Source: Kitasatospora sp. DSM 101779 (GTDB lineage Bacteria; Actinomycetota; Actinomycetes; Streptomycetales; Streptomycetaceae). From it: a stretch of 64,000 nt of DNA. Positions 1-64,000 of the stretch are shown in pieces (the stretch's first letter is position 1; each line of letters opens with the position of its first letter). The notes under the pieces are model-generated. The model was not told where the DNA came from. It worked only from the letters and a program-made list of their open reading frames with translations, and did not search any database. The position numbers were made by a program, and so were the translations under genes. The stretch covers positions 1,336,180-1,400,179 of the forward strand of contig NZ_JAHTIK010000001.1 of assembly GCF_025655475.1 (NCBI RefSeq), read 5' to 3'.

Positions 1-707
1 CCCCGGACCGGCTCGCCCGGGCCCGGCTGCTGCCCGCCCTGGTGGAGGTCTCCCTCGCGACCGGCGGGACGGCCGAGGCCCGGGCCGCCGCCGAGGAGCT
101 CGCGGGGATCGCCACGACCTTCCGCCGGCCCGCCCTGGACGCGCAGGCCGCGCAGGCCCGGGCCGCCCTGCTGCTCGCCGGGCGGGCGCAGGCCGGGCCG
201 CCGATCGAGGACCCGGCCGAGGACCTGACCGAGGCCCTGACCGAGGCCCGCCGGGCCTGGCGGCTGTGGCGAGACCTGGACGTGCCCTACGAGACGGCCC
301 GCGCCCGGGTGCTGGTGGCGCGGGCCTGCCGGGCACTCGGGGACGAGGACACCGCGGCGGTGGAGCTGGACGCGGCTGGCGCCGGGTTCGCCCGGCTGGG
401 TGCCGGGCCCGATCTGGCGGTGGCCCGGGCGGCTGCCGCCGGGCGGGAAGGCGGCGGCCAGCCTGGCCTCTTTGCGGCCCCGGCGGAGACACCCGCCGGG
501 CTGACCCCGCGCGAGGTGGAGGTGCTGCGGCTGGTCGCCGAGGGCGGCACCAACCATGCGATCGCCCGGGAGCTCCACCTCAGCGAGCGGACGGTGGCCC
601 GGCACATCAGCAACATCCTCGGCAAGCTGGACGCCGGATCCCGCACGGCCGCCGCCGCGTACGCCTTCGAGCACGGCCTGGCGGGCGCCCGTTCCGCGGG
701 CCGCTGA
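1..707 (+). CDS. LuxR-family transcriptional regulator, C-terminal part (5' end outside window)
   Basis: The open frame runs in from the left edge without a start; the first full codon is at position 3. The visible 235 residues begin with an Ala/Arg-rich helical region like the TPR-type C-terminal half of large (LAL-type) LuxR regulators. They end in a clear LuxR helix-turn-helix: [15 protein letters not shown], then a recognition helix around [14 protein letters not shown]. The protein should bind DNA as a dimer and activate transcription; the ATPase and sensor parts cannot be seen. A TPR/monooxygenase pair follows 129 bp downstream on the same strand and is a plausible target, but that is inference from position only. 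GCAGATCTGC at 724-733, just past the stop, is a perfect 10-bp palindrome that could be an operator for the downstream pair. Confidence 0.85.
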
Positions 708-836
708 CGGCGCCGCCGGCTGCGCAGATCTGCCCATCCGTGTCGGCCCGGAACACATGGTTCTGCCGATGCGCCGCCCCGCCCCCGCGCCCTAGCGTCG
801 AAGTACGGCGAAGGTCCACGGAAGGCGGCGACGACC

Positions 837-1196
837 GTGACACTCCGGACTACCGCGGCACACCGGACGACCGTGACGCCCCGGGCACAGGCCCCGGCCG
901 ACGCACCGGCGAGGACGGGCACCCCCGCACTCGCGCAGGCGGGCCGGGCGGCGACGGCCCTCGGGACGGCGCTCGCGGAGCGGGGCGAACACGCCGCCGC
1001 CGAACGCATGCTGCGCCGTGCGGTCCGCTGCTGCACGGCCGCATACGGACCGGACGATCCGCGGCTGGCGGTGCCGCTGCGGGCGCTCGGGGCGGTCTGC
1101 GCCGCGCGTGGCCGGCTGGCCGAGGCCGAGGCCCTGCTGAACCGGGTGCTGGTGCTGGTCGCGGGGCCGCCGGACGGAACGGAGGAGGAGTCATGA
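837..1196 (+). CDS. Small TPR-like protein
   Basis: 119 residues starting at GTG, with GGAAGG 11 bases upstream. The centre and C-terminus form helical hairpins with TPR spacing (GEHAAAERMLRRAV, then GRLAEAEALLNRVLVLV), giving about one and a half repeats. The first 30 residues are Ala/Thr/Pro-rich and probably disordered. No enzyme motif is seen. The stop overlaps the start of the monooxygenase gene by 4 bp (ATGA), so the two are translationally coupled. It may be a scaffold or partner for that enzyme, but its function is unknown. A TAGCGT hexamer at 793-798 could be its -10 element. Confidence 0.7.
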   Translation: MTLRTTAAHRTTVTPRAQAPADAPARTGTPALAQAGRAATALGTALAERGEHAAAERMLRRAVRCCTAAYGPDDPRLAVPLRALGAVCAARGRLAEAEALLNRVLVLVAGPPDGTEEES

Positions 1197-2335
1197 ACGG
1201 GGAACGGCACGAGACCGTGGTCATCGGCGCGGGGCAGGCCGGGCTCGCCGTCGGCCACCAGCTGGCCCGGCACGGACGGGAGTTCGTGATCCTGGACGGC
1301 AACGACCGGATCGGCGACAACTGGCGCTCACACTGGGACTCGCTGCGGCTGTACAGCCCGGCCCGCTACGACGGACTGCCCGGGATGCGCTTCCCCGCGC
1401 CCGGCTGGTCCTTCCCCGGCAAGGACCAGGTGGCGGACTACCTGCAGGCGTACGCGGAACGGTTCCGCCTGCCGGTGCGCACCGGTGTCCGGGTCACCCG
1501 GCTCTCCCGAGCGGACACCGGCGGCCCGGACGGGGGCGGCGGCTGGATCGTGGACACCGACGGGGGCCGGCTGCTCGCCGAGAACGCCGTGGTCGCCACC
1601 GGCACCTTCGGCCGCGGGCCGTACGTCCCGCCGTTCGCGCCGCAGCTCGATCCGCGGATCCTGCAGCTGCACTCCTGCGAGTACCGCAACGAGCGGCAGC
1701 TGCACGACGGCCCGGTGCTGGTGGTCGGCGCCTCGCACTCGGGAGCGGACGTGGCGTACGAGGTGGCCGGGCGGCACCGGACGGTGCTGTGCGGCCGGGA
1801 GACCGGGCAGATCCCGCTCACCCTGGAGGCGCGGTCGACCCGGCTGGCCTTCCCGGTGCTGTGGCAGATCGCCGACCGGGTGCTCACCATGGGCACCCCG
1901 CTGGGTCGGCGGATGCGCGAGGAGGTCCGCTCGCACGGCGGGCCCTTGCTGCGGGTGAAGGCCGCGGACCTGGCGCGCGCCGGGGTGGAGCGGGTGCCGG
2001 AGCGGATGGCCGGGGTGCGCGGCGGCATGCCGGTGCTCGCCGGCGGACGGGTGGTCGAGGTGGCCAACGTCGTCTGGTGCACCGGCTTCCGGCAGGACTT
2101 CGGCTGGATCGACGCGCCCGTGACCGGCCCGGACGGCTGGCCGCTGGAGCACCGCGGCGTGGCCGAGGACGCACCCGGCCTGTACTTCTGCGGGCTGTCC
2201 TTCCAACGGGCGTTCAGTTCGATGCTGATCGGCGGCGCCGGCAGGGATGCCGCGGTCGTGGCGAAGCACATCGCCGCCCGCGAACGCCGTCTGCACCGGG
2301 CGGAACGCCGGGAGCACGTCCTGTCCGCCGCCTGA
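1193..2335 (+). CDS. Flavin-dependent monooxygenase / NAD(P)-binding oxidoreductase
   Basis: 380 residues. The ATG lies in an ATGA overlap with the TPR gene, behind a GGAGGAGGAG ribosome site. An FAD Rossmann motif GAGQAG is at residues 12-17 and a second nucleotide motif GASHSG at about 179-184, the layout of flavin-containing and Baeyer-Villiger-type monooxygenases (also called putative flavoprotein or trk-like oxidoreductases). A WCTGF segment near residue 295 and the GLYFCGLSFQ stretch near the end are typical of the FMO fold. It probably oxidises a small hydrophobic or heteroatom-containing substrate using NADPH and O2; the substrate is unknown. Length is normal for the compact actinobacterial branch. 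Confidence 0.85.
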   Translation: MNGERHETVVIGAGQAGLAVGHQLARHGREFVILDGNDRIGDNWRSHWDSLRLYSPARYDGLPGMRFPAPGWSFPGKDQVADYLQAYAERFRLPVRTGVRVTRLSRADTGGPDGGGGWIVDTDGGRLLAENAVVATGTFGRGPYVPPFAPQLDPRILQLHSCEYRNERQLHDGPVLVVGASHSGADVAYEVAGRHRTVLCGRETGQIPLTLEARSTRLAFPVLWQIADRVLTMGTPLGRRMREEVRSHGGPLLRVKAADLARAGVERVPERMAGVRGGMPVLAGGRVVEVANVVWCTGFRQDFGWIDAPVTGPDGWPLEHRGVAEDAPGLYFCGLSFQRAFSSMLIGGAGRDAAVVAKHIAARERRLHRAERREHVLSAA

Positions 2336-2349
2336 CGGCCGTGCCGGGA

Positions 2350-2426
2350 GCGGGCGGGACGACGCGGACGGGGACGACGCGGGCGGGACGAGGCGGGCGG
2401 GGACGACGCGGGCGGGGACGACGCGG
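2350..2426. repeat. GC-rich 14/15-bp tandem repeat
   Basis: Five consecutive units of the form GCGGGCGG(G)GACGAC (two of 14 bp, three of 15 bp) plus a partial sixth lie directly after the monooxygenase stop. The last two complete units are identical. It looks like a minisatellite. Its place between a stop codon and the next promoter argues for a non-coding region. Confidence 0.85.
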
Positions 2427-2439
2427 CCAGCCGGAGGGC

Positions 2440-2476
2440 TTGACGCCATAGATGCTAAGCGCGCATAGTATTTCCC
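2440..2476 (+). promoter_or_regulatory. Promoter and probable MarR operator of the SRPBCC-EVE-MarR operon; leaderless start
   Basis: This AT-richer island in very GC-rich DNA carries TTGACG (2440-2445) and, 18 bp later, CATAGT (2464-2469). TAGTAT at 2466-2471 is an alternative -10. Either -10 places transcription start at or next to the ATG at 2477, and no Shine-Dalgarno sequence precedes that ATG, so the mRNA is probably leaderless. The element ATGC-N7-GCAT (2452-2466), flanked by ATAG and AGTAT, is an imperfect dyad over the -10 region. That is where an autorepressing MarR protein, encoded by the third gene, would be expected to bind. The assignment to that regulator is inference. Confidence 0.5.
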
Positions 2477-2917
2477 ATGAGGAAGCTCGCCACGGCACAG
2501 ACCGTCTCCACCGCCCACCCGTCCGCCTTCTTCGCCCGCTGGGCCGACATGGCCACCTGGCCGGAGTGGAACACCGACACCACCTGGGTCCGGCTGGACG
2601 GCCCGTTCGTCGAGGGCGCCACCGGCGTGCTCAAGCCGAAGGGCGGCCCCAAGGTGCCCTTCACCGTCGCGAAGCTCGTCCCCGGGCGGGAGTTCACCGA
2701 CGTCTCCCGGCTGCTCGGCGCCCGGCTGACCTTCCGTCACCTGGTCGAGCGCACCGAGCAGGGCGGCACCCTGGTCAGCGTCGACGTCACCCTCGACGGA
2801 CCCCTCGCCGCGGTGTGGAACGCGATCCTCGGCAAGGACATCCGGTCGAGCCTCCAGCACGACCTCGACCGGCTCGCCGCCACCGCCGAGGCCGACAGCG
2901 CGGTGTCCGCCGCATGA
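2477..2917 (+). CDS. SRPBCC-family (START/Bet v1-like) protein
   Basis: 146 residues, single-domain size for the SRPBCC superfamily. The pattern fits the polyketide-cyclase/dehydrase-like or CoxG-type branch: an N-terminal segment with AHPSAFFARWADMATWPEWNT, a central GPFVEGATGVLKPKGGPKVP hairpin, and a long C-terminal helix. Such proteins bind hydrophobic ligands in a helix-grip cavity. The ligand is unknown. The start ATG appears leaderless. The stop overlaps the EVE gene start (ATGA), forming a tightly coupled three-gene operon with a MarR regulator, which suggests the ligand or its source is sensed by that regulator. Confidence 0.82.
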   Translation: MRKLATAQTVSTAHPSAFFARWADMATWPEWNTDTTWVRLDGPFVEGATGVLKPKGGPKVPFTVAKLVPGREFTDVSRLLGARLTFRHLVERTEQGGTLVSVDVTLDGPLAAVWNAILGKDIRSSLQHDLDRLAATAEADSAVSAA

Positions 2918-3327
2918 GGGCCTGGCTCGGCGTCGTCTGCCGCGACCACGTCCTGCGCGGCACCGGGCTGGGCATCGCCCAGCTCAACCACGGCCGCCGG
3001 GACGCCGTCGCGCGCCTGGCGGCCGGCGACTGGCTCGTCTACTACTCGCCGCGGACGAGCCTCACCGGCGGCCGCCCGCTGCGCGCCTTCACCGCCATCG
3101 GCACGGTCGCCGACGACGAGGTCTGGCAGGCCGACGAGGGCGACTTCACACCCTGGCGGCGGCGCGTCGACTACCTCCCCGGCGCCGCCGAGGCGCCGCT
3201 CGCCCAGTTCGACGGCGCGCTCGACCTGACCTCCGGCGCCAACTGGGGGTACCGGCTCCGCCGCGGACTGGTCGAACTCACCGCCCACGACCTCGGCCTC
3301 GTCCGGGCCGCTATGGTCACCGCATGA
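2914..3327 (+). CDS. EVE-domain protein
   Basis: 137 residues covering one EVE domain (PUA-like fold), a family known for recognising modified bases or small ligands and common in bacterial operons. Recognisable features are the N-terminal WLGVVCRDHV strand, the helix NHGRRDAVARLAAGDWLVYYSP, the FTAIGTV strand and an FTPWRRRVDYL segment. It starts at ATG 2914 inside an ATGA overlap with the SRPBCC gene and ends in an ATGA overlap with the MarR gene, so all three should be made together. No catalytic residues are apparent; a binding role is more likely than an enzymatic one. Confidence 0.8.
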   Translation: MRAWLGVVCRDHVLRGTGLGIAQLNHGRRDAVARLAAGDWLVYYSPRTSLTGGRPLRAFTAIGTVADDEVWQADEGDFTPWRRRVDYLPGAAEAPLAQFDGALDLTSGANWGYRLRRGLVELTAHDLGLVRAAMVTA

Positions 3328-3797
3328 CCGACCATCCGCCGCGGCTGGCCAGCGGCTTCACCGACGCCGACGAGAGCCCCGGCCTGCTGCTCTGGCAGGT
3401 CACCAACCGCTGGCAGGCCGCCCAGCGCGCCGCCCTCAGGCCGTACGGGCTCACTCACGTCCAGTTCGTCCTGCTGGCCTCGCTGAGCTGGCTGCAGGCG
3501 GACGGCCCGGTCACCCAGAAGCAGCTGGCCGACCACGCCGCCACCGACCCGATGATGACCTCCCAGGTACTGCGCGCCCTGGAGTCCCGCGGCCTCGTCC
3601 ACCGGCTGCCGCACCCGCACGACCGCCGCGCCCGCGCCCTCGCCCCCACCGACGAGGGCCGCGCCCTCGCCGACCGCGCCGTGACCGCCGTCGAGGCCTG
3701 CGACCGCACCTTCTTCGCACCGCTCGGCACCGACGCCGCCACCTTCACCGCGGCCCTGCGCACCCTCCGCACCGCCGCAGCGCCCACCGGGGAGTGA
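3324..3797 (+). CDS. MarR-family transcriptional regulator
   Basis: 157 residues. The winged helix-turn-helix core runs from about residue 40 to 115: LTHVQFVLLASLSWLQ, the recognition part TQKQLADHAATDPMMTSQVLRAL, and the wing HPHDRRARALAPTDEG. Dimerisation helices lie at both ends. MarR proteins repress by covering promoters and release on binding phenolic or oxidising ligands. Being the last gene of the coupled operon, it probably autoregulates through the AT-rich dyad at the operon promoter. It has no private promoter, because the start overlaps the EVE stop. Confidence 0.9.
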   Translation: MTDHPPRLASGFTDADESPGLLLWQVTNRWQAAQRAALRPYGLTHVQFVLLASLSWLQADGPVTQKQLADHAATDPMMTSQVLRALESRGLVHRLPHPHDRRARALAPTDEGRALADRAVTAVEACDRTFFAPLGTDAATFTAALRTLRTAAAPTGE

Positions 3798-3804
3798 CAC
3801 CGGG

Positions 3805-4059
3805 TCAGAACAGCCACCGGTAGGCGAGGTAGCCGGCGCCGGCCAGAAGCAGCACCAGGCCGAGGAAGCAACCGCAGGTCCCCCAGGTCACCTCACTGGC
3901 AGCCATCCGGCTGTCCCCAGCCGGGCCGGCCTTCGAGAGCTCGTGCTGCCGCAGCGCCTCGGCGACGGCCCGCCGGGTGTCCTCCTGCCGCTTGCGCTCG
4001 GCCTTCTTGATGCCCTTGGCGATCGCTCGCCGGACTTCGTACCGGTCGCGGTGGTTCAT
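3805..4059 (-). CDS. Small C-terminally anchored membrane protein
   Basis: 84 residues. The start at 4059 is chosen because a GGGGGG(A) ribosome site lies about 7-12 bases upstream and the sequence before it is Arg-rich and non-coding-like. The N-terminal 50 residues are strongly charged and helical (Arg/Lys/Glu-rich, RRAIAKGIKKAERKRQED). A single hydrophobic helix near residues 60-80 (CFLGLVLLLAGAGYLAYRW) suggests a tail-anchored protein with a basic cytoplasmic part. It converges on the MarR gene with only 7 bp between stops. No family was recognised. Confidence 0.65.
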   Translation of the reverse strand: MNHRDRYEVRRAIAKGIKKAERKRQEDTRRAVAEALRQHELSKAGPAGDSRMAASEVTWGTCGCFLGLVLLLAGAGYLAYRWLF

Positions 4060-4340
4060 CCGACATCCCCCCGTCGCACCCTCGGTGTCCGGGTGCCCGT
4101 CGGTCCGCATGCTAGCGCCCGAGATCACCTGCACCGCTCGGCCGGACACCCCCGCCGGGCGGGCGCGCGTGCCGCGCGCGGCACGTTCGCACACCGCCGC
4201 GGTCAGCGTCCGACCGTCAGCGGTCAGCCGTGGACGATGCGTTCCACCGCGAACAGGTCGGCGGTACCGAGCCGCCGTCACGGGCCGCGCGGCGGCGTCC
4301 CCGGCGCGGGCGGCGGGAACGGGCCCGTACCATCGGGGGC

Positions 4341-5072
4341 ATGCTCACCGTTGCCACCTGGAACGTCCTGCACCGCGTCCACGCGGAGAACTGGAGCAGC
4401 GACGTCCTCGACCGGTGGCCCGAGGAGGTGCCGCGGATCGCCGCCGTCACCGCCCGGGTGGCCGCGCTGACCGAGCGGGTGGTGGCGCTGCAGGAAGTGA
4501 GCGGCGATCAACTGGCCTCGCTGCACGCCGCGTTGCCCGCGAGCCGGAGCGTCCACGCGCTCGACTACCCGCGGATCCCGACGCCGCGCCGCATTCCGAC
4601 CCAGCTGGCCGACCGCAGTGAGCACCTGGTGCTGCTGGTCGACGGACCGGGCGAGGTGGTGGCCGCCGAGGCCTTCGCGGAGGACCCGGGCAAGGGTCTG
4701 CTCGCCGTCCGTACGGCGGGCCTGCTCGTCGTCGCCACCCATGTGAGCACCGGTCCTCGCCGCCCCCGCCAACTCGCCCGGCTGGCGCAGGTGGTGGCCG
4801 CGGCGGCGGACGGCGCGGCCGTCCTGCTCGGCGATTTCAACGCGGACCGGACGACCGTCGCCGCCGAACTCGGCCCGGGCTTCGCCGTCGCCGAACTCCC
4901 GCCCGGGGCACCGCCGACCAGGCCGCGCGAGACCGGCGCGGGGAAGTCCCAGTGGATCGACCACGTGGTGGTGCACGGCCTCGGCAGCCGCGGCGCCCTG
5001 GTCGAGGACGTGGCCGGCGTCTCCGACCACAACCCCGTCCACGCCGAGGTCGGCCCCCTGCCGACCGGCTGA
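4341..5072 (+). CDS. Endonuclease/exonuclease/phosphatase-family protein
   Basis: 243 residues with the hallmark motifs of the EEP (DNase I/AP-endonuclease-like) fold in order: TWNVL at the N-terminus, ALQEV near residue 50 (metal-binding Glu), LGDFNADR near residue 165 and SDHNPV near residue 230 (catalytic Asp-His). It should be a metal-dependent phosphodiesterase or phosphatase; the substrate cannot be deduced. The start at 4341 was chosen because the upstream in-frame stretch is Arg-rich, low-complexity sequence and this ATG begins the conserved TVATWN strand. There is no signal peptide, so it is cytoplasmic. Confidence 0.8.
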   Translation: MLTVATWNVLHRVHAENWSSDVLDRWPEEVPRIAAVTARVAALTERVVALQEVSGDQLASLHAALPASRSVHALDYPRIPTPRRIPTQLADRSEHLVLLVDGPGEVVAAEAFAEDPGKGLLAVRTAGLLVVATHVSTGPRRPRQLARLAQVVAAAADGAAVLLGDFNADRTTVAAELGPGFAVAELPPGAPPTRPRETGAGKSQWIDHVVVHGLGSRGALVEDVAGVSDHNPVHAEVGPLPTG

Positions 5073-5119
5073 CACCGATGGTGCGGCAGAACCGGACGCC
5101 GGCGCGACAGGAGGGCGCA

Positions 5120-5893
5120 GTGGCACCGCAGGACCCGCTGGCGGGCTTCTACGACGGCCTCGCCGCCGACTACCACCTGATCTACGCGGACTGGGAGGCG
5201 AGCGTCCGGCGGCAGGGGGCCGCCCTGGACGTGCTGCTCGCGGACCGTCTGGGGGCCGGGCCGGCGGACGTGCTCGACTGCTCCTGCGGCATCGGTACCC
5301 AGGCGATCGGGCTGGCGCTGCGCGGGCACCGGGTGGTCGGCTCCGACCTCAGCGCGGTGGCGGCGGCCCGGGCGAGGCGGGAGGCCGCCGCCCGCGGTGC
5401 GGTGCTGCCCGCCGTGGCGGCGGACATGCGCCGGCTGCCGTTCGCCCGGGGCCGGTTCGACGCGGTCGTGTGCGCGGACAACTCGCTCCCCCACCTGCTG
5501 ACCGCGGAGGACGTCCGCACCGCCCTCGGCGCGATGCGGCGGGTGCTCCGCCCGGGCGGCCTGCTGGTCGTCAGCACCCGTCCGTACGACGAACTGCGCC
5601 GCACCCGGCCCACCGGGACGCCGCCGCAGGTGGTCGAGGCCGCCGGGGTCCGGACCACCACCTTCCAGCGGTGGCACTGGCACGAGGACGGCGAGCACTA
5701 CGACCTGGAGATGGTGCAGGAGTCCAGCGGGCCGGGCGGTGTCCGCACCGAGGTCCGTCGTGCCGTGTACTGGGCGCTCGCCCGGGAGCAGCTGACCGGG
5801 CTGGTGCTCGGCGCGGGCTTCACCCGGCCGCTGTGGGCCGAGCCCGCGGCGAGCGGCTTCTTCCAGCCGGTGCTGACGGCCTTCGCCCCGTGA
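5120..5893 (+). CDS. Class I SAM-dependent methyltransferase
   Basis: 257 residues from GTG 5120, preceded by AGGAGGG 4 bases upstream; an in-frame ATG at 5078 is an alternative. The N-terminus (FYDGLAADYHLIYADW) and motif I (DVLDCSCGIGTQAIGLAL) define a small-molecule methyltransferase, with the acidic loop at VGSDLSA and post-motif segments LPFARGRFDAVVCADNSLPHL and MRRVLRPGGLLVVSTRPYDE. It resembles glycine/sarcosine N-methyltransferase-like and UbiE-like enzymes; the acceptor is not identifiable. It follows the EEP gene by 47 bp and may be co-transcribed. Confidence 0.85.
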   Translation: MAPQDPLAGFYDGLAADYHLIYADWEASVRRQGAALDVLLADRLGAGPADVLDCSCGIGTQAIGLALRGHRVVGSDLSAVAAARARREAAARGAVLPAVAADMRRLPFARGRFDAVVCADNSLPHLLTAEDVRTALGAMRRVLRPGGLLVVSTRPYDELRRTRPTGTPPQVVEAAGVRTTTFQRWHWHEDGEHYDLEMVQESSGPGGVRTEVRRAVYWALAREQLTGLVLGAGFTRPLWAEPAASGFFQPVLTAFAP

Positions 5894-5955
5894 GCGGACC
5901 AGCCCGGCAGGGGAGGTTTGCCGGTCGCGGCCCGGGCCAGACGCCCGGAAGGGCG

Positions 5956-5980
5956 GGCCCGCGCTCCTGACCCGCGGGCC
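5956..5980. terminator. GC-rich hairpin after the methyltransferase gene
   Basis: GGCCCGCG (5956-5963) pairs with CGCGGGCC (5973-5980) across a 9-base loop, 63 bp after the stop. There is no T-run. It is a plausible intrinsic terminator of the streptomycete type, though GC-rich DNA makes chance hairpins common. Confidence 0.35.
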
Positions 5981-6088
5981 GCCCGGCCGCGTCCGGGCCC
6001 GTCGGGGCGTCGCACCGGGCGGTCGGACGGCCGAGCGGTCGGGCCGCAGCGGCGGCGATCCGCGGGCGCCGCACCGAGGATGGGGAGC

Positions 6089-6583
6089 ATGGCAGAGCGG
6101 CAGGCACCGGCCGACGGTCGGGACGAGAGCCCGGAGGAACGGGCCGACCGGCTGTGGACGGAGCTGCTCCAGGAGGTGCGGGTCGCGCAGACCGGCGCAC
6201 AGATCATGTTCGGCTTCCTGCTGACGGTGGTGTTCACCGAGCGGTTCACCACGCTGCACGGGTTCGACCGTGCCCTCTACGTCGGCGTGGTCACCCTGGG
6301 TGCGGTCGCCACCGGCACACTGATGGCCCCGGTCTCGTACCACCGGCTGCTGGCCGGGCGGCACGTCAAGCCGCGGATGGTGGCTGCCGCGTCCCGGATG
6401 GTCTCGCTCGGGGTGGTCCTGCTCGGCCTGAACGTCGGCGCCGCTCTGCTGCTGCTCCTCAAGGTCGCCGGCCTCACCTGGGGAGCCTGGGTGATCGCGG
6501 GCGCCGTACTGGCGTGGTTCGCGGTCTGCTGGGTGCTGTTCCCGGTCGCGCTGCTGCGCCGGTCCGGCCCACGGCGGCGCTGA
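6089..6583 (+). CDS. DUF6328-like four-helix membrane protein
   Basis: 164 residues. ATG 6089 is preceded by GAGGA 8 bases upstream; ATG 6080 is an alternative. A charged N-terminal stretch (about 35 residues) containing ERADRLWTELLQEVRVAQTGAQ precedes four predicted membrane helices at about 40-60, 70-92, 105-125 and 130-155. This is the pattern of the actinobacterial DUF6328 family, whose function is unknown. The last codons (RSGPRRR) lie inside a 28-bp perfect inverted repeat that probably terminates transcription. Confidence 0.72.
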   Translation: MAERQAPADGRDESPEERADRLWTELLQEVRVAQTGAQIMFGFLLTVVFTERFTTLHGFDRALYVGVVTLGAVATGTLMAPVSYHRLLAGRHVKPRMVAAASRMVSLGVVLLGLNVGAALLLLLKVAGLTWGAWVIAGAVLAWFAVCWVLFPVALLRRSGPRRR

Positions 6584-6617
6584 GCAGGACTCAGCGCCGC
6601 CGTGGGCCGGACCGGCG
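6557..6617. terminator. Perfect 28-bp inverted repeat, probable bidirectional terminator
   Basis: The arm at 6557-6584 is exactly complementary to 6590-6617, with a 5-base loop CAGGA. It spans the end of the DUF6328-like gene, including its TGA at 6581-6583, and lies 23 bp beyond the stop of the convergent small gene. The length and perfection are unusual for a terminator. It lacks a T-run, as is common for streptomycete terminators. Confidence 0.7.
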
Positions 6618-6640
6618 GTGGTCGGCGGGGGCGGGGCCGG

Positions 6641-6871
6641 TCAGGTGTCCTGCTCCGGCGGCTGCACGGTGTCGCGGCCGTCCTGGTGGTGGCGGTCGAA
6701 CCGGTCGTGGCGGTGCGGCCAGTGCCGGTGGTGCCGCGGACGGCGTTCATGCCGCTCGTGCGGCGTGCGCAGCGTCTCGGCCGGTGGTCCGGGGTTCACC
6801 GGAACGGTGCGGACGGTGCCGGCGGGAGGATCGTGCGGGCGCAGTTCGGGCGGGCCGGGGTTGACGGTCAT
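6641..6871 (-). CDS. Small Pro/His/Arg-rich protein
   Basis: 76 residues beginning MTVNPGPPELRPHDPP, with a strong AAGGAGG site 5 bases upstream of ATG 6871. VNPGPP occurs twice (residues 3-8 and 28-33). The second half is dense in His, Arg and Asp (HERHERRPRHHRHWPHRHDR), which could bind metal or nucleic acid but has no recognised fold. The initiation region is almost identical (20 of 21 bases) to that of the proline-rich gene at 8902, so the two may be distant paralogues. It converges on the DUF6328-like gene. A DevR-box-like palindrome lies about 126 bp upstream. Confidence 0.6.
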   Translation of the reverse strand: MTVNPGPPELRPHDPPAGTVRTVPVNPGPPAETLRTPHERHERRPRHHRHWPHRHDRFDRHHQDGRDTVQPPEQDT

Positions 6872-6996
6872 GGCGGCCTCCTTACCCCTCCACTGTGCGC
6901 CTGCCCGGGCCGCCCGGCCACGAAACCGCAGCCCCGGACCCACAGCCCCGGACTCCCGGGTGTGGAGCAGGCCGGCCCGGGCAGACGCGGGTCACG

Positions 6997-7010
6997 GGGC
7001 CGGTCGGCCA
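6997..7010. promoter_or_regulatory. Near-palindromic DevR/OsdR-like box
   Basis: GGGCCGGTCGGCCA matches the palindrome GGGCC-N4-GGCCC in 13 of 14 positions and shares 13 consecutive bases with the box before the alcohol dehydrogenase gene (35238-35251). It lies between the divergent small genes at 6871 (minus) and 7040 (plus). DevR/DosR boxes have the general form GGGNC-N4-GNCCC. The assignment is inference. Confidence 0.35.
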
Positions 7011-7039
7011 CGGCCCGGCTCCGCTGGAGGTGATCGGCT

Positions 7040-7276
7040 GTGCTGTCCGCGACCGGCGGGCCCCGGCAGGCGCTGTCCCGGGTCTGTGCGCCGTTGCTGG
7101 CCTTCCTGACCGCCCTGTTCGCGTTCTGGGCGGTGGCCGCCGGGGATGACGACCCGGCCGCCCGCGCCGTCCCGACCGCCCTGGCGCTGGCCTTCGGTGC
7201 ACTCGCGGTGCTGGCCGCGGCCCATCCGCTGGTGTTCGCCCGCTGCCGCCGGCGCAGGCCGGTGGGCCGCGGCTGA
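7040..7276 (+). CDS. Small two-helix membrane protein
   Basis: 78 residues from GTG 7040, preceded by GGAGGTGATC (7027-7036), a full-length match to the 16S rRNA anti-Shine-Dalgarno end. Two hydrophobic helices (about 17-34 and 44-68) are separated by an acidic GDDDPAAR loop, and the C-terminus is a basic cluster CRRRRP. It is probably a bitopic-pair inner-membrane protein with its C-terminus in the cytoplasm. No family was recognised. It sits 113 bp upstream of the DJ-1-like gene on the same strand. Confidence 0.6.
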   Translation: MLSATGGPRQALSRVCAPLLAFLTALFAFWAVAAGDDDPAARAVPTALALAFGALAVLAAAHPLVFARCRRRRPVGRG

Positions 7277-7389
7277 ACGCCAGCCCGGCGGGGCGGGGCG
7301 GATCCGCGGGCCGCGGTTTCGCTCCGGACGGGCCGGTGAGACGTTCGGGGGACGGACTACTGACCCGAGCACGGAGGAAGGTGGCCGAC

Positions 7390-7956
7390 ATGACCGGTCT
7401 GCAGGGCAGGACGGTGGCGTTCCTGGTGGCGCCGAAGGGCGCGGAGCAGGTCGAGCTGACCTCGCCGTGGGAGGCGGTGGAACGGGCCGGCGGCAGGCCC
7501 CGGCTGGTCTCCACCAAGGAGGGGACGGTCCGGGCGTTCAAGCACCTGGACCCGGGCGACACCTTCCGGGTGGACGCGGTGGTGGCGGACGTCTCGGCGG
7601 CGGACTTCGACGCCCTGGTGCTGCCCGGCGGCGTCGCCAACCCGGACTTCCTGCGGATGGACCCGCGGGCGGTCGGTTTAGTCCGGGGCTTCTTCGACCT
7701 GCGCAAGCCGGTCGCGGTGATCTGCCACGGGCCGTGGACACTGATCGAGGCGGACGCCGTCCGCGGCCGGACCCTCACCTCCTGGCCGAGCCTGCGCACC
7801 GACCTGCGGAACGCCGGCGCGCACTGGGTCGACCGGCAGGTCGCCGTCTGCCACGACGGCCCCAACACCCTGGTCTCCAGCCGCAAGCCGGACGACCTGC
7901 AGGCCTTCGAGCGGACGCTGGTCGAGGAGTTCGCCCGTACCCCCGCACACACGTGA
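7390..7956 (+). CDS. DJ-1/PfpI-family glutamine-amidotransferase-like protein (contains a TTA codon)
   Basis: 188 residues. ATG 7390 has GGAGGAAGG 9 bases upstream. The family's nucleophile elbow is clear: AVICHGPW with Cys112, preceded by VLPGGVANPDFLRMDPRAV and followed by RTLTSWPSLRTDLRNAGAHW. This is the PfpI/YhbO-type branch, proposed to act in protein repair, deglycation or stress defence. Leu97 is encoded by TTA (7678-7680), the rare codon read by the bldA tRNA in streptomycetes, so its translation may be tied to development. I saw no other in-frame TTA in the window. Confidence 0.88.
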   Translation: MTGLQGRTVAFLVAPKGAEQVELTSPWEAVERAGGRPRLVSTKEGTVRAFKHLDPGDTFRVDAVVADVSAADFDALVLPGGVANPDFLRMDPRAVGLVRGFFDLRKPVAVICHGPWTLIEADAVRGRTLTSWPSLRTDLRNAGAHWVDRQVAVCHDGPNTLVSSRKPDDLQAFERTLVEEFARTPAHT

Positions 7957-7994
7957 CGGCACACACCCGACGGCACATAGCCGACCTACACCGA

Positions 7995-8024
7995 CGGCCC
8001 GCGCCTTCCGGAAGGCGCGGGCCG
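7995..8024. terminator. 30-bp perfect palindrome, bidirectional terminator
   Basis: Two 15-bp arms (CGGCCCGCGCCTTCC and its complement) abut with no spacer between the convergent DJ-1-like gene (stop at 7956) and the DUF6296-like gene (stop at 8045). The position and strength make an intrinsic terminator for both strands likely. There is no T-run. Confidence 0.75.
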
Positions 8025-8044
8025 GCCGTGCGTGCGGGCCGCGG

Positions 8045-8275
8045 TCAGGGCATCGGGACGGCGTGCAGACAGGCATGGGTGCCGGGGCAGCCCGCCAGGG
8101 GCACGGCCACGCCTCCGGCGGCTACCTGGAAGAGCAGGGTCCCCGACTCGTCGGCGTACACCGGGCGCCCGTCGGGACCGAACGTCCCGGTCGGGCTGAC
8201 GATCACGACCTGGGGCGGTGCGTGGGTGCCGGGGGCGGTGGGCAGGGTCACGGCGTAGCGCTCGGTCGGGGGCAT
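8045..8275 (-). CDS. Small DUF6296-like protein
   Basis: 76 residues with GGAGGTGCG upstream of ATG 8275. The sequence reads as a small beta-rich domain: RYAVTLP near the start, PQVVIVSPTGTFGPDGRPVYAD in the middle, then GTLLFQVAAGGVAVPLAG. The layout resembles the DUF6296 family of short proteins from Kitasatospora and Streptomyces; that assignment is from memory of the pattern and is tentative. It ends with two cysteines (CPGTHAC). Function unknown. It lies downstream of another tiny gene on the same strand. Confidence 0.6.
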   Translation of the reverse strand: MPPTERYAVTLPTAPGTHAPPQVVIVSPTGTFGPDGRPVYADESGTLLFQVAAGGVAVPLAGCPGTHACLHAVPMP

Positions 8276-8342
8276 GACGCACCTCCTGGGGGTGCCCTGC
8301 GTCTGGACCGGCGGACCGCCGGCGAAACCTCCCCCCGGCTCG

Positions 8343-8552
8343 TCACTCCTCGTCGTCGGCGGGGTCGGCCGGCTGGTCCGGCTCCTGGTCCTCGGGCGGG
8401 GGCGGGCCGCCCTCCCCGGTCATCCGGGCGCCCGGGGTCTCGGTGGGCGGCCAGGCGTCGTCGGGGTGCTCGCGCGCGTCGTCAGGGTGCTCGCGCCCGG
8501 TGCGCGGGGGCTGGGTGCTCGAAGGCTGCGTGCTCGAAGGCTGTGTGCTCAT
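8343..8552 (-). CDS. Tiny disordered acidic/proline-rich protein
   Basis: 69 residues from ATG 8552, preceded by GAGGAGG. It opens with a threefold STQPS/STQPP repeat, then a twofold REHPDDA repeat, and closes with a Pro/Asp/Glu tail (PADPADDEE). No hydrophobic core is present, so it is expected to be intrinsically disordered. No known family was recognised. The good ribosome site and clean spacing from its neighbours support it as real. It lies 67 bp upstream of the DUF6296-like gene and may share its transcript. Confidence 0.5.
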   Translation of the reverse strand: MSTQPSSTQPSSTQPPRTGREHPDDAREHPDDAWPPTETPGARMTGEGGPPPPEDQEPDQPADPADDEE

Positions 8553-8901
8553 GGCCGGTCCTCCTCGGTGCTGGTCCTGCGCGGAGTCGTCGGCTGCCCG
8601 GCCGGCGGGGCCGGCAGCGTCGCCCGCCACGACCCGCGCCTGCCCCGCCCGGGAGGGTCCAATCCCGGGCGGGGTCGTCCCTGGGGTGCGGCGGGGCCGT
8701 CGCGGTGGCAGGGATTGGGCCCGGCGGCGGGGGGTACCCGTCGGAACGGGGGGAGCGATCGGCGGCCCCGGGCCGTGCGGCCGGTCGGCTGCGCATCGGC
8801 GCGAGCCGTCGGACCATGGACGGGGCGCCCAGCCGCCCAGGCGGCCGGTACTCCGCCCGTGTGACGACCGGTGCTCCGCCCCCCGCGACAAGGAGGACGC
8901 C
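8553..8901. other. Divergent intergenic region with a partial DevR-like box
   Basis: 349 bp between two divergent small genes. It holds GGGCCGTGCGGCCG (8770-8783), 13 of 14 to GGGCC-N4-GGCCC, and a GGGTACCC palindrome at 8732-8739 that would fit a SigB-type -10 but has no convincing -35 on either strand. AAGGAGGACGCC before ATG 8902 is the ribosome site of the downstream gene. Nothing else was recognised. Confidence 0.4.
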
Positions 8902-9156
8902 ATGACCGTCCCCGTCCCTCCGGGACCGGACGTCGGACCGGTGCCCGACCCGGCACCGCCCGGCCCTCCCCCGCCCGTCCCCGTGCCCCCGGTGCCTCCG
9001 GGGCCCGAGCCGGTGCCCCCGGGTCCGGCCCCGGTACCTCCCGCTCCGCCCGCGCCGGGGCCCGACCCGGCCCCGCCGGACCCGGTGCCACCGGTTCCCG
9101 GCCCGGATCCGCAGCCGGCCCCGGCGGGCGGTCCGGCGAGAGGTCCGGTCCGGTGA
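8902..9156 (+). CDS. Extreme polyproline small protein, translationally coupled to a GCS2 ligase
   Basis: 84 residues starting MTVPVPPGPD, nearly half of them proline, with PPPP and many PPG/PPx motifs that stall ribosomes unless EF-P acts. The remaining residues are mostly Gly, Val, Ala and Asp. AAGGAGG lies 5 bases before ATG 8902. The stop shares bases with the GTG start of the next gene (GTGA), so downstream translation may depend on passage through this ORF. It could be a disordered protein or mainly a translational leader. It shares its N-terminus style with the products at 6871 and 21817. Confidence 0.6.
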   Translation: MTVPVPPGPDVGPVPDPAPPGPPPPVPVPPVPPGPEPVPPGPAPVPPAPPAPGPDPAPPDPVPPVPGPDPQPAPAGGPARGPVR

Positions 9157-10301
9157 CGGCCGGGGCCCGACCCCGCCGGGGGTTGGAGGTGCCGACGGTG
9201 GGCGTCGAGGAGGAGTTCCTGCTCGTCGACCGGCACTCCCGGCTGCCCGTCGGCCGCGCGCCCGGTGTCGTCAAGGAGGCCTCGGACGTGCTGGGCGAGC
9301 AGGTCCAGACCGAGTTCTTCACCTCGCAGGCCGAGGTGTGCACCCGCCCCGCGCGGAGCCTGCCGGAGCTGCGCGCCGACCTGGTGCACCTGCGGGCGGT
9401 GCTGCGCGAGGCCGCCGCGGGCGCGGACTGCCGGCCGGTCGGCACCGCCATGCCCGTGATCACGGACGAGCAGCCTCCGGCGATCACCGATTCGGCGCGC
9501 TACCGGCGGATCAGCGCGCACGTCGGCGCGGTGGCGTCCAGCGCGGAGGGCCTGGTCTGCGGCTGCCACGTGCACGTCGGGGTGCCGTGCCGGGCTCGGG
9601 CGCTGGCGCTGAACAACCTGATGCGGCCGTGGCTGCCGATCGTCCAGGCGCTCGCGGTGAACTCGCCGTTCAGTGCGGGGCGGGACACCGGCTACGCCAG
9701 CTGGCGCCACGCCTTCTACCGGCGCTGGCCGACGGTCGGCCCGGCGCCACGGCTCGACGAGCCCGCGTACCGGGCGACGGTCGGCGGGCTGCTGGAGGCC
9801 GGGGTGATCCTCGACACCGCGATGATCTACTGGTACTCGCGTCCGTCCGAGCACGTCCCGACCCTGGAGGTCAGGGTCGCCGACACCAGCGCGGACGTGA
9901 ACACCACGGTGCTGCTCGCGGCCCTGGTGCGCGGCCTCGCCACCACGATGCTGGCCGAGCTGCCCGAGGATCCGGACGCGGCCGGGCCCGCCGAGACGGG
10001 TGCCGACACGACGGCGATGATCGACGCCGCGCACTGGTCGGCCGCGTTGTCCGGCATCGACGGCAACGGACCCGACCCGGTGACCGGCCAGATCGCGCCG
10101 ATGCGGCACCTGGTGGAGCTGCTGGTCGAGCGCGCCCGGCCCGGTCTGGAGGCCGCCGGGGACCTCGGCACCGTCCGCCAGTTGCTGGCCGGCCTGTGCA
10201 CGGCCGGGACGGGTGCCGACCGCCAGCGGGCCGCCTTCGCCCGGCGCGGCCGCTACGGCGACGTGGTGGACGAACTGGCCGCCCTGACCGCCGAGGCCTG
10301 A
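9153..10301 (+). CDS. Glutamate-cysteine ligase-like carboxylate-amine ligase (GCS2/YbdK family)
   Basis: 382 residues from GTG 9153, which overlaps the upstream stop. GTG 9198, with GGAGGT 7 bases upstream, would give a start at GVEEEFLLVD and is a strong alternative. Family features are the N-terminal GVEEEFLLVD (metal/ATP Glu residues), the EFFTSQAEVCT segment, the CGCHVHVGV strand with paired histidines and the LEVRVADTSADVNTT motif near residue 260. These enzymes form an amide between glutamate (or a similar carboxylate) and an amine such as cysteine, using ATP. The true substrate in actinomycetes is often unknown. The C-terminal 100 residues are helical, as usual for the family. Confidence 0.86.
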   Translation: MTAGARPRRGLEVPTVGVEEEFLLVDRHSRLPVGRAPGVVKEASDVLGEQVQTEFFTSQAEVCTRPARSLPELRADLVHLRAVLREAAAGADCRPVGTAMPVITDEQPPAITDSARYRRISAHVGAVASSAEGLVCGCHVHVGVPCRARALALNNLMRPWLPIVQALAVNSPFSAGRDTGYASWRHAFYRRWPTVGPAPRLDEPAYRATVGGLLEAGVILDTAMIYWYSRPSEHVPTLEVRVADTSADVNTTVLLAALVRGLATTMLAELPEDPDAAGPAETGADTTAMIDAAHWSAALSGIDGNGPDPVTGQIAPMRHLVELLVERARPGLEAAGDLGTVRQLLAGLCTAGTGADRQRAAFARRGRYGDVVDELAALTAEA

Positions 10302-10340
10302 TCCTGCCGGAACCTGCTCGCGCCGAGCTGGCCCGCCGAC

Positions 10341-12671
10341 TCAAACGTCCGCCGGGTCCTTCGGGTCGTCCGGGTCGTCCGGGTCGGCGCGGACGGCGAT
10401 CAGGCAGGTGTCGTCGTCGGTGTCCGAGCGGCTGTGCTCCAGGAGGGTGTCGAGCCACGCGCCGAGGTCGGGGCCGGGCGGGCCGGCCGCCACCAGCAGC
10501 TGGCGCAGCGACTCCTCGTCGGCGGTGCCGCGCTGCTCGATCAGCCCGTCGGTGTACAGCAGCAGCACGTCGCCGGGCTCCAACGGCAGGGCCAGCTCCT
10601 CGTACCGCGCGTCGGGGGCGGCGCCGAGCAGCAGGCCGCGGGGCAGTGGCAGCACCACGGGCCGGCCGGCTCGCAGCAGGACGGGCGGCGGGTGCCCGGC
10701 GCGGGCCCAGTGCAGGGTGCGGGTCCGCGGGTCGAAACGGGCGCAGACCGCGGTGGCGGTGGCCGGGTCGGGCAGGGCGAGGGCGGTGAGGTTGAGCCAC
10801 TCCAGCAGCCGGGCGGGGCCGGCGCCGGTGACGGCGAGCCCGCGCAGCGCGTTGCGCAGCGCGACCATCCCGGTGGCCGCCTCGACGCCGTGCCCGGCGA
10901 GGTCTCCGACGGAGAGCAGCGCGCCGCCGTCGGGCAGCGGCAGGATGTCGTACCAGTCGCCGCCGACCCGTTCGCGTTCGACGGCGGGCCGGTAGCGGAC
11001 GGCGGCTTGCAGTCGGGCGCCGGCCAGCGGCGGCGGCCCGGGCGGCAGGATCGCCTCCTGGAGACGCAGGGTGAGGCTCTGCCGCTGGACGGCTTCGAGT
11101 TCGCTGTCGGCGAGGCGTTCGCGGGTGGCGGCGAGGGCGACCTCGGTCCGGTGCTGGTCGGAGACGTCCTGGCCGGCGCCGCGGACGAGCACCACCCGGC
11201 CGGCGGGGTCGGTGACGGGTTCGGCGACGATCCGGGCGTAGCGGGCGGGCCTGCCGGGTGGCAGCAGCCGGAAGACGGCGGAGGCGGCCCGGCCCTCCTG
11301 CAGGACGCCGTGGGCGAGCCGCTGGACGGCCCGGCGGTCGTCGGGGTGGACGTGTGCCGGGAGGGCGGCGAGCGGCACGGGGGTGGCGTCCGGCGGCAGC
11401 CCGTGCAGCGCGAACATCCGCTCGTTCCACAGGATGTCGCCGCTGACGAGGTCCTCCTCGAAGCCGCCGACCCGGGCCAGCCGCTGGGCGGAGTGGACGA
11501 GGCCGCCGAGCCGGGCGTCGGCGTCCTCGATCTGCCAGCTGACCAGGAGGTGGCCGTCGGTGCGGGCGGCGCCGATCCGGGCGACGACCGGCAGCCGGGA
11601 CAGGTCGTCGGTGAGGAAGGTGAGCACGAACCGCTCGCGGACGGGTTCGCCGGTGGCGAGCACGGCAGCCAGCCGGTCGAGCAGGCCGTGGCTGCTGGCG
11701 AGCGGGTAGGCCTCCAGCAGGGTGCTGCCCTCGATGCGGTACCGGGGGCGGCCGGCCGGGTCGCGGAAGCGGTGGTTGGTGCGCAGGATGCGGAAGTCGG
11801 CGGCCCGGCCGTCGCCGCCGTCGAGCGGGGCGAGCAGCAGCGCCGGGTCGAGGACGGCCTCCAGGGCGGCGGTGTCGGCGGCCGGTGGTTCGGGCCGTGC
11901 TTCCGGGGGCGCGGTGTCGACGGTGACGGCGAAGACCTCGGCGAGGCCGCGCAGGCGGGCCGGCGCGGCGGCCGGCAGCGGGCTCGGGCGCTCCGCCCAG
12001 CCGAGTTCGAGGACGCCCAGCAGGCGGCCGCGGCGGCGCATCGGCAGGGCGAGCCGGTGCGGTGCGGTGGCCCGGCCGGCGGTGGGCAGGTCGGTGGCGG
12101 CGGGCCCGTCCTCCGGCCACATCCCGGAGTCGCTGCGGGCGGCGAGCCGGGCCGGGATGTCGATGTCGGGCGGCACGTGGCGCCAGGCGCGGACGTCCTC
12201 GGGGGCGAGGCCGGCGTGTCCGAGCAGGGTGAGGCCGCCGCCCGGCTCGGCGCCCCAGATCACGGCGGTGTCGGCGGCCAGCAGGTCGGCCGTCCGGTCG
12301 AGCAGGGCGCGGGCCGCGGTGTCCGCCTCGGTGGGTGGCGCGGGCGGCTCGCGGACGCCGGCGGCGGGGCTCTCGCCGAGGCTCGGTGCGTCGGCGGCGG
12401 TCGCGCCGACGATCTCGGCGGCGAGCCGGTCGGCGGGGACGCCGGCCTCGGCGGCGAGGTCGTCGAGCTGGGCGGCGGCGTCGGCGGGCGGGCAGCGCAG
12501 CCGCTCGGCGAGCATGCCGGTGGCGATCTCGACGACCGGCCGGACGGCGAGCCGTTCGCGGAGCAGGTCGCGTTCCGCCTCCAGTCGCCGCAGCGCGAGG
12601 GCGAGCCGGTCGGCCGCCGCCTCGGCGCGGTCGCGGGGCACCCCGGTGCCGGCGGGGCCGGTGCGGTCCAC
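10341..12671 (-). CDS. ANTAR-GAF-PAS-PP2C (SpoIIE-type) serine phosphatase
   Basis: 776 residues from GTG 12671, 5 bp after the stop of the hybrid kinase gene. The domains are: an ANTAR-like helical segment at about 20-90 (VEIATGMLAERLRCPPADAAAQL); GAF at about 120-265; one or two PAS-type domains at about 280-520, the second with an LVSGDILWNERMFALHGL segment; a short coiled coil; and PP2C/SpoIIE at about 555-770. The PP2C metal motifs GGDWYDILPLPDGG, SVGDLAGHG, TDGLIEQRG and DDDTCLIAVR are intact, so it should be active. It most likely dephosphorylates a STAS anti-anti-sigma protein in the SigB partner-switching pathway encoded next to it. Confidence 0.9.
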   Translation of the reverse strand: MDRTGPAGTGVPRDRAEAAADRLALALRRLEAERDLLRERLAVRPVVEIATGMLAERLRCPPADAAAQLDDLAAEAGVPADRLAAEIVGATAADAPSLGESPAAGVREPPAPPTEADTAARALLDRTADLLAADTAVIWGAEPGGGLTLLGHAGLAPEDVRAWRHVPPDIDIPARLAARSDSGMWPEDGPAATDLPTAGRATAPHRLALPMRRRGRLLGVLELGWAERPSPLPAAAPARLRGLAEVFAVTVDTAPPEARPEPPAADTAALEAVLDPALLLAPLDGGDGRAADFRILRTNHRFRDPAGRPRYRIEGSTLLEAYPLASSHGLLDRLAAVLATGEPVRERFVLTFLTDDLSRLPVVARIGAARTDGHLLVSWQIEDADARLGGLVHSAQRLARVGGFEEDLVSGDILWNERMFALHGLPPDATPVPLAALPAHVHPDDRRAVQRLAHGVLQEGRAASAVFRLLPPGRPARYARIVAEPVTDPAGRVVLVRGAGQDVSDQHRTEVALAATRERLADSELEAVQRQSLTLRLQEAILPPGPPPLAGARLQAAVRYRPAVERERVGGDWYDILPLPDGGALLSVGDLAGHGVEAATGMVALRNALRGLAVTGAGPARLLEWLNLTALALPDPATATAVCARFDPRTRTLHWARAGHPPPVLLRAGRPVVLPLPRGLLLGAAPDARYEELALPLEPGDVLLLYTDGLIEQRGTADEESLRQLLVAAGPPGPDLGAWLDTLLEHSRSDTDDDTCLIAVRADPDDPDDPKDPADV

Positions 12672-12676
12672 GGTGG

Positions 12677-15600
12677 TCAGCCGTCCAGCCAGTGGAGGAT
12701 GCGGGCGAGCAGGTACTCGGTGTCGACGGGTTTGGTGATGTAGTCGTTGGCGCCGGCGGCGAGGCTGCGGGCCCGGTCGCCGGGCATCGCCTTGGCGGTG
12801 AGGGCGATGATCGGGACGTCGGAGAGCCCGGCCTCCTTGCGGATGGCCGCGGTGGCGGCGTCGCCGTCCATCTCGGGCATCATCACGTCCATCAGGACGA
12901 GGTCGGTCTCGGGGTGGCCGCGCAGCACGTCCAGGCCGGTGCGGCCGTTCTCGGCGTGCAGGACGCGGGCGCCGTCCAGTTCGAGCATGCCGGTGACGGC
13001 GAAGACGTTCCGGGTGTCGTCGTCGACGATCAGGACGGTGCGGCCGGCCAGCCGGGCGCGGTGCACGGGTGCCGGAGCGGTCGGAGCGGCGGTGGGCGGG
13101 CTCGGCGGCAGTGCCGTGGCCGTCCTGATCCGGGCGCGCAGGTCGTCGAGGCCTGCGGCCGCCGCGGGCAGGTCGGGTGTGTCCGGTGCGTCGGGCCGGT
13201 CGGGGTCGAGGGACCGCTCGGAGTGGCCGATCACGACGGGCCCGTCGGTGCGCAGGGCGTCGAGGACGGGCCGCAGCCGTTCGGCGGGCAGGTCGAGGTC
13301 GACGACGGCGCACTGCCACGGACCGCGGTTCAGCGCGTCCCGGAGTTCCTCGGTGTCGCGGACGGTGCGGATCTCGGCGGGCGGGTCGCGGTGGGCGGTG
13401 GCGCTGGCCGTGACGGCGGTGAGCAGACCGGGCGGGTCCGCCTCGACGACGAACAGCCGGGCCGGGCGCGGCGGTGCGGCCTCGGCGAACGCCCCGATCA
13501 CGGCGCCGGGCAGGTGGAGGGTGAAGCAGCTGCCCTCGCCGAGGGTGCTGCGGGAGGTGAGGGTGCCGCCGAGCAGGTGGGCGAGTTCGCGGCTGATGGA
13601 GAGTCCGAGGCCGGTGCCGCCGTACCGGCGGCTGGTGGTGCCGTCGGCCTGCTGGAATGCGCCGAAGATGGACTCCAGGTGCTGCTCGGCGATGCCGATG
13701 CCGGTGTCGGTGACCCGGAAGGCGAGGCTGCCCGGCGGTACGGCGCCGTCGGTGCCGCTCTCCTCCTCCGGGGCGGAGGGCTCGATCCGCAGCTCGACCC
13801 GGCCGCGGTCGGTGAACTTGACGGCGTTGGACAGCAGGTTGCGCAGGATCTGCCGCAGCCGTGCCTGGTCGGTGTGCAGGGTGTCCGGGAGGCCGGGGGC
13901 GGTGGCGACGGTGAACTCGAGGCGCTTCTGCCCGGCGAGCGGCCGGAAGGTCGACTCGACGTAGTCGAGGAGTTCGCGCAGCGGGAAGTGTTCGACGTGG
14001 ATGTCCATCTTCCCGGCCTCGACCTTGGAGAGGTCGAGGATGTCGTTGATCAGCTGCAGCAGGTCGGAGCCGGCGGAGTGGATGATCTCGGCGTACTCGA
14101 CCTGTTTGGCCGTCAGGTTGCCGTTCGGGTTCTGGGAGAGCAGCTGGGCGAGGATGAGCAGGCTGTTCAGCGGGGTGCGCAGCTCGTGGCTCATGTTGGC
14201 GAGGAACTCGGACTTGTACATGGACGTGCGGGCGAGCTGCTGGGCGCGCGCCTCGAGTTCGCGGCGGGCCTGCTCGATCTCCAGGTTCTTGGTCTCGATG
14301 TCGCGGTTCTGCGCGGCCAGCAGGTCGGCCTTCTCCTCGAGTTCGGCGTTGGAGTCGCGCAACTCCTGCTGGCCGTTCTGGAGTTCCTCGGAGCGGGCGC
14401 GCAGTTCGGCGGTGAGCCGCTGGGACTCCTCGAGGAGCTCGTCGGTGCGGGCGTTGGCGAGCAGCATGCTGAGGTTGGCGCCGAGGGCCTCGGTGAAGCG
14501 GCCGAGGAAGTCGCGGTGCACCTCGGTGAAGCGGTGCAGCGAGGCGATCTCGACGACGCCGAGCAGCTGGTCCTCGACGGTGATCGGCAGCACGACGAGG
14601 GCGCGCGGCGGGGCGGCACCGAGGCTGGAGGAGATGGCGGCGTAGCCGTCGGGCAGGTCGGCGACGGCGAGCGGGCGCCGGGTGAGTGCGGCCTGGCCGA
14701 CCAGCGACTCGCCGAGCCGCAACCGCGGCGGGCAGTCGCCGGCGGGCCGCCCGTAGCTGCTGACCAGGACGAGTGCGGTGCCGTCGGCGGTGTCCTCGGC
14801 GAGGTAGAAGGTGCCGTACTGGGCGCCGACCAGCGGGGTGAGTTCGTTCATGATGAGGTCGGCGACGGCGGTCAGGTCGCGGTGGCCCTGGACGAGTGCG
14901 GTGAGCCGGGCGAGGTTGGTCTTCAGCCAGTCCTGTTCCTGGTTGGCGCGGGTGGTCTCGCGCAGGGACTCCACCATGGCGTTGATGTTGTCCTTGAGGT
15001 CGGCGACCTCGCCGGAGGCGTCGACGGTGATGGAGCGGGTCAGGTCGCCCTCGGCGACGGCGCCGGTGACCTCGGCGATGGCGCGGACCTGCCGGGTGAG
15101 GTTCCCGGCGAGTTCGTTGACGTTCTCGGTGAGGCGCTTCCAGGTGCCGGAGACGCCCTCGACCTCGGCCTGGCCGCCGAGCCGGCCCTCGCTGCCTACC
15201 TCGCGGGCCACCCGGGTGACCTCGGCGGCGAACGAGGACAGCTGGTCGACCATGGTGTTGATGGTGGTCTTGAGCTCCAGGATCTCGCCGCGGGCGTCGA
15301 CGTCGATCTTGCGGTTGAGGTCGCCGCGGGCGACGGCGGTGGTGACCTGGGCGATGTTGCGGACCTGGCTGGTCAGGTTGTGCGCCATGAAGTTGACGTT
15401 GTCGGTGAGGTCCTTCCAGGTGCCGGCCACGTTGGGCACGGTGGCCTGCCCGCCGAGGATGCCCTCGGTGCCGACCTCGCGGGCCACCCGGGTCACCTCG
15501 CCGGCGAAGGCGGAGAGCGTGTCGACCATGGTGTTGATCACGTCGGTGAGGGCGGCGACCTCGCCCTTGGCCTCGACGGTGATCTTCTGGCCGAGGTCGC

Positions 15601-16858
15601 CGCGGGCGACGGCGGTGGCGACCTGGGCGATCGAACGGACCTGCCCGGTCAGGTTGGACGCCATCACGTTGACGTTGTCGGTCAGGTCCTTCCAGGTGCC
15701 GGAGGCGCCCCGGACGGTGGCCTGCCCGCCGAGGTTGCCCTCGGTGCCCACCTCGCGCGCGACGCGGGTGACCTCGTCCGCGAACGCGGAGAGCTGGTCG
15801 ACCATGGTGTTGATGGTCTCCTTCAGCTCCAGGATCTCGCCGCGCGCATCGACCCGGATCTTCTGGCCGAGGTCGCCCCGGGCCACGGCCGTCGTCACCT
15901 CGGCGATCGAGCGGACCTGGGCGGTGAGGTTGCCGGCCATCGAGTTGACCGAGTCGGTGAGGTCCCGCCAGGTCCCGGACACGTCCCGCACGTCCGCCTG
16001 ACCGCCGAGCCGCCCCTCCGTCCCCACCTCACGGGCCACCCGGGTCACCTCGCCGGCGAACGCCGACAGCCGGTCGACCATCGTGTTCACCGTGTCCTTG
16101 AGCTCCAGGATCTCCCCGCGGGCCGCGACCCCGATCTTCTGCGTCAGATCACCCTCCGCCACGGCGGTGGCGACCTGGGCGATCGAGCGGACCTGGGCGG
16201 TGAGGTTGCCGGCCATCGAGTTGACCGAGTCGGTGAGGTCCCGCCAGGTCCCGGACACGTCCCGCACGTCCGCCTGACCGCCGAGCCGCCCCTCCGTCCC
16301 CACCTCACGGGCCACCCGGGTCACCTCGCCGGCGAACGCCGACAGCCGGTCGACCATCGTGTTCACCGTGTCCTTGAGCTCCAGGATCTCCCCGCGGGCC
16401 GCCACCTCGATCTTCTGCGTCAGATCACCCTCCGCCACCGCCGTGGTGACCTGGGCGATGTTGCGGACCTGGGTGGTCAGGTTGCCGGCCATCGCGTTCA
16501 CCGAGTCGGTCAGCTCGCGCCAGGTGCCCGAGACGCCCTCGACCTCGGCCTGCCCGCCGAGCCGGCCCTCGCTGCCGACCTCGCGGGCGACCCGGGTGAC
16601 CTCGGCCGTCACCCGGGAGAGCTGGTCGGCCATGCCGTTGAACACCTCGGCGATCTCGCCGAGCAGCCCGGGGCCGCCGGACGGCAGCCGGGTGCCGAAG
16701 TCCCCGTCGCGGACGGCCGTCAGCCCGGCGAGCAGCCGGCGCAGGTCCTCCTCGGGCAGCGCCCCGGGTGCGTCCGCGGGTTGGGGGCCGGCGGGCCGCA
16801 GGAAGCGGCCGGCGGCCCGGTCGGGTCCGTGGGGATCGGGCGGGATCGGTCGGTTCAT
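12677..16858 (-). CDS. Multi-HAMP hybrid sensor histidine kinase with two receiver-like domains
   Basis: 1393 residues with no transmembrane segment. A Pro-rich 35-residue start and a first HAMP-like half are followed by six near-identical 92-residue HAMP-type repeats (86-637) built around [17 protein letters not shown] and GDL-QKI. Then come GAF (about 650-800), a long coiled coil (about 800-885), HisKA with His891 in [14 protein letters not shown], HATPase (about 1000-1120; [15 protein letters not shown]), a degenerate receiver (about 1130-1230) and an intact receiver with Asp1324 ([13 protein letters not shown]). The architecture matches cytoplasmic osmo-/oxidative-stress kinases such as streptomycete OsaA and fungal group III kinases. 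GAGGACG precedes ATG 16858. The response output is probably phosphotransfer to a partner not in the window. Confidence 0.93.
15902..16126. repeat. 225-bp exact repeat, copy A (pairs with 16178-16402)
   Basis: These 225 bp are identical to 16178-16402, exactly one 276-bp HAMP unit away. The identity is at DNA level, including silent positions, which indicates recent duplication or gene conversion inside the kinase gene. Confidence 0.92.
16178..16402. repeat. 225-bp exact repeat, copy B (pairs with 15902-16126)
   Basis: Second copy of the exact 225-bp repeat in the HAMP-encoding array. Identity stops at the codons for IG/IE, just before the GEILELK helix region of each unit is complete. Confidence 0.92.
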
Positions 16859-16956
16859 CGTCGTCCTCGGCACGGTTCGGCACGTCCGGACGGTGTCCTC
16901 GCATCCACTCTGCCACCGCTGCCCGCAGGGGCGCCCCGCCGCGGGCGCGGATGCGC

Positions 16957-17379
16957 TCACCCACCCGCCGGGCGCTCGACCTCCAGCCACACCGTCTTGC
17001 CGGGCGGGCGCGGCACGCTCCCCCAGGCCGCGGCCAGCCGGTCCACCACCCGCAGACCGTGCCCGCCGGGCGAGGACCGCGGGCGGTCGGTCTGCACCAC
17101 GGGCAGGTCCGTGCTGTCGTCGGACACCTCGACCCGCAGTCCGCCACCGGTGCGCTGCAGGACCAGCTCGCGCGGGCCGCCTGCGTGCAGGCAGGCGTTG
17201 GTGACCAGTTCGCTCACCATGAGCAGCACGTCCTCGGCCACGGCCAGCCGCTCCCCGTCCGCCGCGGGCAGCCAGCCCCAGTCGTGCAGCGCCTCGCGGG
17301 TGAACTCGCGGCAGTGCTGCACCGCGCCGCGGGACTCGTACAGGGCCAGCCGCCGCACCTGCCCGGCCGGCCCGGTCAT
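16957..17379 (-). CDS. RsbW-like ATP-binding anti-sigma kinase (HATPase_c_2)
   Basis: 140 residues covering one GHKL ATPase domain. The N-box is in [17 protein letters not shown], the G1-like part is [11 protein letters not shown], and the lid is [18 protein letters not shown]. The ATG overlaps the stop of the STAS gene (ATGA), giving strict coupling of an anti-sigma kinase to its probable antagonist. In partner-switching systems such kinases bind a SigB/SigF-type sigma factor and phosphorylate a serine of the STAS protein. The presumptive target sigma factor is encoded 3 kb upstream in the same strand block. Confidence 0.88.
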
Positions 17380-17768
17380 CCACCGCCGCCAGGTCCGGGC
17401 CCCGCCTCGGCGGCGCTCTCGAACACCCGGAAGATCTCGCCCGCGCCGGTGATCTCCAGCATCCGCCGCACCATCGGGGTGGGGGCGGCCAGCACCACCT
17501 CGCCGCCCTCGGCCTGGGCGGACAGACGTGCCCGCAGCAGCAGGTTCAGCCCGGTCGAGTCGCAGAACGACAGGCCGGAGCAGTCCACCACCACCAGGAC
17601 CGGCGGGTCCCGCAGCGCCCCGTCGAGGGCCACGCGGAACGGCTCGGCGCTGTCGTGGTCCAGCTCTCCCGCCAGGGCCAGCACCCAGCGGCCGGCCGAC
17701 CGGTCCACGGAGACGGTCAGCTGGTCGGCGCCCGCGGGTCCGCCGCGTGCCGCGGTGTCGGCGTCCAT
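17376..17768 (-). CDS. STAS-domain anti-sigma-factor antagonist
   Basis: 130 residues with GGGAGGAG 7 bases before ATG 17768. The STAS core spans about 15-125: strand LALAGELDHDSAEPF, the VDCSGLSFCDSTGLNLLL segment with Ser71 as the expected phosphorylation site, and VVLAAPTPMVRRMLEITG. When unphosphorylated it should bind the RsbW-like kinase and free the sigma factor. Phosphorylation by the kinase and dephosphorylation by the neighbouring PP2C proteins would set the switch. The gene overlaps the kinase gene by 4 bp. Confidence 0.9.
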   Translation of the reverse strand: MDADTAARGGPAGADQLTVSVDRSAGRWVLALAGELDHDSAEPFRVALDGALRDPPVLVVVDCSGLSFCDSTGLNLLLRARLSAQAEGGEVVLAAPTPMVRRMLEITGAGEIFRVFESAAEAGPGPGGGG

Positions 17769-17874
17769 CGCCGGCTCCTCCCGTGCGAGGGGTGCTCACC
17801 TCCACCATAGGTCGGCGCCGGCCGCCGGCCCCGGCAGCGCTCCGGCACCGCGGCCGGGGACGGGTCGGGTCGGG

Positions 17875-20343
17875 TCAGGTCAGACGCAGGCCGACCAGGC
17901 AGGTGTCGTCGAGCGGGTTGGGGGCGCCGAGGCGGCGCAGCACGTGGTCGAGGCAGCCCTCGATGTCGTCGGCGCGGTAGTCGCGCAGCGCCTCGACCAG
18001 GCGGTGCACGCCCTCGCCCAGGTCGCCGCCGCGGCGCTCGACCAGGCCGTCGGTGTAGAGCAGCAGGGTGTCGCCCGGCTCCAGGCGCAGCCGGGCGGGG
18101 CGGTAGCGGGCGCCGGGCACCGCGCCGAGGAGCATGCCGTCGGGCATCTCCAGCAGCCGGGCCTCGCCGCCGCCGCGGGTGACGACCGGGGGCAGGTGGC
18201 CGGCCCGGGCCCAGTCGAGGGTCAGGGTGGCCGGGTCGAGGCGGCCGCAGACCGCGGTGGCGGTGTAGTTGCCCCGTTCGTGGCAGAGCATCCGGTTGAG
18301 CCGGGCGAGCAGTTCCTCGGGCGGCGCGCCGGTGTAGGCGAGGCCGCGCAGGGCGTGCCGCAGGTTGGCCATGCCGGCGGCGGCGGGCAGGCCGTGCCCG
18401 GAGACGTCGCCGACCACGACCAGCACGGTGCCGTCGGGGAGGGCGAGGACGTCCCACCAGTCGCCGCCGACCTTGCTGCCCCGCCCGGCGGGCAGGTAGC
18501 GGGCGGCGGTGTGCAGTCCGGGGGTGGGCGGGCCGGCCGGGGCGTCCATCAGGGCGCGTTGCAGGGCGAGGACGGCGCGGTGCTCGGTGTCGGCGCGGCG
18601 GCGCTGTTCGGCGAGCCGGGTGCGGGTACCGGCGAGGGCCTGCTCGGCCCGCCGGCGGCCGGTGACGTCCTGCACCACGCCGCGGACGGCCACCGCGGCG
18701 GACCGGTCGAGGCCGCGGACGGCGGTGGCGAGCACCCGCAGGCTGCGCGTCTCCGCCTCCTGCCCGACCCGGAACTCCAGGGTGGTGTCGGCGGCACCGG
18801 CCAGCAGCCCGGCGGCTGCGGCGCGGACCCCGTCACGGTCGCCCGGCACGACGGCGGCCAGCGCCTGGGCGAGGCCGATCCCGCCGCTGCCGTCGTCGGG
18901 CAGGCCGAGCAGGCGGGGGACCTCGGGCGAGCAGGTGAGCCGGGTGCTGCCCGGCTCCCAGCTCCAGGTGCCGAGCCGGGCGAGCCGCTGGGCCTGGGCG
19001 AGCTGGGTCTCCCGCCGGTCCCGCTCGTCGTGGGCGCGCCAGCTGACCAGCACGCCGTCCAGGAACGGCGTGGCGTGCAGGGTCATCTCGGAGGCCCGGA
19101 CGGCTCCGTCGACGACTTCCTCGAAGCGCTCGGCCCCGCCCTCGTACGGGGCGCCGGTGGCGGCGACGTCCAGCAGCCGGCCGAAGGTGCCGGAGGCGAC
19201 CATGCCCGGGTACAGCTCGGTGACGCGGCGGCCCACCATGTCGTCGGCGGTGCGGCCGGCCAGGTCGACGGTGGCGGCGTTGGCGTGCTCGACCCGCAGG
19301 TCGGTCACGCCGCCGCCGGGGTCGCGGACGGCACCGAGGATCAGCACCGGGTCGAGCAATGCGTCCAGCACGGCCCGGAACCACGGCTCGGCGACCGGTG
19401 CGGCCCGGCCCGGCCCGGCGGCGCCCGCCCCGATCCGCTCGAGTTCGGCGGCGCAGAGCGCGGCCAGCGCGGCGAGGTACCGCTCGGCCTCCGGATCGGG
19501 CCGGTACTCCTCGGCCCAGCCGAGCTTCATCGCCCCGATCACCCGGCCGCCGGTGCGCAGCGGCAGCGCGCAGACCGTCCGGCCGGGGACGAGGTCCTCG
19601 CCGGGCACGTCGGGGTAGCGGGCCGCGAAGTCCTTGCGGGTGGCGACCCACACGGCGGTGCCCGACTGAGCTGCCTCGGTGAGCGGCAGGGCGGTCACCG
19701 GCGGGATGCGCTGCCACTGGCTGAGCCGGTGCGCGGAGACGCCGTGGCTGCCGACCAGGCGCAGGGCGCCGTCGGGTTCCAGCAGGGCGAGCACGGCCGC
19801 GGTGACGCCGAGCGGGGCCAGGGCGGTGTCGTGCAGCAGCCGGGCGAGGTCCTCGGTGCTGCCGGCGGAGGCCATGGCGGCCGCGGCGAGGTGGTAGCGG
19901 GCGGCGAGGCCGCGGGCGGGCAGCCCTTCGCCGGGGGGCGGTGCCGCGTCGGAGCCGGGTGCCGGGCCGGGGCGCTCCTCGGGCTGCGTCGCGGCAGCGG
20001 GTGTCGCGGGGTCCGGGCGGTCCGGTTCGCCGGCCCGGTCCCTGAGGGGTGCGGCGACGCCCACCACCTCGGCGGCGATGTCCACCAGCTTGCGGTTGGT
20101 GTCCTGGGAGAGCTGGACGAGCCGGTCGAAGGCCTGGTCCGGTGTGCCGCCCTCGCGCTCCGCGAGCATGCCCTTGGCCTGCTCGATGACGGCGCGGGTG
20201 CGCATGGCGGTCTGCAGGCCCTCGACCTCGGCCCGCAGCCGGTCGACGGTGGCCTGAAGCACGGACCGCTCGGCCGGCCGGGCGGTGGTGCCGGGCTCCG
20301 CGCCGGGCGGCGCCGCGGGGTGGTGTTCTGCGCGGCCTGCCAC
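17875..20343 (-). CDS. ANTAR-GAF-PAS-PP2C (SpoIIE-type) serine phosphatase
   Basis: 822 residues from GTG 20343; the ribosome site is weak, so the exact start is uncertain. The order is: an ANTAR-type helical domain (about 37-95; AVIEQAKGMLAEREGGTPDQA); GAF (about 160-310); a PAS domain (about 330-430, VEHANAATVDLAGRTADDM); a second PAS (about 440-540); and PP2C (about 590-820) with GGDWWDVLALPDGT, VVVGDVSGHGLPAA, TDGLVERRGG and LDDTCLVGL. The metal-binding Asp residues are kept. Sequence and layout parallel the phosphatase at 10341-12671, so the locus holds two paralogous input arms for one STAS/RsbW/sigma module. It is 95 bp downstream of the sigma gene and probably in its transcript. Confidence 0.9.
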   Translation of the reverse strand: MAGRAEHHPAAPPGAEPGTTARPAERSVLQATVDRLRAEVEGLQTAMRTRAVIEQAKGMLAEREGGTPDQAFDRLVQLSQDTNRKLVDIAAEVVGVAAPLRDRAGEPDRPDPATPAAATQPEERPGPAPGSDAAPPPGEGLPARGLAARYHLAAAAMASAGSTEDLARLLHDTALAPLGVTAAVLALLEPDGALRLVGSHGVSAHRLSQWQRIPPVTALPLTEAAQSGTAVWVATRKDFAARYPDVPGEDLVPGRTVCALPLRTGGRVIGAMKLGWAEEYRPDPEAERYLAALAALCAAELERIGAGAAGPGRAAPVAEPWFRAVLDALLDPVLILGAVRDPGGGVTDLRVEHANAATVDLAGRTADDMVGRRVTELYPGMVASGTFGRLLDVAATGAPYEGGAERFEEVVDGAVRASEMTLHATPFLDGVLVSWRAHDERDRRETQLAQAQRLARLGTWSWEPGSTRLTCSPEVPRLLGLPDDGSGGIGLAQALAAVVPGDRDGVRAAAAGLLAGAADTTLEFRVGQEAETRSLRVLATAVRGLDRSAAVAVRGVVQDVTGRRRAEQALAGTRTRLAEQRRRADTEHRAVLALQRALMDAPAGPPTPGLHTAARYLPAGRGSKVGGDWWDVLALPDGTVLVVVGDVSGHGLPAAAGMANLRHALRGLAYTGAPPEELLARLNRMLCHERGNYTATAVCGRLDPATLTLDWARAGHLPPVVTRGGGEARLLEMPDGMLLGAVPGARYRPARLRLEPGDTLLLYTDGLVERRGGDLGEGVHRLVEALRDYRADDIEGCLDHVLRRLGAPNPLDDTCLVGLRLT

Positions 20344-20438
20344 GGAGTCAGCGTAGTCCTGCGGCCGTGTCCCGCCCGGTCACCGCGCCCGGTCGCCGGA
20401 CGCGGTGGCTCCGCCCGCGCGGGTCGTCCGGCCGGTCG

Positions 20439-21374
20439 TCATCCGGCCTGGGCGGGCCGGACGGTGTCCGGCGGTGTGGCGTCGTCCAGGCGTTCGCGCA
20501 GCCGCTGGAGCGTGGCGGCGAGGATGCGGGAGACGTGCATCTGGGAGACGCCGATCCGGTCCGCGATCTCCGACTGGGTGTGGCCGCCCCAGAACCGCAG
20601 CTTCAGCACCGTCTGCTCGCGCTCCGGCAGCTCCCGCAGCAGCGGACGGACGGACTCGCGGAAGTCGACCAGGGCAAGCTCCGCGTCGCAGGCGCCGAGG
20701 CGGTCCAGCAGGGAGCTGCCGGGCTCGTCCGGGCTGTCCTCGCGGAGGGCGTCCAGCGAGTCCGAGCGGTAGGCGCGGCCGGCGGTGAGGCCGGCGGCGA
20801 CCTGGTCGGGCGCGAGTCCGAGCTCCTCGGCGAGTTCCTGCGGGGTGGGCAGCCGGCCGAGGTCCTGCTCCATCCGGTCGGAGGAGCGCGCCACGGTCAG
20901 GTAGAGCTCCTGCAGGCTGCGCGGCACCCGCACCGGCCAGGTGGTGTCGCGGAAGAACCGCTTGACCTCGCCGGTGATGGTCGGGATCGCATAGGTGACG
21001 AACTCGACACCGCGCTCGTGGTCGTAGCCGTCCACGGCCTTGATCAGACCGACCGTCCCGACCTGCAGGATGTCGTCCATGTCGGCGGCGCGGTGGCGGA
21101 AGCCCGCGGCGACGAAGCGGACCAGCGGCATGTTCAGCTCGATGATGGTGCCGCGGACGTAGCTGTACTGGTGGGTGCCGGGTTCGAGGGCGGCGAGGCG
21201 CTCGAAGAGCGCGTCGCTGAGCGCCCGGGCCTCGGCCTTGCCCATGGCCCGCATCTCCTGCGGGGTCGGGCGAGGCTCGGGGTGCACCGGAGCGGTGGCG
21301 GGTGCGGTACGGGTCGTGGATTCGGCGGGCGCCGCCGGGGCAGCGGTGGTCGGGGAAGCGACAGCAGCGGACAC
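20439..21374 (-). CDS. SigB/SigF-subfamily RNA polymerase sigma factor
   Basis: 311 residues from GTG 21374. An Ala/Pro-rich 40-residue leader precedes sigma region 2 (about 75-145: LVRFVAAGFRHRAADMDDIL, QVGTVGLIKAVDGYDHERG, VKRFFRDTTWPVRVPRSLQE), region 3 (about 150-210) and region 4 (about 245-300: LPEREQTVLKLRFWGGHTQS with the helix-turn-helix SEIADRIGVSQMHVSRIL). This is the stress/sporulation group that includes SigB, SigF and SigG in streptomycetes, controlled by partner switching. The downstream genes supply phosphatases, antagonist and anti-sigma kinase. A GGTT-N15-GGGTAC promoter upstream suggests autoregulation. Confidence 0.93.
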   Translation of the reverse strand: MSAAVASPTTAAPAAPAESTTRTAPATAPVHPEPRPTPQEMRAMGKAEARALSDALFERLAALEPGTHQYSYVRGTIIELNMPLVRFVAAGFRHRAADMDDILQVGTVGLIKAVDGYDHERGVEFVTYAIPTITGEVKRFFRDTTWPVRVPRSLQELYLTVARSSDRMEQDLGRLPTPQELAEELGLAPDQVAAGLTAGRAYRSDSLDALREDSPDEPGSSLLDRLGACDAELALVDFRESVRPLLRELPEREQTVLKLRFWGGHTQSEIADRIGVSQMHVSRILAATLQRLRERLDDATPPDTVRPAQAG

Positions 21375-21816
21375 GGGGAGTCATCTCCGTGGGGCGGGAG
21401 GACCGCAGGGCGCGCGCACGGCGCTGCGCGCTGCGGGGATGGGACACCCGGCCGCCCGACGGCTTCAGACGGTGGCGTCCCGGCACACCGAGGTGCCGGA
21501 GAACCCCGGCGGCCGTTGACCACCGGGTCGCGGAGGGGGGCAGCCTGGGCCCGACGCCTCCGTCTGGTGGTTGTACCCGCTCGGCGGGCCGCTAACCCCG
21601 CATTTCTGACGAAACCGGGACGGGTGCGGCGGAGCCGGCCGGATCAGCCGGCCGTCCGCCGGCGGATCCGCGGTGTCCGGCCGTTCCGTCCGGGTAGGCG
21701 CGCAGCGGATCCCCGGGCCCGGGGCGCCTCGGCGGGCCGGGGCGCGGCACGGGCCTCCGACGACGAGCGGGCTGCCGTCGGACCACCTTCGGACGCCGGA
21801 AGGCGATGAGCAGGCG
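21375..21816. other. Divergent intergenic region holding the sigma gene promoter
   Basis: 442 bp. Apart from the SigB-type promoter at 21573-21597, it has a lower-GC patch near 21560-21615, the expected place for promoters of both directions. No further motif was resolved for the plus-strand gene at 21817, whose only ribosome-site candidates are GGAAGG (21798-21803) and AGCAGG just before the ATG. Confidence 0.4.
21573..21597 (-). promoter_or_regulatory. SigB-type promoter upstream of the sigma factor gene
   Basis: On the minus strand, GGTT (21597-21594), 15 bp, then GGGTAC (21578-21573). This fits the published streptomycete SigB consensus GNNT-N14-16-GGGTAC/T. It would give a leader of about 190 bases before GTG 21374. 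It implies that the encoded sigma factor (or a close relative) drives its own gene. Confidence 0.55.
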
Positions 21817-22326
21817 ATGACCGTCCCGATCCCGTCCGACCCGGACACCCGTCCGCCGCGGCCCGCCCCCGCACCGCGACCCGAGCCGGACGGACCGCCC
21901 GTACCGCGCCCCGCGGCCCCGGATCCGGGGCCGCCCGCGCCATCGGACGGGGACGCGCCCGACGGACGCGCCCGCCACGACCCGGCGCCGCGCACAGCGG
22001 CGGGTGCGACGGTGCCGCGGGCGGCGGCCGCTGTGCTGCGGGCCCGGGTGAGGCTGTGCGAGGCGGTCTCGGGCCGCCGGCCGTACCTGCCGGTCTCGGC
22101 TGCGGCGTTGTCCGGCGGCCTGCTGATGGCCGCCCTGCGGCGCCGGTCGGCGGGCACAACGTTCTGGGTCGCCGCCGCGCTGTGGACGGCGGCCGCACTC
22201 GGCGTCCTGGCGCTGGCCGCGGTGGTCGCCGGAATCATGACGGGCGGCGGCGGGCGGCGAGGGCGGCGGAGCGGTTCCCCGCAGCCGTCCGGGCCGGACA
22301 CGCCCGCCGGGGGCGGACGGAGGTGA
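21817..22326 (+). CDS. Proline-rich N-terminus plus membrane domain protein
   Basis: 169 residues starting MTVPIPSDPD. The first 65 residues are a Pro/Asp/Arg-rich disordered tail. Two hydrophobic helices follow (about 92-108 and 115-140), then a Gly/Arg-rich C-terminus. It is probably an inner-membrane protein with both ends cytoplasmic. The start resembles the N-termini encoded at 6871 and 8902. Its stop overlaps the GTG start of the DUF3040-like gene (GTGA), so the two are coupled. No function is known. Confidence 0.6.
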   Translation: MTVPIPSDPDTRPPRPAPAPRPEPDGPPVPRPAAPDPGPPAPSDGDAPDGRARHDPAPRTAAGATVPRAAAAVLRARVRLCEAVSGRRPYLPVSAAALSGGLLMAALRRRSAGTTFWVAAALWTAAALGVLALAAVVAGIMTGGGGRRGRRSGSPQPSGPDTPAGGGRR

Positions 22327-22640
22327 CGGCGGTGGACGGTCCCGACCTCTCCTGGCGTGAACGGCGGATACTCCGTCAGATAGAACTCGGGCTCGGCCAG
22401 GACGCGGACCTCGAACTGCGGCTCCGCACGATGCGGCTGGGCCGGCTGGACGGCCTCCGGCGGGCGCTGCGGCGGGTGCCGCTGTGTGCGCTGCTGTTGG
22501 TGGCCGTCTGTGCGGTCGGGCTCGCCACCGCGGGTGTCCCGGCCGCGGCGGTGGCGGTGCGGGTGGTGTGCGGGGCGGCGGCCGCGGTCGCCGTGCTCGC
22601 CCTCGTCCGCAGTACCCGGCGGGCCCGCCGCGGGCGGTGA
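22323..22640 (+). CDS. DUF3040-like small membrane protein
   Basis: 105 residues from GTG 22323 in a GTGA overlap with the upstream gene. The N-terminal helix LSWRERRILRQIELGLGQD followed by ADLELRLR is the signature of DUF3040 proteins (actinobacterial, usually two membrane helices after a charged helix). Two hydrophobic segments are visible (about 53-70 and 73-95). Function unknown. It is coupled with another membrane protein, so a heteromeric membrane complex is possible. Confidence 0.72.
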   Translation: MTAVDGPDLSWRERRILRQIELGLGQDADLELRLRTMRLGRLDGLRRALRRVPLCALLLVAVCAVGLATAGVPAAAVAVRVVCGAAAAVAVLALVRSTRRARRGR

Positions 22641-22646
22641 GTGGCG

Positions 22647-22666
22647 GCCGGGTTCCCGAGCCCGGC
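22647..22666. terminator. Hairpin between convergent genes
   Basis: GCCGGG and CCCGGC enclose an 8-base loop between the DUF3040-like stop (22640) and the HAD stop (22669). It is short but correctly placed to terminate both transcripts. Confidence 0.5.
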
Positions 22667-22668
22667 GG

Positions 22669-23331
22669 TCAGGCCCGGCCCAGCGCGCTGTCGTCGAGCG
22701 CCGCGAGCAGGGCCGCCGGGTCGGCGTGCACCTCCAGCGCTCCTGCGGCCCGCAGGTCGCACTCCCCCACCCCGCCGCAGGTGACGGCGATGCACGGGAC
22801 GCCGGCCGCCGCGGCGGCCTGGACGTCCCACCGGGTGTCGCCGACGAACAGGGCCTGGCCGGGGCCGGCCTCGGCCCGTTCGAGCGCGGCGTGCACCAGG
22901 TCGGGGGCGGGTTTCGAGGCCTCGACGTCGTCCGCGCCGGTGGCCGACCAGAGCACGTCCTCGGCCGCGAGCACCCGCCGCATCACCTCCAGGTCGCGCC
23001 CGGACGCGGAACTGGCCAGCACCACCCGGCGCCCGCGCGACGCGACCTCGCGGAGCAGGTCGGCCGCGCCGTCGAAGGCGCGCAGCCGCGGCCAGAACCG
23101 CGCGTACAGCGCCTGGTGGGCGGCGCTGATCGCGGCGTCCTGCGAACGGTCCCGGTCGGGTCCGAGCAGGTGGTCGAGCAGGTGGTCGCCGGCCATGCCG
23201 ATCGCCCCGTGGATGCGCGCCGTCGCCGGGGTGAACCCGAACTGGGCGAGCGCCTCCGACCAGGCTGCGGTGTGCAGGTAGCTGGTGTCGAGCAGGGTTC
23301 CGTCGACGTCGAAGAGGGCTGCGGACGGCAT
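22669..23331 (-). CDS. HAD-superfamily hydrolase (phosphatase/phosphoglycolate-phosphatase-like)
   Basis: 220 residues with GGAGGGAG before ATG 23331. HAD motif I is FDVDGTLLDT at the N-terminus, motif II is VVLASSASG near residue 105, the motif III Lys is in EASKPAPDL, and motif IV is FVGDTRWD near residue 165. A helical C1 cap lies between motifs I and II. This is the GmhB/Gph-like branch that removes phosphate from small metabolites; the substrate is unclear. It converges on the DUF3040-like gene. Confidence 0.88.
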   Translation of the reverse strand: MPSAALFDVDGTLLDTSYLHTAAWSEALAQFGFTPATARIHGAIGMAGDHLLDHLLGPDRDRSQDAAISAAHQALYARFWPRLRAFDGAADLLREVASRGRRVVLASSASGRDLEVMRRVLAAEDVLWSATGADDVEASKPAPDLVHAALERAEAGPGQALFVGDTRWDVQAAAAAGVPCIAVTCGGVGECDLRAAGALEVHADPAALLAALDDSALGRA

Positions 23332-23428
23332 GCTGGTCTCCCTCCGGAGGACCGGTGCGGACGGCGCGGCGCGGGCATGCGCGGCGTACGGTGCATGCCC
23401 GCGCCCGGCGTTCCCGGACGGGCCGGGC

Positions 23429-23917
23429 TCAGTGGCCGAGACGGTGGATCAGATCCGGCCGCCGCTTCGGCTGCGGCTCGGTCTGCGGGGCCGGTTCGGC
23501 CGCCGCGTCCTCGGGCCGCGGCCCGGCGGTCGTGGCCTGCGTGCCGGGGCCGGCCGGGCCGCCCGAGGCGCCGCCGAGCGGTGCCCGGTCGGCGTAGGGC
23601 TGTGGCTGCGGCGCCGAGGCGTACGGCGGGGTGCCGGCCGGCTCCGCCGGGGCGGCCTCGGCGCGGTCCCGGCGGGAGGTGCGCAGTTCGGCGCTGCGCC
23701 GGCGGTGGCGGCGGCTGCCCGCCAGCACCAGCAGGCAGCCGAACACGAGGACCAGGGTCAGCGCGATCCCCGCGAGGAAGACCGCGAGGCTGTTCATGGT
23801 GGCGAGGTCGTTGCCGAACATGGTCACCGTGGTGGTCGGTCCGTCGGGGTTCTCGGCGATCAGCAGTCCGGTGAAGGCACCGGTCGCCGCCAGCAGCAGG
23901 AGTCCGAGCGCAAGCAT
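23429..23917 (-). CDS. Two-helix membrane protein with long disordered C-terminus
   Basis: 162 residues; GAGGAGA precedes ATG 23917. Helices at about 2-22 and 42-66 are separated by an extracytoplasmic loop NPDGPTTTVTMFGNDLATMN. A basic stop-transfer patch SRRHRRRSAELRTSRRDR and about 80 residues of Ala/Pro/Gln-rich disordered cytoplasmic tail follow. The arrangement resembles small LapA-like or stress-induced membrane proteins, but no family is certain. Confidence 0.65.
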   Translation of the reverse strand: MLALGLLLLAATGAFTGLLIAENPDGPTTTVTMFGNDLATMNSLAVFLAGIALTLVLVFGCLLVLAGSRRHRRRSAELRTSRRDRAEAAPAEPAGTPPYASAPQPQPYADRAPLGGASGGPAGPGTQATTAGPRPEDAAAEPAPQTEPQPKRRPDLIHRLGH

Positions 23918-23996
23918 CGGCTGTCTCCTCTCAGACGTTCGGGGAGGTTCCCCACCCGCGTCTGCCCGGTCGGTGCCGTCCGATGCACCGGTGGTG

Positions 23997-24458
23997 TCAG
24001 CGATGTGCGGGCCGTTCCCGGTGGTTGAGGCTGACGTCCGCCCAGACGGTCTTGCCCCGGGGGTGGCGGACGACCCCCCAGTCGGTGGTCAGCCGGTCGA
24101 CGATGTGCAGTCCGCGCCCGCCCGGTGCGTTGACGGCCTCCCGCGGTTCGCGCGGCGCGGGGCTGCCCGGGCCGGTGTCGAAGACCTCGATCCGTGCGCA
24201 CGGGCCGTCCCGCACCAGGGTGAGCTCGATCGGGCTGCGGCCGTGCAGGAGGGCGTTGGAGAGCAGTTCGGAGACCACCAGCAGCATGTCGGCGCGGCGG
24301 TCCTCGCCGCCCGGTCGCCCCCACTCGTCCAGGACCCTGGTGGTGAAGTCGCGGCCCGACCGGATGTCCCCCGGCGTGCCGAAGTAGCACCGGCGGCGTG
24401 CGGAGACGGAGCGCGCGGCCCCGGCCGTGCACCGGGTCCGTCCGATGCCCTTCGCCAT
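23997..24458 (-). CDS. RsbW-like ATP-binding protein (HATPase_c_2)
   Basis: 153 residues. The GHKL fold is seen from MLLVVSELLSNALLHGRSP (N-box) through EVFDTGPGSPAPREP and GGRGLHIVDRLTTDWGV. It is a stand-alone anti-sigma kinase-like protein, a family present in dozens of copies in streptomycetes, and a second member besides the one at 16957. The N-terminal 35 residues are basic and Cys-containing. The ribosome site is weak (GAGGAC adjacent to the ATG). It has no STAS partner next to it. Confidence 0.82.
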   Translation of the reverse strand: MAKGIGRTRCTAGAARSVSARRRCYFGTPGDIRSGRDFTTRVLDEWGRPGGEDRRADMLLVVSELLSNALLHGRSPIELTLVRDGPCARIEVFDTGPGSPAPREPREAVNAPGGRGLHIVDRLTTDWGVVRHPRGKTVWADVSLNHRERPAHR

Positions 24459-24653
24459 GTCCTCACCCCGTCGTCGTCGGCCCGCCCGCCCGGCCGTGCC
24501 GCTCCGTCCTCCTCCGTTCCGCCGCCCCCGGCCGCGTTCGCGGCACGGCGGGCCGCCGGCTCGGCCGGTGGCCCGCGGGCTGTGCGCCCACCGCTCTCGT
24601 GGAGCGACTGTCCCCTCCCGTGCCCCGTGGATGCCCCGCGGATGCCCGTCCGG

Positions 24654-24812
24654 CTACCAGCGGTACCAGCGGCCGCCCGACCCGCTGCGGGCGAAGAACC
24701 CGACCACCCACACCACGAGCAGCACGAGGGCCACCCACCAGAGCATGTTCACCGCGAACCCGGCACCGAACAGGATGAGGATCAGCAGGAGTACGAGAAG
24801 CAGTGCGATCAT
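24654..24812 (-). CDS. Tiny hydrophobic protein (52 residues)
   Basis: Two membrane helices almost fill the product: MIALLLVLLLILILFGAGF, then MLWWVALVLLVVWVVGFF, with a Gly/Arg/Trp/Tyr tail (GGRWYRW). GGAGGTG precedes ATG 24812. Proteins like this are widespread in streptomycetes as stress-associated hydrophobic proteins (DUF5670/Lmo0937-like). It lies between an RsbW-like gene and an MFS gene. Confidence 0.75.
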   Translation of the reverse strand: MIALLLVLLLILILFGAGFAVNMLWWVALVLLVVWVVGFFARSGSGGRWYRW

Positions 24813-24928
24813 GGAAAACACCTCCGGTTCCGCGTGTGCCCGGCTCCGCCGGAATGAACCCGGCCGGGCGGAGGAACCGCAGGTGGCACGGCCTCCTCCC
24901 GGCCGGGACGGGTGTAACGACGACGGGG

Positions 24929-26443
24929 TCAGGACGGCCCGGCCGCCGCGGCCTGCACCTGGCTGAGCGGTGCGGCGAGCGACTCCAGGCTGCGACGCTC
25001 CGCCTTCACCCCGATCGCCGCCTCGACGAGGCCGGCCAGCACCATCAGCGCCGCGCCGATCGAGAAGGCGAGCGTGGTGTCGGCGGTCTTGCCGCTGCTG
25101 ACCAGGCTGTTGAAGAGCAGCGGTCCGGTGATGCCGCCGATCGCGGTGCCGACGGCGTAGAAGAAGGCGATGCACAGCGCCCTGGTCTCCAGCGGGAAGA
25201 TCTCGCTGACGGTCAGGTAGGCGGCGCTCGCGCCGGCGGAGGCGAGGAACAGCACGGCCGTCCAGCACACCGTCATGGTCGTCGCGTCGAGCGCGCCCTG
25301 CTGGAAGAGGTACGCCGTCAGGAAGAGCAGGACGCCCGAACCGATGTAGGTGCCGGCGATCATCGGTTTGCGGCCGACCGAGTCGAAGAGGTGGCCGAGC
25401 AGCAGCGGTCCGAGGAAGTTTCCGACGGCGATGACGGCGAAGTAGTAGCCGGTGTTGCCGTCCGGCACGTCGAAGAACGTCGTCAGGATCACCGCGTAGC
25501 CGAAGGTGACGGAGTTGTAGAGAAACGCCTGGCCGACGAAGAGGGCGAGGCCGAGGATCGTCCGCCGCGGGTAGGTGGAGGTCACCGTCCGGGCGATGGT
25601 GATGAAGCCGAGAGGGCCCCTGGGCCTGATGGTGATCTCCTCGGTGGCGGGCGGGAGTTGCTCTCCGGTCTCCTCGGCGACCGTCCGTTCCACGTCGTCG
25701 ACCAGGCGTTCGGCGTCCTCGGCGCGTCCGTGGGTGAACAGCCAGCGCGGGCTCTCCGGGACGTGCCGCCGCACCAGCAGGATGGCGAGGCCCAGGACGA
25801 CGCCGAGGGCGAAGGAGAGCCGCCAGCCGACGTCGGTCGCGAACAGCGCGGTGTTCAGCAGCGCGATCGAGGCGAAGGCGCCGATCGCGGCGCCGATCCA
25901 GAAGCTGCCGTTGATGATCAGATCGACCCGGCCGCGAACCCTGGCCGGGATCAGCTCGTCGATCGCGGAGTTGATCGCCGCGTACTCGCCGCCGATGCCG
26001 AAGCCGGTGAAGAACCGGCAGAGGAAGAAGAACCAGGGTGTCCAGGAGAGGGCCGTCACGGCGGTGGCCGCGAGGTAGACGCCGAGCGTCACCATGAAGA
26101 GCTTCTTCCGGCCGAGGCGGTCGGTCAGCCAGCCGAAGAAGAGGGCGCCGCTGCACGCGCCGGCGACGTAGAGGGCCGCGGCGGTGGTGGTCACCTGGGC
26201 GGCGCTGATGTCGATGCCGCTGCCGGACTCGGCGAGCCGGGAGGCCATGTTGCCGACGATGGTGACTTCGAGGCCGTCGAGGATCCAGACCGTCCCGAGG
26301 CCGATGACGATGCGCCAGTGCCAGCGCGACCAGGGCAACCGGTCCAGGCGGGCCGGCACGTTCGTCCGGATCGTGCGGCTCGACGGGCTGCTCGCCCGGT
26401 CTGCGCGGGTGGCGTGTCCTGAGGGTGGCACAGACTCGGTCAT
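24929..26443 (-). CDS. MFS transporter, sugar-porter/metabolite:H+ symporter type
   Basis: 504 residues with 12 predicted helices. The MFS signatures are [12 protein letters not shown] in the first cytoplasmic loop, [28 protein letters not shown] after helix 6, FDSVGRKPM in the second half and [11 protein letters not shown] near helix 11. A large hydrophilic loop (about 255-305) links the halves. This branch carries sugars, aromatic acids or phosphate-type substrates. The N-terminal 40 residues are Ser/Pro/Arg-rich and cytoplasmic. It is 72 bp downstream of the permease gene on the same strand, possibly co-transcribed. Confidence 0.88.
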
Positions 26444-26515
26444 GGTCGGCCTCCGTTCGCTGCCGCGGGGCCCGGTCGCCCCGTCCGGGGAGGCGCCTGC
26501 CCCGCCGCGGCGCGA

Positions 26516-27697
26516 TCACACGGACGGGCCGGCCCCGGGGACGGTGCCGTGGTCGTGCCGCGCCGCATCGGGGGCGCCGCCCATCGCGCGCAGCATCCCG
26601 GCTCCGCCGGTCCGGAAGAAGCGGACCAGCAGCACCGCGGCGAGCAGCAGGAAGAGGATGTTGAGCCAGGTCGTGTAGTCCCAGCGCACCCCCTCGGAGG
26701 GCACCGTGGCGTCCGCCTGGTCGGGGATCAGGCCGAGCGCGCCGAAGACGATCTCGACGGCGTACCCGGCGGCCACCATGGCGGTGTAGAAGGTGCCGAG
26801 CAGGAAGAGCGTCGTCCGCCGCCCGTAGTACTTCCGGTAGATGTTGAGGATCGGCAGGATCAGCAGGTCGGCGAAGATGAACGAGACCACGCCCCCGAAG
26901 CTGATGCCGCCCTTCCAGAGCACCACCGCGAGCGGCACGTTGCCGACCGAGCAGACGAACGAGGCGATCGACACGACCGGCCCGATCAGCGGGCCCCAGA
27001 TCTTGGCCGCCACCGGGTGCCCGGTGAAGAAGAAGGCCTCCCAGAAGGAGTCCGGCACCCAGGCGGCGACCGCCCCGGCGATCAGCAGGCCGAGGACGAG
27101 GTCCCGCAGGATCGCGGCCCACTCCATCACGAAGACGTGCGAGACCGAGGTGAAGCCCTCGGGCGAGGCCAGCCGGCGGAAGAAGCCTCCGCCGCGCCGC
27201 ACGCCCATGTCCATCGCGGCGTGGCCCTCCATCGAGCCGGCCGCCCCGCGGTCGGCGTGCTCCCGCGCCTCCCGGACCATCGGCGCCCGCAGGAACCGCC
27301 GGAAGAGCAGGGCCAGGACGACGATCATGATCGGTCCGCCGGTGAACTCGGCCGCCGTGAACTGCCAGCCCATCAGCAGGGCGAGGATCACGCCGAGTTC
27401 GACCACCAGGTTGGTCGAGGCGATCTCGAAGGCCATCGCCGCGGTGAAGTCCGCGCCCTTGCGGAACAGCGAGCGGGCGAGCGCCACGGCGGCGTACGAG
27501 CAGGAGGACGAGGCCATGCCGAGGCCGGAGGCGAGCGCCAGGGTCCGCGGGCGGGCGTCGCCCAGCGCCCGGGCGACCGTCTCCCGGTGGACCACCGCCT
27601 GGACGATCGCCGACAGCAGGAAGCCGAGGATCAGCGCCCAGGTGATCTCCCAGGTCATCGCGCCGGTGATCTTCAGCGCGTGCAGCAGGGCGTCCAT
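26516..27697 (-). CDS. PF03773-type permease (ArsP/SO_0444-like)
   Basis: 393 residues with about eight membrane helices in two halves. Each half carries the family's Cys-containing helix: ASSSCSYAAVAL near residue 60 and SFVCSVGNVPLA near residue 245. A His/Met-containing cytoplasmic loop (about 145-180, MEGHAAMDMGVRRGGG) separates them, and the C-terminus ends in a His-bearing tail (AARHDHG). The family includes exporters of trivalent organoarsenicals and predicted metal permeases, so transport of a soft metal or metalloid is the best guess. Confidence 0.85.
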   Translation of the reverse strand: MDALLHALKITGAMTWEITWALILGFLLSAIVQAVVHRETVARALGDARPRTLALASGLGMASSSCSYAAVALARSLFRKGADFTAAMAFEIASTNLVVELGVILALLMGWQFTAAEFTGGPIMIVVLALLFRRFLRAPMVREAREHADRGAAGSMEGHAAMDMGVRRGGGFFRRLASPEGFTSVSHVFVMEWAAILRDLVLGLLIAGAVAAWVPDSFWEAFFFTGHPVAAKIWGPLIGPVVSIASFVCSVGNVPLAVVLWKGGISFGGVVSFIFADLLILPILNIYRKYYGRRTTLFLLGTFYTAMVAAGYAVEIVFGALGLIPDQADATVPSEGVRWDYTTWLNILFLLLAAVLLVRFFRTGGAGMLRAMGGAPDAARHDHGTVPGAGPSV

Positions 27698-27754
27698 TCG
27701 GCCTCCCAGGTCGGGCGGTTCACGGGTGGTACGCGGGTGGCCGGTCCCGCCGGG

Positions 27755-29092
27755 TCAATCGAGGCCCCGGCCGTGGCGCAGCCGTGCGGCCGCCTCACCC
27801 GGGTCGACCAGGGGCCTCGGGTAGTGGGCCGGCGGGCGGTCGAGCAGCCAGGGCCGGTGGACGGCCCGGCCCCGGATGTCGGCGAGTTCGGGCACCCAGC
27901 GCCGCACGTAGGCGCCGTCCGGGTCCAGGCGGTCGGCCTGGGTCAGCGGGTTGAGCACCCGGTTGGGCCGGGTGTCCGTGCCGGTGCCGGCCACCCACTG
28001 CCAGTTGAGCTGGTTGTTGGCGAGGTCGCCGTCCACCAGCAGGCGCAGGAAGTGCCGGGCGCCGGTCCGCCAGTCCTGGTACAGCGTCTTGGTGAGGAAG
28101 GAGGCGGTGAGCAGCCGGGCGCGGTTGTGCATCCAGCCCTCGTGGGCGAGTTGGCGCATCCCGGCGTCGACCACGGGGAAGCCGGTGCGGCCCTCCCGCC
28201 AGGCCTCGGCCTCGCGGGAGTCCTCGCGCCACCGGTCGCCCTTGGTGCGGTAGTCCTGCCAGGCGGCCTCCGGCCGGGCGGCGAGCACCTGGTGGTGGAA
28301 GTCCCGCCAGACGAGCTGCCGGACGAAGGCCTCCGCACCGGGGCCGCCGCGGCGTTCGGCGAGGTCGACCAGCTCGGTCGCGGACAGGCAGCCGAAGTGC
28401 AGGTAGGGGGAGAGGCGTGACGTCGCGTCGGCCGCCAGGTCGTCGTGCACCTCCGCGTAGGCGGTGACGTCCCAGGCCTCCCACCGTCTGCGGGCCTCGG
28501 TCTCCCCGCCCGGCAGGAGTCCCGGTGAGTCGGCGTGCCCGGGGCGGACGGCGGCGGGGTCCGCCCCGGCGAGGCCCGCGGGGGTGCGCAGGCTCCGGGG
28601 TGGCCGGTGCGGCGCGCGGCGGGTGCTCTGCTGCCAGGCCCGGAAGTACGGGGTGAAGACGGCGTAGTGGTCCTTGCCGGCGGGTACGGCGGCGCCGGGC
28701 GGCAGCGCGGTGAGGGCGCCGTCGTGCACCTGGAGGCGGTCACCGAGGTGTTCCCGCAGGCCGGTCTCGCGGCGCCGCGCGAAGGAGCTGACGCCGGCGG
28801 CGACGTGGACGGCGACCGCGCCGGTCTCCTCGGCCAGCCGTGCCGTCTCCGCCACGGCGGGGCCCCGGCGGATCACCAGCCGCCCGCCGATCCGGCGCAG
28901 CGAGGTGTCCAGGTCGGCCAGGCAGTCCGCGAGGAAGGTCCGGCGGTTGGGGGCGGCGAAGCCGGCCGCCTCGACGGCGGGGTCGAGGACGAAGAGCGGG
29001 ACGACCTCGTCGGCGCTGCGGGCGGCGGCGTGCAGCACCGGGTTGTCGTGCAGGCGGAGGTCCTGGGTGAGCAGGGCGATGGCGATCGTCAT
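27755..29092 (-). CDS. phrB: Deoxyribodipyrimidine photolyase (class I CPD photolyase-like)
   Basis: 445 residues. The N-terminal antenna-binding domain starts IALLTQDLRLHDNPVLHAA. The C-terminal FAD domain has SRLSPYLHFGCLS, FVRQLVWRDF, TGFPVVDAGMRQL, GWMHNRARLLTASFL and DGDLANNQLNWQWVAGTGTD, the flavin and substrate pocket of cyclobutane dimer photolyases. It repairs UV dimers with blue light. The length is typical. No clear Shine-Dalgarno precedes ATG 29092. A TAGCCT element on the minus strand (29106-29101) would start transcription almost at the ATG, suggesting a very short leader. Confidence 0.95.
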   Translation of the reverse strand: MTIAIALLTQDLRLHDNPVLHAAARSADEVVPLFVLDPAVEAAGFAAPNRRTFLADCLADLDTSLRRIGGRLVIRRGPAVAETARLAEETGAVAVHVAAGVSSFARRRETGLREHLGDRLQVHDGALTALPPGAAVPAGKDHYAVFTPYFRAWQQSTRRAPHRPPRSLRTPAGLAGADPAAVRPGHADSPGLLPGGETEARRRWEAWDVTAYAEVHDDLAADATSRLSPYLHFGCLSATELVDLAERRGGPGAEAFVRQLVWRDFHHQVLAARPEAAWQDYRTKGDRWREDSREAEAWREGRTGFPVVDAGMRQLAHEGWMHNRARLLTASFLTKTLYQDWRTGARHFLRLLVDGDLANNQLNWQWVAGTGTDTRPNRVLNPLTQADRLDPDGAYVRRWVPELADIRGRAVHRPWLLDRPPAHYPRPLVDPGEAAARLRHGRGLD

Positions 29093-29246
29093 GGCCCGGC
29101 CAGGCTAGCGACCGGCGCCGCCGTGCCGGCGGCGCCGCGCGGCGTGTCCCCCGCCCGGGCCGGACAGGGCCGGCCAAACCCTGCGGCCCGTCCGGGATGT
29201 CACAGCGGGCCCGGCGTCACAGCCTGGCTTCACGGTGAGCCGGGTG

Positions 29247-29954
29247 TCAGAGCGAGCCGACGCGGCGGCCGGTGACCCGGGTGGGCCGGATCCGGATCCA
29301 CAGCGGGTTGTCGCCGCCCGCCCACGGCTCGGACCCGGGGTGCCGGTTCAGCCGCTCGATCTCCTCGTGCGTGGTCACATGCTCGGCGGTGCCGGCCAGC
29401 AGCACGCTCCAGCCGCGGCTGAGCTTCTCGTCGATCCGGTCGATCTGGAACGAGAGGGTGGTGCCGGTGTCGGGCGCGGCGGCGCTGTGCGGGGTCGTCC
29501 GGTAGGCGATCGTGCGGGCGTCGACGACGTAGTTCACCGGCAGGACGGCCGGGCCCGGCCCGGCGGGGAGGGCGACCCGTCCGACGCCGTGGTCGCCGAT
29601 CCGCTCCCAGCACTCGCGGACGCCGAGCTGGACGAGCACCGGGTGCTCCGGGGCCCTGCCCTGGCCGGGCGGCCGGTCGGTGCCGCCCTCGACGAGCTCC
29701 CGGTGGCTGAGGCCGAGCGCGCTCGCGAGGCGGAGGAACCCGCCGGGGTCGAAAGCCGGTCCGGCCTCGGCGAGGTGCTGCAGGTAGCGGGTCGCCATCC
29801 CGGCCTTGGCGGCGAGTTCGGCCTCGCTGAGACCGAGGGCGTCGCGGCGTTCGTCGATGCGGCGGGCGATCTCGGTGGGGTCCGGCTCGCCCGGGCCGGG
29901 CGACGCGTCCCCGCTCGGGGCGTGGCCGGGCTCGGTCGGGGCGTTGTCGTTCAC
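29247..29954 (-). CDS. XRE-type HTH fused to a pyridoxamine-5'-phosphate-oxidase-like domain
   Basis: 235 residues from GTG 29954 with GGGAGGAC upstream. An acidic disordered start (about 30 residues) is followed by an XRE helix-turn-helix (about 32-85: LGLSEAELAAKAGMATRYLQ, LRLASALGLSHRELVEG). A split-barrel PNPOx-like domain follows (about 105-230: LGVRECWERIGDHGVGRVAL, VLPVNYVVDARTIAYRTTP, SRGWSVLLAGTAEHV, ending WIRIRPTRVTGRRV). This fusion is known in actinomycetes, often near dormancy or hypoxia genes, and may sense flavin, F420 or redox state. It is divergent from the universal stress protein gene and may share the palindromic box at 30269. Confidence 0.85.
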   Translation of the reverse strand: MNDNAPTEPGHAPSGDASPGPGEPDPTEIARRIDERRDALGLSEAELAAKAGMATRYLQHLAEAGPAFDPGGFLRLASALGLSHRELVEGGTDRPPGQGRAPEHPVLVQLGVRECWERIGDHGVGRVALPAGPGPAVLPVNYVVDARTIAYRTTPHSAAAPDTGTTLSFQIDRIDEKLSRGWSVLLAGTAEHVTTHEEIERLNRHPGSEPWAGGDNPLWIRIRPTRVTGRRVGSL

Positions 29955-30443
29955 GGCTGTCCTCCCGGCGGGCGCGGCGGGCGCACCCGGCCCGCGCTGT
30001 CGGCGGCGTGGTCCGCGCGGCTGTCCCGCCCAGTAGAGCCCGTGACCGCTCGGACCGCCAGGCCTCCGGGTCCTCGGGGGGCCGGGGGTCCGCCGAACGG
30101 GGCGGTACCGCCCGGGCACTTCGCCGCCTTCCCTTCGCACCGTGCGGCGGTACCCCGGCGGGGCATGCGCGTGGCCGGGCCGGCGGGCGGGCTGTACCCC
30201 TCTGCCGTACCGGTCGGCGCGGTTCGCCCCACCGGCGCCGGACGTTCCCCCCACGGCCGTCCGGGGTAGGGCCGTCCGGCCCTGTCCCCGGCCGCGCAAG
30301 ACTGGTGCGATGGGGCGCACGCGGCACGGCCGCGTCCCGGCCGCCCGCTCCGGGCGCCACCCGCGCACCCGCCGCACGCCGTCCCGCCGTACCCCGGTGA
30401 GGCCGTACCGGCACAGAACGATCGCACCACCCGGGAGGATCCC
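29955..30443. other. Divergent intergenic region between XRE-PNPOx and the universal stress gene
   Basis: 489 bp. It contains GGCGGTACC/GGCGGTACC-like elements near 30095-30170 and the long imperfect palindrome CCGGGG-TA-GGGCC-GTCC-GGCCC-TGT-CCCCGG at about 30261-30291. The core of that palindrome is annotated separately. No gene is supported. Confidence 0.4.
30269..30282. promoter_or_regulatory. DevR/OsdR-like palindromic box upstream of the universal stress gene
   Basis: GGGCCGTCCGGCCC, a perfect GGGCC-N4-GGCCC palindrome, extended outward by CCGGGG/CCCCGG. It lies 162 bp before the UspA-type gene and 315 bp before the divergent XRE-PNPOx gene. It fits the general DosR/DevR box GGGNC-N4-GNCCC. 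UspA genes are classical DosR targets in mycobacteria, and OsdR controls an overlapping set in Streptomyces. Binding here is inferred. Confidence 0.45.
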
Positions 30444-31304
30444 GTGAACGGACCCGTCGTCGTCGGCTACGACGGCTCGGCCGAGAGCATCGCCGCCCTG
30501 CAGTGGGCCACCGCCGAGGCGGCACTGCGCGGGCTGCCGCTGGAACTCGTCCAGGCCTGGCCGTGGCCCAAGCACCACGTCCTCGGCGGGGAGGACGCGG
30601 ACCGGTGGGTCAGGCGGCAGCTCGCCGATCGGGAGGCCGCCGTCCGGGCGGCCGCGGGCGACGTCCCGGTGAGCTCCCGGCTGGTGCCGGACGCGCCCGC
30701 CGCCGCGCTGACGGCCGCCGGCGAGAAGGCCTCCGTCCTGGTGCTGGGCTCGCGGGGCCTGAGCACCCTGCGCGGGTTCCTGGTCGGCTCGGTCAGCCAG
30801 GAGGTGCTGGCCAGGGCCGGCTGCCCGGTGGTGCTCGTCCGGGCCGGCGGCGAGACCGGGCAGGCACCGGCCCGCCGTCCGGTCGCGCTCGCCCTGGACC
30901 TCCGCCACGACTGCCCCCAGGTGCTGGACTTCGCCTTCCGGGCCGCCGCGCAGCGCATGGTTCCGCTGCGGGTGCTGCACGCGGCCGGCCCGCCGGCGGG
31001 CAGCGAGTACATGGCCTTCGGCGCGATCGCGGCGATCTCCGCGGACCTGGCGACGGCCGAGGAGCAGGCGCTCACCGAGGCGCTGCAGCCGTGGCGCGAC
31101 AGGTATCCGGACGTCGGGGTGGACGCGACCGTGGTGCCGGGCAGCGCCGCCCTCGCGGTGGTGGAGGCCGTCGGCGAGGACATCGGCCTGCTGGTGGTCG
31201 GCCGGCACGACCGTCGGGTGACCTTCGGCGGCCACGTCGGGCCGGTGACCCACGCGGCGATCCACCACGTCAACTGCCCGGTGGCGGTGGTCCCCTACCA
31301 CTGA
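30444..31304 (+). CDS. Universal stress protein with two UspA domains
   Basis: 286 residues from GTG 30444 behind GGGAGGAT. The first UspA domain (about 1-140) starts [18 protein letters not shown] and ends with the ATP-binding loop [18 protein letters not shown]. The second (about 150-285) begins [18 protein letters not shown] and ends [20 protein letters not shown]. Tandem UspA proteins of this size in actinobacteria bind ATP and are induced in hypoxia or stationary phase. The second loop lacks the exact GSRG pattern, so its nucleotide binding may be weaker. A DevR-like box lies in the promoter region. Confidence 0.93.
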
Positions 31305-31339
31305 CGGCCGCTCCCCCGCACTACCCTAGGGTCGGGGGC

Positions 31340-31675
31340 ATGACCGTCCTGCGTTCCGTCCTGCTGTTCCTGCTCGCCGCGCTCCTCGAGATCGGCGGTG
31401 CCTGGCTGGTGTGGCAGGGCACCCGGGAGCACCGCGGGTGGGCGTGGATCGGCGCCGGCGTGCTGGCCCTCGGCGCGTACGGCTTCGTCGCGACCCTGCA
31501 GGACGACGCGAACTTCGGCCGGATCCTGGCCGCGTACGGCGGCGTCTTCGTCGCGGGCTCGCTCGCCTGGGGCATGGTCGTCGACGGCTACCGCCCGGAC
31601 CGCTACGACGTGGTCGGCGCCCTGGTCTGCCTGGCCGGCGTGGCCGTCATCATGTACGCACCGCGCGGGCACTGA
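31340..31675 (+). CDS. YnfA/UPF0060-family membrane protein
   Basis: 111 residues with four membrane helices: an N-terminal [20 protein letters not shown], then [41 protein letters not shown] and [19 protein letters not shown]. This matches the UPF0060 family, related to small multidrug resistance proteins, with the conserved GGAWLVW and AAYGGVFV elements. It starts 35 bp after the universal stress gene. TACCCT at 31322-31327 may be a -10 giving a very short leader. Confidence 0.9.
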
Positions 31676-31744
31676 CTCCCGCATGCCGCCGTCCGCCCCT
31701 GGCGCATGTCCCGAAGGGCAGTCGGGTGGCTGATTCAGGGGCGC

Positions 31745-31890
31745 TGGGGCCACCTCCGGGCCGAAGGCCGGGGGACTGCGCAGTCCGGTGGCGGGCACCG
31801 GAGTGCCAAGGTCCGACCCCGGATGTGTACGGCGATCCGCATCCGGGTCGCGCAGTTCCGACCCCAGCCTCCGGCCGGGAGGTGCCCCCG
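31745..31890. repeat. Dispersed intergenic repeat, copy 1
   Basis: This stretch of the 31676-31954 intergenic region contains GGGCCGAAGGCCGGGGGACT, CGCGCAGTTCC and the 18-mer CCGGCCGGGAGGTGCCCC (31871-31888). The 18-mer recurs exactly at 49657-49674, and related blocks, partly inverted, occur at 56880-57120. No coding potential was seen. The pattern, with GCGCAGTTCC blocks, resembles intergenic repeats common in streptomycete genomes. Confidence 0.6.
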
Positions 31891-31954
31891 GCGTCCCTGT
31901 GGGTGCCGGATGCCTCTGAACACGCACCCCGGGACCTGTCGGACGGGCCCTACC

Positions 31955-32761
31955 ATGGCCGCCGTGGTGAGCGGTTACGTGTACGTGGGTGGGGGCGACA
32001 CCGGGCCGATGGCCGGTGCCGAGGTCGGGCGGCGGGTCGCCATGGACTCCGGTGGGCCGCCGTGGCTCGTGGTGGTGCACACCCTCGACCGGGTCCATGT
32101 GACGCGCTGGCCCGGGCGGCTGTTCCGGGTGGCGGCCGTCGCGCCCGCGGACGCCGACGTCCGGGAGTCGCTGCGCCGGGCGAACGAGGGGTTCGCACCG
32201 AGCGCCGGCCACAGCCGCGCACACGCCGTGGACGTCCTGGCGGAGCTCTCCCCCGGCGTGCTGTTCGGCCCCGCGGGCGAGGAGGTCGCCCGGGTCGCGG
32301 ACGCGGCCGCCGCCCTCACCCCGGCCGCCGTCGGCCGGCTGGCCCCCGCGTGCACCGATGCCGGCCGGGCCGCCTACGCCGCGGCCTGGGACCGCTGGCT
32401 CGTCGACCAGCCCAACCCCGGGCCTTACCTGGGCTCCGACCACGCGGCCACCCTGCTGATCCCAGGTGCGGGACGCGTGGGCTCACCGATCGGCCACGGC
32501 TTCCTCGCCGTGCACGCCGCCGTCCGTGCGAGTGCCCTCACGCGGGGCGGCGCGGCGGCCTTCACCGCCGACCGGCGCGACGAGGACGGCGAGGACGAGG
32601 ACACCGAGGAGCGCGGGACACGCCTCGCCCCGGCCTGGTCCGCTGCCGCGGACGCGCTGCTCGGCGCCGCGATGGTCCTCGGCGCACCGGATCTGCTGGA
32701 GCCGGCCGAGGCGGCCCTGCTCACCGCGCCCTGGCGACTGCTGACCGGCGGCGCCCGGTGA
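31955..32761 (+). CDS. Protein of unknown function coupled to a kinase-like gene
   Basis: 268 residues from ATG 31955, which has little Shine-Dalgarno and may be near-leaderless. GTG codons just downstream are alternatives. The sequence has an N-terminal VVSGYVYVGGGDTGPMAG, a VVVHTLDRVHVTRWPGRLFRV strand pair and an acidic run (DEDGEDEDTEE) near residue 210. I do not recognise a family. The stop overlaps the GTG of the kinase-like gene (GTGA). It may be a regulatory partner or substrate. Confidence 0.6.
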   Translation: MAAVVSGYVYVGGGDTGPMAGAEVGRRVAMDSGGPPWLVVVHTLDRVHVTRWPGRLFRVAAVAPADADVRESLRRANEGFAPSAGHSRAHAVDVLAELSPGVLFGPAGEEVARVADAAAALTPAAVGRLAPACTDAGRAAYAAAWDRWLVDQPNPGPYLGSDHAATLLIPGAGRVGSPIGHGFLAVHAAVRASALTRGGAAAFTADRRDEDGEDEDTEERGTRLAPAWSAAADALLGAAMVLGAPDLLEPAEAALLTAPWRLLTGGAR

Positions 32762-33576
32762 CCGGCCGTCCGCTCCTCGCCCTCCGTGAGGTCGCCGACC
32801 TGGAGTCCTGCCTCGGCCGCCTCGGCACGGTCTTCGCGGCCTTCCGGGCGCAGGACTCGGGGTGCCACTCCTACGGCGTCGAGCTGCCCTCCGGGGAGCG
32901 CTGGTTCGTCAAGGCGGCCCGGACGGACGCGGCCACCGCCCCGGTGCTCCGCGGCCGGGTGCTGCACCGGGCCGTCCGGCATCCGGCGATCGTGCCGCAG
33001 GTGCACGGGTTCACCGCGGACGGGCGTCCGGCGGTCGTCCTGCCGTGGTGTCCCGGGCAGGTGCTGTACCACCCGGTGGCCGGGCGTTCGGGCGACCGGA
33101 CGGACCCGGACAGCCCGATGGCCCGGTTCCGGGCGCTGCCGCTGCCGGACGTCCTGGCGGCGGTGGACGTGCTGCTGGACGCCCACCTCGCGGTCGAGGC
33201 AGCCGGTTTTGTCGCCGTGGACCTCTACGACGGCTCGATGCTCTACGACTTCGCGGCGCGCAACCTGCGCCTGGTCGACCTGGACGAGTACCGGCCCGGC
33301 CCGTTCGTGCTGACGGAGGACCGGCTGCCGGGCTCGCGCCGCTATCTCGCTCCGGAACAGTGCACGCGGGGCGCCGTGATCGACACCCGGTCGACGGTGT
33401 TCACGCTGGGCCGCGCCGCCCGCCTGCTGCTGGACGCCGGGGACGAGGAGCGCGCCTGGCGCGGCGGCCCGGCCCGCCTCGGCGTGATCGCCCGGGCGAC
33501 CGACCCCGATCCGTCCCGGCGCCACCCGACCGTCGCCGCCCTCGCCGCCGCCTGGCGGGCCGCCGGAAGCCGCTGA
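32758..33576 (+). CDS. Protein-kinase-like phosphotransferase
   Basis: 272 residues from GTG 32758. It has an N-lobe (YGVELPSGERWFVKAAR with the probable ATP-site Lys). The catalytic-loop equivalent is VAVDLYDGSMLYDF and the metal-binding segment is LRLVDLDEYRPGPFV, in place of HRD and DFG. An activation-loop-like piece LPGSRRYLAPEQ follows, close to the GSRRYMAPE pattern of Ser/Thr kinases. A C-lobe ending RATDPDPSRRHPTVAALAAA matches the final kinase helix. It is therefore a kinase-fold enzyme acting on a protein or small molecule, coupled to the unknown protein upstream. Confidence 0.8.
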   Translation: MTGRPLLALREVADLESCLGRLGTVFAAFRAQDSGCHSYGVELPSGERWFVKAARTDAATAPVLRGRVLHRAVRHPAIVPQVHGFTADGRPAVVLPWCPGQVLYHPVAGRSGDRTDPDSPMARFRALPLPDVLAAVDVLLDAHLAVEAAGFVAVDLYDGSMLYDFAARNLRLVDLDEYRPGPFVLTEDRLPGSRRYLAPEQCTRGAVIDTRSTVFTLGRAARLLLDAGDEERAWRGGPARLGVIARATDPDPSRRHPTVAALAAAWRAAGSR

Positions 33577-33603
33577 GGGCGACCGGGGTCCCGGTGGGCG
33601 GCT
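33568..33603. terminator. Hairpin between convergent genes
   Basis: AGCCGC and GCGGCT surround an inner perfect ACCGGG-GT-CCCGGT stem at the junction of the kinase-like gene and the DUF3093-like gene. It overlaps both stop regions and is probably bidirectional. Confidence 0.45.
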
Positions 33604-34070
33604 CAGGCGGCGGTGCGGACGCCGTACCGGGCGCGGGCGTCGGCGAGGGCTCCGGCCAGTTCGGCCGGGCGGCGGGTGGAGAGGTAGACGAACGGGCAGA
33701 GCAGGGACGGGTCGACGATGTCGACCCGGACGGCCTGCGGCAGGAAGCCGCGCATCAGCAGCCGGGCCCGCGGGCCGGCCCGCCGGGTGCGCCAGGCCAG
33801 CGCCTCGGCCTCGTCGAGGACCTCGATCCCGCCGAAGTGCTCGGCCCGCAGCACGATCTGCCCGGCCACCAGCACCCCGTCGCAGACCCGGATCCGCACC
33901 GCGCCGTAGCCGCGCAGCGCCCAGGCGGTCACCGCCAGCAGCAGGGCGCCGCCGGCCGCCGCGGGCAGCGGTCCGACCGGGAGCAGTGCCGCGGCCAGGC
34001 CGGCGGCGGCCGCCGTGGCGGCCAGCCACCAGCGCACCGGGACGGAGAGCCGTTCGTCGTAGATCACCAC
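33603..34070 (-). CDS. DUF3093-like membrane protein
   Basis: 155 residues from GTG 34070 (GTG 34067 is equally possible); there is no clear ribosome site. It starts YDERLSVPVRWWL, then two close membrane helices (about 14-50), then a soluble PH-like beta domain (VRIRVCDGVLVAGQIVL, VDPSLLCPFVYLSTRRPAELAGALADA). The N-terminal YDERL and the terminal STRRPAELAGAL are typical of DUF3093 in actinobacteria. Function unknown. Confidence 0.72.
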   Translation of the reverse strand: MVIYDERLSVPVRWWLAATAAAAGLAAALLPVGPLPAAAGGALLLAVTAWALRGYGAVRIRVCDGVLVAGQIVLRAEHFGGIEVLDEAEALAWRTRRAGPRARLLMRGFLPQAVRVDIVDPSLLCPFVYLSTRRPAELAGALADARARYGVRTAA

Positions 34071-34116
34071 GTCGCCGATGCTGCCACGTCCTTACGGGCC
34101 GCCGGTTGTCGGCACG

Positions 34117-35160
34117 TCAGGTGCGGAACAGCGCGACCTTGAGGGCGCCGTGGTCGGCCGCCGCGCCGAAGACGTCGTAGGCCTCCGGCATCTCGTCGAG
34201 GCCGAAGCGGTGGGTGACCAGGCCGGCGGCCTCCAGCCGGCCGGCGGCGAGCATGGCGAGCAGCCGCGGGGTGGAGCTGGTGTCGACCAGGCCGGTGGTG
34301 ATGGTGACGTCCTTGATCCAGAGGTCTTCGAGGTGCAGGGTGGCGGCCCGGCCGTGGACGCCGACGTTGGCGACCCGTCCGCGTGGGCGGACCACCCGGG
34401 TGCACAGTTCGAAGGACTCGGGCACGCCGACGGCCTCGATCGCGGTGTCGACGCCGCGGTCGTCGCGGCCGAGCGCCCGCACGGCCTCGTCGGTGGCCTG
34501 CTGCAGCGTCAGCACCTCGTCGGCGCCGAGCCGCTTCGCCGCGTCGAGGCGGCCCTCGTCGGGGTCGACGACGACGATCCGGCCGGGGCTGTACAGCCGG
34601 GCGGTGATGACCGCGGCGAGCCCGATCGGTCCGGCGCCGACCACGGCGACGGCGTCGCCGGGTTCGACGCGGCCGTTGCGGACGCCCACCTCGTAGGCGG
34701 TCGGCAGGATGTCGGCGAGCATCAGCGCGGCCTCGTCGGAGACCTCGGGCGGCAGCCGGTGCAGGGAGTTGTCGGCGAAGGGGGTGCGGACGTACTCGGC
34801 CTGGGTGCCGTCGACCAGGTGGCCGAGGATCCAGCCGCCGCCCCCGGTGCACTGGCCGTAGGCCGCCTCGCGGCAGGAGGGGCACCGGCCGCAGGCGGAG
34901 ATGCAGGACACCAGGACGCGGTCGCCCGGCCGGACGGTGCGCACCCCGGGGCCGGTCCGGACGACCGTGCCGACGGCCTCGTGCCCGAGGACGCGGCCCT
35001 CGGCGACGTCCGGCACGTCGCCCTTGAGGATGTGCAGGTCGGTTCCGCAGATGGTGACGGCGTCCACCCGGACGACGGCGTCCTCCGGGTCGCGGACGGC
35101 CGGGTCGGGCACCTCTCCCCAGGTGCGGCGACCGGGCCCGTGGTAGGTGAGTGCCTTCAT
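34117..35160 (-). CDS. Zinc-dependent alcohol dehydrogenase-family protein
   Basis: 347 residues. The catalytic zinc motif TICGTDLHIL is near residue 37, GHEAVG near 61-66, the structural zinc cysteines are in CISACGRCPSCREAAYGQC, and the NAD Rossmann motif VVGAGPIGLAAV is near residue 170. This is a medium-chain dehydrogenase/reductase acting on a small alcohol or aldehyde, with the length of threonine-dehydrogenase/ADH-like enzymes. GAGGAGTG lies about 10 bases upstream of ATG 35160. A perfect DevR-like palindrome 78 bp upstream groups it with the universal stress and nitroreductase genes. Confidence 0.92.
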   Translation of the reverse strand: MKALTYHGPGRRTWGEVPDPAVRDPEDAVVRVDAVTICGTDLHILKGDVPDVAEGRVLGHEAVGTVVRTGPGVRTVRPGDRVLVSCISACGRCPSCREAAYGQCTGGGGWILGHLVDGTQAEYVRTPFADNSLHRLPPEVSDEAALMLADILPTAYEVGVRNGRVEPGDAVAVVGAGPIGLAAVITARLYSPGRIVVVDPDEGRLDAAKRLGADEVLTLQQATDEAVRALGRDDRGVDTAIEAVGVPESFELCTRVVRPRGRVANVGVHGRAATLHLEDLWIKDVTITTGLVDTSSTPRLLAMLAAGRLEAAGLVTHRFGLDEMPEAYDVFGAAADHGALKVALFRT

Positions 35161-35237
35161 GTCCTGCTCACTCCTCGGCGGTGCGGCACGGATGGCGGTA
35201 CACCTCCACCGTCCCCCCCGGCGGGGCCGCCCGCCAT

Positions 35238-35251
35238 GGGCCGGTCGGCCC
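35238..35251. promoter_or_regulatory. DevR/OsdR-like palindromic box upstream of the alcohol dehydrogenase gene
   Basis: GGGCCGGTCGGCCC fits GGGCC-N4-GGCCC exactly and lies 78 bp before the start at 35160, a typical activator distance. The convergent side holds only the end of the biosynthetic operon (stop at 35283), so the box can only serve the dehydrogenase gene. Confidence 0.5.
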
Positions 35252-35282
35252 CGCCGCCGACCCGCAGGGCCCGGACGGCCGC

Positions 35283-36644
35283 TCAGCGGGGGGACAGTTC
35301 GTACAGGACGGGACCGGCGTGCGCTCCGGTGGCGAGGTTGACGACGAGACCGCCGGTGGTGGCGGGGGTGGCGCGGATGTAGGCGCCGCCGTGGCCGTTG
35401 ACCACGGTGAAGACCCCCCAGAGCGGCGTCCAGGGGTGGAGTTCGCCGTTGTCGTCGGCGAAGAGCTCGACCGTCGGCCGGACCCGCCGCTGCAGGATGT
35501 ACGGTCGGTCGAGCGCCGCGTGGACGTGCTCGCTCCACTCGTCGGCGGTCAGACCCTCCGTCCAGCCGGGCAGCACCCCGGATCCGCCGGCGAGCGAGGT
35601 GGGCTTGAGCACCAGGTCCTGCTGGTGGGCCAGGGCGTACTCGACGAGGTCGACGGACTCCCCGTTCTCCAGGGTGACCGGACCGGGGCGGACCATCCGC
35701 GTCCAGGTGAGGATCCGGTCGAGGCTGGCGAGCACGTCGGCGCCGAACAGGCCCCGGTTCCGCTCGTCGGAGAGCAGGGCGAGGGCGCCCTTGCTGGCGT
35801 ACACGGCCGAGTCCAGCGGAGTGAAGATCCGGACCTCGCCGCGCTCGGCGGCGTCGAGGATCGGGTGGACCAGCTGCAGGGCCTGCGGGGACTTGAGCAG
35901 GTCGCCGATCAGGAACACCCGGAAGACGATGTCGACCGCCTTCTCGCCGAGCCAGACCCGGCCGTCCCGCGCCTCCAGCTGGCCGACGTGGCACGGGTGG
36001 GCCTCCAGCCCGAACTCGCCCCAGCGGTCGCAGAGCGCCTCCATGTAGGGCAGCATCCGCCCGTAGCCGTCCGGCCAGTCGGTCAGCGCGACCACGGGGC
36101 TGTCCCCGGGGCCGAACCCGCTCTCCACCACGATGTTGTTGACCTGTTCGCGCAGCGAGTCCACGAAGCCGAGCTCGTGGCGCTCGGCGAAGTCCGCGAG
36201 GTGCGGGCGGGCGAGCAGCTCCCGGCACATGTCGGGGTTGTCCATGCCGCCGACGGCACTGCCGATGTTGAGTTCGAGCAGTTTGAAGCCGGTGTCGTCG
36301 ACGTAGAGGTCGGCCCGGGTCTGCCGGCTCACCGTCGCGCCCCGGCCGCGCATCACGGCGGAGACCTGGACGTCGGTCAGCCCGACCGCGCGGGCGAACG
36401 CCTCGAAGTCGCCGCCGAAGAGCAGGTCCGGCAGGGACGCCAGGGCGCTGCGCAGGTTCTCCAGGTCGGCGTGGAGCTGCACCTGTTCGGCGTGGCCGAG
36501 GAACAGCGGCCGGGTCAGGTACCGGCCCTCGTACATCCCGTCGAGGAACTCCGAGCCGACCGGGCCGACCGCCGGGGTGTCGGCTCCGGGTCCGATCCGG
36601 GCCAGCTCGGCCAGGTACGCGCGGGTCAGGGAGATGCGGTCCAT
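35283..36644 (-). CDS. ATP-grasp-like ligase (glutathionylspermidine-synthase-like/circularly permuted type)
   Basis: 453 residues from ATG 36644, 10 bp after the permease stop. The C-terminal half has LVLKPTSLAGGSGVLPGW (ATP-loop-like Lys and Gly-rich loop), RPYILQRRVRPTVELFADDN and the terminal YIRATPATTGGLVVNLATGA. These resemble the ATP-binding part of circularly permuted ATP-grasp enzymes. The first 200 residues include LKLLELNIGSAVGGMDNPDM (written here as FKLLELNIG in the sequence), recalling the ELN motif of that family. It probably forms an amide bond with ATP. It is the last gene of the operon driven from 42.6 kb. An alternative is a non-catalytic ATP-grasp homologue. Confidence 0.65.
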   Translation of the reverse strand: MDRISLTRAYLAELARIGPGADTPAVGPVGSEFLDGMYEGRYLTRPLFLGHAEQVQLHADLENLRSALASLPDLLFGGDFEAFARAVGLTDVQVSAVMRGRGATVSRQTRADLYVDDTGFKLLELNIGSAVGGMDNPDMCRELLARPHLADFAERHELGFVDSLREQVNNIVVESGFGPGDSPVVALTDWPDGYGRMLPYMEALCDRWGEFGLEAHPCHVGQLEARDGRVWLGEKAVDIVFRVFLIGDLLKSPQALQLVHPILDAAERGEVRIFTPLDSAVYASKGALALLSDERNRGLFGADVLASLDRILTWTRMVRPGPVTLENGESVDLVEYALAHQQDLVLKPTSLAGGSGVLPGWTEGLTADEWSEHVHAALDRPYILQRRVRPTVELFADDNGELHPWTPLWGVFTVVNGHGGAYIRATPATTGGLVVNLATGAHAGPVLYELSPR

Positions 36645-36654
36645 GGATCTCTCT

Positions 36655-38025
36655 CTACTGTTCGGCAGCCGCGGTTGCGCGGCGGCCACGGATCAGGGCG
36701 ACGGCGAGGACGACCAGGGCGAGCACGGCCGAGCTGATCAGCTGGATCCTGGTCCCGGGGTCGACCAGCATCAGCCCGAGCAGCGCGACCATGGCGGCCA
36801 GGGCGGCCCAGCTCAGGTACGGGTGGCCCCACATCCGCACCGGCGAGCCGGCCGGCAGCCGCGGGCGGAGCCGGAGTTGGGAGCAGGCGACGAGGATCCA
36901 GACCAGCAGCAGCACCGTGCCGACCGCGTCGAGCAGGTGGAGGAAGACCGTGCGCGGCCAGAGCAGGTTGAGCACGACCCCGACGAACCCGAACGCGGCC
37001 GAGGCGAGCACGGCGTGGTGCGGGACGCCCGTCCGGCCGAGCCGGGCCAGCAGGGCGGGCGCCTGGCGACGGCGGGCCAGCGAGAAGGCCATCCGGGCGG
37101 CGGCGTAGGTGTTGGCGTTGAGTGCGGACAGCAGGGCGATCAGCACGACGACCCGCATGACCTGCCCCGCGGCGGGAACGCCGACGTGGTCGAGGACGGC
37201 GGCGAACGGGCCGGCGCCGACCTGCGGGTCGGACCAGGGCAGCAGGGTGACCACGACCGCCATCGAGCCGAGGTAGAAGACGGCGATCCGCCAGACGGCG
37301 GCACGGACGGCGCGGCCGGTGGCCCGGGCCGGGTCGTCGGACTCGGCGGCGGCGATGGTGACGACCTCCAGGCCGCCGAAGGCCGGGACGGCGGTGGTGA
37401 GTCCGGCCGCCACACCGGCCCAGCCGTGCGGCAGCAGGTCTCCCTCCAGGGCGCCCGCGTCCCCGCCGGGGAGCACTCCGGCGATCGCCAGCACGCCGAT
37501 GACCAGGAAGCCGACGATCGCGGCGACCTTGACCAGCGCGAACCAGAACTCGAACTCTCCGAAGTTCCCCACCGCGGTGAGGTTGACCGCGGTGAAGACC
37601 GCCATGAACAGCAGCACCAGCAGCCACTGCGGGACGGCCGGCAGCCAGCCGTGCACGATGACGGCGGCCGCGGTCGACTCCAGGGCGAGCACGACGACCA
37701 GCGTCAGCCAGTACATCCAGCCGATGGTGAACCCGGCCCACGCGCCGAAGGCGCGTTCCGCGTGCTCGGAGAAGGAGCCGCTGGACGGGTGGGCGGCGGC
37801 CATCTCGGCCATCATGCGCATCACCAGCACGGTGAGGACGCCGGCCGCCGCGAAGGACAGCACGATTCCCGGTCCGGCTGCGGCGATGCCCGCGCCGGAG
37901 CCGACGAACAGGCCGGACCCGATCACGCCTCCCATGGCGAGCATGCCGAGGTGGCGCGCACGCAGGGTGCCGCGCAGGGCCCCCTCCGGTCGCGACTCGG
38001 TGACGGGTGGGGCGGTGAGGGTCAT
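36655..38025 (-). CDS. Amino acid permease (APC superfamily)
   Basis: 456 residues, 12 helices. The N-terminal GMLAMGGVIGSGLFVGSGAG is the signature first helix of amino acid/proton symporters (AAT type). AAAHPSSGSFSEHAERAFG and AVPAFGGLEVVTIAAAESDD are also characteristic. The ATG overlaps the MFS stop (ATGA) and the gene ends in TAG, rare here. In this operon it may supply a precursor amino acid or recapture or export an amino-acid-like product. Confidence 0.9.
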   Translation of the reverse strand: MTLTAPPVTESRPEGALRGTLRARHLGMLAMGGVIGSGLFVGSGAGIAAAGPGIVLSFAAAGVLTVLVMRMMAEMAAAHPSSGSFSEHAERAFGAWAGFTIGWMYWLTLVVVLALESTAAAVIVHGWLPAVPQWLLVLLFMAVFTAVNLTAVGNFGEFEFWFALVKVAAIVGFLVIGVLAIAGVLPGGDAGALEGDLLPHGWAGVAAGLTTAVPAFGGLEVVTIAAAESDDPARATGRAVRAAVWRIAVFYLGSMAVVVTLLPWSDPQVGAGPFAAVLDHVGVPAAGQVMRVVVLIALLSALNANTYAAARMAFSLARRRQAPALLARLGRTGVPHHAVLASAAFGFVGVVLNLLWPRTVFLHLLDAVGTVLLLVWILVACSQLRLRPRLPAGSPVRMWGHPYLSWAALAAMVALLGLMLVDPGTRIQLISSAVLALVVLAVALIRGRRATAAAEQ

Positions 38026-39308
38026 TCGAGGTCCTTGGACGAGGCACGGGGACGGGGGGACGGGCGGTGCGGTGCGGAGACGGGTTCGACCACGGCCTCC
38101 CCGGCGCGGCCCGGCATCCTGGACCAGCGGAGGGCCAGGACGGCGGAGACCGCCGCCCCCACGGCGCCGAACACCGTGATGACGACCGAGGCCGGGGCGT
38201 GGTCGGCGGCGAGGCCGGCCAGCGAGATGCCGACCCCCTGGGCCATCCGGACGGCCGCCGAGGCCAGTCCGAACGCCTTGCCGCGCTGGGAGTCGGGGAC
38301 GGAGCGGCTGTACTCGGCGTTCGCCGGAACCTGGAACGCCGAGAACACCCCGGAGGCCGCCCAGAGTACGCAGGTCACGGCGGTGTTCGGCGACACCACG
38401 GTGAACGTCAGCAGCGCGCAGGAGGCGACGGCCAGCGGCCCGAGCAGCCGGAGGCCTCGGTCCGGGTTCACCCAGCGGGTCAGCACGAACATGCCGACGA
38501 CCGCGCCGGCCGGACTGGCGGCGAGGAGCAGGCCCACCCCGGTCGGCCCCTGCCCCATGGCATGGGCGTACGGGGTGGCCAGCCCCTCCTTGCAGGCGTA
38601 GAAGCCGGACACGGTGCCGAACGCCACCAGCAGGCGCAGGCGGCGGTCGGCCCGGACGAGTCCGGCACCACCGGTGAGCACGCTCCACCGGCCGCCCGCC
38701 GGCGCGCCGCCGCTCGGCCGCGGGCGGCGCACCAGACCGAGCCGGGTGAGCGCGGCCGAGACCGTGAAGGTGGCCGCGTTGAGCAGCAGCGCCCGGGAGG
38801 GTCCGAGCGCCGCGACCGCCGCACCGCCGGCCGCGAAGCCGGCGAGCTGGCCGAGCTGGGCGGTCAGGTTGACCACCGCCGACGCGGGCAGGTAGTGCTC
38901 GCCGGGCGCGATCGTCGGCAGCAGCGCCGACCGTGCCGCCAGGTGCGGCGACTGGGCCAGCTGTACCGCGACGACCAGCGAGCACAGCAGCCACAGCGGC
39001 GTGCCGGGCACCGCCATCACGGCGACCAGGCCGGTGCGGACCAGGTCGCACACCACCATCAGCCCGCGCCGCGCGAAGCGGTCGGCCAACCAGGACAGCA
39101 TCGGCCCGCCGACCAGCTCCGGCAGCAGCGTCAGGGCGTAGGTGAGTGCGGCCAGCCCCGCCGACGCGCTCCGGTCGAACACGAGCAGGGCCAGCGCCAC
39201 CCGGGTGAGCTGGTTGCCGCCCACGGAGATCAGCTGGGCCAGCCACAGCATGCGGAACTCGCGGAGGGCGAGCACCCGGCCGAAGCCCGCCGTCGGCGGC
39301 CTGCTCAC
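38022..39308 (-). CDS. MFS transporter, probable product exporter
   Basis: 428 residues from GTG 39308, overlapping the ATP-grasp stop (GTGA). It has 12 helices of the MFS_1/enterobactin-exporter-like type: LREFRMLWLAQLISVGGNQL at the start, SWLADRFARRGLMVVCDLVR in the first cytoplasmic loop, and PDSQRGKAFGLASAAVRMAQG in the second half. Its place inside the biosynthetic operon suggests export of the pathway product or self-resistance. The cytoplasmic C-terminus is Pro/Arg/Ser-rich. Confidence 0.88.
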   Translation of the reverse strand: MSRPPTAGFGRVLALREFRMLWLAQLISVGGNQLTRVALALLVFDRSASAGLAALTYALTLLPELVGGPMLSWLADRFARRGLMVVCDLVRTGLVAVMAVPGTPLWLLCSLVVAVQLAQSPHLAARSALLPTIAPGEHYLPASAVVNLTAQLGQLAGFAAGGAAVAALGPSRALLLNAATFTVSAALTRLGLVRRPRPSGGAPAGGRWSVLTGGAGLVRADRRLRLLVAFGTVSGFYACKEGLATPYAHAMGQGPTGVGLLLAASPAGAVVGMFVLTRWVNPDRGLRLLGPLAVASCALLTFTVVSPNTAVTCVLWAASGVFSAFQVPANAEYSRSVPDSQRGKAFGLASAAVRMAQGVGISLAGLAADHAPASVVITVFGAVGAAVSAVLALRWSRMPGRAGEAVVEPVSAPHRPSPRPRASSKDLE

Positions 39309-40603
39309 GGGCGCGCCACCGACTGCGCGCGGCCGGCCACCCTGGCCACGGGGCGGTCCTCCACCGGCTCCCAGTCGAGGCGGTACTCGGCGAGCACCCG
39401 CCCGATCGCCGCCTCGATCCGCCGGCCGCTGGCCGCGCGGAACCGGTACCGCCCGCCGGTCTCCTTCGCCCCGCCGGTGCCGTTGAGGATCGCGCCCACC
39501 TCGGGCAGGACCTCCGCGTACATCTCGGGCACCTCGTCGAGGAGCGACCTGGTCGACAGCACCCGGCAGGGCCGCACCGGGGGCTCCGGGATCAGCAGGT
39601 AGCCGCCGGCCTCGCCCGCGGGGTCGAGCGGGGCCAGCTCCAGGGGTTCCCCGAGGGTCAGCCGGGTGGCGACCTCCAGCAGGTCGAGCCGGTACACGTC
39701 GCGCCAGACGTGCGGGAGTTCCGCACCACCGGCCCGCGCGGCCACCTCAAGGAACACCAGCCCGTCGTACGCGCCCGGTCCGGTCGGCTCGCAGACGAAC
39801 ACCTCGAGGTGGAAGACGCTGCTGCGCACGCCGAGGGCGGCGAGCGCCACCTCCGAGTAGCCCGTCAGCAGCCGTTCCAGCTCGGGGTCGTCCGCGGCCA
39901 CCGAGCCGAACGAGTCGCCCAGGGCGTAGTCCAGGCAGGTGTTGAGCAGCCGGAAGGCGCGGAGCACCCGCACCTTCCCGTCCTGGATCACCCCGTCGAC
40001 CTGGTACATGGGCCCGCTGACGTACTCCTCGCAGACGTAGCCCGGCAGCGGGGCGGCGAGCGTCTCCTCCAGTGAGGCGCGGGAGTTGACCAGGTAGATG
40101 CCCTGGCTGCCGGAGCCGTCCCGGGGCTTGAGCACGACCGGGAAGCCGACCTCGGCGGCGAACCGGCGGACCTGCCCGGGCTCGTCGGCGTCGACGAACC
40201 GGGGCACCCGCAGGCCCGCCGCGGCGACCAGCCGTTTCATCGTCACCTTGTCGCGGACCCGCGCCACGTCGGCCAGTCCGGGGCCCGGGACGCCGAGCAG
40301 CTCGCGCAGGGCGGCAGCCACCTCGAGGTCGCGTTCGAAGAGGGCGACGACGTGGTCCACCGGGCCGAAGTCGCGCACGATGCCGCGGGCCAGTTCGGCG
40401 ACCGCCGCCGCGTCCGCGAGGTCGTCGACGACGGCCACGGTCTCCGCCGCCGCGGCGTCGACGCCGCCGAGTCCCACCGCCGAGCAGAGGTAGGCGACCC
40501 GGTCGGCGGTGTGGTCGATGTACGCGGTGTAGTCGCAGCCGACCGACCGGTCGAAGCGGTTGAGGACGAGGATGTGCCGGCCGGCCGCGGCCCGGTCGCT
40601 CAT
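39305..40603 (-). CDS. ATP-grasp carboxylate-amine ligase
   Basis: 432 residues from ATG 40603 in an ATGA overlap with the methyltransferase stop. An N-terminal pre-ATP-grasp Rossmann half (HILVLNRFDRSVGCDYTAY) precedes the ATP-grasp core. The core has VRDKVTMKRLVAAAGLRVPR, FPVVLKPRDGSGSQGIYLV (ATP Lys and Gly-rich loop), YVCEEYVSGPMYQVDGV, and metal-binding residues in FHLEVFVCEPTG and LEVAARAGGAELPH. It resembles L-amino-acid ligases (BacD/YwfE type) that make dipeptides from free amino acids with ATP. This is the best candidate for peptide-bond formation in the cluster. Confidence 0.85.
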   Translation of the reverse strand: MSDRAAAGRHILVLNRFDRSVGCDYTAYIDHTADRVAYLCSAVGLGGVDAAAAETVAVVDDLADAAAVAELARGIVRDFGPVDHVVALFERDLEVAAALRELLGVPGPGLADVARVRDKVTMKRLVAAAGLRVPRFVDADEPGQVRRFAAEVGFPVVLKPRDGSGSQGIYLVNSRASLEETLAAPLPGYVCEEYVSGPMYQVDGVIQDGKVRVLRAFRLLNTCLDYALGDSFGSVAADDPELERLLTGYSEVALAALGVRSSVFHLEVFVCEPTGPGAYDGLVFLEVAARAGGAELPHVWRDVYRLDLLEVATRLTLGEPLELAPLDPAGEAGGYLLIPEPPVRPCRVLSTRSLLDEVPEMYAEVLPEVGAILNGTGGAKETGGRYRFRAASGRRIEAAIGRVLAEYRLDWEPVEDRPVARVAGRAQSVARP

Positions 40604-41604
40604 CCGTTCGACCCGTCGCGGGTCAGGTGCATCAGCGCCGTGTACGGGGGGAGGTCGAAGTCGACGACCTCGTTCAGGTTCCAGCCGGCCTCGGCGAGCA
40701 CGTCCTTCCACTCGGCCAGCGAGGGGATCATCTGGCCCATGACGGCGTGTGCGGTCTCGAAGCCGAGCGTGAAGACCGGGTGCCGGTCGGTGGACGGCAG
40801 GTCGGAACGGTAGGTGTCGCAGATGATGAGGTCGGTCGCCGCCGGGAACGCCTCGCCGATCAGCTTCAGGCTGGTCAGGCACTCCTCCCGCGGCCACAGG
40901 TCGTGCCCCATCATGAAGGTGCACACGAAGTCGACCTGGTCGAACTCGGGGCGGCTCTCCATCGCGGTCGCGTCGCCGTGGACGACGGAGATCCGGTCGC
41001 CGAGGCCGGCCCGGGCGACCGACTCGCTGGCCAGCGCCAGCGCGCCGGCGGCGAAGTCCACACCGACGCCCCGGAACTGCGGGTCCTGCTCGGCCAGCTT
41101 GATCAGCCGCTCGCCGCTGCCGCAGCCGAGGTCGGCGCCGTGGTGCAGGTTGCGCTCGGCGACGATCCGGTAGAAGACCGGGTCGACGTAGGAGAATCCG
41201 GCATCGCGGGCCCCCAGGCCGATGGCCTTGTAGTCGCGCCGGACGGTGAACCCGTCGGGGCGGTTGGCGTTGCGGATCAACTCCGGCATGGTGGTGAAGA
41301 GTTCGCCGCAGCCGCGGGTCAGCCAGTAGAAGAAGCCCTTCTTCGCCATGGTCTCGGCGAACAGCGGGCCGGGCGCGGCCGTCCGGTGGTCCGGGTCGAG
41401 CGTGACGATCCCGGCGAGTGCGAGGCCCCGGGCGACGGCCTCCACCGAGGGCGCGTCCAGGTCCTGGTCGCGGGCGAAGTCCCGCAGGTCCACCGGTGCT
41501 CCGGAGCTGTCCAGCCGGTCCAGCAGGCCCGTCTCCCAGGCCGTCGAGATGGCGAAGGCGGAGAGCGTGTGGTTGAAGACGTCGTCGATGACCGAGCCGG
41601 TCAT
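40600..41604 (-). CDS. SAM-dependent methyltransferase with N-terminal dimerisation domain
   Basis: 334 residues; GGGGGAA precedes ATG 41604, which overlaps the aminotransferase stop. A winged-helix-like dimerisation region (1-90: HTLSAFAISTAWETGLLDRL, VEAVARGLALAGIVTLD) leads to a Rossmann core with motif I HHGADLGCGSGERLIKLAE, the acidic residue in VGVDFAAGALALA, and VHGDATAMESRPEFDQVDFV. The layout resembles alpha-keto-acid C-methyltransferases (MppJ, SgvM, MrsA type) as well as O-methyltransferases. Coupling with an aminotransferase favours methylation of a keto acid to give a beta-methyl amino acid, but the chemistry is inferred. Confidence 0.8.
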   Translation of the reverse strand: MTGSVIDDVFNHTLSAFAISTAWETGLLDRLDSSGAPVDLRDFARDQDLDAPSVEAVARGLALAGIVTLDPDHRTAAPGPLFAETMAKKGFFYWLTRGCGELFTTMPELIRNANRPDGFTVRRDYKAIGLGARDAGFSYVDPVFYRIVAERNLHHGADLGCGSGERLIKLAEQDPQFRGVGVDFAAGALALASESVARAGLGDRISVVHGDATAMESRPEFDQVDFVCTFMMGHDLWPREECLTSLKLIGEAFPAATDLIICDTYRSDLPSTDRHPVFTLGFETAHAVMGQMIPSLAEWKDVLAEAGWNLNEVVDFDLPPYTALMHLTRDGSNG

Positions 41605-42596
41605 GGTTCCCCCAGGTGTTGTGTGCGAGAGCTGATCAGGATGTCGTCGACCGCGGCGACGAGGGCGGCGGTCTCGGCGGCGGAGCCGACGGTCACCCGC
41701 AGGGCGGCGCCGACCGGATGGACCCGGACCCCCCGGTCCAACAGGTCGGCGGCCCAGTCCGCGGTGCCGTGCGGCGGGCGTACGTACAGGAAGTTGGCCT
41801 GACTGGGCGCCACTTCGAAGCCTCGTCCGGCCAGTTCGCCGGCCAGCGCTTCGCGCTGCTCCCGGTTGCGGGTGCGGCGTGCCTTCCACGAGGCCGGGTC
41901 CGCGAGCGAGGCGAGGGCGGCCGAGCAGGCCGCGCTGCTGACCGTGAACGGCGTCTGCAGCGAGCGCAGCACGCCGATCAGCCGGGCGTGGCCGATGCCG
42001 TAGCCGACCCGCAGCCCGGCCAGACCGTGGATCTTCGAGAAGGTCCTGGTGGTCAGCAGGTTGGGCAGCTCCGACAGGGCCTTCAGCGACGGCCCGGCCT
42101 CCGCCTCGTCCGCGTAGTCGTGGTAGGCCTCGTCGTTGAGCACCACGGTGGTGTCGGGCAGCCGGCCCGCCAGGTCGGCGATCTCCTGCCGGGGTCGCCA
42201 CCCGCCGGTCGGGTTGTGCGGGTTGGACAGCGCCACCAGGCCGGCCCGCGCCTGCAGGACGTGGTCGGCCAGGTGCTCGTCGGGCGGCCAGGGCCGGGTC
42301 ACCGTCGGGGTGCCGCACTGGGCGCCCAGCATCGGGTAGAAGTCGAACTCGGGCTCGTGGAAGAACGCGGCCCGGTCCGGCCCGGTGAACGCCCGCCAGG
42401 CCAGGCCGATGATCTCGGCGCTGCCCGCGCCGATCAGGACGCGGTTCAGTGGCACGTCGTGCAGTTCGGCGATCGCCGCCTGCAGTGCACCGTCGCCGGT
42501 CGGGTACCGGTGCAGGTCCGGCACCAGCGCGTGCAGGGCCTCGGCCACGCCGGCCGGCGGTCCCTGCGGGTGTTCGTTGGCATGCAGACGCAGCAT
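41601..42596 (-). CDS. HisC-like class I/II aminotransferase
   Basis: 331 residues from ATG 42596 with GAGGGGGA upstream. PLP-enzyme features are IGAGSAEIIGLAWRAF, VALSNPHNPTGGW, VLNDEAYHDYAD, the Schiff-base Lys in TFSKIHGLAGLRVGYG, and the C-terminal Arg region GAALRVTVGS. It is close to histidinol-phosphate aminotransferases, which in secondary metabolism often act on other amino or keto acids. It is the first gene of the six-gene operon, so it probably makes the keto acid for the methyltransferase and/or returns it to an amino acid. Confidence 0.9.
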   Translation of the reverse strand: MLRLHANEHPQGPPAGVAEALHALVPDLHRYPTGDGALQAAIAELHDVPLNRVLIGAGSAEIIGLAWRAFTGPDRAAFFHEPEFDFYPMLGAQCGTPTVTRPWPPDEHLADHVLQARAGLVALSNPHNPTGGWRPRQEIADLAGRLPDTTVVLNDEAYHDYADEAEAGPSLKALSELPNLLTTRTFSKIHGLAGLRVGYGIGHARLIGVLRSLQTPFTVSSAACSAALASLADPASWKARRTRNREQREALAGELAGRGFEVAPSQANFLYVRPPHGTADWAADLLDRGVRVHPVGAALRVTVGSAAETAALVAAVDDILISSRTQHLGEP

Positions 42597-42714
42597 CGTC
42601 CCCCTCGATTCGATCTTTCGATTACCGTAGGAACCTCGACTGGATGACGACTGGACGTCAACTTTTCCTTCACACGGGCGAAGGACGCGGTGACGGTGCA
42701 AGGGGGACGCACGC
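42597..42714. promoter_or_regulatory. Divergent promoter of the biosynthetic operon and its SARP gene
   Basis: 118 bp of comparatively AT-rich DNA, with three CGAT elements (42606-42622) and an ATTACCGTAGGAA patch. All biosynthetic genes read left and the SARP gene reads right, so regulation of both is concentrated here. The SARP-type repeats are listed separately. Confidence 0.6.
42637..42655. promoter_or_regulatory. SARP-type direct repeat, 11-bp spacing
   Basis: CGACTGGA occurs at 42637 and again at 42648, exactly 11 bp apart (one helical turn). A weaker CGTAGGAA lies 11 bp before the first copy. SARP activators bind heptamer direct repeats spaced by 11 bp near the -35 region. The site is in the divergent promoter beside the SARP gene itself. 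Confidence 0.55.
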
Positions 42715-45471
42715 GTGCAGGTACAGCTCCTGGGCCCGGTCCGGGTCCTGCAGGGGGAGGTCCGGCACGACGTGCCGACGGCGGGGCGGCGAGCGGTCCT
42801 CGGCGTCCTCGGGCTGGCGGCCGGCCGTCAGGTGTCCCGCACGGAGCTCGTCGACACCCTGTGGTCCGACGACCCGCCCAACTCCGCGGTCAACGTGATC
42901 CAGACCCATGTGAAGCACCTGCGGAAGCTGCTCGAACCCGAACGCCCGCCCCGCGCCCCCAGTTCGGTCCTGCTCTCCGTCGGCGACGGCTACCTGCTGC
43001 CTACCGAGGCCTGCGCGGTCGACGTCCGCATCTTCCGGAGCATGCTGAACCGCGCCGCGGCGGCCCGGCTGGCGGGGGACCACACCGGCGCCCTCGACCT
43101 GTTCGACTCGGCGCTGGCGCTGTGGCGCGCCGACTCCCCGCTCTCCGACGTCCCCGCCCTGGCCGCGCATCCCGCCGTCCTCGCCCTGACCGAGGAGCGG
43201 TTCGCGGCGCTGTCGGCGAAGGGCGAGACCCTGCTGTCCCTCGGGGCCGCCGACGAAGCGGTGGCGGTCTTCGAACAGGTCGCCCACGCACGCCCCCTGG
43301 ACGAGGCCGCGCTGGCCCGCCTGATCCGCGGATACGACGCAGCCGGGCGGCGGGCCGCGGCGGTCGACACCTACCACGAGGTGCGGCGCCGCCTCGCCGA
43401 GGAGCTCGGGATCGGCCCCGGCCCCGAACTCGCGGCCGCCTACCAGGTGCTGCTGACGGACGAGGCCTGGCACACCACCGCGCCCCCGAGGCGCCGGCCG
43501 GTGCCGGCGACCCTGCCGGGCGACGTGCCCGACTTCGTCGGCCGACAGCGCGAACTCGCCTGGCTCGGGCGGATCCTGACGCAGTCGGCGGGCGTCGCGG
43601 TGCCCGTCGCGGTGGTCTCCGGGACGGCCGGGGTCGGCAAGACGGCGCTCGCCCTGCACTGGTCGCACCAGGTCCGGTCGCGCTTCCCCGACGGCCAGCT
43701 CTACGTCGACCTGCGGGGCTACGACCCCCAGCAGCCGCTGTCCGGCAACGACGCCCTCGCCCGGCTGTTGTCCGCGATGGGCCTGCCCGCCCACGAGATC
43801 CCGCTGGACGAGGCCGACCGCGTGGCCCGGTACCGGACCGAACTCACCGGGCACCGCGTCCTGGTCGTGCTCGACAACGTCTCCTCGGTGGACCAGGTCC
43901 GCCCGCTGCTGCCCGGCACCGGATCCTGCGCGGTGCTGGTGACCAGCCGCGACACCCTGGGCGAGCTGGTGGCCCGGCACGGGGCCCGGCGGCTCCACCT
44001 CGACCTGCTGCCGATGAACGACTCGCTCGACCTGCTGCGCAGGCTGATCGGCGACCGGCTGGACCGCGAGACGGCGATCGGCGAGGACCTGGCCACCCAG
44101 TGCGTGGGGCTGCCGCTCGCCCTACGGGTGGCCGCCGAACTCGCGGCAACCCAGCACACCACCCCGTTGCCGGACCTGGTGTCCGAGCTGGCCGACCGCC
44201 GCAGGCGGCTCCACCTGCTGGACACGGTCGGTAACTCCGTCAGCGCGGTGTTCTCCTGGTCCTACCAGCACCTGCCGGCGACCGCGGCGCGCGTCTTCCG
44301 GCTGCTCGGCCTCCAGTTCGGCCCCCACGTGTCGCTGAGCGCGTCCGCCGCGCTCGCCGGACGCAGCCCGGACGACACCCGGAGCGCCCTGACCGCGCTC
44401 ACCCGGGCCCACCTGGTGCACCCCCTCGGCCCGGACCGGTACGGCATGCACGACCTGCTGCGGGCGTACGCGACCACGCTGGCGCACTCCCACGTCACGC
44501 CGGCCGACCGGGCGGCCGCCCAGCGGCGGCTCGTCGACTACTACCTGCACACCGCGAACGCCGCCACCGTGCTGCTCGGCCACCGCGACCCGATCGACCT
44601 GCCCCCGCCCGCACCGGACGTGCCGCCGCCGGCCTTCGCCGACCTCGACGGCGCCTCGGCGTGGTTCGCCGCCGAGCACCAGTGCCTGCTCGCCGCGGTC
44701 GACTCGGCCCCCGACGGCCGGGTCGGCCTGCTCGCCGGATCCATGGCGACCTACCTGGAACAGCGCGGCCACTGGCCGGACTGGGTGACCACGCAGCACG
44801 CGGCGCTGGACGCGGCACGGCGGCTGGACGACCGGCCGGGGATCGCCTCGGCGCTCGGCGAACTGGGCCGCGCCAACGCGAGGATGGGCCGCTACGAGGA
44901 GGCCGACCAGCTGCTGCGCCGGGCCGTCCCGCTGTTCCAGGAGCTCTCCGACCCGCTCGGCGAGGCGCACTGCCACAACAGTCTGACCCTGGTGTTCGAG
45001 CGGCGGCACGACTTCGTCTCCGCCCTGGCGGAGGCCACCTCCGCGCTGGCGAAGTACCGGGCCGCCGGCAACCGGACGGGCCAGGCCCGGGCGCTCAACA
45101 ACATGGGCTGGTGCAACACCCAGCTCGGCCGGTACCCGGCGGCCCGCCGGTGCTGCGAGCAGGCCCTCGTCCTCCAGCGCGAGATCGGCGACCGCAACGG
45201 CGAGAGCGCCACCCTCGACACCCTCGGCCTGGTGCACCACCGGGTCGGCCGGTACCACCGGGCCGTCGCCTGTTACGAGCAGGCCCTCGACATCTACCGG
45301 GAGTTCGGCGACCGGTTCAACGAGGCCGCCCTGCTCAACCACCTGGGCGACTCGGCCGACGCCGCGGGCGACCCGGTCACCGCGAGGGAGGCCAGGCGCA
45401 GCGCCCGCGAGATCCTCGCGGAGTTCGACCGCACCGGCCGCGCGGGTCAGGACCGGCGCCCCCGGACCTGA
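42715..45471 (+). CDS. AfsR/SARP-family regulator with NB-ARC and TPR domains
   Basis: 918 residues from GTG 42715, with AGGGGGA 7 bases upstream. The domains are: winged-helix DNA-binding domain (1-95: VQLLGPVRVLQG, VSRTELVDTLWSDDPPNSAV); BTAD (about 98-245); an NB-ARC ATPase (about 275-560) with P-loop VSGTAGVGKTALALHW, Walker-B-like VLVVLDNVSS and GLPLALRVAAELA; a winged segment (about 500-600); and TPR repeats at about 700-900, each with a GRY/Q-type turn. It is a pathway-specific or AfsR-like activator, likely switching on the divergent operon through the 11-bp-spaced repeats. Confidence 0.93.
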   Translation: MQVQLLGPVRVLQGEVRHDVPTAGRRAVLGVLGLAAGRQVSRTELVDTLWSDDPPNSAVNVIQTHVKHLRKLLEPERPPRAPSSVLLSVGDGYLLPTEACAVDVRIFRSMLNRAAAARLAGDHTGALDLFDSALALWRADSPLSDVPALAAHPAVLALTEERFAALSAKGETLLSLGAADEAVAVFEQVAHARPLDEAALARLIRGYDAAGRRAAAVDTYHEVRRRLAEELGIGPGPELAAAYQVLLTDEAWHTTAPPRRRPVPATLPGDVPDFVGRQRELAWLGRILTQSAGVAVPVAVVSGTAGVGKTALALHWSHQVRSRFPDGQLYVDLRGYDPQQPLSGNDALARLLSAMGLPAHEIPLDEADRVARYRTELTGHRVLVVLDNVSSVDQVRPLLPGTGSCAVLVTSRDTLGELVARHGARRLHLDLLPMNDSLDLLRRLIGDRLDRETAIGEDLATQCVGLPLALRVAAELAATQHTTPLPDLVSELADRRRRLHLLDTVGNSVSAVFSWSYQHLPATAARVFRLLGLQFGPHVSLSASAALAGRSPDDTRSALTALTRAHLVHPLGPDRYGMHDLLRAYATTLAHSHVTPADRAAAQRRLVDYYLHTANAATVLLGHRDPIDLPPPAPDVPPPAFADLDGASAWFAAEHQCLLAAVDSAPDGRVGLLAGSMATYLEQRGHWPDWVTTQHAALDAARRLDDRPGIASALGELGRANARMGRYEEADQLLRRAVPLFQELSDPLGEAHCHNSLTLVFERRHDFVSALAEATSALAKYRAAGNRTGQARALNNMGWCNTQLGRYPAARRCCEQALVLQREIGDRNGESATLDTLGLVHHRVGRYHRAVACYEQALDIYREFGDRFNEAALLNHLGDSADAAGDPVTAREARRSAREILAEFDRTGRAGQDRRPRT

Positions 45472-45676
45472 CCCTCCACCGGCCGCTCCGCACGACCTGA
45501 CGCACCCTCACCCCGCCGGGCCCGCTCCCGTGCGGGGCGAGGGCCGGGGACGGTGCCGGATCCTGACCGGCGGCCGGTCGACCGTCACCCGCGCGGCGCT
45601 GACGGCCGGAGAGCCGCTGTTCGGGGACCGGACTAGGCTGACACTGGCGTCTGATCCCGGGACCTCGGAGGAGCCG

Positions 45677-47410
45677 GTGGGCCACGCGTCGGATGAGGGC
45701 TCGGTGCCCCTGCCGCAGCTGAGGCTGGACGACCTGCTGGACGAGCTGCAGGCCCGGCTGGACGCGGCCAGGACCACCCGCGACCGGGTGCACAGCCTGC
45801 TGGAGGCCGTGCTGGCGGTCGGCCGCGACCTGGAACTGTCACAGGTGCTGCAGCACATCGTGGAGGCGGCCGTGTCCCTGGTGGACGCCGAGTACGGGGC
45901 GCTCGGGGTGATCGGCGAGGACCTGCGCCTGTCGCAGTTCATTCCGGTCGGGCTGACCGAGGAGCAGGTGAAGCTGATCGGGGACCTCCCGTCCGGCCGG
46001 GGGGTGCTGGGCGAGCTGATCCGCCACCCCGAGCCGCTCTGCCTGGCGGAGATCTCGGAGCATCCGGCGTCGTACGGCTTCCCGCCGAACCATCCGCCGA
46101 TGCACACCTTCCTCGGGGTGCCGATCCGGGTGCGCGGCCGGGTGTTCGGCAATCTGTACCTGACCGAGAAGCGCGGCGGCCAGGCGTTCGACGCCGAGGA
46201 CGAGTCGGTGCTGGCCACCCTCGCGGTGGCGGCCGGCGTGGCGGTGGACAACGCCCGGCTGTACGCGCAGGCGCGGCTGCGCGAGCAGTGGCTGGCCGCC
46301 GGCGCCGAGGTCACCGCGAGCCTGCTGTCCGGCAGCCGGGAGCAGGCGGTGCTGGACCTGCTGGTCGCCCGGGCCGGGGAGATCGCCAGGGCGGACCTCA
46401 CGGTCGTCGCGCTGCCGGTGCCCGGCACCGAGGAGCTGGAGGTGCGGATCGCGTCCGGGCTGCGGGCGGAGGAGCACACGGGGCTGGTGCTGCCGCTGAC
46501 CGGTTCGTTCGTCGGCGCGGCTGCCTCCGCCGGGACGCTGGTGACCAGCAGCGACGTCCAGCGGGACGCGCGGATCACCGCGGGCCCGCCGCGCTGGGAG
46601 GGCCTCGGCCCGGCGGTGGCCGTGCCGATCGGCACCGCCGGGGGGCGGGTGCGCGGTGTGCTGATGCTGGCCAGGGCCGCGGGCCGGCCGGTGTTCGACG
46701 CCGACGAGTCGGCGCCGCTGGAGGGCTTCGCCGGGCAGGCCGCGGTGGCGATGGAGCTGGCGGAGCGGCGGCGCGACTCCGAGCAGGTGGCGCTGCTGAG
46801 CGAGCGCGACCGGATCGCCCGCGACCTGCACGACCTGGCCATCCAGCGGTTGTTCGCGACCGGGATGACGCTGCAGGGGGCGACCCGGTTCATCGACCAT
46901 CCGGAGGCCGAGGAGCGGGTGCGGCGGGCGATCGACGACCTGGACGAGACCGCCCGGACGATCCGCGCGACGATCTTCGGGCTGCGCAGCCGGGAGGCCA
47001 CGCCGTCGGCCGGGGGCTTGCGGGCGCAGGCCGTCGAGGCGGTGCAGCGGGCGGCTGCTGTGCTGGGCTTCGCCCCGGCGCTGCGGATGTCCGGGCTGCT
47101 GGACACGGTGGTGCCGGCGCCCGTGGCGGGCGAGGCGGTGGCGGTGCTGGAGGAGGCGCTGTCGAACGCGGCCCGGCACGCCCGGGCCACCGCGGTGGAC
47201 GTGTCGGTGGAGCTTACGGGGGACGGCACCGGGGAGCGGCTGGTGGTCGCCGTCCGCGACAACGGGGTGGGCCTGCCGGAGGGCGGTCGGCGCAGCGGGC
47301 TGGCGAACCTCGCCGACCGGGCAGTCGCGCTGGGCGGGGAGTTCGTCGCCGGGGCGCGGCCGGGGGGCGGCACCGAGGTGGTCTGGCGGGTCCCACTCAC
47401 CGATGCGTGA
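45677..47410 (+). CDS. DevS/DosT-like GAF-GAF sensor histidine kinase (orphan)
   Basis: 577 residues from GTG 45677 with GGAGGAG upstream. A first GAF domain (about 45-190) ends with HPPMHTFLGVPIRVRGRVFG and NLYLTEKRGGQAFDAEDE, a pattern characteristic of DevS/DosT sensors, whose first GAF binds heme. The second GAF (about 200-350) is followed by HisKA_3 with RIARDLHDLAIQRLFATGMT (phosphoacceptor His) and HATPase (EEALSNAARHARAT, RDNGVGLPEGG). It probably senses O2, NO or redox and phosphorylates a DevR/OsdR-type regulator, which is not encoded in this window. It is convergent with a nitroreductase gene of the Acg type. Confidence 0.9.
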   Translation: MGHASDEGSVPLPQLRLDDLLDELQARLDAARTTRDRVHSLLEAVLAVGRDLELSQVLQHIVEAAVSLVDAEYGALGVIGEDLRLSQFIPVGLTEEQVKLIGDLPSGRGVLGELIRHPEPLCLAEISEHPASYGFPPNHPPMHTFLGVPIRVRGRVFGNLYLTEKRGGQAFDAEDESVLATLAVAAGVAVDNARLYAQARLREQWLAAGAEVTASLLSGSREQAVLDLLVARAGEIARADLTVVALPVPGTEELEVRIASGLRAEEHTGLVLPLTGSFVGAAASAGTLVTSSDVQRDARITAGPPRWEGLGPAVAVPIGTAGGRVRGVLMLARAAGRPVFDADESAPLEGFAGQAAVAMELAERRRDSEQVALLSERDRIARDLHDLAIQRLFATGMTLQGATRFIDHPEAEERVRRAIDDLDETARTIRATIFGLRSREATPSAGGLRAQAVEAVQRAAAVLGFAPALRMSGLLDTVVPAPVAGEAVAVLEEALSNAARHARATAVDVSVELTGDGTGERLVVAVRDNGVGLPEGGRRSGLANLADRAVALGGEFVAGARPGGGTEVVWRVPLTDA

Positions 47411-47431
47411 CCGCGCTGCGCACCGCGTTAC

Positions 47432-47457
47432 GCCGAGCGGCGCGTGACCGGCTCGGC
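47432..47457. terminator. Hairpin between the sensor kinase and nitroreductase genes
   Basis: GCCGAGC (47432-47438) pairs with GCTCGGC (47451-47457) across a 12-base loop. An alternative 8-bp stem uses a second GCTCGGCG further right. It is placed between convergent stops at 47410 and 47473. Confidence 0.5.
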
Positions 47458-47472
47458 TCGGCGCGGCGCGGC

Positions 47473-48468
47473 TCAGAGCGGTGTCGGGTCGGCGTCGACG
47501 ACCTCCGCGAGCGGCCGCCGCGGTGTGGGCGCGCCCTCCGGCCCGCGGCCGAGCCGGATCAGCAGGTGGACGTGGTACGGGCCCTGCCGGGGGTCGCGTG
47601 CCTCGTCCCGCAGGCCGGGCCACTCCATCGCCTGGTGCAGCAGCGAGGCGCGCAGTCCGTGCGCGGTGGCGAGCAGCAGGACGTGCTGCAGGGCGAGGCC
47701 CGCGGTCAGCCAGTCCTCGGGGCGGTCGCCGTTGGTGGCCAGGACGGCGATGCACGGGTCGTCCTCGAAGGGGGCGGGCTGCAGGTGTTCGGCGGGGTGG
47801 ATCGCGGAGAAGTCCCGCATCGGCAGGTGCCCACCGGCGTCCTGCGGGCCGAGGGCGGTCACCGGCAGGCCGTCCGCGCCGGGGTCGGGCCGGGTGCGGA
47901 TCCAGCTGCGGCTCTCGGCCCGGCGGTCCGGGTCGGTGGTGTTGCGGCGCTCGGCCTCCGCGGTCAGCCGCAGCAGGCGGTCGCGCTCGACGCGGTCGGG
48001 CAGCAGCAGGTGAGCTCCCTCGCCCTGCGCCGCCCGGACGAGCAGGTCCAGCAGCGCAGGCGGCACGGGCCCGCCGTCGAAGGGCGTGCGGACGCTGTGT
48101 CGGCGCCAGATCGCGTCGAACAGCTCGGTGGTGCCGGGCAGGTCGACCACGGACGGCTCGTCGAGGTCGACCGCGGCGAGCAGCCCGGGCTCGGTGCAGT
48201 CGGGCAGCAGGCGGACCCGGGGTGCCCAGCCGAGGTGGCGGGCGGCGGTGCGCAGGTTGAACACCGCGGCGCCGACCGAGATGTGCAGCGCGCGGCCCTC
48301 GGGGTCGGCGATCGGCAGGCCGCGCTCCGGGGCGGTGTGCACCTCCAGGGTGGAGGTCTCGGGGCGCAGCCGGAAGCGCCACGGCTGGGTGTTGTGGACG
48401 GACGGCGCGGCGACGGCGGCGGAGATGAGCTTCTCGAGCGCGGCGGCGTCCAGTGCCTCGGTGCGCAT
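47473..48468 (-). CDS. Acg-type nitroreductase-family protein
   Basis: 331 residues from ATG 48468, behind GGAGGCCGCC. The nitroreductase fold is seen in AAVAAPSVHNTQPWRFRL at the N-terminus and in FDAIWRRHSVRTPFDGGPVP in the middle. ADWLTAGLALQHVLLLATAHGL-type helices (PEDWLTAGLALQHVLL) and the LLIRLGRGP strand follow. Double-length members of this kind (Acg, Rv2032 type) bind FMN and are DosR-regulated in mycobacteria. It lies 39 bp downstream of the SHOCT gene, probably in one transcript. Confidence 0.88.
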   Translation of the reverse strand: MRTEALDAAALEKLISAAVAAPSVHNTQPWRFRLRPETSTLEVHTAPERGLPIADPEGRALHISVGAAVFNLRTAARHLGWAPRVRLLPDCTEPGLLAAVDLDEPSVVDLPGTTELFDAIWRRHSVRTPFDGGPVPPALLDLLVRAAQGEGAHLLLPDRVERDRLLRLTAEAERRNTTDPDRRAESRSWIRTRPDPGADGLPVTALGPQDAGGHLPMRDFSAIHPAEHLQPAPFEDDPCIAVLATNGDRPEDWLTAGLALQHVLLLATAHGLRASLLHQAMEWPGLRDEARDPRQGPYHVHLLIRLGRGPEGAPTPRRPLAEVVDADPTPL

Positions 48469-48507
48469 GGCGGCCTCCTGGGGTGGGGTGGCGGGTCCGG
48501 CGGCGGG

Positions 48508-48804
48508 TCAGCCGCTGCCGGCTCTGCCTGCGGTGCGGAGCGTCTCCAGCCGGTGCCGGTACTCCTCGGCGTCGATCTCGCCACGGGCGAAGCGTTCGCC
48601 GAGCAGTTGCTCGGGGTCGGTGCGCGGCCGTCCGGGATCCGCGGGCGGCGGTGCGCCCCGGCCGGGGCCTGGCGGTTCGGCGCGGCCCAGGTGGCGGACC
48701 AGGACCACGATGCCGAGCACGAGCAGGGCCCAGAAGAGCACCATGCCGACGGTCATGAGGCCGAAGCCCCAGCCGTTCATGCCGTGGCCGTTCCAGTACA
48801 TCAT
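48508..48804 (-). CDS. SHOCT-domain small membrane protein
   Basis: 98 residues from ATG 48804 (GTG 48807 and ATG 48801 are alternatives), with AGGAGG 5 bases upstream. An aromatic N-terminus (MMYWNGHGMNGWGFG) leads into one membrane helix (about 15-38, LMTVGMVLFWALLVLGIVVL). A Pro/Gly linker and a C-terminal SHOCT motif follow (DPEQLLGERFARGEIDAEEY, RHRLETL). SHOCT segments cap many membrane proteins in actinobacteria and may mediate oligomerisation. It is first in a likely operon with the nitroreductase gene. Confidence 0.85.
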   Translation of the reverse strand: MMYWNGHGMNGWGFGLMTVGMVLFWALLVLGIVVLVRHLGRAEPPGPGRGAPPPADPGRPRTDPEQLLGERFARGEIDAEEYRHRLETLRTAGRAGSG

Positions 48805-48899
48805 CACGACCTCCTCCGCCTTGCTCGCGGACGGATCGCGGGCGGATCGCGGGCGGACCGCCCACCACCATCGTGCGCGGCCGGGGCGGCGGCCCGCTT

Positions 48900-48913
48900 G
48901 GGCCGATCGGCCC
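48900..48913. promoter_or_regulatory. DevR/OsdR-like palindromic box upstream of SHOCT-nitroreductase
   Basis: GGGCCGATCGGCCC is a perfect 14-bp palindrome fitting GGGCC-N4-GGCCC, 96 bp before the SHOCT start. Just beyond it, GGTCGGGG-N9-CCCCGACC (48915-48939) and CCCGACCC-GGGTCGGG (48943-48958) are further dyads, so the region may hold an array of regulator sites. Confidence 0.5.
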
Positions 48914-48942
48914 GGGTCGGGGCCCGCTGGTCCCCGACCGGT

Positions 48943-48958
48943 CCCGACCCGGGTCGGG
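48943..48958. promoter_or_regulatory. Perfect 16-bp palindrome
   Basis: CCCGACCCGGGTCGGG is fully self-complementary and lies in the 48805-49017 intergenic region, 30 bp from the DevR-like box and 59 bp after the flavodoxin gene's stop. It could be an operator for the leftward operon or part of a terminator for the flavodoxin gene. Confidence 0.35.
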
Positions 48959-49017
48959 CAGTGCCGGGCCGGGCGGTGGAGGCTCCCGGGGGTGCGCGGT
49001 CCGGTGCGGCCGGGTGC

Positions 49018-49530
49018 TCAGGACGCGCGGCGGAGTTCCCCGGCGACCTCGTGGGTCCACGCCCGGATGTGCTCGGCGTTGCGGTAGTCGCCGCTGGTGC
49101 CGCGGCGGACCATGAGGCGGGCGAGCAGGCCGGGGGTGTCGGCGGTCACCCGGCCACCGAAGGTGACGTGGCCCCGGGCGTGCAGGCGTTCCATCTCGCG
49201 GGCGGCGCCGGGGACGGGCAGCAGGTCCTCCTGCTCGGCGGAGCCGTCGACCGGGCCGCTGCTGAACAGCCAGACCGGCCGCTCGTTGAGGGCGTCGGCG
49301 TTGCGGTGGGCGCAGCGCACCGCGTCACGGTGCCAGTGCCCGGCGTAGAGCGAGCCGCCGAGGATGACGGCGTCGTAGGGGGAGACGTCGCGGACCTCGC
49401 CGGCCGGGAGGACGGCGGTGTCGAAGCCGTCCTGCCGGAGGGTGAGACCGATCTCGGCGGCGATCCCGGCGGTGGCGCCGTGCTTGCTGCCGTAGGCCAC
49501 CAGGATTCTCCTGGTCTTCGTCGCGGTCAT
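49018..49530 (-). CDS. Flavodoxin-domain protein
   Basis: 170 residues from ATG 49530 with GGGAGGAC upstream. It begins RILVAYGSKHGATAGIAAEI (flavodoxin P-loop for FMN phosphate, T-x-G-like), then YDAVILGGSLYAGHWHRDA and PVWLFSSGPVDGSA. The pattern is that of HemG/flavodoxin_5 proteins. It may reduce a quinone or act in protoporphyrinogen-like chemistry, or simply carry electrons. Such proteins are frequent in actinobacterial hypoxia/dormancy gene sets. Confidence 0.88.
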   Translation of the reverse strand: MTATKTRRILVAYGSKHGATAGIAAEIGLTLRQDGFDTAVLPAGEVRDVSPYDAVILGGSLYAGHWHRDAVRCAHRNADALNERPVWLFSSGPVDGSAEQEDLLPVPGAAREMERLHARGHVTFGGRVTADTPGLLARLMVRRGTSGDYRNAEHIRAWTHEVAGELRRAS

Positions 49531-49563
49531 CACGTCCTCCCGTCGCCGGTCGGCCGGGGCGCC

Positions 49564-49610
49564 GGGCCGGTGTCCCCGGGTGGCGTGGCCGACCCTTCCA
49601 GGGTGGGCCA
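49564..49610 (-). promoter_or_regulatory. Candidate control region of the flavodoxin gene
   Basis: Two elements lie 34-80 bp before ATG 49530: GGGCCGGTGTCCCC (49564-49577), an imperfect DevR-like box, and TGGCC-g-ACCCT-tcc-AGGGT-g-GGCCA (49586-49610), a 25-bp palindrome with one mismatch per arm. Either could be an operator. Confidence 0.3.
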
Positions 49611-49639
49611 CCGGCGGCGCGGCGGCCAGGTGCGGCCGT

Positions 49640-49725
49640 TCGGGTGATTCCCGGGTCCGGCCGGGAGGTGCCCCTCGGGGCTGGGGGGATGCCCGGCGTC
49701 GCGCGCGGCAAAGTCCGAAGGAGAG
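49640..49725. repeat. Dispersed intergenic repeat, copy 2
   Basis: Intergenic DNA containing the 18-mer CCGGCCGGGAGGTGCCCC (49657-49674), identical to 31871-31888, within similar CCGG/CCCC context. It lies between the flavodoxin promoter region and the end of the LacI gene. Not coding. Confidence 0.55.
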
Positions 49726-49744
49726 GGCCCGGCCGGACGGGGTG

Positions 49745-50860
49745 TCAGCGGCCGCCGCGGGGCGGGGCGGTGGACGCGCGGGGGACGAGGACCGGGTCGG
49801 GCGCGGGCCGGGAGGGCGCCTCGCCGTTCGCGAGGAGGTCGAACAGCGAGCGGACGGCCTGGGCGCCGTACGCGAACACGTCGCGGCTCACGGCGGAGAG
49901 CTGCGGCCGCACCAGCTGGCACAGCTGCGAGTCGTCCCAGGCGACCAGCGAGAGGTCCTGCGGCACCCGCAGGCCCATCTCGGCGGCCACGGAGAGTCCG
50001 GCGACGGCCATGACGTCGTTGTCGTAGACGATCGCGGTGGGCCGCCGGGCGGAGGCGAGGAGGCTCCGGGTGGCCCGGGAGCCGCCGCCGCCGGAGTAGT
50101 CGGCGGTGACCTGGACGGCCTCCTCCCGTGCCGGTTCGGCGGCGATCTCCTCGAAGGCGCGGGCCCGGACGGCGCTGTGCCCGAGGCCGGCGGGGCCGCC
50201 GACCCGGGCGATCCGGCGGTGGCCGAGCGCGGCCAGGTAGCGGACGGCCTCGTGGACGGCGGCGGCGTCGTCCGTCCACACGGCGGGGAACGGGCCGGCC
50301 AGCGAGGGGTGGCCGACGGCGACGGCGGGCAGGCCGCTGCCGGCGAGCGCGGCGATCCGCGGGTCGTCACCGCGCAGGTCGACGAGGAGGGAGCCGCCGA
50401 CGCGGCGGCCCTGCCACCATGCGCGCTGGACCTCGGCCTCCTCCTCGACGCTGCCGACCAGGCGCAGCAGCAGCGAGCAGCGGTGTTCGACGAGGACGCT
50501 CTCGACGCCGGCGATGAAGTCCATGAAGAACGGCTCCCAGCCGAGCATGGGTGCCGGGCGGGCCAGGACGAGGCCGATGGTGTCGGTCTGCCGGCCGGAG
50601 AGCGAGCGGGCGGCGGTGTTGGGCGTCCAGCCGAGGTCGCGGGCGGGGGTGAGGATGCGCTCGCGGGTGGCGGCGGAGACGCCGGGGCGGTCGTTGAGGG
50701 CGAGCGAGACGGCGGCGGTGGAGACGCCTGCCCGGTCGGCGACGTCGCGGATGGTGACACGTCGGGCGTGCGTCCCGTCCGGGCTCGTCGTCCGCCTTCC
50801 GGGCCGACCGGCCCTGGGCTCCTGCTCCGTGCGGCGGTCCGCACCGAGATCGGCGCCCAA
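49745..50860 (-). CDS. LacI-family transcriptional regulator
   Basis: 371 residues. The only in-frame start upstream of the HTH is TTG 50860, with a weak ribosome site. A 34-residue Arg/Pro-rich lead precedes the LacI helix-turn-helix (VTIRDVADRAGVSTAAVSLA, ALNDRPGVSAATRERI). The hinge region is RSLSGRQTDTIGLVLARP, and a periplasmic-binding-type effector domain follows (about 95-365; DDPRIAALAGSGLPAVAVG, YLAALGHRRIARVGGPAG, DDSQLCQLVRPQLSAVS). It is probably a sugar-responsive repressor. The palindrome TGAAGCGCTTCA 29 bp upstream of the start is the expected operator. Confidence 0.9.
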   Translation of the reverse strand: MGADLGADRRTEQEPRAGRPGRRTTSPDGTHARRVTIRDVADRAGVSTAAVSLALNDRPGVSAATRERILTPARDLGWTPNTAARSLSGRQTDTIGLVLARPAPMLGWEPFFMDFIAGVESVLVEHRCSLLLRLVGSVEEEAEVQRAWWQGRRVGGSLLVDLRGDDPRIAALAGSGLPAVAVGHPSLAGPFPAVWTDDAAAVHEAVRYLAALGHRRIARVGGPAGLGHSAVRARAFEEIAAEPAREEAVQVTADYSGGGGSRATRSLLASARRPTAIVYDNDVMAVAGLSVAAEMGLRVPQDLSLVAWDDSQLCQLVRPQLSAVSRDVFAYGAQAVRSLFDLLANGEAPSRPAPDPVLVPRASTAPPRGGR

Positions 50861-50888
50861 TCCAGGCGGCCGGTCGGCCCGGTGTCCA

Positions 50889-50900
50889 TGAAGCGCTTCA
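50889..50900. promoter_or_regulatory. LacI-type operator
   Basis: TGAAGCGCTTCA is a perfect 12-bp palindrome with the central CG typical of LacI/GalR operators. It lies 29 bp upstream of the LacI gene start, so autorepression is likely. Confidence 0.65.
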
Positions 50901-50954
50901 GCCTGCCCGGGCGCCCGGCGGCGGCCGGGAGCGGTGCCGTCGGGCGCCGGCGGC

Positions 50955-50966
50955 TCAAGCGGTTCA
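50955..50966. promoter_or_regulatory. Second, imperfect LacI-type operator
   Basis: TCAAGCGGTTCA (10 of 12 to the upstream palindrome on its complement) sits inside a 20-bp imperfect dyad CGGCT-N10-AGCCG at the end of the small secreted-protein gene and 66 bp from the first operator. It may be an auxiliary site for looping. Confidence 0.35.
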
Positions 50967-51230
50967 GCCGTTGATGGGCCGGGGGTCGTTGACGATGGTC
51001 CCGCCGGTACAGGGGTCGGCGGTGCCGCCGGTCCAGGCCGCGCCGACGGGGACGACGGCGAGTTCCTGGAGGCAGACCGCGGCGGCGGTGAGGTTCCAGT
51101 CGTTGGCGGCGTTGATCGCCCCGACCAGGCTGTCGGCGGGGTCGGCGGCTGCGGGGGCGGCCGGTGCGAGGACGGCCGCCGGGGCGAGGAGGGCGGCGGT
51201 GAGCGCCGCGGAGGTGAAGGTCTTCTTCAT
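50964..51230 (-). CDS. Small secreted protein
   Basis: 88 residues. A classical Sec signal peptide (MKKTFTSAALTAALLAPAAV, hydrophobic to about residue 22) ends at a likely cleavage site after APAAA. The mature part is about 60 residues (DPADSLVGAINAANDWNLTA) with two cysteines (AVCLQEL and DPCTGG) that could form one disulphide. It has two NG/ND-containing turns and a VNDPRPING end. No family was recognised. It lies directly upstream of the LacI gene on the same strand and may be part of its target set. Confidence 0.65.
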   Translation of the reverse strand: MKKTFTSAALTAALLAPAAVLAPAAPAAADPADSLVGAINAANDWNLTAAAVCLQELAVVPVGAAWTGGTADPCTGGTIVNDPRPING

Positions 51231-51349
51231 GCCCGGCCCAACGGCCGGCGGGCGCCGCGGTCACCGGCGGCGGGTTCCGGTCGCCCGGTCGGCGGGCGGC
51301 GGTGGTCCGTTCGGACCGCTGCGCTGCAGACGGTCGACGGGCGGAGGGC

Positions 51350-51385
51350 TGTGCGGGATGCGCGGGATGCGCGGGATGCACGCGA
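51350..51385. repeat. 9-bp tandem repeat next to the GH16-like gene
   Basis: Four units TGTGCGGGA, TGCGCGGGA, TGCGCGGGA and TGCACGCGA lie directly after the GH16-like stop (51386 on the minus strand). A GGTCCG-TT-CGGACC hairpin precedes them at about 51304-51318 and may serve as the terminator. Confidence 0.75.
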
Positions 51386-52036
51386 TCAGCGTTCGACGAC
51401 CAGGCTGTGGCAGGTCCAGCTGAACCGGGACGGGCCGCCCGCGGGCGGGCGCGGGTGGTAGGTGCCGTCGGAGACGGAGAGGTTGACGATCAGATGGGCG
51501 TGCCAGGCGGAGCCGACGCCCCGGTGGTCGGAGTGGACGGCGACACCGTTGGCGTACCAGTCGACGGAGGTGCGGCCGAAGACGGTGCGGAGCTCCACGG
51601 TGGCGCCGGGGGCTATGCCGGCCGCGCCGCCGTGCCAGTAGCGGTAGCCGCCGCGGACGTGGTTGGAGACCTCCAGCAGGTCGGGGTTGTCGGGGTGGTA
51701 CTCGAAGACGTCGATCTCGTTGCCGCCGTCCCGCCAGGTCCAGATGGCGGGCCAGGCACCGAGGGCGGTGGGGAGGGTGACCCGGGCGAGCATGACGTCG
51801 CCGGGCAGCAGCTGGAAGCCGTCCGGGCTGCCCTCGGTGGTGAGCAGGTTGCAGTTCCACAGGTCGCTGCCGGGCCGCCGGGTGGCGGCGAAGACCCCGC
51901 CGGGGCAGTAGGCGGGGACGAGGTGGTCGAGCTTGTGGTCGCTCCTGTTGGTGGGCCCCATCCGGGGGTAGGCGCTGCTGCGCCCCGCCACCCACTGCCG
52001 TGCCGACGTGAAGTCCGCGCTGAAGACCGTTGCCAT
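51386..52036 (-). CDS. GH16-like glycoside hydrolase without signal peptide
   Basis: 216 residues with GGGAGG before ATG 52036. It has a concanavalin-type jelly-roll pattern and the GH16 catalytic signature NEIDVFEYHPDN (E-I-D-x-x-E) near residue 107. Aromatic sugar-site residues lie in GAWPAIWTWRDGG and YRYWHGGAAG, and a VDWYANGVAVHSDH strand follows. Other GH16 enzymes are secreted beta-glucanases or carrageenase-like enzymes, but this one lacks an export signal and any binding domain. It may be released by lysis, use a non-classical route or act inside the cell. It lies 80 bp downstream of a MarR gene. Confidence 0.78.
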   Translation of the reverse strand: MATVFSADFTSARQWVAGRSSAYPRMGPTNRSDHKLDHLVPAYCPGGVFAATRRPGSDLWNCNLLTTEGSPDGFQLLPGDVMLARVTLPTALGAWPAIWTWRDGGNEIDVFEYHPDNPDLLEVSNHVRGGYRYWHGGAAGIAPGATVELRTVFGRTSVDWYANGVAVHSDHRGVGSAWHAHLIVNLSVSDGTYHPRPPAGGPSRFSWTCHSLVVER

Positions 52037-52116
52037 CGCCGCCTCCCGGTTGCCGGTCCGCCGCGTTTTGGGCGAACGCCGTCAATCACTGGGAGTGCAT
52101 TACCCGTTACGGTTCG

Positions 52117-52713
52117 TCATATGCGAATCGGAGGTTCCGAATCCGGACCGGCCTGCGCCCCGCCGCGGCCCGGTCCGCCCTGCGCGCCCCCGCCGTGGGC
52201 CGTTCCGTCCGACGCGTCCTCGCGGCGGCTGCGGCGCAGCCCCTCGAGGCCGGTGGTCATCCGGCCGAGGAAGCGCGCCACGGTACGCAGCTCGTCCGGG
52301 CTGAACTCGGCTGCGACAGCATCGGTGCAGGCGGCGACCGGGGCGAACCAGGCGGCGGCCATCCGGCTCGCCCCGGGGTTGTAGTGCACCTGGACCTGGC
52401 GGCGGTCGGCGGCGTCGCGGCTTCGGCGGATGTGGCCGGCGCGCTCCAGCCGGTCGAGGACGGCGGTCACCGCCCCGGAGGTGAGGGCGAGCTCCTCGCG
52501 CAGCCGGCTCGGGGTGACGGGGCCGGGGGCGGCGCCGGTGGAGCCGCGCATGATCGCGAGCAGCGCCTGGACGTCGGTGGCGTGCAGGCCCTGCGCGGCG
52601 GCGAAGTCGTGGCCGAGCAGGTTCATCTCGGAGGCGAGCCCTTGCAGGAGGTTGCCGAAGGCCTTGCTGTCGGGCGGCCGGGGCGCCTCGGCGCTCGGCT
52701 CCTGGTCGGACAA
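52117..52713 (-). CDS. MarR-family regulator (adjacent to MMPL transporter)
   Basis: 198 residues from TTG 52713 with AGAGGTGA upstream. Winged helix core: LHATDVQALLAIMRGSTGAA, the recognition part TPSRLREELALTSGAVTAVL, and the wing SRDAADRRQVQVHYNPG. A 40-residue Gly/Arg-rich C-terminal tail (GGGAQGGPGRGGAQAG) is unusual for MarR proteins. It is divergent from an MMPL transporter gene, so it probably represses that gene and releases on binding a substrate or toxin of the pump. Confidence 0.88.
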   Translation of the reverse strand: MSDQEPSAEAPRPPDSKAFGNLLQGLASEMNLLGHDFAAAQGLHATDVQALLAIMRGSTGAAPGPVTPSRLREELALTSGAVTAVLDRLERAGHIRRSRDAADRRQVQVHYNPGASRMAAAWFAPVAACTDAVAAEFSPDELRTVARFLGRMTTGLEGLRRSRREDASDGTAHGGGAQGGPGRGGAQAGPDSEPPIRI

Positions 52714-53023
52714 AGGTCACCTCTCGTTCGGTCGGCAGCCGGCGGACGGACCGCTCCGGCCCGGGCGGCCACCAGCCTAGGGGGTGGCCTGCGGATCGCG
52801 CCGAGCCCACGCGCCCCGGAGACGGTCCGCGACCGGGAGGCACCTCCGCGCACCCACGGGAGCCGCATCCACCGGCCCCGCTCCCCCGTGCCGACCCGAT
52901 CCGGCCGGCGCCCCACGGGGCGCGCCATCTCGTGCGATTATCTCAATGGTCAAGTCTTTCGATGATTGAGATATCATCGCGCCGACCGTCGACCGATCCG
53001 TCGACCCACCCGGAGGACCCGCC
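52714..53023. other. Divergent intergenic region MarR/MMPL
   Basis: 310 bp. The first 200 bp are GC-rich with nothing recognised. The last 90 bp are AT-richer and hold the operator/promoter at 52939-52977. Confidence 0.5.
52939..52977 (+). promoter_or_regulatory. Probable MarR operator and MMPL gene promoter
   Basis: An inverted repeat TCTCAATggTC-N9-GAtgATTGAGA (52941-52971) has 11-bp arms with two mismatches. TATCAT (52972-52977) directly after it is a reasonable -10, so repressor binding would block RNA polymerase. It lies 47 bp before GTG 53024, in one of the few AT-rich patches of the region. Confidence 0.55.
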
Positions 53024-55129
53024 GTGCCACCTCGCCGTATCCGGTTCCTGATCCCGCTGGCTCTTGTCCTCGCCTGGCTCGCCCTGGGCGGCGCCTTCGG
53101 CTCCTTCGCGGGCCGGCTCACCGAGGTCTCCACCAACGACCGGGCCGCCTTCCTGCCGCAGAGCGCCGAGTCCACCCGGGTCGCCGCCCTGGAGAAGGGC
53201 TTCCAGGCCCAGGGCAGCCTCCCGGTGATCGTGGTCTGGGAGGCCCGCAAGGGTTCCGTCACAGCCGAGCAGCGCACCGCAGCCGACCGCGCGCTGCGGG
53301 CCGCCGCCACGGTGCCGGGCGCGACCGGCCAGGTCTCCCCCGCACTGCCCTCGCAGGACGGGCGCGCCCTGCAGGGGGTGGTGGCGCTCCGCTCCGACCT
53401 CGGCCGGCAGACCGTGGACAGCGTCGACGCCGTCCGCGACCGGGTCGCTCCGGTGCCGGGCACCACCGTCGCCCTGGCCGGCCCCGCCGCGATCGCGGCC
53501 GACCTCGGCGGCGCCTTCGCCGGCATCGACGGCCTGCTGCTGGGCGTGGCCCTCGGCGTGGTGCTGGTGATCCTGCTCGCTGTCTACCGCAGCGTGCTGC
53601 TGCCGCTGCTGGTGATCGTCGGCGCGGTCTTCGCACTCGGCGTCGCCTGCGCCCTGGTGTACGTGCTGGCCCAGCACGGCGTCGTCCGGGTGGACGGCCA
53701 GATCCAGGGCCTGCTGTCGATTCTGGTGATCGGCGCGGCGACCGACTACGCGCTGCTGCTGTCCGCCCGATTCCGCGAGGAACTCCCGCTGCACGCCGAC
53801 CGGTTCGCGGCGATGCGGACGGCCTGGCGGCGCTCCGCCGAGCCGATCGTCGCCTCCGGTCTGACCGTCGCACTGGGCCTGCTGGTGCTGCTGCTCTCCG
53901 ACCTGACGAACAACCGGGCGCTCGGCCCGGTCGGCGCGATCGGGATCGTCTGCGCGGTGGTGTCCGCGCTGACCTTCCTGCCGGCCGCGCTGGTGCTCTG
54001 CGGTCGCGCGGCCTACTGGCCGGCCCGCCCGCCGGCGGACGGCAGCGCCCCGGCGCACGGCGTCTGGCGGCGGGTGTCCGCCCTGGTCGGGCGGCGGCCC
54101 CGGGCCGTCTGGGCCTCCGCCCTGGCCGCGCTGGTGGCCTGCGCGGCCTTCGCACCGGCGCTGGACTCCCGCGGCGTCGCCCAGACCGACCTGTTCGTCA
54201 AGGAGCAGCCCAGCGTGATCGCGCAGCGGGTGCTGTCGGCGCACTTCCCCGGCGGCTCCGGCAACCCCGCGGTGATCGTCGCCAGGGCCGACCGGGCGGA
54301 CGCGGTCGCGGCCGCCGCCCGCGCGGTGCCCGGGGTCAGCGCGGTCGCCGCGTACACCGGCGGCGCGCCGGGCGGCCCGGCCGAGGAGGTCGACGGCCTC
54401 GTCCGGCTGGACGCCACGCTCGCCGACCCCGCGGACGGCGACGCCGCGGTCGCCACCGTGCTGCGGCTGCGCACCGCGGTGCACGCGGTGGACGGCGCCG
54501 ACGCCCTGGTCGGCGGCTACACCGCCCAGCAGGAGGACACCCGGGCGACGGCCTCCCGGGACCGCACGGTGATCGTCCCGGTGGTGCTGGTCTGCATCCT
54601 GCTGATCCTGATCGCGCTGCTGCGGTCGCTGGTGGCGCCGCTGCTGCTGGCGGCGACCGTCGCGCTCTCCTACCTGGCCGTGCTCGGCGTCTCGGCCGTC
54701 GTCTTCCCACACGTCTTCGGCTTCCCCGCCACCGACCCGTCCGTCCCGCTGTACGGGTACGTCTTCCTGGTGGCCCTGGGCGTGGACTACAACATCTTCC
54801 TGATGACCCGCGCCCGCGAGGAGTCGCTGCGGCACGGCACCCGGGAGGGCGTGCTGCGGGCGCTCACCGCGACCGGCGGGGTGATCACCTCGGCCGGTGT
54901 GGTGCTGGCCGCGACCTTCGCCGCGCTCGGGGTGATCCCGCTGGCGTTCCTGGTGCAGATCGCGTTCATCGTCGCCTTCGGCGTCCTGCTGGACACCCTG
55001 CTGGTCCGCTCGCTGCTCGTCCCGGCCCTCGTCCACGACCTCGGACCACGCGCCTGGTGGCCGGCCCGGATCGACCCGGCGGACACCCCGGCCGAGCCGG
55101 TCGGCGAGCAGGTGCCGGCGGCCCGCTGA
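53024..55129 (+). CDS. MMPL-family (RND-type) transporter
   Basis: 701 residues from GTG 53024 with GGAGG 7 bases upstream. There are two MMPL repeats of one plus five helices: first helix FLIPLALVLAWLALGGAFG, large extracytoplasmic loops at about 40-170 and 370-510, and RND motifs such as GAATDYALLLSARFREEL and VALGVDYNIFLMTRAREESL (both with the Asp-Tyr proton-relay pair). The length is the usual 700-730. It exports lipids, siderophores or drugs. The MarR repressor next door suggests an inducible efflux role. Confidence 0.92.
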   Translation: MPPRRIRFLIPLALVLAWLALGGAFGSFAGRLTEVSTNDRAAFLPQSAESTRVAALEKGFQAQGSLPVIVVWEARKGSVTAEQRTAADRALRAAATVPGATGQVSPALPSQDGRALQGVVALRSDLGRQTVDSVDAVRDRVAPVPGTTVALAGPAAIAADLGGAFAGIDGLLLGVALGVVLVILLAVYRSVLLPLLVIVGAVFALGVACALVYVLAQHGVVRVDGQIQGLLSILVIGAATDYALLLSARFREELPLHADRFAAMRTAWRRSAEPIVASGLTVALGLLVLLLSDLTNNRALGPVGAIGIVCAVVSALTFLPAALVLCGRAAYWPARPPADGSAPAHGVWRRVSALVGRRPRAVWASALAALVACAAFAPALDSRGVAQTDLFVKEQPSVIAQRVLSAHFPGGSGNPAVIVARADRADAVAAAARAVPGVSAVAAYTGGAPGGPAEEVDGLVRLDATLADPADGDAAVATVLRLRTAVHAVDGADALVGGYTAQQEDTRATASRDRTVIVPVVLVCILLILIALLRSLVAPLLLAATVALSYLAVLGVSAVVFPHVFGFPATDPSVPLYGYVFLVALGVDYNIFLMTRAREESLRHGTREGVLRALTATGGVITSAGVVLAATFAALGVIPLAFLVQIAFIVAFGVLLDTLLVRSLLVPALVHDLGPRAWWPARIDPADTPAEPVGEQVPAAR

Positions 55130-55325
55130 CCAGCGACGCCGCCCCACTGTCCAAGCCGGGCGGGCGGGCGTACGGTGGCCACACGGCACTGTGCGCACGC
55201 CCGCCCGGCTGCGACCGCCGACCCGCGCTCCCCCGGCCCCGCGCCCCCGCACCTGTGCACCCTCTCTTGCCCGGTCCTCCCCCGCCCTGACGCCCGGCGG
55301 CGGACCGCACCGCTGGAGGCCGACC

Positions 55326-56834
55326 ATGGCCGACGCCAAGGCGTTCCTGAACACGCCCCGGCTGCTCCGCGCCCGCCGGACGGTCGCGGCCCGGGTGCAC
55401 GACTGGGAGGAGGTCTACCAGCGGCGCGCGCTGCTCCCGATCATCAGCGACCAGGCGGCCCGCTGCATGGACTGCGGCCTGCCGTTCTGCCACCAGGCCT
55501 GCCCGCTGGGCAACCTCGTCCCGGAGTGGAACCGGCTGGTCTCCGAGGACGACTGGAGCGACGCCGTGGAACGGCTGGGCGCCACCAACAACTTCCCCGA
55601 ATTCACCGGCCGGCTCTGCCCGGCGCCCTGCGAGAGCGCCTGCGTGCTGGCCATCAACGCCGACGCGGTGACCATCAAGAACGTCGAACTCGCCATCGCC
55701 GACCACGCCTGGGAACACGGACTGGAACCGCCGCGGCCGCCGGAGCGCCGCACCGGGCGCACCGTCGCGGTGGTCGGCTCCGGCCCCGCCGGGCTGGCCG
55801 CCGCCCAGCAGCTCACCCGGGCCGGCCACACCGTCACCGTCTACGAGCGCACCGACCGGGTCGGCGGGCTGCTGCGCTACGGCATCCCGGACTTCCGGCT
55901 GGAGAAGCACCGACTGGACCGCAGGATCGACCAACTCCGCGCCGAGGGAACGCGGTTCCGCACCGGCGTGGCCGTCGGCCGGGACCTGCCGGCGGACGAG
56001 CTGCGGGCCGGCTGCGACGCGGTCGTGATCGCCATCGGCGCCACCGCCTGGCGCGAACTCCCGGTGCCGGGCCGGGAGTCCTCCGGAGTCCACCAGGCCA
56101 TGGAGTACCTGCCGCTGGCCAACCGGGTGGTGGCGGGCGACCTCGACCGCTCCCCGGTCAGCGCGCAGGGCCGGCACGTGGTGGTGATCGGCGGCGGTGA
56201 CACCGCAGCCGACTGCATCGGCACCGCGCTGCGCCAGGAGGCCTTGGACGTACGGCAGTTGGACATCCATCCGCGACCGCCGGAGGACCGCCCGGAGGCG
56301 CAGCCCTGGCCGGTCCACCCCAAGGTCCACCGGGCCACCACCTCGCACGAGGAGGCGGCCGAACTCCGCCCGCCGGACCTGCCCGACCCCGACATCCGGG
56401 CCTACGCCTCGGCCACCGTCCGCTTCGACGCCGACGCCGGCGGACACGTCTCGGCCGTACGCTTCGCGGATGCCGAAGCGGGCAGCCGGGCGCCGGTGCC
56501 CGGCACCGAGCACATGCTCCCCGCCGACCTGGTGCTGCTCGCCCTCGGCTTCGCCGGCCCCGAACACGCCGGCCTGGCAGACCAGTTGGGCCTCGGTCTG
56601 GACACCCGCGGCAACCTGGCCCGGGACGACCGGTTCGCCGCGGGGCCGGACGGTGTCTTCGTCGCGGGCGACGCCGGCCGCGGCCAGTCCCTGGTCGTCT
56701 GGGCCATCGCCGAGGGCCGCGCGGCCGCCGCCGCCGTCCACCGCTACCTCACCGGCCACGACGAACTGCCCTCCCCCATCACCCCCGCCGACCACGCCAT
56801 CACCCCCGAGGACGTCCCCCCGCTCCCCGCCTGA
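55326..56834 (+). CDS. gltD: Glutamate synthase small-subunit-like protein (GltD)
   Basis: 502 residues with CTGGAGG before ATG 55326. The N-terminal [4Fe-4S] region has CMDCGLPFCHQACPLGNLVP and LCPAPCESACVL. The FAD motif is VVGSGPAGLAAAQQLTRAG near residue 145, followed by VGGLLRYGIPDFRLEKH, and the NAD(P) motif is VVIGGGDTAADC near residue 285. This matches the beta subunit of glutamate synthase, which passes electrons from NAD(P)H to the large subunit. No gltB lies next to it in the window, so it may partner in trans or serve another oxidoreductase. Confidence 0.9.
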   Translation: MADAKAFLNTPRLLRARRTVAARVHDWEEVYQRRALLPIISDQAARCMDCGLPFCHQACPLGNLVPEWNRLVSEDDWSDAVERLGATNNFPEFTGRLCPAPCESACVLAINADAVTIKNVELAIADHAWEHGLEPPRPPERRTGRTVAVVGSGPAGLAAAQQLTRAGHTVTVYERTDRVGGLLRYGIPDFRLEKHRLDRRIDQLRAEGTRFRTGVAVGRDLPADELRAGCDAVVIAIGATAWRELPVPGRESSGVHQAMEYLPLANRVVAGDLDRSPVSAQGRHVVVIGGGDTAADCIGTALRQEALDVRQLDIHPRPPEDRPEAQPWPVHPKVHRATTSHEEAAELRPPDLPDPDIRAYASATVRFDADAGGHVSAVRFADAEAGSRAPVPGTEHMLPADLVLLALGFAGPEHAGLADQLGLGLDTRGNLARDDRFAAGPDGVFVAGDAGRGQSLVVWAIAEGRAAAAAVHRYLTGHDELPSPITPADHAITPEDVPPLPA

Positions 56835-56879
56835 CCACCAACGGCTCACGCGGTCAGCAACCAGGGCCAGCAACCACCA

Positions 56880-57120
56880 GGGGGCGCATGGGCGTGTCTT
56901 CCGGCCGCAGGCCGGGGGGAACGGCGCAGTCCGGAAGTGGTGCCGCTGACGAAATCCGGTTCACCCCCGGTCCGCACGGTGGCCCACATCCGAATCGCGC
57001 AGTTCCCCGCGCCCCTGTGAGGCATCCTCGCGCCGTGACGACACCCCCTGGCAGCGCGTCGGCGCACCTCCCGGCCGAAGGGCCGGGGAGAACTCTGCAC
57101 TTCGGATGCGGCCTGCCGTA
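56880..57120. repeat. Dispersed intergenic repeat, copy 3 (partly inverted)
   Basis: The 290-bp gap between gltD and the LysR gene has CGCGCAGTTCCCCGCGCCCC (56997-57016), GGCCGGGGGGAACGGCGCAG-type blocks near 56915-56935, and GCACCTCCCGGCC (57064-57076), the inverted form of the 18-mer in copies 1 and 2. No ORF is supported here. Confidence 0.55.
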
Positions 57121-57124
57121 CGGC

Positions 57125-58015
57125 TCACCGCCCCTCGCCGGCCAGCAGGTCGCGGATGCAGCCCCGCAGCCAGGCGTGCGCCGGGTCGGCGTCGTGCCGG
57201 GGGTGCCAGGCCAGGCCGAAGGGCAGGGCGGGGAGGTCGAGCGGGATCTCCACGGCGGCCAGGCCGAGCGCCTCGGCGAGGCCGCGGCTGCGAGCGGTGG
57301 TGAGGCCGACCAGGTCGGTGCTCCGGAGCACGAACAGCGCCGCCGGGTAGGTCGCCACGGTGCCCACCACCGTACGGCGGAGGCCGAGTTCGGCGAGGGC
57401 GGTGTCGATCGGGCCGTGCGGGCGGCCGCGCCGGGAGACGCCGAGGTGCCGGCCGGCCGCGAACCGCTCGGGGGTCAACGGCCCGTCCAGCAGCGGGTGT
57501 CCGGGCCGGACGACGGCCAGCATCCGGTCCTCGTAGAGCTGTTCCACCCGGACCTCGGGTGCGGTGGTGTCGATCACCCCGACCTCCAGGTCCGCGGTGC
57601 CCTCGCGCAGTGCGGGCGCGTCCACATGGCTCTCGCCGAGGAACCGCAGCCGTACGCCGGGGGCCTCCGCCGCGGTGCGGACGAACAGCGCGGCCGCGTG
57701 GGCGGCGGCGAAGGCGTCGTGCGCGAGCACGGTGAACGTCCGGTCCAGGGTGCGCAGATCGACCTGCCCGGCGGCGCTGAACAGTCCGCGGGCACGCTCG
57801 ACCACCGCCCGGACCTCGGCGTGGATGGCCAGCGCGTGCGGGGTCGGCACCATCGACCGGCCGGCCCGGACGAGCACCGGGTCGCCGAGGGCCTTGCGGA
57901 TCCGGCCCAGGGTGCGGCTCGTCGCAGGCTCCGACAGGTGCAGCCGGGCGGCCGCCCCCGCGACGCTGCGCTCCTCCAGCAGGACGTCCAGCGCCACCAG
58001 CAGGTTGAGGTCCAT
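57125..58015 (-). CDS. LysR-family transcriptional regulator
   Basis: 296 residues from ATG 58015, chosen because the family normally begins at this MDLNLLVALDVLLEERS helix; ATG 58036 and 58072 are longer alternatives. The helix-turn-helix follows (VAGAAARLHLSEPATSRTLG, RIRKALGDPVLVRAGR), then the hinge and a periplasmic-binding-type effector domain (TFTVLAHDAFAAAHA, DLEVGVIDTTAPEVRVEQLY, VRPGHPLLDGPLTPERFAAG). It resembles NodD/SyrM-like members. It is divergent from the MFS gene and probably controls it. Confidence 0.9.
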   Translation of the reverse strand: MDLNLLVALDVLLEERSVAGAAARLHLSEPATSRTLGRIRKALGDPVLVRAGRSMVPTPHALAIHAEVRAVVERARGLFSAAGQVDLRTLDRTFTVLAHDAFAAAHAAALFVRTAAEAPGVRLRFLGESHVDAPALREGTADLEVGVIDTTAPEVRVEQLYEDRMLAVVRPGHPLLDGPLTPERFAAGRHLGVSRRGRPHGPIDTALAELGLRRTVVGTVATYPAALFVLRSTDLVGLTTARSRGLAEALGLAAVEIPLDLPALPFGLAWHPRHDADPAHAWLRGCIRDLLAGEGR

Positions 58016-58043
58016 TCCGGATTGCACTGCACGCATTCCTCTC

Positions 58044-58073
58044 TTGCGAAACATGCACTGGAAGCAATCCAAT
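58044..58073 (+). promoter_or_regulatory. Candidate promoter of the MFS gene, LysR region
   Basis: TTGCGA (58044-58049) and TCCAAT (58068-58073) are spaced by 18 bp, putting transcription start near 58080. The surrounding ATTGCA...GCAAT elements (58021-58068) are possible LysR contacts. The hexamers match only four of six positions each. Confidence 0.35.
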
Positions 58074-58132
58074 CATCGGCCTAGCGTGGACGGGAACCCA
58101 GACGCCTCTGCTCCCGAAGGAGCCCGTCCGCC

Positions 58133-59572
58133 ATGTCCGGAAACGCCCCGCCGCCCCTCCGCCGGTCCACCCTGTTCGCGATGTGCGCCTGCGTGCTCGT
58201 CGCACAGAGCATGGTCGCCGCGATCAACCTGATGATTCCCCAGCTCGCGGCCTCCGCCCTGCACCCCTCCCCCGGCGCCCTGCTGTGGACGGTCGACGCC
58301 TACGTCATCGTCTTCGCCGGGCTGCTCATCCCGGCCGGCGCCTGCGGCGACCGCTGGGGACGCCGGCGGGCGCTGCTCGCCGGCCTCGCGCTGTTCGCCG
58401 GCGGCGCCTGCCTGAGCGCCGCGGGCGGCCCGCTCGGCTCGGTGGCCGCGCTGATCGCCGGCCGCGCGGTCTCCGGCGCCGGCGCCGCACTCGTCATGCC
58501 GGCCACCATGGCAGTGCTCGTCCACCTGGCCGGCCCGGAGCGCCGCGTCCAGGCCCTCGCCTCCTGGACCCTCGCGGTCGGGCTCGGCGGCCTGGCCGGC
58601 AACGTCGGCGGCGGCCTGACCGCCCAGTACCTGCCCTGGCAGGCGCTGTTCTGGGCGATGGTGCCGCTGTCCGCGCTGCTCGCGGCGGCCGTCCTGCGCA
58701 CCGTACCGGAGCTGCCGCGGCACGCCGCCACCCCCGATCCGGCCGGCTCGGCCCTGCTCATCGCCGGCACCGCCGCCGTGCTGTACGGCATCATCGAGGG
58801 CCCCTCGCACGGCTGGTTCTCGGTGCCCGTGCTCGCCGGATTCGCAGCCGGCGCCGCACTGTTGGCGACCTTCACCTGGTACGGCCTGGCGGCGCGCCGG
58901 CCGCTGGTCGACCCGCGGGTGTTCCGTTCGCGGCGGCTGCGGGCCGCGGTGCTGGGCACGGCGGCCTCGTTCTTCGGCCTGTTCGCGCTGTTCTTCGTCA
59001 ACTCGCAGTTCCTGCAGTACGCCAAGGGCTACTCGCCGGCCCGCACCGGTTTCGCCATCGTCCCGCTGACCGTGGGCATGGCGCTGGTGCCGCGGTTCGC
59101 CGGCCGCCTGCAGGCCCGGCACGGGGTGCGGTGGGTGGCCGGCGGCGGACTGGCACTGATCGGGGCCGGGCTGCTCGGTGTCTCCACAGCCGGCCCCGAC
59201 ACCCCGTACCCGCTGTACGCGCTGTGGCTGCTGCTGCTCTCGGCCGGAATGGGCCTGTCCGCCCCCGGTCTCACCCACGCGGTGGTGTCCGAACTGCCGC
59301 CCGCGCAGGCCGGGCTGGGCGCCGGACTGAACACCGCGGCCCGCGAGCTCGGGGCAGCGCTCGGCGTCGCCGTGGTCGGGACGGTGCTCGCCTCCCGTGC
59401 CGGCGGCGCGGGCCACGGCCCGGCGGAGTTCACCGCGGGCATGGCCACCGGACTGCGGGTGGTCGCCGTCCCCGTCCTGCTGGCCGCCGTCGCCGTCCTC
59501 GCCGGCCTGCGCGATCGGCCGGCCGCCGACCGGCCCGCACCCGCGCCGGAACCCGCCGCCGAGACGGCCTGA
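58133..59572 (+). CDS. MFS transporter, DHA2 (14-helix) drug-efflux type
   Basis: 479 residues; AAGGAG lies about 11 bases before ATG 58133. The first half shows LWTVDAYVIVFAGLLIPAGA and CGDRWGRRRALLAGLALFAG, and motif C is in GLAGNVGGGLTAQYLPWQAL. The second half has GLNTAARELGAALGVAVVGT, characteristic of DHA2 exporters related to QacA and actinorhodin exporters. LDPRVFRSRRLRA-like sequence (LVDPRVFRSRRLRAAVLG) marks the central loop. It probably exports a drug-like compound under control of the divergent LysR protein. Confidence 0.92.
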   Translation: MSGNAPPPLRRSTLFAMCACVLVAQSMVAAINLMIPQLAASALHPSPGALLWTVDAYVIVFAGLLIPAGACGDRWGRRRALLAGLALFAGGACLSAAGGPLGSVAALIAGRAVSGAGAALVMPATMAVLVHLAGPERRVQALASWTLAVGLGGLAGNVGGGLTAQYLPWQALFWAMVPLSALLAAAVLRTVPELPRHAATPDPAGSALLIAGTAAVLYGIIEGPSHGWFSVPVLAGFAAGAALLATFTWYGLAARRPLVDPRVFRSRRLRAAVLGTAASFFGLFALFFVNSQFLQYAKGYSPARTGFAIVPLTVGMALVPRFAGRLQARHGVRWVAGGGLALIGAGLLGVSTAGPDTPYPLYALWLLLLSAGMGLSAPGLTHAVVSELPPAQAGLGAGLNTAARELGAALGVAVVGTVLASRAGGAGHGPAEFTAGMATGLRVVAVPVLLAAVAVLAGLRDRPAADRPAPAPEPAAETA

Positions 59573-59697
59573 CGGCCCGTCGCGCCGGCCGACGCCGCCA
59601 TCGGGGCCGTCCGACGGCCGGCACGGGCCGGAGCCGGCAGCCGACACCGCACGACCCCGCGGAACGTACGCTCCCGACGGTTTGCCACCATGCGGGC

Positions 59698-60399
59698 ATG
59701 ACCGTCATCGTCTCCGTCACGGGCGCCGGTTGCGGCTGCGCGCCGCGCCGCGCCTGGTCGGCCTCGCCCGTACCCGCCTGGGCCGGGGCCGCGGGCACGG
59801 CTCTCGTCCGCTGGCCCGATGCCGACTGCACCGGGTCGCCGTACGACGGGCGGGGCGTCGCGCCGACCGACCGGATGCCGGTGGCCGGCGAGCAGCGGAT
59901 GCTCGGCCTGGACGGGCCGCTGCTCGTCGAGGGGCAGTTCTGGTGCCTGTTCACCCCGGCCGCCACGGCGGTGAACGGCACGCCCGACCACCCGGACGAA
60001 CTCCCGCAGCACGCCCTGGTCCGCTGCACCCCGCTGGCGGTGGCGGACGCACGCCCGGGCGGGGCGTGGGTGCGCGTCGCGGTCGAGGAGGTGGTCCCGC
60101 TGACGGAGGCGCAGAAGCGCTGGGCGCCGTCCTCGGCCGGTTCGGTCGCGGACCTGCTCCCGCCCGAGGGCGCCGGGGTGGACCGCACCAGCGTCCGCTG
60201 CGGCGCGCTGCGGTACGTGGAGTGGTCCGCCCAGGGCGACCTGGGCCGCCGGGCGGTGTTCCGGGAGGGCGACGGCCGGTCGGTGCTGCTGATGTACGCC
60301 GAGTGGTCCTTCGACGAGGAGGACGTCGCCTTCGGCCACCGGCCGCTGAGTGCGGCGGAGACCGCGGCGGTGCAGGCCTGCTGGCCATCGGAGGGCTGA
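59698..60399 (+). CDS. Protein of unknown function
   Basis: 233 residues from ATG 59698; there is no obvious ribosome site and a TTTG/CATG patch lies upstream. The N-terminus has GAGCGCAPRRAW. Mixed beta-strand segments follow (ALVRWPDADCTGSPYDG, GPLLVEGQFWCLFTP, LRYVEWSAQGDLGRRAVF, VLLMYAEWSFDEEDVAFGH) and a helical end SAAETAAVQACW. I do not recognise a family. There is no signal peptide or membrane helix. Stand-alone gene. Confidence 0.6.
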   Translation: MTVIVSVTGAGCGCAPRRAWSASPVPAWAGAAGTALVRWPDADCTGSPYDGRGVAPTDRMPVAGEQRMLGLDGPLLVEGQFWCLFTPAATAVNGTPDHPDELPQHALVRCTPLAVADARPGGAWVRVAVEEVVPLTEAQKRWAPSSAGSVADLLPPEGAGVDRTSVRCGALRYVEWSAQGDLGRRAVFREGDGRSVLLMYAEWSFDEEDVAFGHRPLSAAETAAVQACWPSEG

Positions 60400-60796
60400 G
60401 CGGACACGCGCGACGGGCTGCACGTTCCGACACGAACGGGCAGCCACGGCAGGCGCCAGGCGGACCCGAACCTTCCGTTCCGGCCCGCCGGGGGTCTTCG
60501 GTTCGTGTCGCGATCACCCGGGCAGGGCCGGGCGACGGGCTCGGCAGGGCCACCGGGCGCCCATTTCCGGCCAACTTGGCGCCAGGCGGCTCGGCAATTC
60601 CACCGGGGAATTTCCGAGGGAATTCCAAGAAATTCGTCCGATCTGATCCGTCGCGGACACGTCAGGGGGTTCGACATCCCCCGCGACCTGCGGCGCGGCC
60701 CCGGCGTTCAGTGGCGTGCGGGGCGGCGCGCGGCCGAAATGCACGCATGCGACACCAAGCCACTCGTGATGATTGTGTGATGTTCAGGATGCTGGC
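60400..60796. other. Upstream intergenic region of the Rpf gene
   Basis: About 400 bp with no supported gene. A cluster of four AATT-centred elements (GGCAATTCC 60593, GGGAATTTCC 60606, GGGAATTCC 60618, AAGAAATTCG 60627) at 10-13 bp spacing is the only marked feature and could be a protein-binding array or a curved segment. Confidence 0.4.
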
Positions 60797-60824
60797 TTGT
60801 TATCGCAGTCGTGATCCCTCTAAT
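60797..60824 (+). promoter_or_regulatory. Candidate promoter of the Rpf gene
   Basis: TTGTTA (60797-60802), a 16-bp spacer, then TCTAAT (60819-60824, 5 of 6 to TATAAT). Transcription would begin near 60831, just before the riboswitch. Confidence 0.5.
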
Positions 60825-60859
60825 CTCCACCTCAGCCCGACAGCACGGGCGCCCGAGTC

Positions 60860-61030
60860 GCGGCACGCCGAACCCTGCCCACCGCGTCCACCGGGTCACC
60901 GACCAGACCCTGGGCAGGGACGGGGGACCCAGTTTCGACGCCGCCCCCACACGGCTAGGGGTGAAGCCGCCTCAGCGCGGCCGGGCCACCTCCCGGTCCG
61001 AACCCGACAGCTCACCTCGCAGGCGTGCGG
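60860..61030 (+). promoter_or_regulatory. c-di-AMP (ydaO-yuaA) riboswitch upstream of the Rpf gene
   Basis: The leader contains the conserved blocks of the ydaO class in order: GCCGAACCCTGCC, GGGGGACCCA (60920s), GGGGTGAAGCCG (about 60958-60969) and CCGAACCCGACAGCT followed by CACCTCGCAGGCG. A P1 stem GCACGCC (60863-60869) with GGCGTGC (61022-61028) closes the element. The ribosome site GAGAGGG and ATG 61043 follow at once. This class is known upstream of cell-wall lytic rpf genes in streptomycetes, where c-di-AMP lowers expression. Confidence 0.88.
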
Positions 61031-61042
61031 AGAGGGAACTCG

Positions 61043-62143
61043 ATGGGTTTCATCGGCTCGGGCCGTCACCGCCGCCCCACCCAGACCGAGCGCGCCGTCG
61101 CGGCCGCCGGTGTGGCAGGTGCGGGTCTGGCGATCCCGCTGCTCACCGCGACGGGCGCCCACGCCGCCCCGGTCACCACCTGGGACGCGGTCGCACAGTG
61201 CGCCAGTGCGGGCAATTGGGGCAAGACCGTCGGCAACGGCGAGTACGGCGGTCTCCAGCTCGACCTCCGCACCTGGGTCGCGTACGGCGGCGACAAGTTC
61301 GCCTCCACGCCCGACCGGGCCACCAAGGAGGAGCAGATCAGCGTCGCCGAGCGCGTCCTCGCGGACCGCGGCGCCAAGGCCTGGGGCAACTGCGGCAAGT
61401 CCGCGGGCCTCACCGGCGAGGGCAAGGCGGAGACCGTCGAGCAGTCCGCTCCCACCGCCCCGGCACCGTCCCCCACCACCACGCCGACCGACCGCGGTTC
61501 CTCCGCACCGGTCTTCTCCGGTATGCAGGGCCTCGACGCCAACGGCGTCTACTGGTACCTGGTCGACGGGCAGTGGTACTGGACGACCAGCCAGGAGATC
61601 TACGACTACTACACCGGCCCGACGGCCCCGCCCGCCCAGGGGCAGTCCACGGCGCCGGGTCAGGCCACCACCGCGCCCACCGTGCCCGCCGCACCCGGGA
61701 ACGCCACCACGGCGCCGACCGTCCCGGGCAGCACCACGACCCCGGCGCCGGGCACCACCGCCCCCGGCACGCCCGCCCCGGGCACCACCGCACCGGTGGT
61801 CACCACGCCCCCGGTCATCGACCCGATCACGGGTCTCCCGGTCACCCCCGACCAGACCACCGCGCCGACCGGCACCCCGACCACCCCGGGCCAGCCCGCC
61901 GCGGCCACCGCGGACCAGGCCCCCACGACGACCCCGGCCGCCGCGGCCACCCCGGCGCCGACGCAGGCCACCACGCCCGCCGCGGAGCCCGCCACCTACA
62001 CCGTGGCGGCCGGCGACACGCTCTCCGACATCTCCGACAAGAACAAGCTCGGTGGCTGGAAGCAGGTCTACGACAGCAACGAGGGCACCATCGGCCAGGA
62101 CCCGGACCTCATCAAGCCGGGCCAGGTCCTGAAGATCAAGTAA
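61043..62143 (+). CDS. Rpf-like secreted protein with LysM domain; catalytic Glu replaced
   Basis: 366 residues. A signal sequence (about 1-41; hydrophobic AAGVAGAGLAIPLL, cleavage near GAHA-AP) precedes the Rpf/transglycosylase-like domain (about 43-120): WDAVAQCASAGNWGKTVGNG, then GGLQLDLRTWVAYGG. The family's usual CESGGNW has the catalytic Glu right after Cys; here that residue is Ala (GCC). A central aromatic segment (GVYWYLVDGQWYW), a roughly 120-residue Pro/Thr-rich wall-spanning linker and a C-terminal LysM (YTVAAGDTLSDISDKNKLGG) follow. It should bind peptidoglycan; muralytic activity is doubtful. Stop is TAA. Confidence 0.9.
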   Translation: MGFIGSGRHRRPTQTERAVAAAGVAGAGLAIPLLTATGAHAAPVTTWDAVAQCASAGNWGKTVGNGEYGGLQLDLRTWVAYGGDKFASTPDRATKEEQISVAERVLADRGAKAWGNCGKSAGLTGEGKAETVEQSAPTAPAPSPTTTPTDRGSSAPVFSGMQGLDANGVYWYLVDGQWYWTTSQEIYDYYTGPTAPPAQGQSTAPGQATTAPTVPAAPGNATTAPTVPGSTTTPAPGTTAPGTPAPGTTAPVVTTPPVIDPITGLPVTPDQTTAPTGTPTTPGQPAAATADQAPTTTPAAAATPAPTQATTPAAEPATYTVAAGDTLSDISDKNKLGGWKQVYDSNEGTIGQDPDLIKPGQVLKIK

Positions 62144-62163
62144 TCGCGGCACCGCACGCGCAC

Positions 62164-62207
62164 GGACGCCGGCGGCCCCGGGGACACTCCCGGGACCGCC
62201 GGCGTCC
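62164..62207. terminator. Long hairpin terminator after the Rpf gene
   Basis: GGACGCCGGCGG (62164-62175) pairs exactly with CCGCCGGCGTCC (62196-62207), with an inner CCCGGG/CCCGGG extension. It lies 21 bp after the stop and is followed by TGCTTCCC. Strong intrinsic terminator. Confidence 0.8.
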
Positions 62208-62428
62208 TGCTTCCCCCCGGTGAACTCCCGTCGCATCCCCGGCAAGACCGCGGGCGTGGACCTGGGACGACGCCAATTCCGGCTGCCAGTGCGAACATTG
62301 ATCAGAATTCACTTCGGCGCAGATCGCGGACGTCGCCGGGAATCCGGCCGAGCGAGCGACGTGCGGCCGGCCTCGGATCCTGACGGCTCCAGGGGCGCAC
62401 GGCCCGATCGGCCGCCCTGCGCGGAGCC

Positions 62429-62457
62429 TTGACGCCGCGGACGGCTCCGACTAGAAC
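62429..62457 (+). promoter_or_regulatory. Promoter of the cellulase gene
   Basis: TTGACG (62429-62434), exactly 17 bp, then TAGAAC (62452-62457), giving a start near 62464. The operator at 62470-62483 would lie immediately downstream of +1. Between the Rpf terminator and this promoter (62208-62428) nothing else was recognised. Confidence 0.6.
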
Positions 62458-62469
62458 TTCCCTCGCGCT

Positions 62470-62483
62470 TGGGAGCGCTCCCA
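62470..62483. promoter_or_regulatory. CebR-type operator
   Basis: TGGGAGCGCTCCCA is a perfect 14-bp palindrome identical to the established CebR box that controls cellulose and cello-oligosaccharide genes in streptomycetes. Its position between promoter and GH6 start predicts cellobiose-relieved repression. Confidence 0.88.
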
Positions 62484-62540
62484 CGAGCGGCTCGCACCCT
62501 CGCCCGGCGCAGCCCGTACGTCAGCCCCTAGGAGCCGCAC

Positions 62541-63755
62541 GTGTCCCGCCCACGCCGTCGAATCGCGGCCGCGAGCGCCGCCGTCGCCGCAGCAGCGGCC
62601 TGCTGCCTGCCCGCCACCGCCTCCGCCGCCACCGGGAGCAGCCAGGGCGCCGGCCGCGCGCCCGGCCCCGGTACCAGCTTCTACGTCGATCTCGACAGCA
62701 AGGCCCTGCACCAGGCCGTCGCCGACCTCCGGGCGGGCGACCCGGGCGACGCGCTCGCCATGGCGAAGCTGGGCTCGTACCCGGTGGCCCAGTGGTTCAA
62801 CGGCACCGCGACCCCGCAGGAGACCACCGCCGCGATGGCGAAGCTGCAGTCCAAGGCCGCCCGGCAGCACCAGACCCCGGTGGTCGTGGCCTACAACGTG
62901 CCCGGCCGGGACTGCTCGCAGTACTCCGCCGGCGGCGCCTCCACCTCCGCCGAGTACGCGGCCTGGGTCGACGGCCTCGCCCGCGGCATCGGCGACCGCC
63001 GCACGGTGGTGATCCTGGAACCGGACGGCCTGGCCCTCAGCCCGGCCTACTGCGGCGGCACCGCACAGCAGCAGGCCGACCGGCTCGCCGAGATCAACGG
63101 CGCCGTCGGCCGGCTCGCCGAGCAGCCGCGCGCGGCCGTCTACCTCGACGCCGGCCACAGCGGCTGGCAGTCCACCGGCACCATGGCGAAGCTGCTGGTG
63201 GACGGCGGCGTCGAGCGCGCCCGGGGCTTCTTCCTCAACGTCTCCAACTACCAGCGCGACGCCGACCTCATCCGCTACGGCACCCAGGTCGCCAAGTGCA
63301 CCTGGTACCTGACGCACACCCCGGGCGCGGTGGCCGACGACTGCGCCAACCAGTACTGGCCGCAGGCCGACGCCGACGCCTGGTACGCCGGACACATCCC
63401 CGCCGACGCGGAGCTCCCGCACTTCGTCGTCGACAGCAGCCGCAACGGCCAGGGCCCGTGGACGCCGGCCGCGACCTACCCGGACCCGCAGACCTGGTGC
63501 AACCCGTCCGGCCGCGGCCTCGGCACCCGGCCGACCGCCGACACCGGGACGCCACTGCTGGACGCCTTCCTGTGGGTCAAGGTGCCGGGCGAGTCCGACG
63601 GCAGCTGCACCCGCGGCACCACCGGCGGCACCGACCCCGAGTACGGCGCCGCCGACCCGGCAGCCGGCGCGTGGTGGCCCGCCCAGGCCCACGCACTGGC
63701 CGCCGCCGCGTCCCCCGCGCTGACCTTCAACCTGCCGGCCGGCACGCACCGCTGA
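62541..63755 (+). CDS. Secreted GH6 endoglucanase/cellobiohydrolase-type cellulase
   Basis: 404 residues from GTG 62541 with AGGAG 7 bases upstream. A signal peptide (SRPRRRIAAASAAVAAAAAC, cleavage near ASA-AT) is followed directly by the GH6 domain: FYVDLDSKALHQAVADLRAG, AKLGSYPVAQWFNG, VVVAYNVPGRDCSQYSAGG, VVILEPDGLAL (general-acid Asp), RAAVYLDAGHSGWQS, FLNVSNYQ, HFVVDSSRNGQGPW and WVKVPGESDGSC. Six or more cysteines fit secretion. There is no cellulose-binding module, so it is a compact single-domain cellulase. The CebR box upstream makes cellulose-linked induction likely. Confidence 0.94.
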   Translation: MSRPRRRIAAASAAVAAAAACCLPATASAATGSSQGAGRAPGPGTSFYVDLDSKALHQAVADLRAGDPGDALAMAKLGSYPVAQWFNGTATPQETTAAMAKLQSKAARQHQTPVVVAYNVPGRDCSQYSAGGASTSAEYAAWVDGLARGIGDRRTVVILEPDGLALSPAYCGGTAQQQADRLAEINGAVGRLAEQPRAAVYLDAGHSGWQSTGTMAKLLVDGGVERARGFFLNVSNYQRDADLIRYGTQVAKCTWYLTHTPGAVADDCANQYWPQADADAWYAGHIPADAELPHFVVDSSRNGQGPWTPAATYPDPQTWCNPSGRGLGTRPTADTGTPLLDAFLWVKVPGESDGSCTRGTTGGTDPEYGAADPAAGAWWPAQAHALAAAASPALTFNLPAGTHR

Positions 63756-63766
63756 CCATCCCCGTC

Positions 63767-63796
63767 GGCGGCCCGGCCCCCACCTGCCGGGCCGCC
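63767..63796. terminator. Perfect 11-bp-stem terminator after the cellulase gene
   Basis: GGCGGCCCGGC and GCCGGGCCGCC enclose an 8-base loop, 12 bp after the GH6 stop. Confidence 0.75.
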
Positions 63797-63798
63797 CA

Positions 63799-63839
63799 CC
63801 GGGCGCCGCACGCCCACAGCACCCGTGCGCGGCGCCCGG
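63799..63839. terminator. Second, longer hairpin after the cellulase gene
   Basis: CCGGGCGCCGCACG pairs with CGTGCGCGGCGCCCGG, leaving a 2-base bulge. With the preceding hairpin it forms a tandem terminator. Confidence 0.55.
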
Positions 63840-63863
63840 CCCTTCTGCATGCCCCCACACAGT

Positions 63864-63875
63864 CGAAAGTTTTCG
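63864..63875. promoter_or_regulatory. CGAAAGTTTTCG palindrome (LacI-type operator of a downstream gene)
   Basis: A 12-bp near-perfect palindrome in the AT-rich region after the cellulase terminators. CGAAA(C/G)TTTCG-like operators are known before xylanase and other hydrolase genes of actinomycetes. Confidence 0.45.
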
Positions 63876-63978
63876 AGCGGATCTCAGCCACACTGTCCAA
63901 TGACGGCCGCACCCGCAGGTCCGATGCAGCGTCAGGATCCCCTGCGAACTCGCCGTCCATGCGCCTAGAGACCTGTTG

Positions 63979-64000
63979 GAAACTTTCGACTGAAACTTCG
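63979..64000. promoter_or_regulatory. Two GAAACTTTCG-like operator elements at the window edge
   Basis: GAAACTTTCGA (63979-63989) and GAAACTTCG (63992-64000) resemble the element at 63864-63875. They are probably regulatory sites of a gene starting to the right of the window. Confidence 0.4.

Follow-up and report, generated by a model that had tools for sequence, protein, structure and literature searches.

A SARP-linked gene cassette of Kitasatospora sp. DSM 101779 that may build a beta-methyl amino acid pseudo-tripeptide with two stand-alone ligases

Related systems and layout of the locus

Beta-methyl amino acids such as beta-methylphenylalanine in mannopeptimycin are made by MppJ/aminotransferase systems (kin of MarI, SgvM and MrsA), in which an alpha-keto acid undergoes SAM-dependent methylation of its beta carbon on a metal centre and the amino acid formed is consumed by an NRPS. 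In the fungal E-64 pathway, a tripartite pseudopeptide is assembled without an NRPS by the ATP-grasp enzyme Cp1B and the amide bond synthetase Cp1D. The acid activated by Cp1B is epoxysuccinate and the nucleophiles are hydrophobic L-amino acids; Cp1B residues R139, D141, E163 and N165 matter by mutagenesis (PMC12568646). Glutathione and homoglutathione synthesis, GspS (glutathionylspermidine synthetase) and YgiC likewise offer the glutathione-synthetase fold, two successive ATP-dependent ligations, and tripeptide or peptide-amine products. Dapdiamide, cystargolide, phosphonoalamide and other ATP-grasp products are also made by stand-alone amide-forming enzymes in compact clusters.

We analysed a 64,000-nucleotide stretch of the Kitasatospora sp. 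DSM 101779 genome (the window) in which seven genes combine elements of these systems. An MppJ-like methyltransferase (MT) is paired with an aminotransferase (AT), whereas the NRPS that consumes the amino acid in the MppJ systems is replaced here by two stand-alone ligases, ATPg1 and CPlig. Cp1B, like CPlig, lacked a Pfam domain and was a hypothetical protein; the partner of CPlig, however, is an L-amino-acid ligase instead of an ANL amide bond synthetase, and there is no epoxysuccinate synthase in the cluster. The locus differs from the glutathione/GspS systems in that CPlig falls outside PF03738 and PF14403, the first ligase belongs to another family, and the pathway is not a housekeeping thiol pathway. 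We know of no gene set that dapdiamide, cystargolide, phosphonoalamide or other ATP-grasp products share with this cluster and, to our knowledge, no natural product of that kind uses a glutathione-synthetase-fold ligase of the CPlig family. The features are as follows (window coordinates):

35283..36644, minus strand: CPlig, second ligase, 453 aa, predicted glutathione synthetase/GspS/Cp1B fold (AlphaFold2, Foldseek, VIA-align)
36655..38025, minus strand: amino acid permease, GABA-permease-like, APC family (PF00324, E 2.7e-109; TIGR01773, 471 bits, under the curated cut-off)
38022..39308, minus strand: MFS transporter, probable product exporter (PF07690, E 2.3e-27; TIGR00900)
39305..40603, minus strand: ATPg1, canonical ATP-grasp L-amino-acid ligase by similarity, 432 aa (matches to 4wd3 and 3vot; ATP-site residues invariant)
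40600..41604, minus strand: MT, MppJ-like alpha-keto-acid C-methyltransferase by similarity, 334 aa (MppJ, 4kib, 242 bits)
41601..42596, minus strand: AT, HisC-like fold-type-I PLP aminotransferase, 331 aa (PF00155, E 1.4e-44)
42639..42655, minus strand: putative SARP operator, TCCAGT direct repeat spaced at 11 bp, between the AT and SARP genes
42715..45471, plus strand: large SARP regulator, AfsR type, 918 aa, with the DNA-binding (PF00486), BTAD (PF03704), NB-ARC (PF00931) and TPR domains of that type

The gene set given in the preliminary description (aminotransferase, methyltransferase, ATP-grasp ligase, MFS transporter, permease and second ligase) was recovered exact to the base. The AT/MT, MT/ATPg1, ATPg1/MFS and MFS/permease junctions are each exact 4-bp overlaps, CPlig starts 10 bp past the permease gene, and the SARP gene is divergent from the six-gene operon, all as described. 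Profile searches with Pfam and NCBIfam identified AT, MT, the ATP-grasp ligase, the MFS transporter, the amino-acid permease and the AfsR-type SARP, that is, every protein except CPlig. Neither the operon nor the flanking genes checked include an NRPS, PKS, radical-SAM or precursor-peptide gene, in agreement with the absence reported earlier.

Conservation of the cassette and the candidate operator

Five complete seven-gene copies were found in Kitasatospora and Streptomyces, with 73-84% identity for every protein (74-83% for the co-conserved SARP), identical gene order and unrelated flanks. The 4-bp overlaps and the gene order recur in these independent cluster copies and are therefore not due to chance. 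Within the genus the cassette is sporadic (3 of 70 genomes), and in one Streptomyces strain it sits on a plasmid. Complete copies with this level of identity lie between different flanks, and from this we concluded that the cassette is a real, bounded and mobile unit. The neighbourhood comparison proposed in the preliminary description thus shows seven genes co-inherited in five clusters, and conservation is not confined to the company of a primary-metabolism pathway.

The alcohol dehydrogenase gene downstream (34117-35160) and the histidine kinase gene (45530-47410) were excluded from the cluster because neither adjoins the other four cassettes. MutE and NRPS genes that lie beside two loci (L072 and L082) were assigned to a neighbouring cluster.

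A SARP-type direct repeat, TCCAGTCGTCATCCAGT, lies between the SARP and AT genes with 11-bp spacing, which is the spacing of a classical SARP site (PMC5930380). A -10-like hexamer, TACGGT, is found 9 bp downstream of the TCCAGT repeat. The repeat is conserved in all five clusters; it matched once in the window, never in shuffled sequences, and occurs as a single copy in the whole 8.5-Mb genome. We regard it as a putative SARP operator near the target promoter. At the sequence level, the SARP control proposed earlier for this ligase-built locus is supported, and the candidate operator refines it.

Enzymes, proposed pathway and alternative readings

AT carries its PLP lysine, K188, within an SK motif and is conserved across the five orthologous clusters; the highest-scoring relative of solved structure is 4r2n (116 bits), a putative phenylalanine aminotransferase. 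MT was compared with solved keto-acid methyltransferase structures, and within this set it matched MppJ at 242 bits, 8ftr/8ftv at 51 bits and the 2-ketoarginine methyltransferase at 47 bits. MT residues H234, H286 and R123 align with the MppJ metal ligands H243 and H295 and its keto-acid-binding R127, and all three are invariant in the five orthologs. W94 and M231 are conserved as well, whereas two MppJ pocket positions are changed (S104 to C99 and V300 to Q291), again invariantly; phenylpyruvate may for this reason not be the MT substrate. We concluded on sequence grounds that MT is an alpha-keto-acid C-methyltransferase like MppJ, itself a phenylpyruvate C-methyltransferase, with the metal ligands kept. 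The pairing of an aminotransferase with such an enzyme, suggested in the preliminary description, is borne out by this comparison.

ATPg1 matched the L-amino-acid ligases 4wd3 (E 6.8e-14) and BL00235 (3vot, E 3.1e-10) across the ATP-grasp core. K119, K159, E267, E286 and R290 are invariant in the alignment, and the ATP/Mg residues are intact. These matches identify ATPg1 as an L-amino-acid ligase, although it differs from the two solved enzymes in being accompanied by CPlig in all five clusters.

CPlig matched no model in Pfam (E 0.001) or NCBIfam, and a single-sequence phmmer search against the PDB gave nothing credible (best E 0.15); it could be placed only by family profile and fold search. 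The AlphaFold2 model (pLDDT 90) resembles glutathione synthetase, GspS, YgiC and fungal Cp1B over nearly the whole length, with a Foldseek E of 4.6e-18 and VIA-align Z of 24-26.5 over 356-413 residues (3.5-4.2 Å). By sequence, the closest characterised natural-product relative is Cp1B, at a marginal family-profile E of 0.011; by structure, Cp1B scores Z 24, and the homoglutathione and human glutathione synthetases rank at least as high. Among 32 diverse family sequences, a set drawn up without the plasmid record L072, R110, D112, E124, K285 and K347 are invariant and N126 is at least 90% conserved. The R110-x-D112 ... E124-x-N126 residues correspond to Cp1B R139, D141, E163 and N165, and in a profile alignment they and K285 are in register with GSP_synth proteins. 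CPlig is thus predicted to be an ATP-grasp enzyme of glutathione synthetase/GspS fold with a conserved catalytic set. ATP-site residues are thus kept in both ligases. The preliminary description had suggested PF14403/PF03738 for the second ligase. The guess holds by fold and for a few relatives (3 of 32 family members match PF14403, and 1 of 32 weakly matches PF03738), but the window protein matches neither profile.

We propose with moderate confidence that the seven genes form a mobile, NRPS-free, SARP-switched cassette whose product is a pseudo-tripeptide that is built by ATPg1 and then CPlig and includes a beta-methyl amino acid, probably an aromatic one. We infer the following scheme of SARP binding, substrates, ligation order, product and transport directions. 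The large SARP would bind the 11-bp direct repeat and turn on the six-gene operon. AT would first turn an amino acid (most likely an aromatic one) into the corresponding alpha-keto acid, MT would methylate the beta carbon, and AT would return the methylated keto acid to the beta-methyl amino acid. ATPg1 could then couple this to a second amino acid via an acyl-phosphate, and CPlig may activate the resulting carboxylate and add an amino acid or amine as the third unit, akin to the two-ligase assembly of glutathione. The MFS protein would export the product, and the permease may supply or recover a building block. A C-methylated amino acid or dipeptide made by ligases without an NRPS had been suggested before; the ligase-built, C-methylated product remains the central reading, but a tripartite product is more likely than a simple dipeptide. 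In the freely accessible literature searched, there is no existing description of this seven-gene cluster. A review of SB-203208 mentions ATP-grasp and beta-methylphenylalanine and describes no such cluster.

The identity of the methylated precursor bears on this pathway without conflicting with it. Indolepyruvate, 4-hydroxyphenylpyruvate or another keto acid could take the place of phenylpyruvate, a possibility we put a little short of even: the invariant S104C and V300Q changes and the merely HisC/aromatic-like character of AT favour it, while the large lead of MppJ among the MT matches and the conserved W94 and M231 speak for the phenylalanine route. The ligation order could also be reversed, because the carboxylate from which Cp1B forms the first amide bond is not an amino acid. 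CPlig would in that case join such an acid to the beta-methyl amino acid, with ATPg1 acting second or elsewhere, to give an acyl-amino-acid or acyl-dipeptide and not a C-terminally extended dipeptide. The common fold and the sequence kinship with Cp1B point this way; however, no operon gene obviously makes a non-amino-acid carboxylate and the two glutathione-type synthetases are structurally at least as close, and we consider this order unlikely.

It is less probable still that CPlig has no biosynthetic role here, being either inactive or, like the peptidyl-polyamine synthetases YgiC and YjfC, an enzyme that acts on a polyamine or peptide in self-protection. The presence of YgiC and YjfC among its nearest folds and the GABA-permease-like permease would suit this, but the catalytic residues are kept over the 32 diverse members and the family recurs in many different natural-product clusters, with four fusions to an L-amino-acid ligase. 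Amino-acid permeases and HisC-like aminotransferases are common in primary metabolism, and the Pfam/NCBIfam families of the permease and AT are of such kinds. A primary-metabolism or nutrient-use operon that merely resembles a biosynthetic cluster is nevertheless very improbable in view of the sporadic distribution, the plasmid copy, the differing flanks, the SARP-type putative operator and the MppJ-like MT.

Relatives of CPlig in other clusters

Members of the CPlig family were detected in 63 of 200 sampled Streptomycetaceae genomes, and relatives recur in many different natural-product clusters. A canonical ATP-grasp ligase lies within 10 kb of 49 of the 67 relatives examined (0.0125 expected per 20 kb), and four relatives are fused directly to an L-amino-acid ligase. 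The other 18 have no canonical partner nearby, and several of these loci carry an NRPS-like gene instead; CPlig enzymes therefore need not always extend the product of an L-amino-acid ligase. We give about an even chance to the broader proposal that CPlig founds a large, unnamed bacterial family of glutathione-synthetase-fold ligases, a bacterial counterpart of fungal Cp1B that in many natural-product clusters of actinomycetes takes the part of the second amide-forming enzyme. On this view the window cluster would belong to a broad class of pseudo-tripeptide pathways with two ligases, which profile-based cluster detection would probably miss.

Used as a search bait, CPlig should expose many unannotated clusters, and enzymes of this type may serve as amide-forming biocatalysts, as Cp1B did. 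The operon itself opens a route, both compact and testable, to a new peptide natural product made without an NRPS, and a candidate operator and a regulator are available for switching it on.

A link between CPlig and Pur6 of the puromycin pathway was considered and rejected: Pur6 is an 84 kDa protein whose model weakly resembles gingipain R and contains no ATP-grasp domain. Among the neighbours of CPlig relatives are hydrazine-type cassettes, glutamate-mutase clusters and a route to a chorismate-derived amino acid.

Organization, distribution and putative operator of the cassette

Gene calls in the window returned exactly the genes and coordinates of the preliminary description: a six-gene operon and a divergent regulator in a host genome of 8.5 Mb. 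The operon genes overlap by 4 bp at four junctions (AT/MT, MT/ATPg1, ATPg1/MFS and MFS/APC), and a gap of 10 bp separates APC from CPlig.

Genes of the cassette (window coordinates)
42596-41601, minus: HisC-like aminotransferase (AT), named by Pfam/NCBIfam
41604-40600, minus: MppJ-like alpha-keto-acid C-methyltransferase (MT), named by Pfam/NCBIfam
40603-39305, minus: ligase 1, L-amino-acid ligase type (ATPg1), named by Pfam/NCBIfam
39308-38022, minus: MFS transporter, named by Pfam/NCBIfam
38025-36655, minus: amino acid permease (APC), named by Pfam/NCBIfam
36644-35283, minus: ligase 2 (CPlig), without a Pfam or NCBIfam name
42715-45471, divergent from the operon: SARP, AfsR-type regulator of 918 aa, named by Pfam/NCBIfam

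Described earlier as a compact locus, the seven genes co-occur in five clusters from Kitasatospora and Streptomyces with variable flanks. Order and orientation are unchanged in Kitasatospora sp. Root107 (L032/L083), a Kitasatospora congener (L033), Streptomyces sp. TSRI0281 (L082) and a 1.6-Mb plasmid of Streptomyces sp. NBC_01237 (L072). Since the flanking genes differ among copies, with one set in the window, one in the Root107/G120 pair and one in the NBC_01237/TSRI0281 pair, the borders are placed at SARP and CPlig. Within the genus, only 3 of 70 genomes carry an MT at orthologous identity. Protein by protein, the window copy shares 80-84% identity with the two copies from Streptomyces vs. 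73-80% with the two from Kitasatospora; for the cassette as a whole, sharing therefore looks more recent with Streptomyces than among congeners, which suggests horizontal transfer. We concluded that the cassette is real, bounded and mobile. In Root107 (L032:5962-8487), a frameshift removes the last ∼80 residues of the ATPg1 reading frame, which continues into the MFS gene; this is either an assembly error or decay. Elsewhere in the window (12677-17383) lies a hybrid histidine kinase of 1568 aa with at least six HAMP domains, a GAF domain and a receiver domain.

The SARP-AT intergenic region carries CGTCCAGTCGYCRTCCAGT, two TCCAGT boxes with an 11-bp period, kept in all five aligned copies of the region. 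The form TCCAGTNNNNNTCCAGT occurs once in the window, where none is expected, and this SARP-AT site is its single occurrence in the whole genome. The longer form of the repeat occurs once each in the host genome (G000), G041 and G120, every time at the SARP-AT site. In the window copy, a TACGGT hexamer, which fits the TAnnnT pattern of -10 elements, lies 9 bp downstream of the repeat. Classical SARP repeats are spaced by 11 bp (PMC5930380), and the direct repeat is a putative SARP operator.

Two predicted ATP-grasp ligases

Profile searches named every operon protein except CPlig, which had no match in Pfam or NCBIfam. Its suggested placement in PF14403 or PF03738 held for a few relatives only (PF14403 in 3/32, PF03738 weakly in 1/32, NCBIfam models in 0/32). 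A CPlig profile gave only marginal matches in the PDB, led by Cp1B, the fungal ATP-grasp ligase of the E-64 pathway (E 0.011), and including a glutathionylspermidine synthase. The AlphaFold2 model, built from 32 family sequences (pLDDT 90.3, pTM 0.90), retrieved glutathione synthetases (GS) first in Foldseek (E 4.6e-18). VIA-align Z scores were 26.5 for homoglutathione synthetase, 25.8 for human GS, 25.7 for YjfC and YgiC, 24.4 for glutathionylspermidine synthetase and 24.0 for Cp1B, these top comparisons spanning 356-413 residues; for other ATP-grasp proteins Z fell to 12.1, then to 9.4 or less.

Residues of the ATP site are retained in both predicted ligases. The CPlig family shows no variation at R110, D112, E124, K285 and K347 and at least 90% conservation at N126. 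Profile-profile alignment with bona fide GSP_synth proteins (probability 88%, E 3e-6) put R110-x-D112, E124-x-N126 and K285 in register. The R110/D112/E124/N126 pattern corresponds to R139/D141/E163/N165 of Cp1B; these residues surround the nucleotide, and replacing them by alanine lowers or eliminates the activity (PMC12568646). Cp1B, too, had no Pfam domain and was annotated as a hypothetical protein before its assay. ATPg1 can be aligned with solved structures of two L-amino-acid ligases, and its K119, K159, E267, E286 and R290 are kept across 17 diverse relatives.

CPlig relatives were present in 63 of 200 Streptomycetaceae genomes but, in a class-wide sample, in only 20 of 395. A canonical ligase of the ATPg1-like families lies within up to ∼10 kb per side of 49 of 67 CPlig proteins (21/32 after collapse at 70% identity), vs. 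a background of 0.0125 per 20 kb (120 in ∼191.7 Mb; host genome and 20 relatives). The closest partner frequently adjoins CPlig, and the two are fused in L049, L051, L052 and L054, the L049 fusion carrying a PF18603 LAL_C2 domain. The second CPlig copy of the host genome (31% identity; L067, G000:C1:2358500-2378000) is adjoined by an ATPg1 paralog and a SARP; the locus also holds an MFS protein, a KASIII-like protein and a 660-aa protein without a Pfam match.

Precursor chemistry and proposed pathway

Among solved structures, MT matched MppJ at 242 bits, followed by another methyltransferase at 51 and 2-ketoarginine methyltransferase at 47. MppJ H243, H295, R127, D244, M240 and W99, known metal ligands and substrate contacts, align with MT H234, H286, R123, D235, M231 and W94, all invariant in five orthologs. 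From this match and the residues kept, MT is well supported as an enzyme that methylates the beta-carbon of an alpha-keto acid. MppJ S104 and V300 are replaced by C99 and Q291, and phenylpyruvate is only the best guess at the substrate. AT belongs to the HisC/aromatic group of fold-type-I enzymes and retains its PLP lysine; its best solved match is a putative phenylalanine aminotransferase. Plasmid proteins of Streptomyces goshikiensis, sp. Mg1, NBC_00637 and others (H12-H18), annotated merely as class I SAM-dependent methyltransferase, are also MppJ-like, with 38-42% identity to the window MT.

In the simplest scheme, AT, MT and again AT would yield a beta-methyl amino acid, ATPg1 would form a dipeptide and CPlig would add a third unit, a step patterned on GS, which adds glycine to gamma-glutamylcysteine. 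In the main rival, CPlig would instead perform the first step, as a Cp1B-like enzyme. Alpha-keto-acid methylation and two ATP-grasp ligations are predicted from homology with intact active sites; ligation order, partners and product we infer. MFS would export the product, APC would supply or recover one building unit and SARP would activate the operon. Every enzyme class in the cassette is already known. The literature searched, which includes few subscription papers, yielded no description of the gene combination or of the CPlig family. We group the cassette with those for NRPS-free, ATP-grasp-built peptides, a kind already known.

Other CPlig neighborhoods

The remaining CPlig neighbors vary widely between loci. 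The conserved clusters L049, L051, L052 and L054 combine the ligase fusion with an ATPg1-like ligase, methylaspartate mutase E (glutamate-mutase), a HypF-like carbamoyltransferase, a HypE/AIRS-like partner, a PLP decarboxylase, a desaturase and an isochorismatase; hydrogenase-type maturation genes are odd in a natural-product setting. In L073, L084, L086, L040 and L043, CPlig occurs with lysine N6-monooxygenase, and most add methionyl-tRNA-synthetase-like and small cupin-like proteins, a gene combination familiar from N-N bond (hydrazine) formation.

Sister clusters (L089, L090, L035 and L097) contain CPlig (∼60%), a HisC-like aminotransferase and an ATP-grasp ligase. The DAHP synthase, chorismate-binding enzyme, DUF362 and FAD oxidase of L089 suggest a chorismate-derived amino acid. 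Mostly ∼450-aa proteins near true CPlig in L048, L100-L102 and L106-L108 match the CPlig profile at 80-119 bits and probably form a second, more divergent ligase branch; one member (L106:5457-6833) had no Pfam match. In Actinoplanes sp. KI2 (L097, gene 8), CPlig and the sister-cluster MFS exporter are fused in a single 856-aa reading frame.
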